In this document: in pieces, positions 1 through 64,000 of the stretch | Layout of the letters: every line of letters starts with the position of its first letter | How positions within the stretch are numbered: position 1 is the stretch's first letter | Origin: Amyelois transitella | Lineage: Eukaryota; Arthropoda; Insecta; Lepidoptera; Pyralidae | Length of the DNA: 64,000 nt | Reading direction: 5' to 3' | Assembly (NCBI RefSeq): GCF_032362555.1 | Contig: NC_083527.1 | Location: 868,001 to 932,000, forward strand | The notes under the pieces: generated by a model | What the model was told of the DNA's origin: nothing | Databases searched by the model: none | The model's input: only the letters and a program-made list of their open reading frames with translations | Position numbers and translations under genes: made by a program

Positions 1-3000
1 CCCTTGCGGGGTAGACTGTGTCAACAGCCTTGAAAATTGGCCACGTTCAGATATTTGTCTTTAAGATAGAATTGAGATTCAAATAGTGATAGGATGCTAG
101 CCCATCGCCTTAAAGAAGAATCCCAAGTTTATAAGCCTATCTCTCAGTTGCCTTTTTCGACATCCATGGTAAAGAGATGGAGTGGTCCTATTCTTTTTTC
201 TATTGGTGTCGGGAACCACACGGCAAAATATATATGTTTATTATTTTTTTACTTACTCGATATTGCACATAGCAGCTGATTAATTTTGCTGCCTTCACCA
301 AAAAAGAAATAATATTTCTTCATTTCGTACACAATTTTGGGTAAATATAATAAATAAGTAATGAGGTTTTTACACGGAATTAATTCGAGTTGTTAATTTA
401 CACAGTAATCATTTTAAATGTATCTCTAGGTACGTATATGCTAAATGAGACTTTATATAAAATATATGATGTTATATGTCTCCTCCTATCTACATCTATG
501 AAAGAACTGAACTATTCAGAAGCCAATGAGTATCAATTTAAAACAATCGCATGCCTTGTTCGCAGTCAAATAAATTAACTAAATATTTTATTAGTTGATA
601 CGAGTATGCGCAGTTTCGTGAACTTATAATAGCAACATCATTGATGTACAAGCATTTTTATGTTGCGTTTCCACGTACATACTTATAATCTCGTGTTTAT
701 CCCTCAAGGGGTAGGCAGAGCCAACAGTCTGAAAGGCCACTCTCAGCTGTATTTCTTAATGATGGAATTGAAATAATGACAGGTTGCTAGACCATCGCCT
801 ACAAGAAGAACTATAGCCGCTTTTAGAGCCGGGAACCACACGGCACTGCATACTGCTCTAATACAGCCTTTATTCGTACCATGAGTGCCAAAAAGGATTG
901 ATTTGTAAAAAAAAAAACTTTATTCTTAAAAAATAATTGTCATTTCCTATGAATTGTCAGCAACAATCATTGAAGTTGTAAATAATCTTGTATTTAAATT
1001 AATTATTTTTAACTTAATTTGGAAAGAAACCCGTATTAATTATTCAGATCAGACCAGACCTTTTAAATTGTTATAACACATGAAATATAAATACGATCAT
1101 CCAATGTTTTAAATTATTTAGAAGATATTTTTAAATATTACACGTGAGTATTTCAAACATATCTATCTATGTACTTACTACAAAGCAAATAATGTAAATG
1201 GTTCAAATAACTTAGCCTAGTTAATACCACAAAATATATTGTTTATATCAAATAAATGATAAGAAACAGGATCTTAAGATGAACGTATCAAAAATTAGGT
1301 AGGTAACGTTGTAAAATTGATATCAGAGGTCGGCACTGTAATTCTCTTTTCCGCATCTATTCGGAAAGCACACATACATTATATATACGTACACATATAA
1401 TCACGTCTATATCCCTTGCGGGGTAGACAGAGCTAACAGTCTTTAAAATATTGATGGGCCACATTCTGCTGTTTGGATCAATGATAGGATTGAGATTCAA
1501 ATATGTAATGACAGGTTGCTCATTCGCATCAATCGCTTGAAAAAAGAATCTCCAGTTTATGAGCCTATCCCTTAGTCGCCTTTTACGACATTCATAGGAA
1601 CGAGATGGAGTGATCCTATTCTTTTTGTTCTTAGTACCACGAACCACACGGCACGGCATTCGGAAAGCGCCCAATAGATTTGCATTCACGGAGCAAGTCT
1701 ATAAACTTATTTTTGGCCAATAGCTATTTCTCAAAATTAATACAACCATTGAACCTATGTATGTTTTTAATATATTTATAGTCATATTTATACAATTAAT
1801 ATATGTACGTGTGTTGACCTACGAGTATTATACACGTTTACCTACATTTTGAAAGAATAGGACTTCTCTTTATAGTTGTCTTAGTGGTTGACTAAAGGAC
1901 ATAATAACAACTAGTGTAACAAAACTTCTTCCTCTTGGCTTTAGTTCCGGTTGTATCCTCACCACTCTGGAGAGAACCCGGGGTATGCCTTTGACCATGG
2001 ATCCTGGATTTAGTGAGTCAGGTTTTTACACGAAGCGACTCCCATCTGGTTCGCATCCTTGACAGGTAAACCTGACCCGTATTGGATCCCTGGTTACACA
2101 TCCAGTTGCCTGAATGTGCAGGTTTCCTCACCATGTTTTCCCTCGCCGTAATACTAATATTATAAAGCTGAAGAGTTTGTTTGTTTGAACGCGCTTATCT
2201 CAGGAACTACTGGTTCGAATTGAAAAATTCATTTTGTGTTGAATAGACCATTTATCGAGGAAGGCTTTAGGCTTCATGCTGCAACTATAAGGAGCAAAGA
2301 AGTAATCGAAAATGTGAAAAAAAAAACGGGGAAAACTATTCCACGCGGATGGAGACGCGGGCACAGCTAGTTTTCTATAAAACTCCACAAATTTTATTGT
2401 ACTGAACAGAAACCGTGGTACGACTCACACTTAACCAAATTTAACATTTCGTAGTAAGCTTTAAAAATGATTTGCATACAAATATTGCGTCAGCGAGGAT
2501 TATTATTACGTTTACCCTGTCAAAACGTTACGTTTACAAATAATAATATAAGAACACAAATAAAAATTTAAAAAAAAAATCATTTTGATGGCGTTCGTAT
2601 TTTTAGGGTTCCATTATAACAAGGAAACCTTATCTCGTTTTAAGATATTAGTGATGTGAGTGATAAGTTAATTCAAAATTTGCATTCGCAACTACAGAAC
2701 CCTACGAGGCGCGTGGCCCGACACGCACTTGATTAAATGGTCAATCATCAAGTCATCGTGATCCGGCGAATAATATTGATCAACCAACAATAAAAAATTG
2801 GCCATGTATTTAGAAAAATCACGTTAATTTCCCTTCCTGCGGGAATTCCGAATTCAGTGATAATTAATGTGATTTTTCTTAATGCGCAGCTGATACTCCA
2901 CATACATACATACATAAAATCACGCCTCTTTCCCGGAGGGGTAGGCAGAGACTACCTCTTTCCACTTGCCACGATCTCTGCATACTTCCTTCGCTTCGTC

Positions 3001-3468
3001 CAGATAATTACTTCACTTCAGATACTCCAGTTGGCTATTAATTTTAAGCCTTGTCTTATGTCACAGTCGTTAAAGATTGAAATCAGTTTTCCTGCCTCAG
3101 TATATCTACTCGTAACTTTGAGACCGATTCGGAGTCTATTCACTAAGCTTAATAAGTCATATCTATTCTCTTTCTATCTCTTCGGTCATTCGAAACAATG
3201 GAAAGAGATAGATAATAAGAACAAGGGGTTGGTCTGACCTTACTTACAACACTTACAAAATAATAATAAATATTGCTGCAGTGCAGTTTGTTACCGCTTC
3301 TTCTGCGCGCCTTTGAAGCGGTAGTAAACTTAGTTTTAAGTAATTTATATGACGTCAAGGTCAACCAATGTTGTGAAACTTAAAAAAATTTTGACAATTA
3401 TTAAGCGATATGAAGTACCTATCCTATAATAATGAATAAAAATATTGAATTTTGTATTATTATTCCAG
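1..3468. other. Repeat-rich stretch with no supported gene
   Basis: No coding region could be supported here. Recognised pieces are: SINE copies of the TGCCGTGTGG family on the minus strand at about 1-227, 691-845 and 1391-1652; a tRNA-SINE tail on the minus strand at about 1928-2151; a Lep1-like Helitron fragment at about 2145-2373 ending in CACAGCTAG; and a 5'-truncated LINE tail on the minus strand at about 2903-3003, starting in a CATA run. At about 3275-3460 lies a short repeat containing CTGCAGTGCAGTTTGTTACC, which recurs near 14060, 32380 and 62320. The remainder is AT-rich with only short chance frames. Confidence 0.7.
1391..1652 (-). repeat. SINE, TGCCGTGTGG family, near full length
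   Basis: Read on the minus strand it begins TGCCGTGTGGTTCGTGG and ends in the conserved tail TCTACCCCGCAAGGGATATA followed by an AT-rich, TATG-like end. More than 20 full or partial copies of this family lie in the window. The clearest insertion, with a target-site duplication, is the one at 25402-25647. Confidence 0.75.
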
Positions 3469-3509
3469 GTACATACTGACTAATAATGTTGAAAACCAAA
3501 ATATCATAA

Positions 3510-4526
3510 ATGATCGCTATTTTGTTCGTTTTTATATTCATTGTCGAGATGGGTAAGTAAATATACTTACTACTTTAATTGTCACCTCTCTGTCCCTCCC
3601 TGAGGGGTAGGCAGATTACTAATCCTTTTATCTTTTATTTGACGTCAACCAATGTTGTGAAATCAAAAGATTTGACAATTTTTAAGCGATATGAAGTACA
3701 TATACTATAATCTATACTAATATTATAAAGCTGAAGAGTTTGTTTGTTTGAACGCGCTTATCACAGAAACTACTGGTTCGAATTAAAAAATTCTTATTGC
3801 GTTGAATATACCATTTATCGAGGAAGGTTTTAGGCTATATAATATCACGCAATGCAAACGCATGCAACTATAAGGAGCAAAGAAATAATGGAATATGTGA
3901 AAAAAAACGGGGAATATTATTCATCCTTTCAATGATGTCCAAAATAACTATTCCACGCGGACGAAGTGGCTGGCACAGCCACTTCGTCCAAGTTGGCAAG
4001 CTCGATAATTTAGGTTACTCTTGACCTGCTCTCGCAGCTTAGCACGCGCGATGCCGTTTTTATCGCGCGAAAAACTATCGCTGTTTTGCTTTTTATTATG
4101 ACGTGAAAGGTGACAGCGATAGGGGATAGGATATATAAATCGCGTAAAAACGCCAATCTATACCTACATGTAAAACTCTTCCGTCTTGAGTAAGAAACGG
4201 GAAAGAGGCTTGCGTTTATGTAGGTGTGTAAGTAGGTAAATATGAACGTGGTCTGTTAGTATATCCAAGACTAGTAGCTCTGTCTACCCCGCAAAAGATG
4301 GAGATGTGATTATGTAGGTATGTAAACGGCGTTAAAATTACTTTATATTTCAGCATATATTCTGAAATGTCACAACGCGCTCAATTTCGGCACTTTGAAT
4401 GACTTCTCCAAGGGTGTCAAGGGTTTAGTGGACGAGTTGTCAGCGTACTTCCAGCCGTGCGGGGTTCCGATGGAGTTGCTCACCAAGTTCTGTTCCCAGG
4501 GGAACCGTGTACACGAGATGGAATGA
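3510..4526 (+). CDS. Possible small secreted protein, two coding exons
   Basis: Coding exons 3510-3552 and 4354-4526 (43 + 173 nt) join in phase to give 71 residues and a TGA stop. The start ATG opens a hydrophobic stretch (MIAILFVFIFIVEM) that looks like a signal peptide. The donor is GG|GTAAGT and the acceptor TATATTTCAG. The mature part has three cysteines (KCHN, QPCGV, KFCSQ) and no family I recognise. An acceptor-like TTATTATTCCAG at 3457-3468 lies just upstream of the ATG, so a 5' UTR exon may precede it. The intron holds a Lep1-like Helitron, a palindrome and a MITE. The gene lies outside the segmental duplication, and no second copy was found. It was inferred only from splice signals, frame and leader; a chance structure is possible. 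Confidence 0.45.
3714..3989 (+). mobile_element. Lep1-like Helitron fragment with palindromic end
   Basis: It starts CTATACTAATATTATAAAGC, the usual head of this family, and runs to the ATTCCACGCGGACGAAGT region that normally leads to GCGGGCACAGCTAGT. Here the last part is replaced by a perfect inverted repeat at 3959-3989 (14-bp arms around GCA). It lies in the intron of the small secreted gene. Confidence 0.6.
4039..4150. mobile_element. Hairpin MITE, GCACGCGCGACGCCG family, degraded
   Basis: Left arm GCACGCGCGATGCCGTTTTT with TATCGCGCGAAAAACTATCG. The right arm is decayed (GACAGCGATAGG, then ATCGCGTAAAAACGCC). Other copies of the family lie at about 9757-9848, 23228-23346, 28948-29036, 38166-38296 and 48806-48930. 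Confidence 0.6.
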
Positions 4527-5045
4527 CCGTGTAGTTTCATTAAATAGACAATCATAATTTTTTGTGTTTAATATATAGGATACTAAACTTTTAACATATT
4601 AAAATTAATTAAACATACACACATATAATCACGTCTATATCCCTTGCGGGGTAGACAGAGCCAACAGTCTTGAAAAGACTGATAGGCCACATTTAGCTGT
4701 TTGGCTTAATGATAGAATTAATTAAAAATATGTTATAATATAGTTACGAACAAAGAAGTGTGTATAAGTATTTTTATTTCTTATATAACTTAAATATTCA
4801 TTTGTACACATGATTATTAAGTAAAGGAAATTTATACAAGGCGGTTTTTACGATCATTCAAAATGTACGTATGTATGTATGTATGTAATTTATTGCACAT
4901 AAAAATAAATATAACAAATTATTTAGTGGTTTGATGTAATTATAAATTATCCCCCAATGGGATTTCTTCCAGTCAACCAAAAAGTCATTGGTTACATCAC
5001 ATTGCATCGTATTTAAAATGCGCCCATAGTTCCAAATTCACTCCA
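4527..5045. other. Spacer between small secreted gene and sugar porter A
   Basis: It contains a minus-strand SINE piece at about 4615-4737, an ATGT microsatellite at 4868-4887 and then the left edge of duplication unit A. On the minus strand an AATAAA signal (plus 4889-4894) lies about 150 nt past the stop codon of sugar porter A. The same signal lies at 24451-24456 for gene B. Confidence 0.55.
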
Positions 5046-8000
5046 CTAAGACATGTTAAACTGTTCAGTTTTTTTCGGCGGAGCGAACAGACTTTGGATT
5101 TCATCCACTGGTAACCCCTTGGTCTCTGGAATGAAGAAGAAGCTGAAGATCCCGGTGAGGATGCAGATGGCGGCGAAGAGGTGGAAGACGCTGCCAAGCC
5201 CGATGAGGTTGGTCAGGGGATCGAAGATGACCAGGATGAGGAAGTTGCAGAGGCACAGCCATTCGATTGAGATCATGTTGATGTAGCTCTTGACCTGGAA
5301 AATATTAAAAGTTATAGCGTTAAAGGTCATGCCACACCTTGATACATACATACATAAAATCACGCCTCTTTCCCGGAGGGGAAGACAAAGACTACATCTT
5401 TCCACTTGCCACGATCTCTGCATACTTCCTTCGCTTCATCCACATTCATAACTCTCTTCGTGCAAGCTATGCGGTGTCGGGTACTCTTGACCTGTCCCTT
5501 TACCAGGGCGTCCTTACCACACCTTTACCACACCTCGATCATACCGAATAAACGTATCTTATTACAGCTACTAATCATTTCATCGCGAAAAAAGACTTAG
5601 TAAGAATGGAAAACTTTAGGAACTTCGCATCAGATGATTTTGATATTTCTGCACTGCTGGTAAATAAGAATAATGCATTGGCATGGGATTAATAAATATA
5701 AGTATTAAACAAAAAAGTATTCATTCTAGAAATAACTACAAGTTTTTGAAAGTTATAAAATAAATATAAAATAAAAAAACGTCCTGGAAAATATGAGAGC
5801 ATAGTCGGAAATATGTTGCCTTTTTTTCTTTCTTTTTCGCGAACTTATCCCAATTTTATAGAGGAGAGCTGCCTAGACCGTTAATTTTCTCCAATTATAA
5901 GACACTCATCTTACGTGTCGTCAATTAACGCTTTGAATCCTAGTTGGATTAAGATTAATACGAACCTCTGGTAAGAATATCTCAGCGATGAGCACAAAAG
6001 GCACCGTGCCCGCGCCGAAGGTGTAGAACATGGTGAAGAGGTATATGAAGAAGGGAGTCACCCAAGTGGGGCCCCACTCCAGCTGGATCTGAGTGCCGCA
6101 CAGCACGCAGCAGGCGCCGGCCGCCGCGGACGAGTAAATGATCAGAGGCTGGCAGGAGAATGAAAGACTTGAAAACAGGGCAAAGGAGAGATTTCAGCCA
6201 AGATATATGCATTCAGGTTGGTAAGAGCGTTCGTGGTCGAATCGGTAAGGTCTAAATGCGGGTGGCGCAAAAAAGGACAGGTTCAAATCCCACCTCGGCT
6301 ATTTTTGAAGTAACGTTTGAATACTAACCGATGCTCTTGCGGTGAGGGAAAACATCGTAATGAATTTGCAGATTCAGGCAACTGGATATGTGACCATGAT
6401 CGATCCAATACGTGATAGATTCCCCTGCAAAGGTTGCGGAGGTCAAATGGGAGTCGCTTCGTGTAAAAACCTGACTCACTTTTTTTTGCCACATTTTATA
6501 TTTGAAAAAGAATCAATTTTCGTTCACAGTTTTACGAATATAAAATCACTAGAGGCCGCCCGCGACTTCGTCCGCATGGAAACCCTATCAATCCCGCGGG
6601 AACTCTGGGATAAAAAGTAGCCTATGTGTTATTCTGGGTCTTCAGCTACCTACATACCAAATTTCATGGTAATCGGTTCAGTAGTTTTTGCGTGAAAGAG
6701 TAACAAACATCCATACAAACTTTCGCCTTTATAATAGTAGTAGGATAATTACCCTTCTTCCGATGAGATCAGTCAGATACGCTGCTACGAATCCTGTGGT
6801 CACGCTTATGACTCCGAACAGAACGCTTGCCAATGTGGTCGACATTTCTGGAATCACCTGTAATTTGATAGTTTTTGAGTTAACTCTCTGCAATGTAATT
6901 GTAGCGGGAGCGATGATTCGGCTCGACCGCCACCAAAGGGAAGATCTTCCGCCAGGCTAGGTGTTATGCCTGGGGAACCGCGGCTCCGACGATGTTGTGT
7001 CGGAGGTTGTATTTATGCTCCAATCCATGAAATCTCTGAAATCGCGATTTAGATTCTTCGCTGCTATTGGCTGAGCACGTCGATTTCTTCGAGATGATTG
7101 ACAGTTGTTGTGTGATTTGATGTTGTTGACGAGTGGCGTAGAGATGTCGCCACAGTACTCCCCCCCAAGACCGGAGGTCTGAAGTCTTGATCTTGCTGTG
7201 CAATCCGTGCTTCAGTAGCTTGCAAGTGCCAGTTGTCTTCCAGTGAGTCGGAAGTTGCTCGAAGTCCTAGTGAGTCAGGAGTGAGCCCTTGCGTTGCTCG
7301 TAGTCTGCGGTGAGTCGAGACAGTAGAGAGCGAAGTCGACTTGTTGGCGCCGGAAGATATCGTGCAGAGCTGCCACGCTGGAGAGAAGAGCGGCCGTCGA
7401 AGAAATCCAGGCGTGGGCTGCGGTAGATGCGTCGGTCGCTGAAGTCGATGAGAGTGAGTGCAGGTGGAGACAGGACCAGGAAGCTCGTTGAATTGGCTGC
7501 GATGGACCTGCTGCGATACCCAGTTGCTGGCTTGCTGTGAGACTGCTTGCAGAGTGAGGAGTGATGCTGAGGATTGGAGTGGATGATGATGGAGAGGGTT
7601 GCTTCCAATCACGTCGGGGTCACCAATGTAGAGGGAGAGATGATTCGGCTCGACCGCCACCAAAGGGAAGATCTTCCGCCAGGCTAGGTGTTATGCCTGG
7701 GGAACCGCGGCTCCGTTGATGTTGTGTCGGAGGTTGTATTTATGCTCCAATCCATGAAATCTCTGAAATCGCGATTTAGATTCTTCGCTGCTATTGGCTG
7801 AGCACGTCGATTTCTTCGAGATGATTGACAGTTGTTGTGTGATTTGATGTTGTTGACGAGTGGCGTAGAGATGTCGCCACATAATAAACGGCCTCTTTGG
7901 CGCAAATGTTCGCTCCACGCAATGCCTCTGAATCAGTGGAAAAGGGGTTCGAGTCTCAGTAAAACCGTGAAAAATGGTCTTTTGTCGATTGGTTTAGGTC

Positions 8001-11000
8001 TTTTTTGGAGGCTAGTTCAGTATTTATGAATAGGTCGCTATATTGGTAACATGGAAAATACAAAATGTCTGCCAACTGCTTTTGACAGAATCATCATTAA
8101 GACACCAAGATAATCGTGACCTTTAATTCTTGAGACAATAAGGTTTATTTTTCTCACAATGATATACATATAATCATGTTATCTCTTACAGATAGGAGCC
8201 CACAGTCTCACAAAAACTGAAAAGCCACGTTCAGCTGTATGTCTTTGATGGAATTGAGATTCAAATGGTGACAGGTTGCTAGCCCATCGCCTAAAAGAAG
8301 AATCCCAAGTATATAAGGCTATCTCCTTAGTCGCCTTTTACGACATCCATGGGAAAGATGGAGTAGTCCTATTCTAAAGTACTGGGAACCACACGGCACA
8401 ATGACGCTATATTTATATAGTTTGATGTACTTTTCGAATATCAATTCCACCATAAAGCCATACAGCTGAACGTGGCCGTTTTGTCTTATATGACTGTTGA
8501 CCCTGTCTACCCCGTAAGGCATATAGACGTGACTATACCGGTCTTGAAAAAATACCTGTTCGAACAGAGGTCCTGCGTATACTTGAACCACAACTATGCC
8601 TTGGAAGACGGACGCTGTCGTGAGAATGAGACAGATGTAGAAGGCGCGGCGGGTTGCCTTCGAACGCTCTGCAATTTATAATGTCCTGGTAAGTTTGCAT
8701 TGCTTTCATGATGGAATAGATGATCTGAAGACGGACGCTGTCATGAGAATGAGACAGATGTAGAAGGCGCGGCGGGTTGCCTTCGAACGCTCTGCAATTT
8801 ATAATGTCCTGGTAAGTTTGCATTGTTTTCATGATGGAATAGATGATCTTTATTCATCCAAAATTACAAAAGATACCCTAGCCCGACGGGATCTTTTGGC
8901 GGGAACCCAGATGTCTCATTGTTTGTACCTATGTTTTCCAAATGTGTGTACTTTTATTTAATGACTAGATAAAATTCTCCTCCGAAAGGGCTTGACCGAT
9001 TCTCATGAAATTTTGTGAACATATTGAGTAGGTCTGAGAATCGGCAAACGTTTTTCATACCCCTTATTGATAAGGGTTGTCCACACTTATTATTTTTTTT
9101 TTAAATAGGAATTACTTAAAAATTATTTATATGGCAAAACAACGTTTGCCGGGACAGCTATATAATATGAGTCGCCTTTTAAGACATCCGTGGTAAAGTG
9201 ATGGATTAGTCCTAATCGTTTTTCTATTGGTGCCGGGAACCACACGGTTAACTTGAATGTATCAGAAGTACTTACTGAAGAATTCCCAAGGTGATATGTC
9301 AGGTTTCTTCATTGTTTTCAAGGTCTCTTCTTCGGGGCAATCACCTGGAAAGTTACAAAGAGTAAATTATTTCATTTGTTTAATTTAAATCTCTTAATAA
9401 CTCTATAATTATGCCTAACAGCTGAACGTGGCTGTCAATCTTTCAAAACTGCTGGCTCTGTCTACCCCGTGAGGGATATAGACGTGATTATATGAATAAA
9501 TGATTAATTTTACATATATATATAGTCACGTTTATATACCTTCCGAGGTAGAGAGATTCAATAGTCTTGGGCACATTAAGGTTATTTAGCTGTATGGCTT
9601 TATGATTGAATTTAAATTCAAATAATGGCAGGCTGCTAGCCCATCGCCTACAAGAAGAATACCAAGTTTATTAGCATTTCCCTTAGTTGCCATTTACGAC
9701 ATTCATGGAAAAGATTTGTGTTATAAAATACTTTTATATAAAAAGATCTGCCTTCGCAGCATGGCACGCGCAACGCCGTCTTTATCGCGCGAACAACTAT
9801 CGCTGTTTCACTTTTTTCATGACGTTAAACGAGACAGCGATAGTTTTTCGTGTAAATCACACCTTCACCGGAAGGCTAGGCAAAAACTGTAGTTTCCAAT
9901 TATCTTTTACCGTAACCACATTCACTAATCTTTTTATATAAGCACGTTAATAATACTTAAAATTATATCCAGATAACCGTTAAATTACGGTGTTTTATTA
10001 CAATCTTATGTTAGTTCGTTTGCTTAGGATCATATGTTTTTAATCCATCAGTAAACAGAACATCGTTACTCTTTATAGTGTTTGATAACATGGATAAATC
10101 CGACAGCAAAACGCTTCGTTGTGTGACGTTATTTCCCGAAAAAGTTATCTTTATTTTAATGTTAGTAAGAATTACCAAGATGGGTTAAGTTCTAGCTGTC
10201 GTGCGCGCTTACAAGGGACACATAACGACGCAAGAGTGGAAAGGGCGGCTGGAAAATTACTGTACGCCTATGACAGTCAGAGAGCATCATGGTGGAATAC
10301 CTTGCGATCCTGTGATGCCCTTATAATAGCAAGATTGGCGCACGGAGGGGTTTTAGTGAGTAAGCTGGCATATTACCCGTACAATCTCAATTCTATCACT
10401 AAGCCAAACAGCTGAGCGTGGCCTATCAGTCTTTTCAAGACTGGTGGCTCTGTCTACCCCGCTAGGGATATAGACGTGATTATTTGTATGTATGTACCAG
10501 TACAAAAGTGTAGAAAAGGTCCTATAAAGTTAGTTGAGGTCAGACCGAAGTCGCTTCGTGTCCAAACCACACTCGCCCAACAAGGTCAGTGCTAAAAAGA
10601 CGCACCTTGAGCTTCTTTCCAGAGGTGGTCATAGCGGCAGGAGGAAAAAATGTTATGGTAAAATTCCGATGAGAATACAAACAATTTACGATATCGTTTC
10701 AAAAACTTATCAAAGTTATTTAACATAAAGTTCTTGTGGAATAAAGAAATCGTTTAAAAGCAAAGTCTTTACCTAAGGTAAGTGAGCGAAAATCAGTTTA
10801 TGACAGAAAAAAAAGATGCTATTGAAGGGTTTGGTACATATTTCTTGGGGAGTAGTGACTTGTGGTTTAAACTCGTAACGAATCTATTTGATTACCCACT
10901 GAGTGAAAATGAGTGTTGGATTGACATACACAGATAGACGAAACTACTGATGGTCTAAAACTATTTGACACATGTTCCTTGGCTGGCGTGACCAATCGCG

Positions 11001-14000
11001 CGAGAATAAATTCCAGAAACTTCTGGAAAATCGTAGAAAACTTACTGTCTGGTCCGAAACTTAGGGCTCGTCGGATGTTGTCGATTTCATGCAACACTTC
11101 TTTGGAAGTCGGCGGCTCGCTTCGGTAGAAGGCGACTGAGTTGATTGCGTCCTAAAAAAACCATAAATTAATTTTAAAAAATATAATATGTTTTTGAAAA
11201 TCTTATAAATAAATAAATATATACGGGACAAATTACACAGATTGAGTAAGCCTCGAAGTAAGTTCGAAACTTGTGTTACGAGATACTAACTCAACGATAC
11301 TATATTTTATAATAAATACTTATATAGACAAACATCCAAGACCCAGGCCAATCAGAAAAAGTTCTTTTCTCATCATGCCCTGACCGGGATTCGAACCCGG
11401 GACCATCGGTGTCACAGACAAGCGCACTACCGCTGCGCCACAGAGGCCGTCTTATACGTAACTTATGGTAAATATCACGGATCATTAAAACATTATATCG
11501 ACTTGTTTAAAAAAAACTTTATCTGCTTTATCTTTCATTACAGTTTTAGAATATTTCAGCATAGATATTTATTATTTTGGTACTCGTAGGTACAACCTTA
11601 ATTTGATCATACTCAACGTGACGAAAATTCGTATAAGATATCAAGCAAAATGTGCGCTGACTAAAACTAAAGTACTAGGCAATTAGCAATTAGAAAGAGG
11701 TTTATGATTACTAATCAAGATAATGTCATTGCTTAAATTATCTTTTAATATTTACACGCCAAACGCCAGATCAAGACATGATCCTAGACATCACTCTTAC
11801 AAAGACTTTTAATTAGTACCGATATAAACAAAACCTTATACAATTTACATACGAGTATAAACAAAACAATTACCTTTTCCCGCCCCACTTTCATGAGATA
11901 CACGGGAGATTCTCTCAGCCAAAATAGCAGGAGTACGCTCACGATTGAAACTACCAGGTAGACATAAGACATGGTGTAGTAATCCAGCAATCCCCCGAGA
12001 AGGTACGACAACAGCATGCCGGTCCCGCTGAAGATCACTGACCCTGAGGTCATTGCCCCTCGGATGGAGTCTTGGCAGAATTCGCTGACGAACACAGGAA
12101 CTACCAGGTATGCAGCGCCGCTAAGGCCCGATATGAAGATGGCCGCTAAAACTAGTTCTACTTTTGAAGAGAAGGCTATTAGTGTCCAACATATCTGGAA
12201 TAAAATAAAATAGAATTAGAACCTGTATTGATTGGGGGAATATGCGTCGATTGGATGATGTAGGTATCAGTCTTTTTTTTTCATTCATATAATCACATCT
12301 ATATCCCTTACGGGGTAGACAGAGCTAACAGTCTTGGAAAGACTGATAGGCCATGTTCAGCTATTTGGTGTTAAGATAGAATTTAGATGTTTTTTGCAAA
12401 AGTAGACTAAAGGCTTAAAGTTGTTTAAGTACTCCAGTCTTAAACAATTTCTTAGAAGATTGATGTAGAGAGAACAATATTCATTATCTATGCCAAAGGT
12501 TGCGGAGGTCAGACGGGAGGCGCTTCGTGTAAAAACTTGACTCACTCAATCCAGCATCCAGGGTCAAAGGCATACCCCGGGCTCCTCTCTCCAGAGTGGT
12601 GAGGATGCAACCCGGACTATAGCCAGGAGGAAGAAGAAGAACAATATTCATGATTATCACTTAGACACACACACAAACTTATATATATATATATTGTGAT
12701 ATTTGATATTTGGGTTGACAGGACAGACTTTAACTTCCTGGGACCTTATCTTGAGTTGAACAGTTTCATGTAGGTACATTACATAATAAATAAATACCTA
12801 TATACGGAACAAATTACACGGATTGAGTTAGCCTCTAAGTAAATTCGAAGCTTATTTTACGAGATACTAGCTCAAACCGCCGAGCTTGTATGAAGAGAGT
12901 TATGAATGTGGATGAAGCGAAGGAAGTATGCAGAGACCGTGGCAAGTGGAAAGAGGCGTGATTTTATGTATGTATGTATGTATGTACGTACTAGCTCAAT
13001 GATATTTTATAATAAATACTCATATAGATAAACATCCAAGACACAGGTCAATCCGAGAATGTTCGATTCTTGTTCCCTTTCCGGGATTCGAACCCGGAAT
13101 CTCTAGTGTCACAGACAACCGCACTACCACTGCGTCACAGAGGCCGTCAATTGTGCATTTCATATAAACAAATACTTACTAGGGATAGGCTTATAAACTT
13201 GGGATTCCTTTTTTCGGCGATGGGCTAGCAACCTGTCACTATTTGAATCTAAATACTATCTTAAAGCCAAACAGCTGAGCGTGGCCTATTAGTCTTTACG
13301 AGACTGTTGGCTCTGTCTACCCCGCAAGGGATATAGACCTGACCATATGTATGTATGTAAATACTTACTACGCTCATAGAAGACGACACTATCGCGCAAT
13401 ATTTTCTTCCCACTTTGTCCAAAAAGAAGCCGACTATAGGACAACTGATGAGGCCACTTATACTAGATATACTGCCGAGTAAGGCCGCTTCCCCGTCAGT
13501 CATGGGCCTGTTGAGTACCGTGTCCTCCGATCTGAGCAGCATGAGTGATGAGGAAGGCCATGTGAACATCGCTCCCATGCTCATGCTGAGGAAACATACT
13601 GCGGGAGACATTTATACGTGTATCAATATTCAATTGAGTGACCGGATAAGGAACAGCGTGATAAGGGAATGTTGTGATGTGAAAGAAGATGTAGTTACAG
13701 GAATAGAAAAGGGTATGTTGAGATGGTTCGGTCATGTGGAGAGGATGAATGAAAACAGGTTGACTAAGCAGATATACAAGGAGAGTGTGGAGGGAAAGGT
13801 CGGGGTGGGAAGACCTAGACGAACATATTTTGATCAAATTAAGGACGTCCTGGTGAAGGGTCAGGTCAAAAGTGCCCGAAACCGCCGAGCTTGCATGAAG
13901 AGAGTTATGAATGTGGATGAAGCAAAGGAAGTATGCAGGGATCGTGGCAAGTGGAAAGAGGTAGTCTCTGCCTACCCCTCCGGGAAAGAGGCGTGAGTTT

Positions 14001-15252
14001 ATGTATGTATGTATGTATCAATATTCATTTTTTGCATTTACATTCATTCGATGAAAATGCTGCAGTTTAGTTTGTTCCGCCGCTTCTTTTACACATGCGC
14101 TTTGGAAGCTTTAATTAGATTTAATAGTAGTAGTTTTAATTAGATTTAAGTGATGATGATGATGATGATGTGACGTCAATAAGTGAGGGGTAGACCGAGC
14201 CAACAGTCTTGAAAATACTGAAAAGCCACGTTCAGCTGTTTGGCTTAATGATATTATTGAGATTGAAGTAGTGACAGGTCGCTAGCCCATCGCCTAAAAG
14301 AAGAATCCCAAGTTTATAAGCCTATCCCTTTGTCGCCTTTTACGACATCCACGGGAACGAGATGGAGTGGTCCTATTCTTTTTTTTATTGTTGCCGGGAA
14401 ACACACGGCACTCGCTTTTGCAATTTGTTTTCCGGAATATAATATTTTATGTCCTAAGTCCTGAATAGTCTTATGATGTTCTGTGATAAGTAAGCTAGTA
14501 ATTTTTCGTACTCCATAGAGAAAATTTCATGGAGGGCGGGTCAGTTATTTAGCAGTGAAGATGTAACAAACAAACTTTCTTTCGTATTCTTATAAAAAAA
14601 ATTTATATTATGAAGTACACCAAATGGACATTGGGTATTTATCACACGGTCAGAGCCAAGGGCGAAAGTTAGTATGTAGGTACCTCATATTTATTCTACG
14701 CATAGGTATACAAATATGTCGTCTCACGATGTACATATGTCAGATATTTTAAACGAAACTATTAAGGTAACTGATTTGATCAAATTTCGAATGTAGGTAC
14801 TATATATCTATACTTATATTATAAATCTGAAGAGTTTGTTTGTTTGAACGCGCTAATCTCAGGAACAAATGGTTCGAATTAAAAAATTCTTTGCGTTGAA
14901 TAGACCATTTATCGAGGAAGGCTTTAGGCTATATAACATCACGCTGCAACTATAAGGAGCAAAGAAATAATGGAAAATGTGAAAAATAACGGGCATCCTT
15001 GAGGGCTTCAATGATGCCCAAAATAACTATTTCACGCGGACGAGGTCGTGGGCACAGCTAGTTATAATAACTATAATAATCTTAATGAAAACATAAGATA
15101 AAGTCTTTGTAAATTTAAAATCTTTTTTTTTATTACGTGACACAAAACGTGCGTGATTCAACATTTCTTCAGAAAATAATCGTACGAAAACAATATATTT
15201 AAAAATTGCTCTTACCTATAATAGAACCACACACTTGCATACGAATACCCAT
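5046..15252 (-). CDS. Sugar porter (MFS, facilitated trehalose transporter Tret1-like), copy A
   Basis: Nine coding exons on the minus strand: 15216-15252, 13369-13598, 11874-12194, 11046-11151, 9276-9344, 8556-8668, 6753-6857, 5966-6148, 5046-5294. They sum to 1413 nt, giving 470 aa and TAG, with every junction in phase. Family marks: DKVGRK at residues 73-78, RESPVYLM at 183-190, DLIGRR at 322-327 and PETKG at 444-448, with about 12 hydrophobic segments. The protein starts MGIRMQVCGSII. Family members carry sugars across the plasma membrane; the substrate here is inferred. The usual QQxSG in TM7 is replaced by VFQGIVVV. Introns hold an LTR element, Helitron, SINEs and LINE tails. It differs from copy B by a few residues (for example G versus N after SSIS). 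Confidence 0.9.
5343..5530 (-). mobile_element. LINE 3' tail, 5'-truncated
   Basis: It reads CATACATACATAAAATCACG from its tail end, then the reverse complement of the C-terminal coding part of the window's RTE-like LINE. The matching copy at about 24923-25083 in unit B shows that it was inserted before the duplication. Confidence 0.7.
6222..6480 (+). repeat. tRNA-derived SINE, second family
   Basis: The head GAGCGTTCGTGGTCGAATCG is followed by a B-box-like GGTTCAAATCC. The body has GGTGAGGGAAAACATCG and ends TCGTGTAAAAACCTGACTCA. The orthologous copy in unit B lies at about 25695-25957. Tail-only pieces of the same family recur near 1928, 12493, 31355, 34310, 49364, 52840 and 56478. Confidence 0.6.
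6549..6745 (-). mobile_element. Non-autonomous Helitron, unit A only
   Basis: On the minus strand it begins TCCTACTACTATTATAAAGG and ends GGCGGCCTCTAG, inserted between A and T with no target duplication, as expected for Helitrons. Unit B has an empty site (AATATAAAAATCATATAAAC), so the insertion followed the duplication or was lost in B. A related copy lies at about 46774-46999. Confidence 0.7.
6900..7881 (-). mobile_element. Short non-autonomous LTR retrotransposon (TRIM-like)
   Basis: Two 255-bp direct LTRs (6900-7154 and 7627-7881) differ at about four positions, begin TG and end CA, and flank only 472 bp. The 4-bp target duplication TAAT lies at 6896-6899 and 7882-7885; unit B shows the empty site AATGTAATAAACG. 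Read on the minus strand, the LTR carries a TATA-like CATAAATACAACC. The bases after the 5' LTR, TTGGTGACCCCGACGTGATT, fit a primer-binding site, and a G-rich purine tract (GGGGGGGAGTAC) precedes the 3' LTR. No polymerase is encoded, so it would need a helper element. It lies in the intron between exons 6 and 7 of sugar porter A. A related LTR piece lies at about 45540-45722. Confidence 0.85.
8163..8398 (-). repeat. SINE, TGCCGTGTGG family
   Basis: Minus-strand copy ending at CCACACGGCA near 8398 in the sugar porter A intron, with a second partial copy in opposite orientation at about 8460-8540 directly beside exon 6. Confidence 0.65.
8604..8849 (-). repeat. 123-bp tandem repeat over exon 6 acceptor, 2 units (gene A)
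   Basis: Two head-to-tail units of 123 bp. Each contains the 3' end of intron 5 (ending TATAAATTGCAG) plus about 64 nt of the start of exon 6. Only the unit joined to the rest of exon 6 (8556-8668) can make the transporter; the other supplies a decoy acceptor whose in-frame reading ends at TGA. Gene B has 11 units. Confidence 0.9.
8879..9163 (+). repeat. Helitron-like repeat beside the 123-bp array
   Basis: It runs from GCCCGACGGGATCTTTTGGC to GTTTGCCGGGACAGCTA and has the internal CCGATTCTCATGAAATTTTG common in Helitron-like elements. The unit B copy at 28012-28293 ends CAGCTAGT, as a Helitron should. Confidence 0.5.
9518..9713 (-). repeat. SINE fragments around 9.2-9.7 kb
   Basis: Three partial copies of the TGCCGTGTGG SINE: end piece 9175-9248 (-), tail piece 9413-9503 (+) and 9518-9713 (-). 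All recur in unit B at about 28336-28415, 28575-28665 and 28690-28895, so they predate the duplication. A MITE follows at 9757-9848 (28948-29036 in B). Confidence 0.6.
11208..11449 (-). repeat. tRNA-derived SINE with TSD, unit A only
   Basis: The minus strand begins GGCCTCTGTGGCGCAGCGGT (A-box region) and has GGGTTCGAATCCCGG (B box); it ends in an AATAAATAAATA-type tail. It is flanked by TCTTATA at 11201-11207 and 11450-11456, while unit B has the single empty site ATCTTATACGTAAC. The acceptor arms do not pair well, so this is not a working tRNA gene. Confidence 0.8.
12787..13148 (-). repeat. tRNA-derived SINE with a nested LINE tail
   Basis: Same SINE family as 11208-11449, but shared with unit B (about 31647-31862) and thus older than the duplication. 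In unit A it is split by a 5'-truncated LINE tail (about 12875-12989) starting AACCGCCGAGCTTGTATGAA and ending in repeated TATG; the target bases ACTAGCTCAA appear on both sides. Confidence 0.75.
13183..13355 (+). repeat. SINE 3' part, TGCCGTGTGG family
   Basis: Ends CTACCCCGCAAGGGATATAG then TATGTATGTA just before the exon 2 donor of sugar porter A. The orthologue in unit B is at about 31895-32072. Confidence 0.65.
13633..14015 (+). mobile_element. 5'-truncated LINE copy close to an exon 2 acceptor
   Basis: It encodes only the last ~110 residues of the LINE protein (from LSDRIRNSVIREC to the stop) and ends in TATG repeats. The 12-bp target duplication TATCAATATTCA lies at 13621-13632 and 14016-14027; unit B has one copy of this site. 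It sits 34 nt upstream of the exon 2 acceptor of sugar porter A (transcribed on the minus strand). Confidence 0.85.
14190..14411 (-). repeat. SINE, TGCCGTGTGG family
   Basis: Near full-length minus-strand copy in intron 1 of sugar porter A. The orthologue in unit B is at about 32490-32719, so insertion predates the duplication. Confidence 0.7.
14808..15063 (+). mobile_element. Lep1-like Helitron
   Basis: It begins TCTATACTTATATTATAAAT with AGAGTTTGTTTGTTTGAACG and ends GGCACAGCTAG before T. A shortened version of its right half is present in unit B near 32850-32955. Confidence 0.65.
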
Positions 15253-15779
15253 TTTTAACTATATTTTAATTATAGTTATTTTTATGTTTTTTTTTCTTTT
15301 GATTTTTTTCTTCTTCATTTACTTAACACGGTCTTTACCTCCGTGTATCTCACAAAACTAAGAGATTTGTACACAAAGAAACTCTTTTAAGTAATAAGGC
15401 ATCATAAACATGAAGAGTTTTTATTGAGAGGATTAGGAATCGCGTGTGATTGAAAAATAACATACCTTTACAGTTTATAGCAGTTAACGAATATTCTAAA
15501 GTATATTCTATCTTTTATTGTAAGTTGCACCACCTTACTAGAAAATGCAAAAGTTTGTAAGGACTAATGAATGTATGTTTGTAATTCTGTAAAGCAAAAT
15601 CTAATAGACACGGATTTTGATGCAATTTATTACACTCGTAAAATATAGTTTAAGGAAATTTGAATTAGGAAGGGATTATTTAAAAGCCTAGCCTAGCCTA
15701 CATAAAGTCATACATAAACCAATTCCCCGTTAATAGGCAGACTACACAATACACTTAATTAACTAACTACTTTTATTAA

Positions 15780-18522
15780 GGCTGAAAGTTGGAATCACTC
15801 GGATCTTCGTTTTAGGTGTTTATGCACCGTGGGATGTGGGTTCGAGGGGTACAACATCAGCAAAAAGCGAAAACGAGGAGTTCTGGAATAGTGTAAGAGA
15901 AGTATTGAAAGTTACCAAGCCAAATGAGAAGATTATTATGTTAGGTGATTTTAATGGATGGGTGGGTGTAAAGCGTGATGGATATGAAAAGGTGCTTGGT
16001 GCGTTTGGTGACGAAAAGGTGAATGATAATGGAAGAAGTGTATTAGAAATTTGTCTAGAGTGGGATCTTTTTGTGTCGAACTCAATGTTTCAACATAAAG
16101 AGATCCACACCTATACAAGAGTGGAAGGTATTTTAAAAAGTATGATAGACTTTGTGATTGTAGATGAAAGATTGAAGAACAAAGTGCTGGATACCCGTGC
16201 ATATCGCGGTGCTGGCATTGACTCGGACCATTTACTGGTGATATCCCGGATAAGGGGTATCTTCAATCGCTGGCGGCACAGGGTAAGGGAGCAAACCAGC
16301 GCTTTGGAAAGAGTGAGAGTAGAAAATTTGCAAGATATGGATGTAGGTAAGAAGTATATTAATAAACTGAAGGATGAAATTGAAGATTTAGATGAGAGGA
16401 GCAATATTGAAGATGGATGGAAGGAATTTAAAGAAAGAATTGTGAAAGTAGCTGTTGAAGTGTGTGGTGTAAGTAGAAGAAGGAAAGGGAAAAATCACAA
16501 AAATGCGTGGATGAGTAAAGATGTGCAAGAACTTGTGCGATTAAAGAAGAAAGCATGGCTGGATTTGTTAGCAGCAAAAGCTAACTTAAGAATGCAAGAG
16601 GTTATAGATGAGGATGTGAATGAAGCACGTAAGGAATATAAAAAAATGAAAGATTTGGTTAAGAAAGCTGTGATTAGAAAGAAAGAAGAGTATAAAGAGG
16701 ATTTTGATAAAAGGCTATCAGAAGACTTTCAGTCAAATCTGAAAGTATTATGGAAATCCGTAAGGTCAGCCCGAGGAAAAACTATAACCAGAGAGCTGAC
16801 TAGGATCAGATGCCAGGATGGTAGCGTTGTGAAAGGAGAAGAATGTGTGCTAAAGATATGGAAGGACTATTTTGAGAGTTTATTTGAAAAAAAGGAAGAA
16901 AATAAGAAAGAGTTCTGCTATAGCGAAGAAAAAGAGAATGAGATGGAAGGCGAAATTGAAATGTTTGAAATTGTGGAAGCACTTAAGAGTATGAAAGCGG
17001 GTAAGGCTGCCGGGTATGATAGAGTGTCGGTCGAGATGCTTAAAGCAGGAAAAGGCGTCGTAGCTAGACAGTTGTACTGCCTTTTCAATTTGTGTTGGAG
17101 AAGCGGCCGAGTACCAAAAGATTGGTGTAAGGCTGTTATTGTGCCACTTTACAAAGGAAAAGGGTCACAACTGGACTGCAAAAATTATCGTGGTATAAGC
17201 CTGCTTAGCGTCGTCGGCAAATTGTATGCTAAGGTATTGATTAATAGAGTCAGGAATGAAACTGATGACAAAATATGGGATGCTCAAGCGGGATTTCGAA
17301 AGGGAATGGGATGTACTGATCAGGTCTTTTCTTTGCGGTGCATAGCCGAAAAGTTTTTGGCCAAGAGTCAAAAAGTCTATTGCACATTCGTGGATTTGGA
17401 AAAGGCCTATGACAGAGTTGAGAGGAATGAATTGTGGTCAGCACTTTCTATGCATGGGGTGAGCAGTCTCTTGATACGAGCACTGAAATCCTTATATGAG
17501 GATTCGAGTGCTTGTGTCAGGATAAACGGAGCGCACACTGAGTGGTTTAAAGGTGTTAGGCAGGGATGTGTTGCGTCACCGTGGCTGTTCAACCTATTTA
17601 TGGATAGTTGTTTGACAGATTTGAAAGAGTCTGAAAGTGGATTAAGGATGAATGAATTACTCGACAAATGTCTGCTCTATGCCGACGATCAGGTTATACT
17701 GGCGTCATCAGCGGAGGAGTTACAGGAGATGGTAAACTGTATGCATGAAGCTTTAAAAGAGAAAGGAATGAAAGTGAACGTAAGTAAAACTAAAACACTA
17801 GTTTTTGAAATGGAGAAAGAAATGACAACGTGTAATATTTTGATTGGAGGAGAAAAAGTTGAGCAAGTGAAAGAGTTTGTATATCTAGGATCAAAGTTTA
17901 CATCAGATGGCAAGTGTGATAGTGATATTGAAAGGAGAGTGAACGCGGGGAACATGGTGAATGGAGCTTTGCATGCCTTTATGAGCAGTCAGAAACTATC
18001 CAAAAAGGCTCGACTGGCTGTGCACAGGGGCGTGTTGGTCCCGACATTAATGTATGGGAGTGAAAGTTGGGTATGGCAAAAGAAGCACGAAAGCAGAATA
18101 AATGCAGTGGAAATGAGAGCGTTAAGGAGTATGTTGGAATTGAGTGACCGGATAAGGAACAGCGTGATAAGGGAATGTTGTGATGTGAAAGAAGATGTAG
18201 TTACAGGAATAGAAAAGGGTATGTTGAGATGGTTCGGTCATGTGGAGAGGATGAATGAAAACAGGTTGACTAAGCAGATATACAAGGAGAGTGTGGAGGG
18301 AAAGGTCGGGGTGGGAAGACCTAGACGAACATATCTTGATCAAATTAAGGACGTCCTGGTGAAGGGTCAGGTCAAAAGTGCCCGAAACCGCCGAGCTTGC
18401 ATGAAGAGAGTTATGAATGTGGATGAAGCAAAGGAAGTATGCAGGGATCGTGGCAAGTGGAAAGAGGTAGTCTCTGCCTACCCCTCCGGGAAAGAGGCGT
18501 GAGTTTATGTATGTATGTATGT
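15780..18522 (+). mobile_element. RTE-like LINE, long copy with TSD
   Basis: The insertion is flanked by the 11-bp duplication ACTTTTATTAA (15769-15779 and 18523-18533); unit B has the single empty site. The 3' end is a TATG microsatellite directly after the stop codon region. The 5' end is truncated inside the endonuclease domain, so it is probably unable to move by itself. Its absence from unit B and its open frame mean that it is young. Confidence 0.9.
15836..18502 (+). CDS. LINE ORF: endonuclease remnant plus reverse transcriptase
   Basis: The frame is open from the truncated 5' end (15782) to TGA at 18500-18502, about 906 codons; there is no ATG at the true start because the front is missing. 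The visible endonuclease part has MLGDFNGWVGV and DSDHLLVIS. The reverse transcriptase has YKGKGSQLDCKNYRGISLL, FVDLEKAYDRV, GVRQGCVASPWLFNLFMD and the catalytic YADDQVILAS. The tail has MLRWFGHVERMNENRLTKQI and ends SAYPSGKEA. Compared with the copy at 50459-52459 it lacks IEK before GVRQGC and is shortened at RSMLELSD (RSMMGVKLSD there). These in-frame losses may reduce activity. Clade assignment (RTE-like) is from motif memory. Confidence 0.85.
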   Translation: MGSRGTTSAKSENEEFWNSVREVLKVTKPNEKIIMLGDFNGWVGVKRDGYEKVLGAFGDEKVNDNGRSVLEICLEWDLFVSNSMFQHKEIHTYTRVEGILKSMIDFVIVDERLKNKVLDTRAYRGAGIDSDHLLVISRIRGIFNRWRHRVREQTSALERVRVENLQDMDVGKKYINKLKDEIEDLDERSNIEDGWKEFKERIVKVAVEVCGVSRRRKGKNHKNAWMSKDVQELVRLKKKAWLDLLAAKANLRMQEVIDEDVNEARKEYKKMKDLVKKAVIRKKEEYKEDFDKRLSEDFQSNLKVLWKSVRSARGKTITRELTRIRCQDGSVVKGEECVLKIWKDYFESLFEKKEENKKEFCYSEEKENEMEGEIEMFEIVEALKSMKAGKAAGYDRVSVEMLKAGKGVVARQLYCLFNLCWRSGRVPKDWCKAVIVPLYKGKGSQLDCKNYRGISLLSVVGKLYAKVLINRVRNETDDKIWDAQAGFRKGMGCTDQVFSLRCIAEKFLAKSQKVYCTFVDLEKAYDRVERNELWSALSMHGVSSLLIRALKSLYEDSSACVRINGAHTEWFKGVRQGCVASPWLFNLFMDSCLTDLKESESGLRMNELLDKCLLYADDQVILASSAEELQEMVNCMHEALKEKGMKVNVSKTKTLVFEMEKEMTTCNILIGGEKVEQVKEFVYLGSKFTSDGKCDSDIERRVNAGNMVNGALHAFMSSQKLSKKARLAVHRGVLVPTLMYGSESWVWQKKHESRINAVEMRALRSMLELSDRIRNSVIRECCDVKEDVVTGIEKGMLRWFGHVERMNENRLTKQIYKESVEGKVGVGRPRRTYLDQIKDVLVKGQVKSARNRRACMKRVMNVDEAKEVCRDRGKWKEVVSAYPSGKEA

Positions 18523-20816
18523 ACTTTTATTAAAAATGCTATTGATTGATTGAAATGTGGACTTCAGAGACTAGATCCCACAGCACAGATCACATCTCTA
18601 GTCGCATTAAAGAAAGAGATAAAGTGGTCCTATTCAAAAATGCCTTAAACCACACGGCAAGTGAAGTAGTTAAAAAGTCTTGCGTTGAAAAATAAAAAAG
18701 TTTTTCTGTTTATTGACAAGAAATTCACTAATTCACACGTTATGATGTAGTAATTTCGAAATATGTTGTTATCTTATCAACAAATCAGTGTAAATGATAT
18801 TATCTCATTAAGATTCTGATTAGCACCGGGGTTTATCCAAACTGTAGTGAATTCCTTATTATAACTACATTGTACATAAATATTTACTGTCTTATTTATA
18901 AATTACATACGTACATATGATCACGTCTTTATCCCTAGCGGGGTAGACACAGCCACCAGTCTTGAAAAGACTGATATGCCACGCTCAGCTGTTTGGCTTA
19001 GTGTTTGTTTAAACTATTCATGACTGACACTGGCCACTTAGAAAAAAAGAAAAACCAAAATAGAATGTTAAGTCAGATGTTGTATAAATAAGCATGTTCA
19101 AGCGTTCAGGCGGTCACGCGTATTAGAAACGAACGCTGGTTCGCTGTATTAAATGTTTCGCTGCAAATTGCACAATAACGACTATATCTCAAAACCTATT
19201 CGTCTGATTTATATACTGTAAATGGCAATTTTAGTCTACATGAAAAGCCGAAAGTAATAAACATATTTATTTGGATATGGATCAATACTGAATTAAAGAA
19301 AATTGGTTTCAAAATAACTTATGTTTATAATGAAAAAATAATCTTAAAAAATGAACATAAAAGTGGTTATTGTAAGTAAACCTTAAGAGATAGATATATG
19401 CTCTCGCTGACTTTTTTGTGGCAAAAAATGAGTACTTCATATCTTTAATACATTGTTTTACTATATCTTTGTTGGTTTGCGCAGCGTTCGCGTGGAAAGC
19501 TCGCAGGTGGCCGACTCATTCAACTTTCACCTGCATTGTTGACGTTTCCCGTAGGAAATCTGGGATAAAATGTAGCCTATAGCCTTCCTCGATAAATAGA
19601 CTATCTAACAGTGAAAGAATTATTCAAATCGGTTCAGTAGTTTCTGAGATTAGCGCGTTTAAACAAACAAACAAACAAAACAAACTCTCCAGCTTTATAA
19701 TATTAGTATAGATTGTCTTATTTATAAAATTACCTCAACGTGGCTACCAACATACTTACCTACCATCAAGCATCAATACCATAATACTTACCGAATTACC
19801 TCGAATCTCTCTCTCTCCAAAGTTTAAATTCGTCATTATCCTATAGTATCATAAAAGTTATTTGGTAACATATACTTAAATCGGAAGACTATGTAAGTAT
19901 ATAAAATTATTCAGATATTTATCCCCATTTCGTTGTATATCATTACGAGACGCCTGTTGCTTTTATTTAGCAATGTTGTAATCATATAAAATTGCAGGGG
20001 CGTCTTAAGCGCTTAGCATGAAATTATCAACCAATAACAACATACATACCATCACACTTATTCCCGACAAGGTAGGCAGAAACAACTTCTTTCCACTTGC
20101 GACGATCCCTGCATCAATCTTTTCGTACAGTTTAGGGTACTCTTGACCGGACATTTCAAGATGTCCCTGATTTGATAAAGGTACGTCTGCTTTTCCTAGT
20201 TAGGCCTGCCTTCAACGTTCAAATTTACAATTTCCGTTGTATATTTACCATATCTACTTTTCTATTCAACTGCTTTCATTCACCCTCTCCACATAACTAA
20301 ACATTTAAAAGCTTAATTTATATAAAACTAGCGACCCGCTCCGGCTTCGCACAGTTAGCATTTATGTATACATATAAACCTCCCTTTTGAATCACTTTAT
20401 CTATTAAACTGCATCAAAATCTGTAGTTGTTGTAGTTCTAAAGATCTAAGCATACATACATAGGGGCGGACGCGGGAAGCGTCTTTGTTTATAATAGGTA
20501 GTGATTTGTCACAAAGAAAGACTAGACTTTTAGGAATAACAAAAGTTTCTACTATTTCTGGAAATTCCCACAGAACCAAAGCCATGGTCAAAAGCGTAGT
20601 CTAAGTTTTTCTCCCCGTTAAATATGCACTTTAAATCAATTAGCATAATGTTTATTTCGCAATGCATTGAGTTGGAGTATTGTATATCTGGTGATGCGTA
20701 ACTTAATATGCTTGAAGGAAATTGATGCAATGACCATAGTGATGGGACATCTCGTAAAATATTCTTTTTGTTATATAACTAAGAATTAATTTCACCACGC
20801 TCTTTTATGCAATTGG

Positions 20817-21040
20817 TGCCGTGTGGTTCCCGGCACCAATAGAAAAAAAGAATAGATCTATTATCTACTAAGGGATAGGCTAATAAAGTTGGGATTCTTC
20901 TTTTAGGCGACGGGCTTGCAACCTGTTACTTTAAATCAATTCTATCAGTAAGCCAAACAGCTGATTGACAAACAGACAGACTGTTGGCTCTGCCTACCCC
21001 GCAAGGGATATAAACGTGACTATACGTATGTATGTATGTA
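20817..21040 (+). repeat. SINE, TGCCGTGTGG family, full length
   Basis: Plus-strand copy from GTGCCGTGTGGTTCCCGGCA to GCAAGGGATATAAACGTGAC and TATGTATGTATGTA. The near-identical orthologue in unit B is at about 35743-35966. Confidence 0.75.
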
Positions 21041-21461
21041 CGCTCTTTTAGATAGTTGAACAGGCTGTTCGTTGGTCGTTTAAGTGAGTGAGTGTTCTAT
21101 CGGGAGATAACTTTTCTATCAATGCGTTATACTTAATCTCTAATGGATACGTTAATTTATTTTAAAGAGCCATTAAGTGTTGCCTCTCTAATGTAGAATG
21201 TAACTAAGGCAGTTATCAAAAAATAATAAACAAACCTGTAAATATTTCCTTTGCAAATTGTTACAACATTTTTAGAGGTTTGGCTCCAAAAAAAGAATAG
21301 ATAACACATATGCCTTATAAAGTTTCCTGAATGGATTCCCAGAGCGTCACCATTTTGGTTTAACTTATGTCCCATTATTTGTATTATAACGTTACCAGTC
21401 ACGACTAATTCCATCACTAGGTGAGTCCACATTTTCATTCATAAAACAAGCTATCGAGGTC

Positions 21462-21541
21462 AGTCGCCGGCACCTCGTCGCTTCACTACGACGTCACTTG
21501 TTTTATCGTTGTTTTGTTTTGTTTTTGTTTCTGATAACAAG
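21462..21541 (+). promoter_or_regulatory. Candidate Fatp 5' UTR exon and start site, copy A
   Basis: An arthropod-type initiator TCAGT (21460-21464) has a DPE-like CGACG 28-32 nt downstream and a palindromic-like ACGACGTCAC. The exon would end at AACAAG|GTATGT (21541) and join the acceptor CCACATTTCAG before 22064, 29 nt upstream of the Fatp ATG. The same layout is at 36388-36467 in unit B. This is inference from motifs; no transcript data. Confidence 0.35.
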
Positions 21542-22092
21542 GTATGTTTCCACTTAAATAACTAAAAATTGTTTATTTTTGTAATATGCAGTGTTGTTTA
21601 GTTATTTTTTAAGGCCAGAAAGAAATTGTAATTTAACTAACAAGTGGCCATTTGTGTTATAGTAACTACAGTGCGATTTAAACATGTTTTGGAATAAATT
21701 TTGATTGGTCACTTACTTACCTAGTTATATTTTGTTTCCTATTGCTTTTAAATACATATTTTTATATTTGTCAGTGGTATATTACTTCATTATGATTGTA
21801 TTAAGTGGATTTTGCCGGAGGCGTTGCTTCCGTAAGATTTTTAGAAATACTTAATGTAAATGTTAACCGTGGCATAAGAATAGAGAACAAATAATATACC
21901 TATATGTTTGTTACCTTTTCACGCAAAAACTATCGAACAAAGTTTGTTTAATTTTTATAAGTAAGAAAGCATTTGTATCACCTACAAACATTACTACATT
22001 CACCGGTTCAGTCAAAAGCTTCTGACAAGTCCGCAACATATAAAAGACGTTTCCACATTTCAGTTGCACCAAATAATGCCAACATAACTAGG

Positions 22093-22307
22093 ATGGCAGA
22101 AAAACAAGGAGTTCGTTTTGAAGAAGCCGAGAAGAGGAAGACTTTGATATTAGGTGCCTTGGCATGTATATTTGGAGTGCTGATATGGTTGACCAGGAGT
22201 TCAGCCTTCGCAGTAGGTAGTCTAGCCCTGGTAGCGACGTACCTGATGACAGGGGATAGATACCAGTGGATTTTTATCTGGTTGAAGACTTACAAAAGGG
22301 ATTGGCT
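22093..22307 (+). CDS. Fatp first coding exon, distal duplicate (exon 1A)
   Basis: ATG at 22093 opens 71 codons plus two bases and ends TTGGCT|GTAAGTACC, the same donor and phase as exon 1B (37028-37242). It encodes [18 protein letters not shown], two hydrophobic segments and [18 protein letters not shown], the membrane-anchoring N-terminus of the fatty acid transport protein. The encoded residues appear identical to those of exon 1B. No exon 2 follows within unit A; the nearest compatible acceptor is Fatp exon 2 at 40932, past the whole of unit B. It is either a distal alternative first exon or a stranded relic. The acceptor-like CCACATTTCAG at 22053-22063 suggests an upstream UTR exon. Confidence 0.8.
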
Positions 22308-23227
22308 GTAAGTACCTAGTCATAATTCATGCTAATCAGACTTCAATACAAATTTTGTAAATGTGAGATTTGTACATGTTAGTTACTCTTCATAAAACAT
22401 GTGTTTTACATTTACATTAATGTGGGGTAACCGTATTGGGGTTTGGTTCAAATATATTGAAAACAGTCACAATGAAAAAAAAATACTTACTATCACAAAT
22501 GGAAGATTTTTAAAATTTTAATTAGGTACCTACCTATATTTTATTGGTAAAAACAGCCAAGCGTTGAATTTCTCGATAGAAAATTTCAAGATGTGTGCAA
22601 AAAACGGTAATAATTTTTGGACGCCTACCTTTGCCCGTGGCCGAAATAAGATAAAAAATGCAGATGTGTAATATCGAGCATTTTTTTAAAGATAGACTTT
22701 GAATTATTACTATCTTTGATGTTAGTGGACGTTACGCAATTTGGTAGAGCCCAAACAATTTTACTCCATTATTATTAATTTAAATAGGGATATGTTAACA
22801 TAAATATCACGCCTCTTTTCCGGACGGTAAGGCAAAAACCAAATCCTTTTTTTACGACGACTTTAACTTCGTTTAATTTTTTATGAATTTTGAGTGTAGT
22901 AATGATGTTTAATGTTTGAAATGCCTTGTCAAGGTTTATAAATACATGCCGCTTTGGTCCTCTTATCACTATATCATGAGCATCAATATAGGTACATAAA
23001 CAACCTTACAGCTACACTCCGAACAAAATGCTTATTTACAAACGGACTTTGTACCTCCTTCGGACACAATGGAGTATGGTATGCTCCTGTTGTGACACCC
23101 GCTGACCTTTCGGTTATGATAAACTCGTTTGCGTTTATGTGATCCTAGTCATCATCCTCTTGTCGTTAGTCTCAGCTGCGTGCTCTGGAGAGCCCAGGGT
23201 TCGCGTGTGACCACGATCCAGCCCCTA

Positions 23228-23346
23228 TAGCATGGCACGCGCGACGCCGTCTTTATCGCGCGAAAAACTGTTTCGCTTTTTATTGTGCCGTGAAACGGGA
23301 CAGCGATATTTTGCGCGATAAAAACGGCGTCGCGCTTTCCATGCTA
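23228..23346. mobile_element. Hairpin MITE, best-preserved copy in unit A
   Basis: Left TAGCATGGCACGCGCGACGC and TCTTTATCGCGCGAAAAACT are mirrored by TTTTGCGCGATAAAAACGGC and GTCGCGCTTTCCATGCTA, so nearly the whole element folds back on itself. The orthologue is at about 38166-38296. Confidence 0.7.
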
Positions 23347-23808
23347 TGGAGATGGATTGGATAATTATGGTTTTTACACAAAACGACTCCTGTTCCACCT
23401 CTGCAATCTACAGGGAAGTTTACCCTTGTGGGCTATGCCCGAATGAACCGAAATTCACTGTAGGAGCATCACAAAAGTGAACTAGGAAGGCTAGTGTGAA
23501 CTACGCCTTGTACTGACTCTGTTTTTATGGAATAATATTATTAACAGAAAGATGCATTAAGATAATTTGTATAGGTACTTAATCAAGTAACTGAATAATG
23601 AATACTTACTCAAGCAACTGAAATACTCAAGCAACCATCAGGAACCTCAAGGATCAGATTCCATTGAAAAGAGTCGTGACTATATATTTTGATCCGGAAA
23701 GTATAGGTTCATGTGCTTAATTGCTCATAACCTTAGATATTTATATACTTACGTTATTGCAGAGACAAAAATAGGCAAGGTGTAAATTTAAACTTTTTCC
23801 GTATATAT

Positions 23809-24450
23809 AATTGGAGGTTTTTCACCTCTCGACATCCTTAGCCACCCACGCCAATGTTGCCCCTTTGTTGCTTAGCATGGTGACTGATTTGAGGGGCCCA
23901 TTAAGTGAGTGGCGAGTCACCACCTGCCACATAATAGTCACGTATTCATGATTATGGCAGGTGACCGAACTTCTCCAGCAATAGCCCATTTTAAATCCAT
24001 CCAAACGTCAACTCCATAACCCATCATCCTTTTCCTTATTTTGTAATAGCTCCACCTCCTGCCGAGACTTGTTCATGGACATATTGTCTATTGATATGCC
24101 CGGGAACGGGTTTTGGCAGGAGAACAACATAACACTAACTTCTCCAAAGGGCCTCTACGTGTTGGATTTATATCCCCACGCAAGCCTCTCAAAAATCCGG
24201 GGTGTATAGACCCGTGAAATCTAAAAGGAGAAACATAATAATAATAATAAAGGCGTCGGGACGTGACGACCCCATCGCCCCCTGGGTCACCTTCCCAGTG
24301 CAATCAGTCTGTATGTATGTATGTATCCGTCAAACGCTGACCATGTGACAGGAACTTTGAAAGCAAGACGTGACGAATTGTATGTATAATTTTTACAATA
24401 TTAATTACTTTCCCTACATTTCTAGTTCTATTTTGTTTGTTTGTAAACTC
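23809..24450. repeat. Spacer between duplication units, likely repeat-derived
   Basis: This sequence has no match in the other unit. It starts GGAGGTTTTTCACCTC, contains a TAATAATAATAA run near 24240 and ends in TATGTATGTATGTATC (about 24310-24325), the same kind of tail as the window's LINEs, suggesting a LINE 3' end of another family. No gene seen. It marks the junction of the duplication. Confidence 0.5.
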
Positions 24451-24625
24451 TTTATTGCACATAAAAATAAATATAACAAATTACAGAACAGTTAATGGAC
24501 TTAGAAGAATATGTGCAATGGCGGACTTATCCCCAATGGGATTTCTTCCAGTCAACCAAAAGTTCATTGGATACATCACATTTCATCGTATTTAAAATGC
24601 GCCCATAATTCCAAATTCACTCCAA

Positions 24626-27600
24626 CTATGACATGTTAAACTGTTCAGTTTTTTTCGGCGGTGCGAACAGACTTTGGATTTCATCCACTGGTAACCCCTT
24701 GGTCTCTGGAATGTAGAAGAAGCTGAAGATCCCGGTGAGGACGCAGATGGCGGCGAAGAAGTGGAAGACGCTGCCAAGCCCGATGAGGTTGGTCAGAGGA
24801 TCGAAGATGACCAGGACGAAAAAGTTGCAGAGGCTCAGCCATTCGATTGAGATCATGTTGATGTAGCTCTTGACCTGGAAAATATTAAAAGTTATAGCGT
24901 TCAAAGGTCATGTCACACCTCGATACATACATACATAAAATCACGCCTCTTTTCCGGAGGGGAAGACAAAGACTACATCTTTCCACTTGCCACGATCTCT
25001 GCATACTTCCTTCGCTTCATCCACATTCATAACTCTCTTCATGCAAAGCTCGGCGGTTTCGGGTACTCTTGATCTGTCCCTTTACCAGTTAATTTTCTCC
25101 AATTATAAGACACTCATCTTACGTGTCGTCAATTAACGCTTTGAATCCTAGTTGGATTAAGATTAATACGAACCTCTGGTAAGAAAATCTCAGCGAGGAG
25201 CACAAAAGTCACCGTGCCCGCGCCGAAGGTGTAGAACATGGTGAAGAGGTATATGAAGAAGGGAGTCACCCAAGTGGGGCCCCACTCCAGCTGGATCTGA
25301 GTACCGCACAGCACGCAGCAGGCGCCGGCCGCCGCGGACGAGTAAATGATCAGAGGCTGGCAGGAGAATGAAAGACTTGAAAACACGGCATAGGAGAGAT
25401 TACATACATATGGTCACGTCTATATCCCTTGTGGGGAAGACAGAGCCAACAGTCTTGAAAAGACTGATAGGCCACGCTCAGCTGTTTGGCTTAATGATAG
25501 AATTGAGATTCAAATAGTGACAGTGCTATAGCTCATCGCCTAAAAAAAGAATCCCAAGTTTGTAAGCCTATCCCTTAGTCGCCTTTTACGACATCCATAG
25601 GAAAGAGATGGAGTGGTCCTATTCTTTTTTGTACCGGTGCCGGGACACGACAATAGGAGAGATTTAAGGCAAGATATATGCATTCAGGTTGGTAAGAGCG
25701 TTCGTGGTCGAATCGGTAGGGTTAAAATGCGGATGGCGCAAAAAGGGACAGGTTCCAATCCCACCTCGGTTATTTTTGAAGTTATGAACATTAGTTTCAA
25801 TACTAACCGATGCTCTTGCGGTGAGGGAAAACATTGTAATGAATTTGCAGATTCAGGCAACTGGATATGTGACCATGATCGATCCAATACGTGATAGATT
25901 CCCCTGCAAAGGTTGCGGAGGTCAAATGGGAGTCGCTTCGTGTAAAAACCTGACTCACTTTTTTATGCCACATTTTATATTTGAAAAAGAATCAATTTTC
26001 GATCAGTTTTACGAATATAAAAATCATATAAACAGACAATTACCCTTCTTCCGATGAGATCAGTCAGATACGCTGCTACGATACCTGTTGTCACGCTTAT
26101 GACTCCGAACAGGACGCTTGCTAATGTGGTCGACATTTCTGGAATCACCTGTAATTTGATAGTTTTTGAGTTAATTCTCTGCAATGTAATAAACGACGTT
26201 TTTAGCGCAATGTTTTCTTCCACGAAATGCCTCTGAATCAGTGGAACGGGGTTCGAGTCTCAGTAAAACCGTGAAAAATGGTCTTTTGTCGATTGGTTAG
26301 GTCTTTTTTGGAGGCTAGTTCAGTATTTATGAATAGGTCGCTAGACTGATAACATGGAAAAACACAAAGTGTCTGTCAACATGTTTACACTAATTGGCTT
26401 TTAAACTTGGTCTCATTTTAAGCGATGGGTTAGGAGAGAGAGATACATTACAGATAAGAGCCAACGGTTTCGCAAAAACTGAAAGGCCAGCTGAACGTGG
26501 CCTTTTAGTCTTATAAGACTGTTGACCCTGTCTACCCTGTAAGGGATATAGACGTGACTATATCGGTCTTGAAAAAATACCTGTTCGAACAGAGGTCCTG
26601 CGTATACTTGAATCACAACTATGCCTTGGAAGACGGACGCTGTCGTGAGAATGAGACAGATGTAGAAGGCGCGGCGGGTTGCCTTCGAACGCTCTGCAAT
26701 TTATAATGTCCTGGTAAGTTTGCATTGCTTTCATGATGGAATAGATGATCTGAAGACGGACGCTGTCATGAGAATGAGACAGATGTAGAAGGCGCGGCGG
26801 GTTGCCTTCGAACGCTCTGCAATTTATAATGTCCTGGTAAGTTTGCATTGCTTTCATGATGGAATAGATGATCTGAAGACGGACGCTGTCATGAGAATGA
26901 GACAGATGTAGAAGGCGCGGCGGGTTGCCTTCGAACGCTCTGCAATTTATAATGTCCTGGTAAGTTTGCATTGCTTTCATGATGGAATAGATGATCTGAA
27001 GACGGACGCTGTCATGAGAATGAGACAGATGTAGAAGGCGCGGCGGGTTGCCTTCGAACGCTCTGCAATTTATAATGTCCTGGTAAGTTTGCATTGCTTT
27101 CATGATGGAATAGATGATCTGAAGACGGACGCTGTCATGAGAATGAGACAGATGTAGAAGGCGCGGCGGGTTGCCTTCGAACGCTCTGCAATTTATAATG
27201 TCCTGGTAAGTTTGCATTGCTTTCATGATGGAATAGATGATCTGAAGACGGACGCTGTCATGAGAATGAGACAGATGTAGAAGGCGCGGCGGGTTGCCTT
27301 CGAACGCTCTGCAATTTATAATGTCCTGGTAAGTTTGCATTGCTTTCATGATGGAATAGATGATCTGAAGACGGACGCTGTCATGAGAATGAGACAGATG
27401 TAGAAGGCGCGGCGGGTTGCCTTCGAACGCTCTGCAATTTATAATGTCCTGGTAAGTTTGCATTGCTTTCATGATGGAATAGATGATCTGAAGACGGACG
27501 CTGTCATGAGAATGAGACAGATGTAGAAGGCGCGGCGGGTTGCCTTCGAACGCTCTGCAATTTATAATGTCCTGGTAAGTTTGCATTGTTTTCATGATGG

Positions 27601-30600
27601 AATAGATGATCTGAAGACGGACGCTGTCGTGAGAATGAGACAGATGTAGAAGGCGCGGCGGGTTGCCTTCGAACGCTCTGCAGTTTATAATGTCCTGGTA
27701 AGTTTGCATTGTTTATATGATGGAATAGATGATCTGAAGACGGACGCTGTCATGAGAATGAGACAGATGTAGAAGGCGCGGCGGGTTGCCTTCGAACGCT
27801 CTGCAATTTATAATGTCCTGGTAAGTTTGCATTGTTTTCATGATGGAATAGATGATCTGAAGACGGACGCTGTCATGAGAATGACACAAATGTAGAAGGC
27901 GCGGCGGGTTGCCTTCAAACGCTCTGCAATTTATAATGTCCTGGTAAGTTTGCATTGTTTTCATGATGGAATGGATGATCTTTCTTCATCCAAAATTACA
28001 AAATATACCTAGCCCGACGGGATTTTTTGGCGGGAACCCAGATGTCACATTGTTTGTACCTATGTTTTCCAAATGTGTGTACTTTTTATTTAATGACTAG
28101 ATAAAATTCTCCTTCGAAAGGGCTTGACCGATTCTCATGAAATTTTGTGAACATATTGAGTAGGTCTGAGAATCGGCCAACGTTTTTCATACACCTTATT
28201 GATAAGGGTTGTCCACCCATAATATTTTTTTTTAAATAGGAAATACTTAAAAATTAATTATATGGCAAAACAACGTTTGCCGGGACAGCTAGTATATATA
28301 ATGTATATATTATATACATATGTATGTCAGTATCATTAGTCGCCTTTTAAGACATCCATGGTAAAGAGATGGATTAGTCCTATTCATTTTTCTATTGGTG
28401 CCGGGAACCACACGGTTAACTTGAATGTATCAGAAGTACTTACTGAAGAATTCCCAAGGTGATATGTCAGGTTTCTTCATTGTTTTCAAGGTCTCTTCTT
28501 CGGGGCAATCACCTGGAAAGTTACAAAGAGTAAATTATTTCATTTGTTTAATTTAAATCTCTTAATTACTCTATAATTATGCCTAACAGCTGAACGTGGC
28601 TTAATTGTCAATCTTTCAAAACTGCTGGCTCTGTCTACCCCGTGAGGGATATAGACGTGATTATATGAATGAATGATTAATTTTACATACATGTAGGTAT
28701 AAAGTCACGTCTATATCCCTTCCGGGGTAGAGAGATTCAATAGTCTTGGGCACATTAAGGTTATTTAGCTGTATGGCTTTATGATTGAATTTAAATTCAA
28801 ATAATGGCAGGCTGCTAGCCCAACGCCTACAAGAAGAATACCAAGTTTATTAGCATTTCCCTTAGTTGCCATTTACGACATCCATGGGAAAGATTTGAGT
28901 TATTTTTTTTACTTTTATATGCTGTAAAAACATCTGCCTTCGTAGCATGGCACGCGCAACGCCGTCTTTATCGCGCGAACAACTATCGCTGTTTCACTTT
29001 TTTCATGACGTTAAACGAGACAGCTATAGTTTTCGTGTGGGGCTGGCGATAATGATAAAATACATGGTAACATTATATAAATCACACTTCTACCGGAAGG
29101 CTAGGCAAAAACTGTAGTTTCTAATTATCTTTAACTGTAACCACATTCACTAATCTTTTTAAGTATATAACCGTTATAAATTACGGTGTTTTATTACAAT
29201 CTTATGTTAGTTCGTTTGCTTAGGATCATATGTTTTTATTCCCTCAGTAAACAGAACATCTTTACTCTTTATAGTGTTTGATAACATGGGTAAATCCGAC
29301 AACAAAACACCTCGGTGTGTGACGTTATTTCCCGAAAAAGTTATCTTTATTTTAATGTTAGTAAGAATTACCAAGTTACAAGAGTTGGGAGGCGTGTGAG
29401 CTGTCGTGCGCGCTTACTAGGGTCACATAACTACGCAAGAGTGGAAAGGCCAGCAACTTACTGGTCGCCTATGACAGCAAGATCCCCTGCATCGACAGGC
29501 AGAGAGCATCATGGTGGAATACCTTGCGATCCTATGATGCCCTCATAATATCATGATGGGCGCACGGAGGGGGTTTAGTGAGTAAGCTGGCATATTATCG
29601 GTTTAAAGTTTAAAAAAGGTCCTATAAAGTTAGTTGAGGTCCGACCGAAGTCGCTTCGTGTCCAAACCTGAAAAGCCGCACCTCGAGTTTCTCTTCAGAG
29701 TTGGTCATAGCGGCAGGAGGAAAAAATGTTATGGTAAAATTCTGATGAGAATACAAACAATTTACGATATCGTTTCGAACACTTATCAAAATTACTTAAC
29801 ATAAAGTTCTCGTGGAATAAAGAAATCGTTTAATAGCAAAGTCTTTACCTAAGGTTAGTGAGCGAAAATCAGTTTATGTCAGAGAGAAGAAGCTATTGAA
29901 GGGTTTGGCGCATATTTCTTTTCACTATATATATAATATCCAAATATATTCTTTACGAATATATATTCGTAAAGAATATATTTGGTTACTGAGTGAAAAT
30001 GAGTGTGGGATTGACATACACAGATGGTCGAAACTAGTGATGGTCTAAAACTGTTTATTTGGCACATGTTCCTTGGGGAATGCTGGCGTGGTCAATCGCG
30101 CGAGAATAAATTCCAGAAAATTATGGAAAACTTACTGTCTGGTCCGAAACTAAGGGCTCGTCGGATGTTGTCGATTTCATGCAACACTTCTTTGGAAGTC
30201 GGCGGCTCGCTTCGGTAGAAGGCGACTGAGTTGATAGCATCCTTAAAAAACCATAAATTAATTTAAAAATATATAATTTCTTTGAAAATCTTATACGTAA
30301 CTTATGGTAAATATCACGGATCATTAAAACATTATATCGACTTGATTAATTGATTTGGTTGTTCCACCATCTCTGGTGGAACAACCAAAAACTTTATCTG
30401 CTTTATCTTTCATTACAGTTTTAGAATATTTCAGCATAGATATTTATTATTTGGTACTCGTACAACCTTAATTTGATCATACTCATTGCTAGGGGTGACG
30501 AAAATTAGAATCAAGCAAAATTTGCGCTGAATTAAACTAAAGTACTAGGCAATTAGCAATAAGAAAGAGGTTTATGATTACTAATCAAGATAATGCCATT

Positions 30601-33141
30601 GCTAAAATTATCTTTTGATATTTACCCGCTAAATGCCAGATCAAGACATGATTCTAGACATCACTCTTACCAAGATTTTCAATATGTATCAACATACCTA
30701 AATTAAACTTTATACAATTTCGATATAAACAAAACAATTACCTTTTCCCGCCCAACTTTCATGAGATACACGGGAGATTCTCTCAGCCAAAATAGCAGGA
30801 GTACGCTCACGATTGCAACTACCAGGTAGACATAAGACATGGTGTAGTAATCCAGCAATCCCCCGAGAAGGTACGACAACAGCATGCCGGTCCCGCTGAA
30901 GATCACTGACCCTGAGGTCATTGCCCCTCGGATGGAGTCTTGGCAGAATTCGCTGACGAACACTGGAACTACCAGGTATCCAGCGCCGCTAAGGCCCGAG
31001 ATGAAGATGGCCGCTAAAACTAGTTCTACTTTTGAAGAGAAGGCTATTAGTGTCCAACAAATCTGGAATAAAATAAAATAGAATTAGAATCTGTATTGAT
31101 TGGGGGAGCATGCGTGGATTGGATGATGTATCAGTCTTTTTTTTTTCATTCATATAATCACATCTATATCCCTTACGGGGTAGACAGAGCTAACAGTCTT
31201 GGAAAGACTGATAGGCCATGTTCAGCTATTTGGTTTTAAGATAGAATTGAGATGTTTTTTGCAAAAATAGAATAAAGGCTTAAAGTTGTTTAAGTACTCC
31301 AGTCTTAAACAATTTCTTAGAAGATTGATGTAGAGAGAACAATATTCATTATCTATGCCAAAGGTTGCGGAGGTCAGATGGTAGGCGCTTCGTGTAAAAA
31401 CTTGACTCACTCAATCCAGGATCCAGGGTCAAAGGCATACCCCGGGCTCCTCTCCAGAGTGGTGAGGATGCTATAGCCAGGAGGAAGAAGAAGAACAATA
31501 TTCATGATTATCACTTAGACACACACACAAACTTATATATATGTATATTGTGATATTTGATATTTTGGTTGACAGGACAGACTAACTTCCTGGGACTTTA
31601 TCTTGAGTTGAACAGTTTCATGTACGAGTACATTACATAATAAATAAATACCTATATACGTTAGTTAGCCTCTAAGTAAGTTCGAAACTTGTGTAACGAG
31701 ATACTAACTCAATGATATTTTACAATAAATACTTATATAGATAAACATTGAAGACCCAGGCCAATCCGAGAAAGTTCGATTCTTGATCCCTGGCCGGGAT
31801 TCGAACCCGGAACCTCCAGTGTCACAGACAACCGAACTACCAGTGCGTCACAGAGGCCGTGAATTGTGCAATTCATATAAACAAATACTTACTAGGGATA
31901 GGCTTATAAACTAGGGATTCCTTTTTTCGGCGATGGGCTAGCAACCTGTCACTATTTGAATCTCAATTCTATCACTTAGCCAAATAGCTAAACGTGGCCA
32001 TTCAGTCTTTTCAAGACTGTTGGCTCTGTCTACCCCGCAAGGGATATAGACGTGACCATGTGTATGTATGTATGAAAATACTTACTACGCTCATAGAAGA
32101 CGACACTATCGCGCAATATTTCCTCCCCACTTTGTCCAAAAAGAAGCCGACTATAGGACAACTGATGAGGTTACTAATACTAGAAATACTGCCGAGTAAA
32201 GCCGCTTCTCCGTCAGTCATGGGCCTGTTGAGCACCGTGTCCTCCGATCTGAGCAGCATGAGTGATGAGGAAGGCCATGTGAACATCGCTCCCATGCTCA
32301 TGCTGAGGAAACATACTGAGGGAGACATTTATACGTGTATCAATATTCATTTTTTGCATTTACATGCATTCGATGAAAATGCTGCAGTGTAGTTTGTTCC
32401 GCCTCTTCTTCTACACATGCGCTTTGGAAGCTTCAATTAGATTTAATAGTAGTAGTTTTAATTAGATTTAAGTGATGTGACGTCAATAAGTGAGGGGTAG
32501 ACCGAGTCAACAGTCTTGAAAAGACTGAAAGGCCACGTTCAGCTGTTTGGCTTAATGATAGAATTGAGATTGAAGTAGTGACAGGTTGCTAGCCCATCGC
32601 CTAAAAGAAGAATCCCAAGTTTATAAGCATATCCCTTTGTCGCCTTTTACGACATCCATGGGAACGAGATGGAGTGGTCCTATTCTTTTTTTTATTGTTG
32701 CCGGGAACCACACGGCACTTGCTTTTGCAATTTCCAATTTCAATTTCAAATTGTTTTCCGGAATATAATATGTTATGTATCTGTGATAAGTAAGCTAGTA
32801 ATTTTTCGTACTCCATAGAGAAAATTTCGATTGAAAATCGAGGGACGCTTCAGAAAATAATGGAAAATGTAAAAAAAAAACACAGGCATCAATGAGGGCT
32901 TCAATGATGCCCAAAATAACTATTCCACGCGGACGGAGTCGCGGGCACAGCTATAATAACTATAATAATCTTAGTGAAAAAATAGGATGAAGTCTTTCTA
33001 AATTTAAAATCTTTTTTTTATTACGTGACACAAAACGTGCGTGATTCAACATTTAATTCAGAAAATAATCGTGCGAAAACAATATATTTAAAAATTCCTC
33101 TTACCTATAATAGAACCACACACTTGCATACGAATACCCAT
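24626..33141 (-). CDS. Sugar porter (MFS, Tret1-like), copy B
   Basis: Nine coding exons on the minus strand: 33105-33141, 32086-32315, 30742-31062, 30136-30241, 28444-28512, 26581-26693, 26044-26148, 25174-25356, 24626-24874. The sizes match gene A exon by exon (1413 nt, 470 aa). Motifs DKVGRK, RESPVYLM, DLIGRR and PETKG are kept, and no stop or frameshift was seen, so the coding sequence is intact. Exon 6 is preceded on the transcribed strand by ten extra copies of its own acceptor (26694-27981), which may disturb splicing. The exon 2 acceptor (TCTCCCTCAG) is better than that of gene A (TCTCCCGCAG). If Fatp is ever transcribed from exon 1A, this gene lies antisense within that intron. Substrate inferred only. 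Confidence 0.9.
25402..25647 (-). repeat. SINE with target-site duplication, unit B only
   Basis: It is flanked by ATAGGAGAGATT on both sides (about 25390-25401 and 25648-25660), while unit A has a single copy, GCAAAGGAGAGATT. The TATG-type tail is at the left and the GGGACACG head at the right, on the minus strand. This proves the TGCCGTGTGG family is mobile and gives its length, about 246 bp. Confidence 0.85.
26629..27981 (-). repeat. 123-bp tandem array over exon 6 acceptor, 11 units (gene B)
   Basis: Unit starts (GAAGACGGACGCTGTC) fall at 26629, 26752, 26875 and so on every 123 bp to 27859. On the minus strand each has the intron end TATAAATTGCAG followed by the first ~64 nt of exon 6. 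The units are almost identical; variants are ACG or ATG in one codon and a few single changes. Only the unit at 26629 joins the rest of exon 6. Because 123 is divisible by three, one shifted frame stays open for 41 residues per unit, but this frame is not the transporter frame. Confidence 0.95.
28012..28293 (+). repeat. Helitron-like repeat, orthologue in unit B
   Basis: Matches 8879-9163 and retains the fuller end GTTTGCCGGGACAGCTAGT. It is followed by a TATA-rich palindromic run. Confidence 0.5.
29940..29985. repeat. Perfect 46-bp palindrome, unit B only
   Basis: CCAAATATATTCTTTACGAA is followed directly by its exact inverse through the centre ATATAT. Unit A has a related but non-palindromic stretch near 10845-10905. 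It lies in intron 4 of sugar porter B. Confidence 0.85.
30354..30389. repeat. Hairpin with 15-bp perfect arms, unit B only
   Basis: TTTGGTTGTTCCACC, spacer ATCTCT, then the exact inverse. Unit A reads straight through with GTTTAAAAAAAACTTT at this place. It lies in intron 3 of sugar porter B. Confidence 0.8.
31647..31862 (-). repeat. tRNA-derived SINE, uninterrupted orthologue
   Basis: Same insertion as 12787-13148 in unit A but without the nested LINE tail. It has GGGATTCGAACCCGG (B box in inverse) and GTCACAGAGGCCG at the head end. Confidence 0.7.
32490..32719 (-). repeat. SINE, TGCCGTGTGG family
   Basis: Near full-length minus-strand copy, orthologous to 14190-14411. Confidence 0.7.
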
Positions 33142-34004
33142 TTTCACTACTTATATTTTAATTATAGTTATTCTTACTAACACAGTCTGAACCTCCGTGT
33201 ATCTCACAAAACTAAAAGATTTGTACACAAAGAAACTTTTAAATAATAAGGTATCATAAAGATGAAGAGTTTTTATTGAGAGGATTAGGAATCAAAATAA
33301 AATAACATACCTTTACAGTTTATAGCAGTTAACGAATATTCTAAAGTATATTCTATATTTTATTGTAAGTTGCACCACCCTACTAGAAAATGCAAAAGTT
33401 TGTAGGGACTAATGAATGTATGTTTGTAACTCTGTAAAGCAAAATCTAATAGACACGGATTTTGATGCAATTTATTACACTCGTAAAATATAGTTTAAGG
33501 AAATTTGAATTAGGAAGGGATTATTTGAAAGCCTAGCCTAGCCTACATAAAGTCATACATAAACCAATTCCCCGTTAATAGGCAGACTACACAATACACT
33601 TAATTAACTAACTACTTTTATTAAAAATGCTATTGATTGATTGAAATGTGGACTTCAGAGACTAGATCCCCATCACAGATCACATCTCTAGTCGCATTAA
33701 AGAAAGAGATAGAGTGGTCCTATTCTAAAATGCCTTAAACCACACGGCTTTTGTACTTAGTAGTTAAAAAGTCTTGCGTTGAAAATTAAAAAAAGTTTTT
33801 CCGTTTATTGATAAGAAATTCACTAATTCATACGTTATAATGTAGTTATTTCAAGATTTGTTGTTATCTTATCACAAATCAGTGTAAATGATATTATCTC
33901 ATTAAGATTCTGATTAGCACCGGGGTTTACCCAAACTGTAGTCAATTCCTTATTATAACTACAGTGTACATGAATATTTACTGTCTTATTTATAAATTAC
34001 ATAC

Positions 34005-34255
34005 ATACATATGATCACGTCTTTATCCCTAGCGGGGTAGACAGAGCCACCAGTCTTGAAAAGACTGATAGGCCACGCTCAGCTGTTTGGCTTAGTGATA
34101 GAATTGAGATTCAAATATTGACAGGTTGATAGCCCATCGCCTAAAAGAGGAATCCCAAGTTTATAAGCCTATCCCTTAGTCGCCTTTTACGACATCCGTG
34201 GGAAAGAGATGGAGTGGTCCTATTCTTTTTTGTAATGGTCCCGGTAACTACACGG
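34005..34255 (-). repeat. SINE, TGCCGTGTGG family, with tRNA-SINE tail beyond
   Basis: Full minus-strand copy; unit A keeps only its tail end (18905-19015), so A has suffered a deletion here. A tRNA-SINE tail piece lies at about 34307-34440 and a Lep1 end at about 34455-34483, both absent from A. Confidence 0.65.
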
Positions 34256-35742
34256 CACCATAAAAAAATAATTATTTATAAATTACTAGATAGCTTTTAC
34301 TCGCAGCTTCTTCTTCTTCTTTCTGCTTGCTTCAGTCTCCAGTTGCACCCTCACCTTTCTGGTAAGGAGCTTGGCGTATTCCTTTGACCTTAGATCCTGG
34401 ATTGGGTGTGTCAGGTTTTTACACAAAGCGACTCCCACCTGAACCCCTATCTATAACTATTCCACGCGGACGAAGTTGCGGGCACAGCTAATTAAGATAC
34501 ATAAGTGAATTTTCAAAAGATTGGTTCAGTAGATAGCGATCGCGTGAAGAGACATCAAACAAATAAACTTGCTTTCGCATTTATAATATTAGGTACTTGG
34601 TATTATGTACATAGGTAAATATTTCTTGTCTTATTTATAAAATTTCCTCAACGTGGCTACCAGCATACTTACCATCAAGCATTAATACCATAATACCGAA
34701 TTACCTCGAATCTCTCTCTCTCTCCAAAGTTTAAATTCGTCATTATCCTATAGAATCATAAAAGTTATTTATTAAAATATACTTAAATCGGAAGACTATG
34801 TAAGTATACAAAATTGTACAGATTTTTATCACTAGTTTGTTGTATATCATTAAGAGACGCCTGATGCTTTTATTTAGCAATGTTGTAATCATATAAAATT
34901 ATGAAGTTTCAAATTTACTGCAGGGGCGTCTTAAGTGCTTAGCATGAAAATATCAACCAATAACAACATATATACCATCACACTTATTCCCGACAAGGTA
35001 GGCAGAAACAACTTTTTTCCACTTGCGACGATCCCTGCATCAATCTTTTCGTACAGTTTAGGGTACTCTTGACCGGACATTTCAAGATGTCCCTGATTTG
35101 ATAAAGGTACCTACGTCTGCTTTTCCTAGTAAGGCCTGCCTTCAACGTTCAAATTTACAATTTCCGTTGTATATTTACCATATCTACTTTTCTATTCAAC
35201 TGCTTTCATTCACCCTCTCCACATAACTAAACATTTAAAAGCTTAATTTATATAAAACTAGCGACCCGCCCCGGCTTCGCACAGTTAGCATTTATACATA
35301 TAAACCTCCCTTTTGAATCACTTTATCTATTAAACTGCATCAAAATCTGTAGTTGTTGTAGTTCTAAAGATCTAAGCATACATACATAGGGGCGGACGCG
35401 GGAAGCGTCTTTGTTTATAATAGGTAGTGATTTGTCACAAAGAAAGACTAGACTTTTAGGAATAACAAAAGTTTCTACTATTTCTGGAAATTCCCACAGA
35501 ACCAAAGCCATGGTCAAAAGCGTAGTCTAAGTTTTTCTCCCCGTTAAATATGCACTTTAAATCAATTAGCATAATGTTTATTTCGCAATGCATTGAGTTG
35601 GAGTATTGTATATCTGGTGATGCGTAACTTAATATGCTTGAAGGAAATTGATGCAATGACCATAGTGATGGGACATCTCGTAAAATATTCTTTTTGTTAT
35701 ATAACTAAGAATTAATTTCACCACGCTCTTTTATGCAATTGG

Positions 35743-35966
35743 TGCCGTGTGGTTCCCGGCACCAATAGAAAAAAAGAATAGATCTATTATCTACTAAGGG
35801 ATAGGCTAATAAAGTTGGGATTCTTCTTTTAGGCGACGGGCTTGCAACCTGTTACTTTAAATCAATTCTATCAGTAAGCCAAACAGCTGATTGACAAACA
35901 GACAGACTGTTGGCTCTGCCTACTCCGCAAGGGATATAAACGTGACTATACGTATGTATGTATGTA
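35743..35966 (+). repeat. SINE, TGCCGTGTGG family
   Basis: Orthologue of 20817-21040, with almost no differences over its length. Confidence 0.7.
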
Positions 35967-36387
35967 CGCTCTTTTAGATAGTTTAACAGGCTGTTCGTTG
36001 GTCGTTTAAGTGAGTGAGTGTTCTATCGGGAGATAACTTTTTTATCAATGCGTTATACTTAATCTCTAATGGATACGTTAATTTATTTTAAAGAGCCATT
36101 AAGTGTTGCCTCTCTAATGTAGAATGTAACTAAGGCAGTTATCAAAAAATAATAAACAAACCTGTAAATATTTCCTTTGCAAATTGTTACAACATTTTTA
36201 GAGGTTTGGCTCCAAAAAAAGAATAGATAACACATATGCCTTATAAAGTTTCCTGAAAGGATTCCCAGAGCGTCACCATTTTGGTTTAACTTATGTCCCG
36301 TTATTTGTATTATAACGTTACCAGTCACGACTAATTCCATCACTAGGTGAGTCCACATTTTCATTCATAAAACAAGCTATCGAGGTC

Positions 36388-36467
36388 AGTCGCTGGCACC
36401 TCGTCGCTTCACTACGACGTCACTTGTTTTATCGTTGTTTTGTTTTGTTTTTGTTTCTGATAACAAG
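36388..36467 (+). promoter_or_regulatory. Candidate Fatp 5' UTR exon and start site, copy B
   Basis: Same TCAGT initiator, CGACG at +28 and AACAAG|GTATGT donor as in unit A (21462-21541). The acceptor before the coding exon is CCACATTTCAG, with the exon starting at 36999. Motif-based inference only. Confidence 0.35.
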
Positions 36468-37027
36468 GTATGTTTCCACTTAAATAACTAAAAATTGTTT
36501 ATTTTTGTAATATGCAGTGTTGTTTAGTTATTTTTTAAGGCCAGAAAGAAATTGTAATTTAACTAACAAGTGGCCATTTGTGTTATAGTAACTACAGTGC
36601 GATTTAAACATGTTTTGGAATAAATTTTGATTGGTCACTTACTTACCTAGTTATATTTTGTTTATTTTGTTTCCTATTGCTTTTAAATACATATTTTTAT
36701 TTTTGTCAGTGGTATTTTACTTCATTATGATTGTATTAAGTGGATTTTGCCGGAGGCGTTACTTCCGTAAGATTTTTAGAATTACTTAATGTAAATGTTA
36801 ACCGTGGCATAAGAATAGAGAACAAATAATATACCTATATGTTTGTTACCTTTTCACGCAAAAACTATCGAACAAAGTTTGTTTAATTTTTATAAGTAAG
36901 AAAGCATTTGTATCACCTACAAACATTACTACATTCACCGGTTCAGTCAAAAGCTTCTGACAAGTCCGCAACATATAAAAGACGTTTCCACATTTCAGTT
37001 GCACCAAATAATGCCAACATAACTAGG

Positions 37028-40000
37028 ATGGCAGAAAAACAAGGAGTTCGTTTTGAAGAAGCTGAGAAGAGGAAGACTTTGATACTAGGTGCCTTGGCAT
37101 GTATATTTGGAGTGCTGATATGGTTGACCAGGAGTTCAGCCTTCGCAGTAGGTAGTCTAGCCCTGGTAGCGACGTACCTGATGACAGGGGATAGATACCA
37201 GTGGATTTTTATCTGGTTGAAGACTTACAAAAGGGATTGGCTGTAAGTACCTAGTCATAATTCATGCTAATCAGACTTCAATACAAATTTTGTAAATGTG
37301 AGATTTGTAAATGTTAGTTACTCTTCATAAAACATGTGTTTTTCATTTACATTAATGTGAGGTAACCGTATTGGGGTTTGGTTCAAATATATTGGAAAAG
37401 GTCACAATGAAAAAAAAAATACTATCACAAATGGAAGATTTTTAAAATTTTAATTAGGTAATTTTTTTGATTTATACAGCCAAGCGTTGAATTTCTCGAT
37501 AGAAAACTTCAAGATGTGCAAAAAACGATAATAACTTTTGGACGCCTACCTTTGCCTGTATCCGAAATAAGATAAAAAACATCCAGACATGTAACATCGA
37601 GTATTTTCTTGTAAGATAGACTTTGAATTATTACAATCTTTGATGTCAGTGGACGTTACGCGATTTGGTAGAACCTAAACAATTTTACTCTATTCTTATT
37701 AATTTAAAGAGGGATATGTTAACATTAACATATATCACGCCTCTTTTCCGGATGGTAAGGCAGAGACCAAATTCTTTTTTACGACGACTTTGACTTCGTT
37801 TAATTTTTTTATGAATTTTGAGTGTAGTAATGATGTTTAATGTTTGAAATGCCTTGTCAAGGTTTATAAATATGTACATGCCGCCATGGTTCTCTTATCA
37901 CTATATCCTGAGTATCAATATAGGTACATAAGCAACCTTACAGCTACATTTCGAACAAAATGCTTATTTACAAACCGGACTTCGTACCTCCTTCGGACAC
38001 AATGGAGTATGATATGCTCCTGTTGTGACACCCGCTGACCTTTCGGTTATGATAAACTCATTTGCGTTTATGTGATCCTAGTCATCATCCTCCAGTCGTT
38101 AGTCTCAGGTGCGTGTTCATTTCTGGAGAGCCCAGGGTTCGCGTGTGACCACGATCCAGCCCCTATAGCATGGCACGCGCGACGCCGGCCGTCTTTATCG
38201 CGCGAAAAACTATCCCTGTTTCGCTTTTTATTATGCCGTGACACGGAACAGCGATAGTTTTTTTGCGCGATAAAAACGGCGTCGCGCTTTCTTTGATTGG
38301 ATAATTATAGTTTTTACACAAAACGACTCCCTTTCCACCACTGAAATCTACATGGGAAGTTAACCTATGCCCGAATGTGCAGGTTTTCTCAAGAGGTTTT
38401 CCTTCACTGTAGGAGCATCACAAGAGTGTACTAGGGAGACTAGTGTGAACTACGCCTTGTACTGACTCTTTTTTCTGGAATAATATTATTAATACTTATA
38501 TATTTACTTTAATGCAGAGACAAAAATAGGCAAGTTGTAAATTAAAACTTTTTCCGTATATAGGTATCTGTAATTTGAGCTTTGACTAAAAATACTTTTG
38601 TAATTTTTTTAAATATTAAGATGGAAAATTAAAAATAACAATGAGAAATAGCGACAGGTTGGTAATTAACATTTAGTTAAAATAATAAACTTCATACAAA
38701 AAACCCTATTGCATTGTATGTCAATTAGTCGTATTTAAATTTGATTGACAGTTTATGAAAATTTATTCCTATTCATATTATAACTGCGAAAGTTTGTGAG
38801 TATGTATGGATGTTTGTTACTCTTTCTTAAAAACTTCTGAACCGATTACGATGAAATTTGGTATGTAGGTAGCTGAAGACCCAGGTTTTTAGGTTTTCAT
38901 TTGGAACCCCCTAAAGGTATATATGATAAGAATCACCCTTTTTCAAAGTTAAAGTTTATTGTTAAGACAAAAATGCTATCTTCGATTCTTTTTATTTGGA
39001 AACCCGCCGAATTTGCCGTGTGGTTCCCGACACACGTCAATAAGACAACTCCATATCTTTCCCATTGGATTTTTATTTCGGTTCATATATGTGCTGGTAT
39101 GGTTATGATTAAACCATTTTGTACCTATCCCTGCAAACTTACATAACGAAATAAAGTGGTCAGTAAATAAAATCACCAGGACAGCAGAGGCCAAGGTCCA
39201 GTGTCCGTCAATTGTTACACCTTGTATGCAAGTACCTATATTGAGTTAGCGTGGACATCCGGCGCGAATTGAAGTCGCCTGTTCGGTTATGTCAACCTAG
39301 TACTCATACTGTCCAGATACAAGAATCTAGTTTGGGTTATTTAGTTAGTTGTTTTTTTTTGCCTTCTTCATCCATCGTCACGCACGGATATCAGATTTCT
39401 ATGTAAACCCTATGATTCCTTGCGGGATAGACAGTTTAGCTGTAGGTATGGCTTAACGATGGAATTAAGATTGAAATAAGTGTTAGGTTGCTACAAGAAA
39501 AATCCCAAGTTTATTATTATTATTATCTATCCCTACTTCGCTTTTTATTACATGCATTTCATGTGCCGTGTGGTTTTCGGCACAATAGAAAAGAACCATT
39601 CATACCACCATAGTTCTAGGCAAACGCAACAGCTCATAGCGGGCATGGCTAAACAAACTTGAACCATATCATGCGAACCTTTTGCAACTATTTACTTCTT
39701 TGGAAATAGATTTCTAGAAAAGACATAAAATACCTACTGACCTGCATGTTATAACAGTATTAGATAAAGATTTTTTTTCTTTCTTTTATTTTTTCTATCA
39801 GTAGGAGGGAGTAATGGACTTAACTGTAAAATTTCTAGTAATATTCCCCTAGTGTTGAACACCGGAAGACTCTAATAACACCAGGGTAACAGCAAAAAGT
39901 AAGAGGTATACGGCGATGGAGCCGCTTCCATTCCAATGATTGAATGATTGCCGTGCCCGTATAGTATCGTACGACCCATAGATATAAAGTGTGATAGAAG

Positions 40001-43000
40001 GTCAAATGGTCGCCTCTAATGTCACTCGAAAGATAACGTTTTAGTTTTTGTGTTACTAGGAAATTTACAGGCGGTTCTAGTTATTTATATGTGTAACAAA
40101 TCACGTCTATATTCCTTACGGCGTGGATAAAATCAACAGTCATAATACTTAAAGGCCACGTTAAGCTGGATTAGCCTTATGAAAGAACTTGGATTCAGAT
40201 AAGTACAGTGTCAAGATGCCGACTACCGAAGAATCCAAAGTAATTAAGCCTTTCCATTAATTAACAACCCTTTGTAAAACGAGCAGGCAATATCCTTAGT
40301 TAGATATGATTTTATACTTACGCGTTGTACGTGTATTATACTATTTATAAATAATACGGGAACGTATTTTAGGTACTTTTACATACATACATACATATAA
40401 TCACGTCTATATCCCTTGCGGGGTAGATAGAGCCAACACCTTTACTACCGTCCACAATACACAATAACAGAGTCAGTGTTTTTGACCGCGGCCGTATTAC
40501 GGTGAATATTAACTGACTTTGCAGAAAAAAGTGGCGTTTTTGTAGTCACTGGATTACACCTCATTCTGCAAAGTTGGTTTGATATCACCGTAATATTATT
40601 GTACCACTCAGTTTTTAGATAAAGATACTGATTGCAGCTAGATCTAATGACATGTGTTTATTTCGCGACTTTCACTCACCGCGAATTTAAGCCGGCATAA
40701 AAGACGTAAGGCGAGAATATGGGATACAGAGAAGTTTAGAAATATCTTTCAGACTAGGCTATATGAACGGATAAATAAAATAAAAAATTTAAAGACTAGG
40801 GTACAATAAAAAAAAACCCTTTACTGAGTTGCTTCAGTTTCTCTACCAATGAAAATATTTCAAAAATTCTTAATTAAACACTACTAAATGTGAAAGTGTG
40901 ACTTTCTTCATGTTTCTTTCAATTTTTTCAGCGGATTTCGCGTTCTTCTGAAGACAATCCTCAGGGTGTGGGTGTGGGAACGGAGAGGCACCACTGTAGT
41001 CACCAGATGGGCAGAAGTGGCGAGGAGGTGTCCGAACAAGAAAGCCTTTGTCATGGGCGACAGGTCCCTGACTTTTCAAGAGGTATGTTCACACCGTGGA
41101 TGCACGTGGTGGGACAGACTAACAAGTGAAAAAACTTTACATATGACTAGTTTAGACGATATAAGGGAACAGATGAACAGCCATACCAACATATATATAT
41201 TCAGTTCAAAATTATAACCTTCCTTTTTTGCTTCGCCGTAGTCAGGTACGTCCTATTCCACGCGGACGAAGTCGCGGGCACAGCTATATGTTATAATTTG
41301 TAAAAATCTGAACACACATTGCATGTTGAAAATAAAAAAGGTCCAAATTGTCTTTTATAAAGTAATGGCAATGCACTTTTGTAATCAGACATTCTTGATA
41401 AGAATATAATAACAGCACTGTTAAAGATAGTATTGTTTACTATAATGAAGATACTATTGAGAATGTTATCAGTTCATACGTATATTCATACATAAAATCA
41501 CGCCTTTTCCCGGAGGGGTAGGCAGAGACCACATATTTCTATTTGCCACGACCACTGCATGCTTCTTTCGCTTCATCCACATTTATTCTCTTCATGCAAG
41601 CTCGGCAGTTACGGGTACTCTTGACCTGACCTTTTGTCAGGACCTCCTCAGTATTACTAGCTTTTGCTCGAAATACGGTCTCCTGATTATAAACTATCTA
41701 GATACATGTAAATATAACCGTAAAAAAATAAGTTTATTTCTTTTATACTATGACACACACTATTTACAGTAATTATAATTAAGTGATTACTCAAAGAAAG
41801 TAAGACTATGTACTTATGAATACATTTTTCAGTGATTAAAAAAAACATAATTTTTGTTCCTGTTTACGGTAGGAACTTACACATACAAAATAGCTAGGGC
41901 AATTAGAAGACTAGATTGTGACAGGTTGCTAAGCTAACGGTACAATTATTGATTAGATAAAATTTAGAGTCAGCCCTATTAGGCACTACAATAAGTTCTT
42001 ATTGATGCCAAACTTATTGTAGTGAAGTGCATAAACTTGCTAGAGTTATGACGTAAAGCTAAGGCTATGAAAACGATTTTATTCACTAAAAACAAAGTTT
42101 CAAAAATCAAGAGGTCACATCGATTTACAGTGTTCCTTTCTGATAGAAATATTAAATAAAACAAAAGGGAGAAAATCTTAACCAAACATGTTTTCCTAGG
42201 GTGAAGAATTCAGCAACAGAATAGCCTGGTACTTCAGACGCCAAGGCTTCAAGAGTGGCGAGGTCATTGCCCTCTTCATGGAGACTCAACCAGAGTACGT
42301 GTTCGTGTGGCTCGGCCTTGCCAAGTTGAGGGTCACTACGGCGCTGGTGAACACCAACCTGAGAGGCGCTCAGCTGATACATTGCCTGAGAATTGCTGGA
42401 TGTAAAGCTGTTATATTTGGAGACGAGATGGTTGATGGTGAGCTCTTGTTTATTTATGTTCGCCTGGTACTTCGAACTGTACATAAGCGTATAAAACCTT
42501 AAGGAGGCACCATGAACTGACTTAGCAACAAGGTCCTAAAGCTTAGGAGACGAGATGGTCGACAGTGAGCTCTTTTTAATTCATGTTCTCCTAGTACTTC
42601 TGATGCCTGGTCCCAAGAGTGGTGAAGTTACCATGTCGAGTTGACGGGGTTCGTTTATAGAGAGAGGCTTTTACCATTTTTACCATAAAAATAAAAGGTC
42701 CACAAGACAAAACTGATATTATCGCAAACAAAGCGATCTTACTTTACAATGTAACCTCATAGAGCAAAATCAATATTGATTTACTAGGTAAATTCAATTG
42801 GACTTTACTTTCTAGCTATAAAAGAGATCCAAGAAGAAATCCGGGACATGCCTCTCTTCCAATTCAACTCCCCGGAACGTGGTGCCACATCAGTACTGCA
42901 GGATACTGCGGCTTTGGCCACGGAACTCAAGGAGGTGCCCCCGGAACCCTTCCAAGATGTAGTGCAGGCGAAACCAAGGGATACGCTGATGTATATTTAT

Positions 43001-46000
43001 ACTAGTGGCACGACCGGCTTTCCTAAAGCCGCTGTGATAACAAATATTAGGTTTGTAGAGCCATGGTTATTTGACAATCAGGAATTATGGATTTATATTT
43101 AGAAGTTAAGTGTAGTAATCTAAGTTGCTGGTTGGTTTACGGCACTTTAGAACAGAACCATCCCATCTTTCCCATGGATGTCGTAAAAGGCGACTAAGGG
43201 ACAGGCTTATAAATTACTTGGGATTCCGCTTGTAGGCAATGGTCTGGCAATCTGTCACTATTTGAATCCAATTCCATCATGAAGCTGAACATGCCCAAGT
43301 CTTTTCAAGACTGTTGGCTCTGTCTACCCTGGAAGGGATAAAGACGTGACTATGTATGTTCAAAATATTCTGATTCTATTCCATTAAGCTTATCGTAACT
43401 TCTGTATTCAGGTACTTGCTAATACCACTAGGAGTGCATAACTCAGCGCAGCTCACATCTTCCGACGTGATCTACGACCCGCTACCACTGCATCACACAG
43501 CTGGAGGGGTACTGGGCGCTGGGCAGGCGGTGATACTAGGCTGTACTGTGGTGCTGAGGAAGAAGTTCTCTGCGTCTAATTACTGGAGCGACGCGGCTAA
43601 GCATGGATGTACGGTAAGTTCATTTCATGTCATCTACAAAAACTACTAGGAGTTCATAAATCAGAGCAGCTAACGTCTAAGATCTGCTACATAACATCGT
43701 GTGTTCTGTGATCTGCTATCACTGCGTTGGAAAGGCGATGAGGTACATGAGATTATCGTGTTCTCATATCCCTATTATATGATCAGGGAAAAAGGACTAA
43801 CTACTTACTTCGTAATTCCCAGCACCGAAGGATACGACCGGTCAATTTGGTTCTAGTAGGACCTTTCTAGTGATCTAAGGCTTTCCTTATTATTACTAGG
43901 AATACATAACAATCATGATATAAGCCCGGTTAACTTAACCCGGTTTGGGTTAAGTTTTCTCCTGAATAGAGTAATGAAAATCAGGATTTACTGCATGTTC
44001 GTGTAATACCGGTGATGTGATCATGACCTCCTCCAGCGAAGACAAACAATGCCAAGGGAATGATAGTGAATACATATAAAGTCAAAGATGTCTGTTTAAA
44101 TTATATGACCTACTAAGCCTTCAAGCACTTTTAATTTAATCCTTTTCATTTCATTACCGCCGAACTTGCATGAAGTGAGTTATGAATGTGGATGAAGCGA
44201 AGGAAGTATGCAGAGATCGTGGCAAGTGGAAAGAGGTAGTCTCTGCCTACCCCTCCGGGAAACAGGCGTGATTTTATGTATGTATGTATGTACTTTTCAT
44301 TATGTGCAGGTAGCTCAATACATAGGCGAGATCTGTCGCTACCTGCTCGCAGTGCCACCTGGTCCCAACGACCGAGCTCACAAGGTTCGCGTCATGGCCG
44401 GCAACGGACTAAGGCCGCAGATTTGGGAGGAGTTCGTTAGGAGGTTCGGCATACAACGGGTGTTGGAGTTCTATGGAGCTACTGAAGGAAACAGTAATCT
44501 TGGTAAGTGTAGTAAACCATAATCGTGAAATGGCTTGCAGAAAATCTTTAGGTCCAGACAGTTCGGCAGTTTCTCTAACCATAAATTGTCGCAGAAGTCG
44601 TTGAATAGCTGGTCCCATAGAATGAGCCCAGAAAGTACATGTCATGGTTTGCAATGGACTAAGGCCGCAGATTTGCGAGGAGTTTGTTAGGCATACAACC
44701 AGTACTGGAGTTTCATAGCGCTGCTGAAGGAAACTGCAATGTAGGTAAGTAGACTTTGCCCCGAGGCGATTGACTAGGGCCGCAGAACTAAAAGAAAATT
44801 TCAAAGAGGTCGTGGTGTGGACCACAAAAATTTGAATAATTGGACATTATTTGGACATCAGGTGTTTTAGCATACCATAGATCTCCTGAATAAAACTGCA
44901 AAGGAAACTTTTATAGTATAAACTTTTAAAATACAATGTTTTAATTCTTTGATTCTAAATATTGGACCTAGAAAACAGTAGATTAAAATGTGTAATTTTT
45001 TTTCAGTTAATATGGACTCTAAAGTCGGTGCCATAGGATTCCTCAGTCGACTTGTGTCATCGATATACCCTTTAACTCTAGTCAAGTAAGTTCTTTTTTA
45101 AATTAAATGTGATAAAAGCATTTTCTGTAATATCATCTTGGATTATATTGATCTAAAATTGTTGACTATTTCAGATGTGATCAAATTACTGGCGAAATCC
45201 TAAGGGATAGTAACGGGAAGTGCATCAGCTGTGGACCTCATGAGCCAGGTAAGATTTAGAGACTTAAATATAAAACTATATATTGTTTAACTGAATTTGT
45301 ATTGATAGATTGATAGGCCAGATAGATAAATATAGGCAAAACAGCCCAATTACCCGACACTCTGAAGCCTGCTGAAGTGTTAGTAGGTAGGACAAGGAAA
45401 TATAATACAGTGTATGGAATGGACAATTTAACAAAAAAAATTACAATGACGGCTATGTACTGGTAGTCTCAACATTGGAATACCATTGTGGAGAAATCTA
45501 TACGCCACAAGTTACAAAAATAAAAAATAGAATCACGCGACGCTGTCAGTCATAAACAGCGAAAAACCTAAATCGCGCAAGCAAAGATTTCACGGATTGG
45601 AGCTATATATACAACCTCCGACACAATATCGTCGGAGCCGCGGTTCCCCAGGCATCACACCTAGCCTGGCGGAAGATCTTCCCTTTGGTGGCGGTCGAGC
45701 CGAATCATTGCTCCCGCTACACCATTAAAGATTGTCCAACGATCTACTGAAAGTTGTGGAAAGATGCTTAGTGGAGGTCGTTTCCACCCAAATTTTGGAG
45801 AAGTACAACGTTCAATGTATGATACGACTGACCAATTTTAATCAAATGTCATTAGAGACCTAGCAAAAGATAGCTGCAGATGAAGAGACTGTGAAGAACT
45901 TTTTACTTCAATTTGCAGGCGTACTCCTTGGCAAAATTGATCCTAAGAAGGCCATCCTGACATTCTCCGGGTACGCAGACAAGACCGCGTCGGAGAAGAA

Positions 46001-47827
46001 GATGGTGAGGAATGTGAAAGTGGACGGTGACTGCTATTTCAACACCGGTGATATAATGGTGATGGACCATTATGGTTACTTCTACTTTAAGGACCGCACT
46101 GGTGATACCTTCCGGTGAGTTTTATTACCTACTAGCTTTTATTCGCAGCTTCGGACGAGTGAATTTAGCGCCATCTATACAAAAGGGACGAATTTAACGC
46201 CATTTACAAAATAAAAACGACGAATTTAGCGCTACCTATAAAAGAATACAAGTTTTTCGCAAATTCCACGAGATCTTTAGTGTTTGCCGGAACGAATGTG
46301 TATAATTTTGTCTTCAACCAGACTTTTAATCATAAATACGTGATATTTCAAGAAGATTAAATAAGTAGGTAGATAACCCGTAAAGAATAAACAAACAAAT
46401 AAATAAACCTTTCACATTTGTACGGGGATTATTAGTTGGGTTGGGTCTCAAAAAGACACTAAAGGGTTTAGTGTCTTTTTGAGACTTGTCTCTATCTACC
46501 CCATAAGGGATATAAAGACTTATTACACGTAAGCGTCGCGTTGTTTACTTTGTTACAAAAAAGAAATAGGGCCACTCCATCTCTTTCCCACGGATGTCGT
46601 AGTAGGCGACTAAGTGATAGACTTCCTTTTAGGCGATGGGCTAGCAACCTGTCACAATTTGAATCTCAATTCTATCATTAAGCCTAACAGTTGAACTATG
46701 GTAAATTAGTCTTTTCAAGACTAACGTCTAACGTGCAAGGGACGTAGATGTGATTGTATGAATGTATGTATTACTAGAGGCCGCCCGCGACTTCGTCCGC
46801 ATGGAAACCCTTTCAATCGCGGGAACTCCGGGATAAAAATAGCAAAAAAAATAGTCTATATTTTATTCTGGGTAGCTACCTATTTACATACGAATTCATC
46901 ATTCATCGTAATCAGTTCAGTAGTTTTTGCGTGAAAGAGAAACAAACATCCATACTGACATCCCGACATACTCACACACTTTCGCATTTATAATATTAGT
47001 TGGATTTATATGTTTTCAGTTGGCGAGGCGAGAATGTGTCAACAGCAGAAGTGGAAGGCGTCATCAGCTCCTTGGTTGGACTCAAAGATGCTGTAGTCTA
47101 TGGCGTATCAGTAAGTACACTCTTCGGTTCTAAACTAAAATGCCGGAAACCACACGGCATATTTTTTTATTGTAATAATAAGTTTTAAGGTAATGAATAA
47201 TTTTTAATCACCATAGAATTTATACTAATATTATAAAGCTGAAGAGTTTGTTTGTTTGTTTGAACGAGAAAATCTCAGGAACTGCTGGTTCGAATTGAAA
47301 AATTATTTTTGTGTTGAATAGACCATTTATCGAGGAAGGCTTTAGGCTATATAACATCACACTGCTACTATTAGGAGCGAAAAAATAATGGAGAATGTGA
47401 AAATAATCGGGGAAAATGATTCATCCATGAGGGCTTCAATCATGCCCAAAATAACTATTCCACGCGGACGAAGTCGCGGGCACAGCTAGTCTTTAAATAA
47501 ATTTCTGTTTTGCAGATACCACACGTAGAAGGAAAGGCTGGTATGGCGGCGATCTCAGATCCCGAAAGGAAATTGGACCTTACTCTGTTGTGTAAAGGTC
47601 TAAAATCGTCCCTGCCAGCATACGCCAGGCCCCTCTTCATCAGAGTTCTGCCAGAACCACCATTAACTGCCACTTTCAAGTTGAAAAAGAAGGAGTTGAT
47701 CGAACAAGGTTACAATCCAAATCTCCATAACGATCCAATGTACTTTATGGACCAAAAGACAGGAGAGTTCGTGCCTTTAACGCAGAAATTGTACGACGAT
47801 TTGATCCAGGGAGTAATTAGGCTGTGA
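37028..47827 (+). CDS. Fatp: Long-chain fatty acid transport protein / acyl-CoA synthetase (FATP)
   Basis: Eleven coding exons: 37028-37242, 40932-41082, 42200-42437, 42816-43050, 43412-43613, 44310-44502, 45007-45085, 45175-45248, 45919-46114, 47020-47110, 47516-47827. Total 1986 nt, 661 aa, all phases agreeing. FATPs activate long-chain fatty acids to acyl-CoA with ATP and so drive their uptake at membranes. Marks: two N-terminal hydrophobic segments (about 18-52), the AMP-binding loop [12 protein letters not shown] (261-272), YGATEGN (402-408), and the FATP signature [19 protein letters not shown] (522-540). Length fits the family. Intron 1 (3.7 kb) holds a MITE, Helitron and SINE pieces and a foldback; later introns hold decayed exon copies, a LINE tail 17 nt before exon 6, an LTR piece and Helitrons. 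Exon 1 has a second intact copy at 22093. Confidence 0.93.
40488..40600. repeat. Imperfect foldback element in Fatp intron 1
   Basis: GTATTACGGTGAATATTAAC and TGACTTTGCAGAA on the left are mirrored imperfectly by TTCTGCAAAGTTGGTTTGAT and ATCACCGTAATATTATT on the right. This suggests an old MITE with long inverted arms. No other copy noticed. Confidence 0.4.
42440..42652 (+). pseudogene. Decayed partial copies of Fatp exon 3
   Basis: After the real donor (GATGGTTGATG|GTGAGC, 42437) the intron repeats GCCTGGTACTTCGAACTG (as in exon 3), then AGGAGACGAGATGGTCGACA with GTGAGCTCTTTTTAATTCAT (as at the exon end and donor), then CCTAGTACTTCTGATGCCTG and AAGAGTGGTGAAGTTACCAT (as in exon 3 again). Two tandem echoes with internal deletions best explain this. 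They cannot code. Confidence 0.6.
43129..43363 (+). repeat. SINE, TGCCGTGTGG family, in Fatp intron 4
   Basis: Plus-strand copy with a degraded head and the tail CTACCCTGGAAGGGATAAAG then TATGTATG. Confidence 0.6.
43640..43925 (+). pseudogene. Decayed partial copies of Fatp exon 5
   Basis: ACTACTAGGAGTTCATAAAT with CAGAGCAGCTAACGTCTAAG and GATCTGCTATCACTGCGTTG resemble the exon 5 start (CCACTAGGAGTGCATAACTC and following). A weaker second echo, TTACTAGGAATACATAACAA, lies near 43898. Stops and indels interrupt any reading frame. Confidence 0.5.
44152..44292 (+). mobile_element. 5'-truncated LINE tail in Fatp intron 5
   Basis: CCGCCGAACTTGCATGAAG to GGGAAACAGGCGTGATTTTA then TATG repeats, with CTTTTCATT on both sides as a likely target duplication. 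Its right end lies 17 nt before the exon 6 acceptor. Confidence 0.7.
44605..44795 (+). pseudogene. Decayed partial copies of Fatp exon 6
   Basis: GCTGGTCCCATAGAATGAGC, TGGACTAAGGCCGCAGATTT and GCTGCTGAAGGAAACTGCAA, ending at GTAG|GTAAGTAG, track exon 6 including a copy of its donor. An 8-nt loss after TTTGTTAGG shifts the frame. A second echo, GACTAGGGCCGCAGAACTAA, lies at about 44773. This is the best preserved of the three echo sets. Confidence 0.7.
45540..45722 (+). mobile_element. Partial LTR related to the TRIM-like element
   Basis: GATTTCACGGATTGGAGC, the TATATATACAACCTCCGACA promoter-like part and the end GAATCATTGCTCCCGCTACA match the minus-strand LTR of 6900-7881. The beginning is diverged. 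No second LTR was found nearby, so it is a solo or broken LTR in Fatp intron 8. Confidence 0.65.
46445..46485. repeat. Perfect hairpin, 19-bp arms
   Basis: GTCTCAAAAAGACACTAAA, spacer GGG, then its exact inverse. It lies in Fatp intron 9 at the end of a decayed repeat. Confidence 0.85.
46556..46999 (+). repeat. SINE followed by Helitron in Fatp intron 9
   Basis: A SINE of the TGCCGTGTGG family without its head spans about 46556-46771. A minus-strand Helitron related to 6549-6745 follows at about 46774-46999, starting CTAGAGGCCGCCCGCGACTT. Confidence 0.6.
47219..47488 (+). mobile_element. Lep1-like Helitron in Fatp intron 10
   Basis: From TTTATACTAATATTATAAAG to GTCGCGGGCACAGCTAG, followed by T. 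The right end lies about 27 nt before the acceptor of the last Fatp exon. Confidence 0.7.
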
Positions 47828-47893
47828 TATTTATTTATTGATTATGTTAAAAATATATATTTTCTTGCCATAAAGTGATGTTGAATCTAGAAT

Positions 47894-48183
47894 GCCGTGT
47901 GGTTCCCGGCTCCATTAGATAAAAGAATAGGACCACTCCATCTCTTTCTCATGGATGTCGTAAAAGGCGACTAAGGGATAGGCTTATACCTACACTTGGC
48001 GACTAAGGGATAGGCTTATACACTTGGGATTCTTCTTTTAGGCGACAGGCTAGCAACCTGTCGCTATATGCATCTCAATTCTATCATAAAGCCAAACAGC
48101 TGAACGTGGCCTATCAGTCTTTTAAAGACTGTTGGCTCTGTCTACCCCGCAAGGGATATAGACGTGATTTTATGTATGTGTAT
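47894..48183 (+). repeat. SINE, TGCCGTGTGG family, with an internal duplication
   Basis: Begins TGCCGTGTGGTTCCCGGCTC only 67 nt past the Fatp stop, so it probably lies in or at the end of the 3' UTR. The segment GCGACTAAGGGATAGGCTTA occurs twice, about 34 bp apart. Confidence 0.75.
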
Positions 48184-48805
48184 GTAATCTTCAGTGAGCA
48201 GATGGTAAAAATACGCAGGTGTCCAATAGACCTAGGAACCTAATCACAAACGTTGACCAGATAAGAGTATGATTATCTTCACTTCAATTCTAACTTTTCA
48301 GTTAACAAACTCTCTTTGGTTGAAAATGAAATGAACATTTCCAATAAGACGAACATTGACCAGGCATGTGTCTCTCTCACTCGATCTTTATAGTAAACCG
48401 CAGTGTAAGAGAGAGACGAAAAGATCTTATGATGTCTCTGATATCTTCGCGAATATTATACTCGTATTCGTGAATAAAGCGATATTTCAAGTTTTCCATT
48501 TTGTAAACTGAGTGACACGAACAGAAAAGTTAAAAAGAAACAAGTGAATGACGCTTAACGAAACACAAATACACGTGTACCTACCTAAATAGCTGTATAA
48601 ATTTGAATTTGGAATTCCTAATCAAAGAGGAGAAATTTATGATTAAAGTGGCCAGTTCAAGAAAAAGCCAATTTCTCATGTGAGGATCTAATATTATATG
48701 CTAGTATCCACACACTAAAAAGTTATTCTTTTGTTGCTCAATTAAAAAGAGACAATATTAGGTGTAGGTCATTATTATTTTAGGTAAATAGAATATCCCA
48801 CCGTA

Positions 48806-48930
48806 GCATAGCACGCGCGACACTGTTTTTATAGCGCGAAAATTTATCGCTATCCCGTTTGAAGTCCTAATAAAAATCGTTACAGCTTTACGCGCGATTG
48901 AAATGGCGTCGCGCATACTACGCTTCGAAG
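48806..48930. mobile_element. Hairpin MITE, GCACGCGCGAC family
   Basis: TAGCATAGCACGCGCGACAC on the left and ATGGCGTCGCGCATACTACG on the right, with an inverted TTTTATAGCGCGAAAATTTA core. Confidence 0.6.
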
Positions 48931-49932
48931 GCAGTATTGTTTATGTAAATAGTTATTTTGATTTTAAAGTATTGATTTGTGTTTGGAAGATCTGTTTAAA
49001 AAAGTGTCCTATGTTGTAGAGGCCGTTCAGCCTCCATGGACGGACAGACACTTTGACTTGATATTTTAGATGAACAAAACTGACTGACATACTTTTTTTC
49101 ATCAATATGAAAAAAAGGACAATCAAAATTTGACTAAGACGAAGACAAAACGCCTTGAATAGCCAAAAATCTGGTTTTATTGTGACCGACCTTCCAGACC
49201 CCTGGCCCGTTCATATGTATTCATAGAATCTTTAAAAAATCTGTAATTTATTAAGTAGGAACATATTGAGGAAACACTCTTTAAGTGTGAGTAAAAGTTG
49301 TGAGGAAACTTGCACATGCACATAATTGCACATAAAGGCTACTGGAAGTGTAACCGTTTTCCACATTGGGTAAGGTTCCCCTGGAAAGGTCACGGAGTTC
49401 AGGAGTCGCTTCGTTTAAAACCTGACGAGGTTCGTGGTTTCAGGCGAACCCCGGGTTCCTCTCCAGAGTGGTGAACCGAAACTAACGCTTGTAAAAAATG
49501 ATTATATCAATATTAAACTGAATAAATCTGAGCGGTTAATAATATTGTAGCAAAAGGTGTTCTTATGCATTGACCTTAGTTATTTTAATTGTGATATTCA
49601 ATTCCACTGTTATTTATTAAATAAGTGTATAATTTGGTTAATAAAAATGTTTATTCTCTATTCTTATTATTATTATATCTCTCTTCTTTACTCCTTTCTG
49701 ACGATATATGTATGTATGTTCGCGTGTTACAGGAGTCTTAAGAAGGCTTAGGGTGCCTTTTCTACCGGTAATAATTATAGCTCCTGTGGGATTTGCGAAA
49801 AATTTGTAATCTTTTTTAGGTGGCGCTAAATTCATCGCTTTTTGTTTGATAAAAATAATTAAGCATTGTGAATCGTTCTTTTTGTCTCACGCATAGCATT
49901 CAGAATAATATAATACCATAGAAGTGGCAAGT

Positions 49933-49975
49933 ATTGATGAATTTGACGTTGAGCATCAACGTCAAATTCATCAAT
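49933..49975. repeat. Perfect hairpin, 20-bp arms
   Basis: ATTGATGAATTTGACGTTGA, spacer GCA, then its exact inverse. Confidence 0.9.
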
Positions 49976-50458
49976 GTCGCAGAATAAAATTTTTATATTG
50001 TATCTTAATTTTCAGATTTATTTGACAGGTTTCTAGTCAGGAAACTGATAGATTGAAGAAAATGTTGGCATATCTCTATTTGTCTCATTTATTTGTATTA
50101 AATTAAATATTTGGTAGGCACTAAAAAATAATAAAAAAAAGATTACACATTTAAAGCTCTTTACTTTAATCATACAAAATACATCCGTTTCACAATTGTA
50201 ATTATAATTTGGCTAGCCGCTTAACGTAACAATTTGTACGAGTCTATTTGTGCAATTTCAAGGATTCACCAAAATTCCTATTCTTACGATACAATTCACT
50301 TTATGGTGGAGGAGTGGCCAAGAAGTTACCAGTAAATGTAAATTATCATAAATAATAAATATTTTTTAATTTGAGCCACAAAACAAGACCTCCATATATT
50401 ATAGTATTGCTATCATTTCCAATATTTCTTTAAAAATTCAGAAATCACATCACAAGTA

Positions 50459-52459
50459 CATACATACATACATACATACATACATACATACATACATACA
50501 TACATACATACATAAAATCACGCCTCTTTCCCGGAGGGGTAGGCAGAGACTACCTCTTTCCACTTGCCCTCTCTCTGCATACTTCTTTCGCTTCGTCCAC
50601 ATTCATAACTCTCTTCATACAAGCTCGGCGGTTTCGGGTACTTTTGACCTGACCCTTTACCAGGACGTCCTTAATTTGATCAAGATACGTTCGTCTAGGT
50701 CTTCCCACTCCGACCTTTCCCTCCACACTCTCCTTGTATATCTGCTTAGTCAACCTGCTTTCATTCATCCTCTCCACATGACCGAACCATCTTAACATAC
50801 CCTTTTCTATTCCTGTAACTACATCTTCTTTCACATCACAACATTCCCTTATCACGCTGTTCCTTATCCTGTCACTCAATTTCACACCCATCATACTCCT
50901 TAACGCTCTCATTTCCACTGCATTTATTCTGCTTTCATGCTTCTTTTGCCATACCCAACTTTCACTCCCATACATTAATGTCGGGACCAACACGCCCCTG
51001 TGCACAGCCAGTCGAGCCTTTTTGGATAGTTTCTGACTGCTCATAAAGGCATGCAAAGCTCCATTCACCATGTTCCCCGCGTTCACTCTCCTTTCAATAT
51101 CACTATCATATTTGCCATCTGATGTAAACTTTGATCCTAGATATACAAACTCTTTCACTTGCTCCACTTTTTCTCCTCCAATCAAAATATTACATGCTGT
51201 CATTTCTTTCTCCATTTCAAAAACCAGTGTTTTAGTTTTACTTACGTTCACTTTCATTCCTTTCTCTTTTAAAGCTTCATGCATACAGTTTACCATCTCC
51301 TGTAACTCCTCCGCTGATGACGCCAGTATAACCTGATCGTCGGCATAGAGCAGACATTTGACGAGTAACTCATTCATCCTTAATCCACTTTTAGACTCTT
51401 GCAAATCTGTCAAACAGCTATCCATAAATAGGTTGAACAGCCACGGTGACGCAACACATCCTTGCCTAACGCCTTTCTCAATCTTAAACCACTCAGTGTG
51501 CGCTCCGTTTATCCTGACACAAGCACTCGAATCCTCATATAAGGATTTCAGTGCTCGTATTAAGAGACTGCTCACCCCATGCATAGAAAGTGCTGACCAC
51601 AATTCATTCCTCTCAACTCTGTCATAGGCCTTTTCCAGATCTACGAATGTGCAATAGACTTTTTGACTCTTGGCCAAAAACTTTTCGGCTATGCACCGCA
51701 AGGAAAAGACCTGATCAGTACATCCCATTCCCTTTCGAAATCCCGCTTGAGCATCCCATATTTTGTCATCAGTTTCATTCCTGACTCTATTAATCAATAC
51801 CTTAGCATACAATTTGCCGACGACGCTAAGCAGGCTTATACCACGATAATTTTTGCAGTCCAGCTGTGACCCTTTTCCTTTGTAAAGTGGCACGATAACA
51901 GCCTTACACCAATCTTTTGGTACTCGGCCGCTTCTCCAACACAAATTGAAAAGGCAGTACAACTGACTAGCTACTACGCCTTTTCCTGCTTTAAGCATCT
52001 CGACCGACACTCTATCACACCCAGCAGCCTTTCCTGCTTTCATACTCTTAAGTGCTTCCACAATTTCGAACATTTCAATTTCGCCTTCCATCTCATTCTC
52101 TTTTTCTTCGCTATAGCAGAAATCTTTCTTATTTCCTTCCTTTTTTTCAAATAAACTTTCAAAATAGTCCTTCCATATCTTTAGTACACATTCTTCTCCT
52201 TTCACAACGCTACCATCCTGGCATCTGATCCTAGTCAGCTCTCTGGTTATAGTATTTCCTCGGGCTGACCTTACGGATTTCCAGAATACTTTCAGATTTG
52301 ACTGAAAGTCTTCTGATAGCCTTTTATCAAAATCCTCTTTATACTCTTCTTTCTTTCTAATCACAGCTTTCTTAACCAAATCTTTCATTTTCTTATATTC
52401 CTTACGTGCTTCATTCACATCTTCATCTATAACCTCTTGCATTCTTAAGTTAGCTTTTG
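50459..52459 (-). mobile_element. RTE-like LINE, 5'-truncated copy with TSD
   Basis: A 13-bp target duplication CACATCACAAGTA lies at 50446-50458 and 52460-52472. The tail is a (CATA)n run of about 14 units. The minus-strand frame from 52442 to 50550 carries the reverse transcriptase (FVDLEKAYDRV, KGVRQGCVASPWLFNLFMD, LLYADDQVILAS) and the MLRWFGHVERM region. A small deletion near the C-terminus (CTTGCCCTCTCTCTGC) shifts the frame for the last ~10 residues. Lacks the endonuclease, so it is not autonomous. Confidence 0.9.
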
Positions 52460-52742
52460 CACATCACAAGTATTTTAACTTAAATGACTACATCCGTTAT
52501 GACTGTACTAGACTTCTATAGATTTTAATTCCCTCAATAACACATCTAGCTTTGTGCATCATTTTGAAAAGACTAGGTATGATTTATCAACACAAATATT
52601 GTTACAGACTGATTTATATGTATGCTGTACTATTTCAGAATTGTCTTCTGCCAATCTAAGGCTCTGCGGGATTCATAACCATGATATCCATACTCATATT
52701 ATACATTTGACAGTATGTTTGTTTGTTCGTCTTTTACGTCAT

Positions 52743-52813
52743 AACCACTGAACCGATCTCCATGAAATTTAATCCCGGACGGATTAAATTTCATGGAGAT
52801 CGGTTCAGTGGTT
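52743..52813. repeat. Perfect inverted repeat, 33-bp arms
   Basis: Arms 52743-52775 and 52781-52813 around the spacer CGGAC. The arm contains CCGATCTCCATGAAATTT, a motif of Helitron-like repeats. Confidence 0.9.
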
Positions 52814-53557
52814 CCGTCCGAAATATCTACGTGTAAAAATCTGACTCACCACTCTACTCTCACTAGGATCCATGGTTAAAGGTTCCTCTTCAGAGACGTG
52901 AGGATGCAACATGGACTAAAGAGGAAGAAGTGTGGAATAAGAAAAACCAAAAGGTACCTTTCCTTATGGATAAAATTAAATCTTTCATGCATAAGTGCTA
53001 ATAAATTATACATTTTATTCAATTGATTTTATATCTCTGAATGAAAAAATATTTTGGGGCTAGCTCAATTTATGTTTTTTTTTTGTCAATAAATATTTGT
53101 TTATTTACGTACATAATAAATTTATTAAAAAATAACTTCTGATTGTTAATCTTTTTTTCGACAAATATATAAATGCCTATCTAAATTTACATATTTTTTA
53201 AACTCTAAAATTTTTCCTAATCTATTGTGTTTAATACTAAAATTAAATACCTAGTTAGTAGAACACATTTTAATTTGGCAGTAGCCCAATTTTCCTAATC
53301 TATTTTATTATCCGACATATAACTTGACCATTGCGTAGTATGTACGCGGTTATAGACGCATACCACCGCTATTTTGGGTCAAATTATATTCCGGGTATTG
53401 CAGATATTAGGTACTATAAACACATTTGAATAATCTTAAATATTACCTACCTAATATGTAATTGAAAATTCTCAATTCCAATATAACTTTCTATACATTA
53501 ACCTGACGTTTACATAGAAATCGAAATAATAGAAGACTATAGAAGTGGCATGTACTG

Positions 53558-53930
53558 GTGAGTGTGGTGTCACAACACAGTTGGGATAACCTCAAAGCAA
53601 GTTTTGTTTTTATTTTGCATTCCAATTTTGAAATTTATTTGAACGTTTTAGGCCGTGCAGCGTGTCTGCTGTACGCTAGTCGTTGGTCGGTGGCACTGCA
53701 TAGCGCCGTTCAATCCAGTCTGTTCGAGTCGGTCAGGCCTTGGTCGTACGAAGTCAGTGACACGCTGCACGGGTGCGATGCAATACGTCTAAACACCATT
53801 TTAGGACTCCGCTATACCCCCATTCAAGTACCAAATGCGATTATGGCATTTCTATTGTCTATCTATTCTAATTTCTATGGATTTAATGAAGATGATGTAG
53901 CCATCTTTTATAATATTTTTTGATTGTATT
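53558..53930. other. Unassigned GC-richer island with an open frame
   Basis: A 121-codon plus-strand frame runs from 53558 but has no ATG start and no recognisable domain. A 12-bp inverted repeat (GTGCAGCGTGTC and GACACGCTGCAC) lies about 105 bp apart inside it. It could be a decayed exon or a mobile element core. Confidence 0.25.
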
Positions 53931-54559
53931 AGACGCATGACGTACAAAGATCTTCCTTACAGCTTTTCACTTTACCTCCAACTAGTGATTACTGCGCTTA
54001 AAAGACAATATGTCTTATTATATAGGTATTCTTATCAAATTATTAAAAACTATCACAAAAATATACTTCTATTGATAGCTATGACTATTAATAACTTAAT
54101 AGTTTGGTGGTCATTCCGTTTCTAAATACCTATCTAGATAAACCTATTCTAATTAAATTACTCGTAATTACATATTCACTTATCTATATTTATACAAATT
54201 CAATTTTTATATAAAAAATAAAAACATGACTGATTATAAATTATGATACAAAATAAAATAAAATGAAAATTCTATTGGAACTCAGCTAATAATAGGACTT
54301 TATAGTCAACATCCCCCGTCACATAATTCCTCGCAGGTCATATGACTTATGTGACTCAAGGAACTATGAGACGGGGTAATAGACGTCTATTTGTATTGTA
54401 ATGAATTTGGGTAGGTTGAGGCCCTGTTGACTGTATTCTGTACAGAGGATTGCAAACTTACACTGTAAAACTTTTCTTAGATAAATTTGCAATTTATATA
54501 CGAGTATATCATAATAATAATATGTAATTTTAATTGTGCCATTTGGTTCTAAAGAATGG

Positions 54560-54772
54560 GATATATATCGTTCCCATGGATGTCGTAAAAGGCGACTAAG
54601 GGATAGGCTAATAAACTTGGGATTCTTCTTGTAGGCGATAGGCTAGCAACGTGTTAATATTTTAATCTCAATTCCATTATAAAGCCATACATACAGCTGG
54701 CGTGGCCTTTCAGTCTTTTCAAGAATGTTGGCTCTATCTGCCCTGCAAGGGATATAGACGTAATAATACGTA
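54560..54772 (+). repeat. SINE, TGCCGTGTGG family
   Basis: From GGGATATATATCGTTCCCAT to GCAAGGGATATAGACGTAAT, with a degraded head. Confidence 0.6.
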
Positions 54773-55144
54773 TTTATGTTTCTAAATTACAATAACTCTC
54801 TAAGATTTGACTATTTAGAATGCACTCGTAAAATTCTATGAAAGGTCTTTGAGAACATTTTTTCTCTAGTAGATAAAATAATAATGATTTAATTTGTTGT
54901 TAAATATTGACAAGAGAAAGACGATTTATGTAATTTGTTTCTTTTAAATATAGAACAGTATTCAAAAATATTACTATTATAATAATTTATTAAATGTTTA
55001 ATGTAAAAAAAAAAAATATAATTTCCATGGCCGAACGTGAAATATAAAAAAAACTTATGTAAGTTTCTCATATATCTATCACTTGTTCATCTTAACTTCC
55101 AACAGGAGTTAAATTACAAACACCATTGATATCTTCCCGGATTG

Positions 55145-58100
55145 TCATCGCCGATTCTTCTTCATCATCACCAATAATGGTCCATCCAGCGCTTCATCGA
55201 TTTCCTCCTGACTTCTCCCTTTAGTTTCAGGAATTATGAAGAATATATACAAGGAGCCCAGAAGTGTGATAGAGGCGCTTATGTAATAGGTGCCGTGGAG
55301 GCCGAGCGAGACGGCGATAGTGCCGTAGTACCGGAGAAGGAGAAAGTTGCTGAGCCACATCCAGGAGATGAGGAGGCTGGAGGCGAGGCTGCGGACCTGA
55401 AATATGAGTAAGGGATAAGGGTAATAGATAATCAATGCTATGTTCGACTGTTGCAACTTTTTAAATAAAACATACATTTTAATTTCTTATCACCGACCAA
55501 TCACCGACAAGAACAGACTGTATATAGCCAATTTAAATACCTATTTGTTTCATTACTAATACTTACATTTATCGAAAATAACTCCGAAACCAGTACAAAA
55601 GGCACAGATCCCAACCCTATATTATACAGGAACAGCACTACAGACAACAAAGTAACTGGGGCCCATAACGTCGCGTCTTCATTCACTGTAACATTCAATA
55701 CTTTTGGCGTCAACTCAGTCCAGTTTTCATTGATCCAGTTCTTTGTATAATTCTTTATTAAAAAATCTTCATATAAAGTAGCATTTTGAGATACGCTAAT
55801 TTGAGGTATGTTGACGATGTTGTCGTTGATGTCGGTGAAAATGAGTTTTCTGTAGGACCACAGTCGGTGCGTGTACCAGGAATGCATACGTAGACGAGGG
55901 TCGCAGTAGATTCCCAATAATGCCAAGCAGCAAGTTATTCCTGAACAAGACCAGAGAAGCAGTATCTGTGGAAGAAAAGTAGGATGTTTTAGGATGAAAT
56001 ATTTGTAGCCATCAAGTCGGATTAATATGAGAAGTTTTTTAGACATGGCCGATAATTTGAAATATCGCGACAGTGCAAAGTCTTTATTTCAAAACTCCTG
56101 TGAGCTACTCTTACTGATTTAGCTTTATCAGAGTCTTCAAGCGTTTTCAAATCAATTTAGTGATTACATAAATGAAACTTCGTTCTGCGAAGTAAGTTAA
56201 TATTAACCGTAATGCAGCGGCGTTCCAGAATATGGACTCTTTTAGTGACGGTGGGCGAGTTTAATTTAGCGAGTTAACAACTTGGCAATAGAAGAACATT
56301 CTACCGTGCAGACGAAGAAATAGCCCGCTGGTTTTCAGTCCCTCGGTGACCACGGATCATTGTAACAAGATTCAAAACGTCCGTTTAAAATCAGTTTTTC
56401 AAAGGAGATTTCTTTCGTACATTAATTTAGTGCAGTTTTTTACTATGGTCCATTAGATAGAGATAAGTTTCCACGACAAAGGTTGTGCCGCCGGGAGTCA
56501 CTTCGTGTAAAAACCTGACTCACCCAGGATCATGGTCAAAGGCGTACCTCGGGTCATCTCCAGAGAGAACAATTTTTGACATTTTTACGAAGTTTAATGC
56601 AGGTGTGAAATTGAGTGACAGGATAAGAACAGCGTGATAAGGGAATGTTGTGATGTGAAAGAAGATGTAGTTACAGGAATAGAAAAGGGTATGTTAAGAT
56701 GGTTCGGTCATGTGGAGAGGATGAATGAAAGCAGGTTGACTAAGCAGATATACAAGGAGAGTGTGGAGGGAAAGGTCGGAGTGGGAAGACCTAGACGAAC
56801 GTATCTTGATCAAATTAAGGACGTCCTGGTAAAGGGTCAGGTCAAAAGTACCCGAAACCGCCGAGCTTGTATGAAGAGAGTTATGAATGTGGACGAAGCG
56901 AAAGAAGTATGCAGAGATCGTGGCAAGTGGAAAGAGGTAGTCTCTGCCTACCCCTCCGGGAAAGAGGCGTGATTTTATGTATGTATGTATGTATGTTTAA
57001 TGCAGGGAGGAATAAATTTATCAGGCATACCTTTCTACCAATTTTATCAACAGTGACGGTAGCTACTGCAGCACCCAGCACTAACGCAGTACCGCACATT
57101 ATGGACCCGGCTTCAGACGTGTCGAACAACGAGCGAGGCGATGTTCTGGAAAAGTCAGAAACATATTGCTAAAATTTATATTTGACTACATAAAAAATGA
57201 TGAATGAATTTTTAAAACATCAGTAGTAAAGTTACAGGGGACAATCTTATTCCTTTTATCGTCATTTGCGACAACGGTGCAGTCCGAAGAGAAAACACTA
57301 TGTAAGAGTCTTGAAATACTTCGTCAACGTTGAAATTGTCAGCTAAATTGTAAAATAAAAAAGCTCGTACTCGTGTGTGTAGTTCTGTAGGTATCACGTC
57401 TTTTCACTTACGGGGTAGATGGAGCCAACAGTCTCGAAATGACTGACTTAATCCATATTCTGCTAAATGGCTTCATGATGGTTAAAAAGCTTACGATTTA
57501 CATTTCCAAGTTTCCAAGATCCACACCAGCAGCACTTTTAATGAGCATGAAAATGTCAAAACAACACTAAAGAAACTTCACTATTAGACTTACCCATTAT
57601 AAAGAGTGTAGTTATAAACAGTTAAATTAAGATGAGGCACGGTATGAGCCGAATGCCTGAGTACGGCGGCCGCGAAACTGTTGACTGCGCCCGCGCCGCT
57701 GCCCGCAGCAACACAGAGCAGAACGAAGCAGGAGAACAGGGCACGGCGAGAGCGGCGGTGGCGGACTGGAACAATGGAAGTTGATGCAGAAATGTTGAAA
57801 AACCTGTCTTATCACCAGAGATCGGAATAGGTAGATTGATTTTACGTACTTGCATCATGAATTACCATAGAAAGCATAACATGGATAAGCCTCTTTTCCG
57901 GGATTCCATTTCAGTACTTATACTTACAGTAAACTACATTGTTCGCGGGTAACATAGGACTACAATTTAAGTGAACGAAGTCGGGGGAAAACAGCTACCA
58001 CTAATATATTCTTCATCGCACTTTTTCAAATCCCGCAATCTCGGGCGGAGGCATGTCCATATTAATATATACGTTTCAGTTCATTCACCCCAATTCAATC

Positions 58101-60717
58101 TACCTAATCCGATCTCTGCTTATCACCCCACTTGCTTTTACTGTGTGGTTCACTTCAAAGATGAAAATGCTAAACTATGCCTATTTGCGCAGTAGAACGC
58201 TCCTTTTGAACTAAAAGTTCCAGGTGGAGGTGGTCCCAGTGAAAGGGTGGTGGACACCCAGTTATGATGTAATGAAAATCAGCTCTAGTTTACCCAGATT
58301 TTGTGATCTTAAATTTTCTTAAACGCATATCAAAGAGAAGGTTTCTTTTAGGCTAGCTGGGTCTGTGTCATCAAGTTATCATAGTACCGTTAGTATAATA
58401 ATTTGCATACATACATAAAATCACGTCTCTTTCCCGGAGGGGTAGGCAGAGACTACCTCTTTCCACTTGCCATGATCTCTGCATACTTCCTTCGCTTCAT
58501 CCACATTCATAACTCTCTTCATGCAAGCTCGGCGGTTTCGGGTACTTTTGATAATAATAATTTGATGATTGATGTCTCTCATTGAAAACCACTTGACTTT
58601 TTTCAATCAATGAAAAAAGTCAAGTGGTTTTCAATGAGTTGAGGCATCAAATTATAGAACTATCCGGTGTTCATTCTATGAGGAAACAAAAACACAAGAG
58701 ATAAATGGTAACTTACACAGCTCCCTACAAGCCGAAGGTTCACTTCTCCTGTCTGAATTAGAATCCAGCCCGCTGACCCTCTTCAACATTGGTTGGAAGG
58801 TGTCCGAGTCCTGTCTCCTCATCGCCTCGCGCCTCCCATAGTGTTCTGAAGTCCTGATCCTCACTTCTTGCTGTTCTATCACGTCGGTCAGATCCTCTTG
58901 AAAGTCGGAACCGTCGAACCAACATATAACTTTTGCGGCATCCTGAAATTAGGGTTGCAAGTTAAAATTTTATTATATCAGATCATCAGCTTTTTAATTT
59001 TCTTTCTTAAAAACATGACAAACTCGAATTGGTTTTTTCAATTGGTGGTTGACAAATTTTATACAAAAAAATATAACTAAAGCTTAGAAGTAAAAAACAA
59101 CGCTTAGGAAAAATGAGAAAGAAACCTACAAATACGGTATTGGTATTCTCGCACAAAAGAAGGAATGCTCACCTGAATTCTACCAATACTAATAAGGAAC
59201 GAAGGAGTCTCCTGAAGCCATAGCAATGATACCAGGAGCACAGCTGGCGGTACCGCCATAGAAAGAGACAGCGCATGTGCCGACAGCATTCCGCCAGCTC
59301 CGTAGGCGAAGAGGATGCCTGAACTGGAAAATATGATAGTAATTTTAAAGTTAATGGTTCGAAAGTACATTGATTGAATCGGGGATCAAGAGTAATTTGA
59401 ATAAAGAGATTCGAGTAATGAATGTGAATAAAACAAAAAAGTATGCCTGGATCGTGGCAAGTGGAAAGATGTACCCTTCCGGAAAAGAGGCATGGTTTTA
59501 TGTATAGATAGCTTTTCTTCTTTTTTTAGAGGTACTGATTGATATACAGCACGGATCCAAAAATAATGGACGTAGAGCTATAATTTTAGATAGCTGAAAT
59601 TTATGAGAGTGGATATAGTGCATGCTAAGAACGCCTTTATGGTCTTTTTTTGCGAAGGGATTCATAAAAGGAATCCTAAGAGTTACTAGGAATGCAGAAA
59701 GAGAGAGCAATATGTTAACACTAAAAATTACCTGCAAGCCAAAGCCGGCATAGCGGCCAATCCTCTCGTCCTTGGCGCGATCTCTGCGCAGTAAAGTGGT
59801 GCCAATGCTAACGCGCCGGCACCTCCTGCCCCGGCTGCGACCCTGGCCGCCCACACGCCCCTGGGGCCACACCATGCTGCTAGTGACCAGCTTATCTGAA
59901 AAATTAAGGTGAATTCGGTCTCATTTTTAGAGAGATAAGGACATATATGTACATACATACATAAAATCACGCCTCTTTCCCGGACAGGTAGGCAGAGACT
60001 ACATCTTTCCACTTGCCACGATCTTTGCATACTTCCTTCGCTTCATCCACATTCATAACTCACTTCATGCAAGCTCGGCGGTTTCAGGTACTCTTGACCT
60101 GACCCTTTGCCAGGACGATCTTAATTTAAGGACACATACATACATGAGTGCATATAATAACAACTTTATCCCTTGCGGGGTAGACACAGCCAACAATCTT
60201 GAAAAGTCTGATAGGTCACGTTCAGCTGTTTGGCTTAATGATAGAATTGCCATTCAAATAGTGACAGATTGCTAGCCCATCGCCGAAAAGAAGAAGAACA
60301 AGTGTATAGGTCTATTCTTTAGTCGCCTTTTAAGACATCCATGGGACCGAGATGGAATGATTCTATTCTTTTTTTTATTGGTGCCGGGAACCACAAGTAC
60401 ACAGCAGGAATTACGCGAGTTTTTAAGTTTAGAATCACTTCTCATAGCAAACGCGATCTTCGTTATTTTGTTCATAAAATTGAGGAACATACAGACATAC
60501 AATATATTACAAGTACTTACAATAAAGCTAATACTAACACAAAGGGCACCAGCCTTCCTGCCCTTTGCGTCAGCTAGTACCGCGAAGAATGGCGCCGCCG
60601 GCAAAGCAACAAGGCATGGTAGGGCGGCCAACCAAGCACCTCCTGTTAACGCCTCGTTCCCTAGTACTCCAGACACCCAGCCGGTACTGCAGCCGTGGGT
60701 GAAGCAGGAGAGGTTAT
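55145..60717 (-). CDS. Third sugar porter (MFS, Tret1-like), 5' end not resolved
   Basis: Eight coding exons on the minus strand: 60521-60717, 59732-59895, 59173-59323, 58717-58942, 57594-57765, 57031-57145, 55567-55965, 55145-55396. They give about 558 residues with matching phases and a TGA stop. A short first exon ending in phase 1 must lie upstream; it was not found with confidence. Marks: DAKGRK after TM1-2, APRTRG, LQETPSFLI, VDKIGRK and PETKGRSQEEI. The loop between TM9 and TM10 is long and carries four N-glycosylation sequons (NAT, NYT, NWT, NVT). The region after TM6 is longer than in genes A and B. Clearly an older paralogue. A LINE tail lies in the intron at 56604-56995. Confidence 0.85.
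56604..56995 (+). mobile_element. 5'-truncated LINE copy in the third sugar porter
   Basis: Encodes the last ~110 residues of the LINE with a one-base loss near its start (GGATAAGAACAGCG). Target duplication TTTAATGCAGG at 56593-56603 and 56996-57006. Its end lies about 36 nt from an exon donor (57031). Confidence 0.85.
58406..58552 (-). mobile_element. LINE 3' tail with an adjoining hairpin
   Basis: CATACATACATAAAATCACG into the C-terminal coding part, stopping at CGGGTACTTTTGA. Directly beyond lies a hairpin with 27-bp perfect arms (58579-58605 and 58611-58637, spacer ATCAA). Confidence 0.75.
58579..58637. repeat. Perfect hairpin, 27-bp arms
   Basis: TCATTGAAAACCACTTGACT and the following 7 bases are mirrored exactly after a 5-base spacer. 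It lies in an intron of the third sugar porter. Confidence 0.9.
59952..60127 (-). mobile_element. LINE 3' tail in the third sugar porter
   Basis: Starts CATACATACATAAAATCACG, ends near GCCAGGACGATCTTAATTTA. A separate decayed tail on the plus strand lies at about 59420-59505. Confidence 0.7.
60151..60394 (-). repeat. SINE, TGCCGTGTGG family
   Basis: Minus-strand copy from a TATAATAACAACTTTATCCC tail to GTGCCGGGAACCACAAG. It lies between the first two known exons of the third sugar porter. Confidence 0.7.
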
Positions 60718-63700
60718 CTGAAAAATAAGTTGAGCAGTCTTTTTGAGACTGTTGGCTCTGTCTACCCCGCGAGGGATATAGACGTGACTGTGTTATACTA
60801 TGATGGTTAATATATACATACATTATGTATGTATTAACATAAATATGTATGTAGGTATGAATGAACCATCCAAACTTAAAACTTATAAGCCTTTAAAAAC
60901 TAAAACTATGCTAAAGATACCTATGTACCAAAAAAATAAAGATATTACAGATGAATAAAAAATTTACAACCAAATTTATAAATTGAACAGTCGTGACATC
61001 TATACTAATATTATAAAGCTGAAGAGTTTGTTTGTTTGAACGCGCTAATCTCAGGAACTACTGGTTTAAATTAATTATAATCATTTTGCGTCGAATAGAC
61101 CATTTATCAATGATGCCCAAATAACTATACCACCCGGACGAAGTCGCGGGCACAGCTTTAAGTATTATAAACCTACGGGTGTATTCCCAGAATGATGATA
61201 GCACTTATATTGCCATATCAAAGGGCAGTGCTGATTCTCTGAGCCAGATAATTTACCGCCTTCTGATCACAAGATAACACGAGATCAAAGACAGAAACCG
61301 TATTGCTGATATACTTTTTGGGTATTCGACGGTCAAAGTATTTCTACGCCAAAACGTTCAAAATATTACTTATTTTTACATTAAAAAAAAATGAACTGGA
61401 AAGTCATTACTGATACCTTCATTAAAAAAATGAAATGAAGACATGAGAAAACTATACCGATGTTAAGACACACCTTATCACACCTAGATAGGATTATTTG
61501 TTTATAAACCAAACAAGTGCCGTGTGGTTCCCGATAGGTATCAATAGAAAAAGAACAGGACAACTCCATCTCTTTCCTACGGATTTCGTAAACGGCGACT
61601 AAGGGCTTATAAACTTGGGACTCTTCTTTTCGGCGATGGTCTAGCAACCTGTCACTATTCGAATCACAATTCTATCACTAAGCCAAACTAAGCTAGCCGT
61701 GGCTGTCTACCCCGCAAGGGATATAGACGTGATGATATGTATGTATGTAAACCAAACAAACCGCTACAGGTTTGTTTCTACGTGTGTCATTTATTATTTG
61801 ACCACCCGTGGTAGTGACCATCGCTGAAATATTAAACGTTTGAGCGCCGTTGCCTAGATACGGCGCGTGTGTAAACTTGTATTGTTTTCAAAACTATCAA
61901 ACCTAAGGACTACATAAAGAGAGCGTATAATAAGAAACATACATACAAATAATCACGTCTATATCCTTTGCGGGGTAGACAGAGCCAACAGTCTTGAAAA
62001 CACTGATATGCCACGTTCAGCTATTTGGCTTTATGATGGAATTCAGATTAAAATAGTGACAGGTTGCTAGCCCATCGCCTAAAACAAGAATCCCAAGTGT
62101 ATGATAAGAAAAAGCGAATGAAGTACGAAGATGCAGGGAACGTGGCAAGTGGTAAGCCCTATCGGGGATTAGGGCGTGATTTTATTGATGTACGTAGGAC
62201 GTAGGTATCCTATAACTGGCTCGTCCCATTAATTGTAAAAGACCGTTGTATTCAGTCAGCCAAGGTATCTATGTTTTGGTCTGGCCTTAACTACGCTGTA
62301 ATTGCTAATAAGAAAATGCTGCAGTGCAGTTTGTTACTGCTCCTTCTGCACTGACGCTTTGGAAGCGGCAGTAAACTTAGTTTTAAGTAACTGCCGCTTC
62401 CAAATATGACAATTTGAAATTTATTATTAAGTGATATTGAATTGTCCCATAATAATTAATAAAAGTCAAGATTTCAATAATTTTCAACCATAATCCGAGT
62501 CTTTGCCCACCTCGCTAAAGGTAAAATCCAGCAATTTGTTTACTATCAAACCGTATTTCATTCTGGTTTTATTTCTAGAATAGAAACGTCTAGAACACGT
62601 TCTCGTGTCCTACAAACTTTACAATCCAATCCCACATTGACATATCGCTGGAATAAAAATAAAATGGCAGCCGAGCGAAATTGAAACTTTATCTGGATCG
62701 TGTCAGAAATATCGCCTATTGGCAGAATAGGCAGATATTTATGAATTATTAATGAAACTAACGAATGAATGATTCCGATACATACATACATAAAATCACG
62801 CCTTTTTCCCGGATCTCTGCATACTTCCTTCGCTTCATCCACATTCATAACTCTCTTCATGCAAGCTAGGCGGTTTCGGGTAATCTTGATCATACCTTTT
62901 GCTAGAACATCTCCGATTTGATCAAGGTACATTCATCTATGCCTTTCCACACCACCAGCATTCACACTTCCTTTGTATATTTGCTATGCCTATAACTATT
63001 TTGCCAAAATATTGTATGCCGAAGAACAATAAGACAAACTCATTTATACGGTAATAAACAGACGTCCGTAATTATTATGTTTTCGATTATGCTTCTAATT
63101 ATTAAACTATAATTAGGTATATACTTTTTTATAAACTACGAACAAATATTTTTTCAAGGTTCATAAACCCATTTAAGTTCCTTATTATTGAGCACAGAGT
63201 TTTGTTGGAACGAGATGTTGTCCTATTCTATTTTTTTTATTTGGTGCCGGGAACCACACGGTACAAATGAAAAGTGCACATCTTAATTTTAAAACTAGGT
63301 GCGCTCTCTCAAGGTGATTTACAAAAAAGTACTAAGGCAACATAACCACGTGAAGGTGTTCTCGTACTCACAAACAGCCGCTGAGAGTACGCGTCGCACG
63401 GAACCCCGCCATCTTTTCGAAGCGCTCCTCTCGAGACGATTTCTAGAACAAAGTGACAAGATCAGGAACAGCGTGAACAGGGAAATCTTTTGATGTAAAA
63501 GAAGATATAGTGGCGGGTATAGAATTAAAAATATATTTTTTTACCTTTTAGTATTTGTTACGTTAAGAAATGTAATGGATGTCGTAAAAGGCGACTAAGG
63601 GATAGGCTTATAAACTTGGGATTCTTCTTTTAGGCGATAGGCTAGGAACCTGTCACTATTTGAATTGTAAGCTCTGTCTACACCGCAAGGGATATAGACG

Positions 63701-64000
63701 TGATTATATGTTTGTATGTACGTTCACTTAGAAAAGTGTTTTATGTTAAAATTGAATTAAGTATGAATGTAAAAAAATGTTGGTACAACCTAAATAAATA
63801 AAAATCAATTAATAGGAAGCGAATCTTGTGAATATTGGCTCTTTCTACCCCATAAGCAATAAAAACGTGACAAGTTTATCTGTCCACTGATCCGATTGAG
63901 TTAATTTTGATAAAATGTCACCCGAAGCTGTAAAAAGCTTCAATAAATTAAGGGATTTCAGAAAAAATCACCATATTTTTACGCTATTATTTAAAATTAT
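60718..64000. other. Repeat-rich right end of the window
   Basis: Contents: SINE tail 60735-60795 (+); a Lep1-like Helitron fragment at about 61001-61157; SINE 61518-61747 (+); SINE 61940-62103 (-); a decayed LINE tail at about 62129-62190 (+); an inverted repeat with 15-bp arms at 62358-62404; a LINE tail at about 62778-62990 (-); a SINE head at 63190-63260; a decayed LINE piece at about 63440-63525 (+); and a SINE at 63575-63721 (+). The first exon and promoter of the third sugar porter should lie here or beyond. Confidence 0.55.
62358..62404. repeat. Inverted repeat, 15-bp arms
   Basis: TTTGGAAGCGGCAGT and ACTGCCGCTTCCAAA are separated by 17 bases. It lies in a copy of the CTGCAGTGCAGTTTGTTAC repeat; other copies (near 3300) lack the second arm. 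Confidence 0.8.

Follow-up and report, generated by a model that had tools for sequence, protein, structure and literature searches.

We analysed a window of 64,000 nt from contig NC_083527.1 of Amyelois transitella (positions 868,001 to 932,000, forward strand). A Fatp gene was modelled on the plus strand, in which exons 2-11 occupy 40932..47827 and the stop codon ends at 47827 (exons 2-6: 40932-41082, 42200-42437, 42816-43050, 43412-43613 and 44310-44502; exons 7-11: 45007-45085, 45175-45248, 45919-46114, 47020-47110 and 47516-47827). The first exon is present twice upstream, as exon 1A (22093..22307, plus strand) and exon 1B (37028..37242, plus strand), and joining either copy to exons 2-11 gives an identical predicted protein of 661 aa. 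Two Pfam domains were found in this product, AMP-binding (7.3e-53) and AMP-binding_C (8.6e-6), and its best PDB match was FATP2 (E = 3.5e-130, aligned from residue 87 onward). Both AMP-binding domains and a FATP as best match identify it as a FATP (SLC27-like) acyl-CoA synthetase. Exon 1 encodes residues 1-71 and part of codon 72. Because the FATP2 alignment starts at residue 87, exon 1 contributes only the N-terminal part that precedes the enzyme domain. An apparently decayed partial copy of Fatp exon 6 was also seen in the intron that follows that exon (44626-44718), which suggests an older internal exon duplication.

Exon 1A measures 215 bp from ATG to donor (71 codons plus 2 nt), and exon 1B, the copy that adjoins the remaining gene, makes an in-frame GT-AG join to exon 2. 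The two copies are identical at 213 of 215 bases and at all 71 of the 71 encoded residues. Both differences are synonymous and lie at 22128 (C in A, T in B) and 22150 (T in A, C in B), so that exon nt 36 and nt 58 read C..T in exon 1A and T..C in exon 1B. The ATG, the donor (GCT/GTAAGT) and the phase (2) are common to both exons. The copies match without exception over the last 157 exon nt, across the intron's first 67 nt and across the 245 nt upstream of the ATG. If exon 1A is left unspliced, its frame stops just past the exon, at an in-frame TAA inside the donor, and a 72-aa N-terminal peptide would result.

We searched the 327-Mb, 33-contig assembly with a 501-bp probe around exon 1 and obtained 2 strong matches, both in the window; the remaining 5 of the 7 matches were pieces of 35-61 bp. 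When the peptide of exons 1 and 2 was used as the query, exon 1 was found at two places and exon 2 at one, all three matches (3/3) being in the window. These counts refer to the best-scored candidates, and among the downstream exons the genome searches covered exon 2 alone. The gene thus has two near-identical tandem copies of exon 1 and a single downstream exon set, and each copy is compatible in frame and splice sites with exon 2.

Two sugar porter genes were modelled on the minus strand, porter A at 5046..15252 and porter B at 24626..33141, each with 8 predicted exons, 457 aa and no stops. The Pfam domain Sugar_tr was detected in both (8.6e-62 in A, 1.6e-59 in B) and covers profile positions 48-452 of 452, as expected of MFS sugar porters. 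The six middle exons are of equal length in the two genes; the join of exons 4 and 5 was modelled from splice sites alone, and an extra small exon is possible there. An ORF on the minus strand (21438-21157) was considered as a porter first exon and was dropped, a better phase-matched exon 1 being present at 15252-15216 in A and 33141-33105 in B. A 123-bp tandem array (8604-8849 in A, 26629-27981 in B) contains the acceptor of porter exon 5 and the beginning of that exon; it has 2 repeat units in porter A and 11 in porter B. In porter B, the acceptor and exon 5 start occur in nine exact copies, of which only the last reaches the exon 5 donor without a stop; correct splicing of porter B must therefore choose the copy nearest that donor.

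The divergence between the porters was then estimated. We counted 24 synonymous differences (of 326.5 sites) and 15 non-synonymous differences (Ks 0.077, Ka 0.0145, Ka/Ks about 0.19), which points to constraint after duplication, as judged from the coding sequences. Other porter-like matches were found on the same contig (at least 54 matches listed), and the best outside A and B was 53% identical; the split between A and B is thus much more recent than that from any other match listed. Further porter-like exons, more diverged and also on the minus strand, were seen downstream of Fatp at 55145-60892, of which 59158-59340 matched the porter query.

The limits of the duplicated units were taken from a collinear BLAST chain of 15 pieces and from the breakpoint sequences. 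The chain runs from 4876/24434 to 23807/38562, and the sequences diverge beyond 23807/38562. Unit A, the left copy (about 4876..23807), consists of porter A, the intergenic region, exon 1A and about 1.5 kb of intron 1; unit B, the right copy (about 24434..38562), consists of porter B, the intergenic region, exon 1B and about 1.3 kb of intron 1. The initial annotation had proposed that an incomplete tandem duplication of Fatp left two first exons with common ATG, length, donor and phase, that exon 1A could join exon 2 at 40932, and that a sugar porter lies antisense between the two exons and possibly suffers transcriptional interference. Our analysis supports this in part. Transcription of exon 1A, its splicing to exon 2 and interference with porter B are putative, but the structural arrangement is borne out: the chain comprises 11,685 aligned columns, both exons lie where they had been placed, the predicted join to exon 2 is in frame for either copy, and porter B (33141-24626, minus strand) is intact in the gene model. 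It is antisense to the putative intron between exon 1A and exon 2.

The junction between the units (23808..24433) is occupied over about 23822-24310 by a high-copy repeat, which has at least 42 matches in the genome including itself, the best 40 of 453 first-look candidates having been scored. No second copy of this repeat was found within the window, and we accordingly rejected recombination between copies of the junction repeat as a simple account of the duplication. Relatives were also sought in viral_contigs, where 12 pattern matches were obtained and 0 were confirmed. The simplest reading of the event is a porter duplication of which one edge fell inside Fatp.

Each unit also carries insertions of its own. 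A LINE-like insertion with a target-site duplication of about 12 bp is present in unit A only (15780..18521, plus strand). LINE-like reverse transcriptase ORFs were recognised by eye at 15767-18502 (911 aa, plus) and 50550-52463 (637 aa, minus); these elements share 96.6% identity across 1965 aligned columns, and only unit A contains the former. A short copy of the LINE's end with a target-site duplication (about 13636-14013) is present in A and absent from B. It sits about 38 bp before the acceptor of exon 2 in porter A and may affect splicing of that gene. Unit B has a short repeat of its own at about 25405-25644, again with a target-site duplication.

Two diverged copies side by side could also arise if unit A were a divergent second haplotype of unit B kept in the primary assembly; assemblies have been reported to suffer widely from duplication errors (PMC9516828). 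We regard such an artefact as hardly credible at this locus. The window contains no N, and the junction carries its own repeat. The unit-specific insertions with target-site duplications and the differing numbers of 123-bp repeats also argue against it, although two haplotypes could differ likewise. In butterflies, a four-fold diversity (pi4D) of 0.0044-0.0428 is reported for 38 species (PMC6672018). The porter Ks of 0.077 is higher than the highest of these surveyed values (24/326 against 4.28%, p = 0.008), which are genome averages that single loci can exceed. An uncollapsed haplotype is thus unlikely.

We next examined how divergence is distributed along the units. The profile was built solely from the aligned columns of the 15-piece chain, hence without unaligned or unit-specific stretches, and a column covered by two successive pieces entered it a single time. 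The best-scoring segment was a tract of low divergence at 20090..22374 in unit A, which covers exon 1A and about 2 kb upstream, and its counterpart with exon 1B at 35016..37309 in unit B. Only 14 of 2281 columns differ in this segment (0.6%), compared with 490 of 9405 (5.2%) outside the tract, where outside means beyond 20117-22400 (15/2280 inside those limits). The segment score was 77.4, while 2000 shuffles of sites gave a maximum of 17.3 and 2000 of 100-column blocks one of 37.7. The edges are sharp: mismatches per 100 columns reach 6-13 at 22400-22800, about 100 bp past the donor, and 4-10 at 19700-20100. One further window of 200 columns with low divergence was found at about 15629-18570 in A (1/200). 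The near-identity of the two exons is real and, as one block of the collinear chain, far beyond chance, but it is not specific to the exon, being part of a 2.28-kb tract.

This distinction decides how the exon may be interpreted. Compared with the rest of the units, exon 1 looks conserved (2/215 vs. 490/9405, p = 0.0015), but that comparison ignores the tract. Compared with the remaining tract, exon 1 is not less diverged (2/215 vs. 12/2066, p = 0.39), and we rejected the identity of exons 1A and 1B as evidence of purifying selection on exon 1A. Selection on the whole 2-kb upstream region was likewise rejected as the cause of the tract, because the tract outside exon 1 shows lower divergence than the coding sequence of the porters (12/2066 vs. 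39/1371, Fisher 1.3e-7) and includes dispersed repeats. A sharply bounded tract of low divergence within diverged duplicates, unexplained by coding constraint, is the pattern of interlocus gene conversion. For the same two reasons, the tract is best explained, as judged from the divergence profile, by recent gene conversion rather than by exon-directed selection.

For Heliconius, a mutation rate of 2.9e-9 per site per generation has been reported, with a 95% interval starting from 1.3e-9 (PMC4271535). Using the Heliconius rate, the duplication would date to about 9 million generations ago (5-21) and the exchange to about 1 million (0.6-2.4). The upper end of the 95% interval is reportedly 5.5e-9. 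There has been little time for decay since the homogenisation, and at the divergence of the tract the probability of zero non-synonymous changes in exon 1 is 0.36 without constraint. The intactness of exon 1A is thus no sign of its use, which the sequence comparison neither establishes nor excludes.

Exon 1A and its promoter may instead be a remnant that was carried along by an adaptive or neutral duplication of the porter, now silent or the source of a short unstable RNA, and intact only through recent conversion. Both duplicated porters look constrained and share their contig with further porter-like matches; exon 1 shows no conservation beyond that of the remaining tract; and the in-frame TAA within the exon 1A donor would agree with a short product. 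However, the 200 promoter-proximal columns and the donor are identical to those of the other copy, so that silence of exon 1A would need an effect of position or chromatin. We consider a silent remnant a reasonable possibility, although a somewhat doubtful one.

The signals around exon 1 were examined in both copies. The initial annotation had assigned the same candidate promoter to each, and this agrees with our alignment, in which 0 mismatches were found in the 200 aligned columns 21894-22093, the last of them being the A of the ATG. A candidate core promoter, TATAAAA, lies at 22039..22045 on the plus strand, 54 bp upstream of the ATG of exon 1A, with its copy in B at 36974. From the window's own plus-strand frequency, this motif is expected 0.023 times in 60 bp. 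About 20 bp beyond the TATA-like box is TCAGTT, which we take to resemble the arthropod initiator.

The same letters also belong to a putative acceptor, TTTCAG/TTGC, at 22064 (36999 in B, plus strand); it closely precedes exon 1, and its use would turn exon 1 into an internal exon. Its score of 8.4 is in the top 1.1% of 3835 AGs and lies inside the span of 2.7-14.8 seen for the 17 acceptors of the gene models; the site was scored in copy B, and 22064 was deduced from the identical sequence. A strong donor, TAG/GTGAGT, at 21420 (36346 in B, plus strand) scored 9.75, in the top 0.8% of 3560 GTs, and could end a 5' UTR exon. All splice scores are based on 17 donors and 17 acceptors from the gene models of this window, with the tested exon 1 donor included.

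If these sites were used, exon 1 would be internal, behind a 5' UTR exon (donor 21420/36346, acceptor 22064/36999), and transcripts from unit A would tend to splice exon 1A to exon 1B. We computed that this join shifts the frame and ends in DWLCTK*, which would leave an upstream reading frame before the ATG of exon 1B. Unit A would then serve as a 5' leader that damps translation and not as a second coding start. The ranks of both sites agree with such a leader, as does the frame shift. However, the letters of this site can also be read as an initiator (TCAGTT) that follows a TATA-like box at a distance of about 20 bp, in which case exon 1 would be a genuine first exon, and the splice model had few sites of this window to learn from. 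We therefore think a leader of this kind rather improbable. We favour the reading in which the upstream acceptor and donor are unused and exon 1A is putatively spliced to exon 2. In that case exon 1B would have no acceptor, and the exon 1A donor would naturally pair with exon 2, which lies 18.6 kb further on, beyond porter B. Against this join, the acceptor-like site 5' of exon 1B would be a nearer partner for exon 1A.

Taken together, the following account seems to us to have about an even chance of being right as a whole. A tandem duplication copied one segment that comprised a whole sugar porter gene along with the 5' end of Fatp, its right edge falling inside intron 1. Fatp therefore has two modules of promoter and exon 1 but a single set of exons 2-11. 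The divergence profile suggests that a non-reciprocal exchange, gene conversion most likely, afterwards overwrote about 2.3 kb and made the modules nearly identical again. Exon 1B, from its position, would be the ordinary start, and exon 1A a redundant alternative start. Transcription from the identical promoter of exon 1A would run through porter B, and the exon 1A donor would splice over 18.6 kb to the exon 2 acceptor to give the same 661-aa protein. Any effect of exon 1A would concern the place or amount of Fatp production and not the protein itself. Exon 1A is structurally usable as a second promoter and first exon, its use being putative.

A stronger form of this account can be imagined, in which concerted evolution actively preserves two interchangeable Fatp modules around the antisense porter, coupling genes for lipid uptake and sugar transport. 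Firing of exon 1A would then raise the Fatp dose in some tissues and repress porter B by read-through. We consider this version decidedly improbable.

The near-identity of the copies also affects how use of exon 1A can be detected. Because the last 157 exon nt and the 245 nt upstream are identical, short reads that join exon 2, split-read mapping and CAGE tags are all ambiguous. Reads over the exon 1-exon 2 junctions, which the initial annotation had put forward as a test, would mislead, since they map to both copies. Assignment to exon 1A or exon 1B requires molecules that contain exon nt 36 or 58.

The closest precedent is PEP1 of Arabis alpina, in which a partial tandem duplication is reported to have copied exon 1 together with parts of the promoter and intron 1 (PMC3527215). 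Two start sites were detected there by 5' RACE, and two overlapping full-length transcripts share exons 2-7; the predicted proteins are identical in one accession, and the copies are 6.3 kb apart (PMC3527215). As at Fatp, a tandem exon 1 with partial promoter and intron 1 precedes one downstream exon set. PEP1 differs in being a plant floral repressor gene, with a longest duplicated segment of about 2 kb and diverged upstream regions according to the same report. At Fatp, in contrast, an entire second gene is part of the unit, homogenisation extends over the upstream regions, and the use of exon 1A is putative. The available account of PEP1 describes no gene between the copies, whereas the Fatp span is 18.6 kb and contains a gene on the opposite strand.

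Clusters of multiple variable first exons, such as UGT1, GCNT2 and the protocadherins, have also been described (PMC1885805), and each first exon of UGT1 is reported to have its own promoter (PMC3325998). As proposed for Fatp, several first exons in these clusters join common downstream exons. However, the clusters diversify the protein, while Fatp has only two first exons, which encode the same residues (71/71) and not different protein segments.

The definition of partial (incomplete) gene duplicates is said to be that of Katju 2012. Such duplicates are treated as a defined class (PMC3449122), and they resemble Fatp in that the breakpoint lies inside an intron and the copy comprises no more than the 5' part of the gene. 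The cases presented there are separate derived genes, whereas the Fatp fragment is upstream of the intact gene and in line with it.

Among insects, Drosophila Fatp1 is presumably kin of the gene studied here. A nervous-system start site of Drosophila Fatp1 has been used for targeted activation (PMC10228280). As in our proposal, a fly FATP gene is thus driven from a tissue-specific start site, which makes a second start for Fatp plausible; the account available does not describe that start as arising from a duplicated coding exon. The Fatp locus would belong with the PEP1-like partial tandem duplications of a first exon, which are of a known kind. No account of a duplicated Fatp first exon in Lepidoptera was recognised, by title or opening of the abstract, among the papers that our searches listed, and one may exist.

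This locus provides an animal example, fairly recent by its divergence, in which a second complete promoter and first exon were gained through incomplete tandem duplication, while the neighbouring gene was fully duplicated and is apparently constrained. It also gives a warning that the near-identity of duplicated exons can stem from gene conversion and should not be taken as selection. If exon 1A is used, the locus would be a clean test of the retention of redundant promoters and of the fate of a gene caught antisense between two starts.
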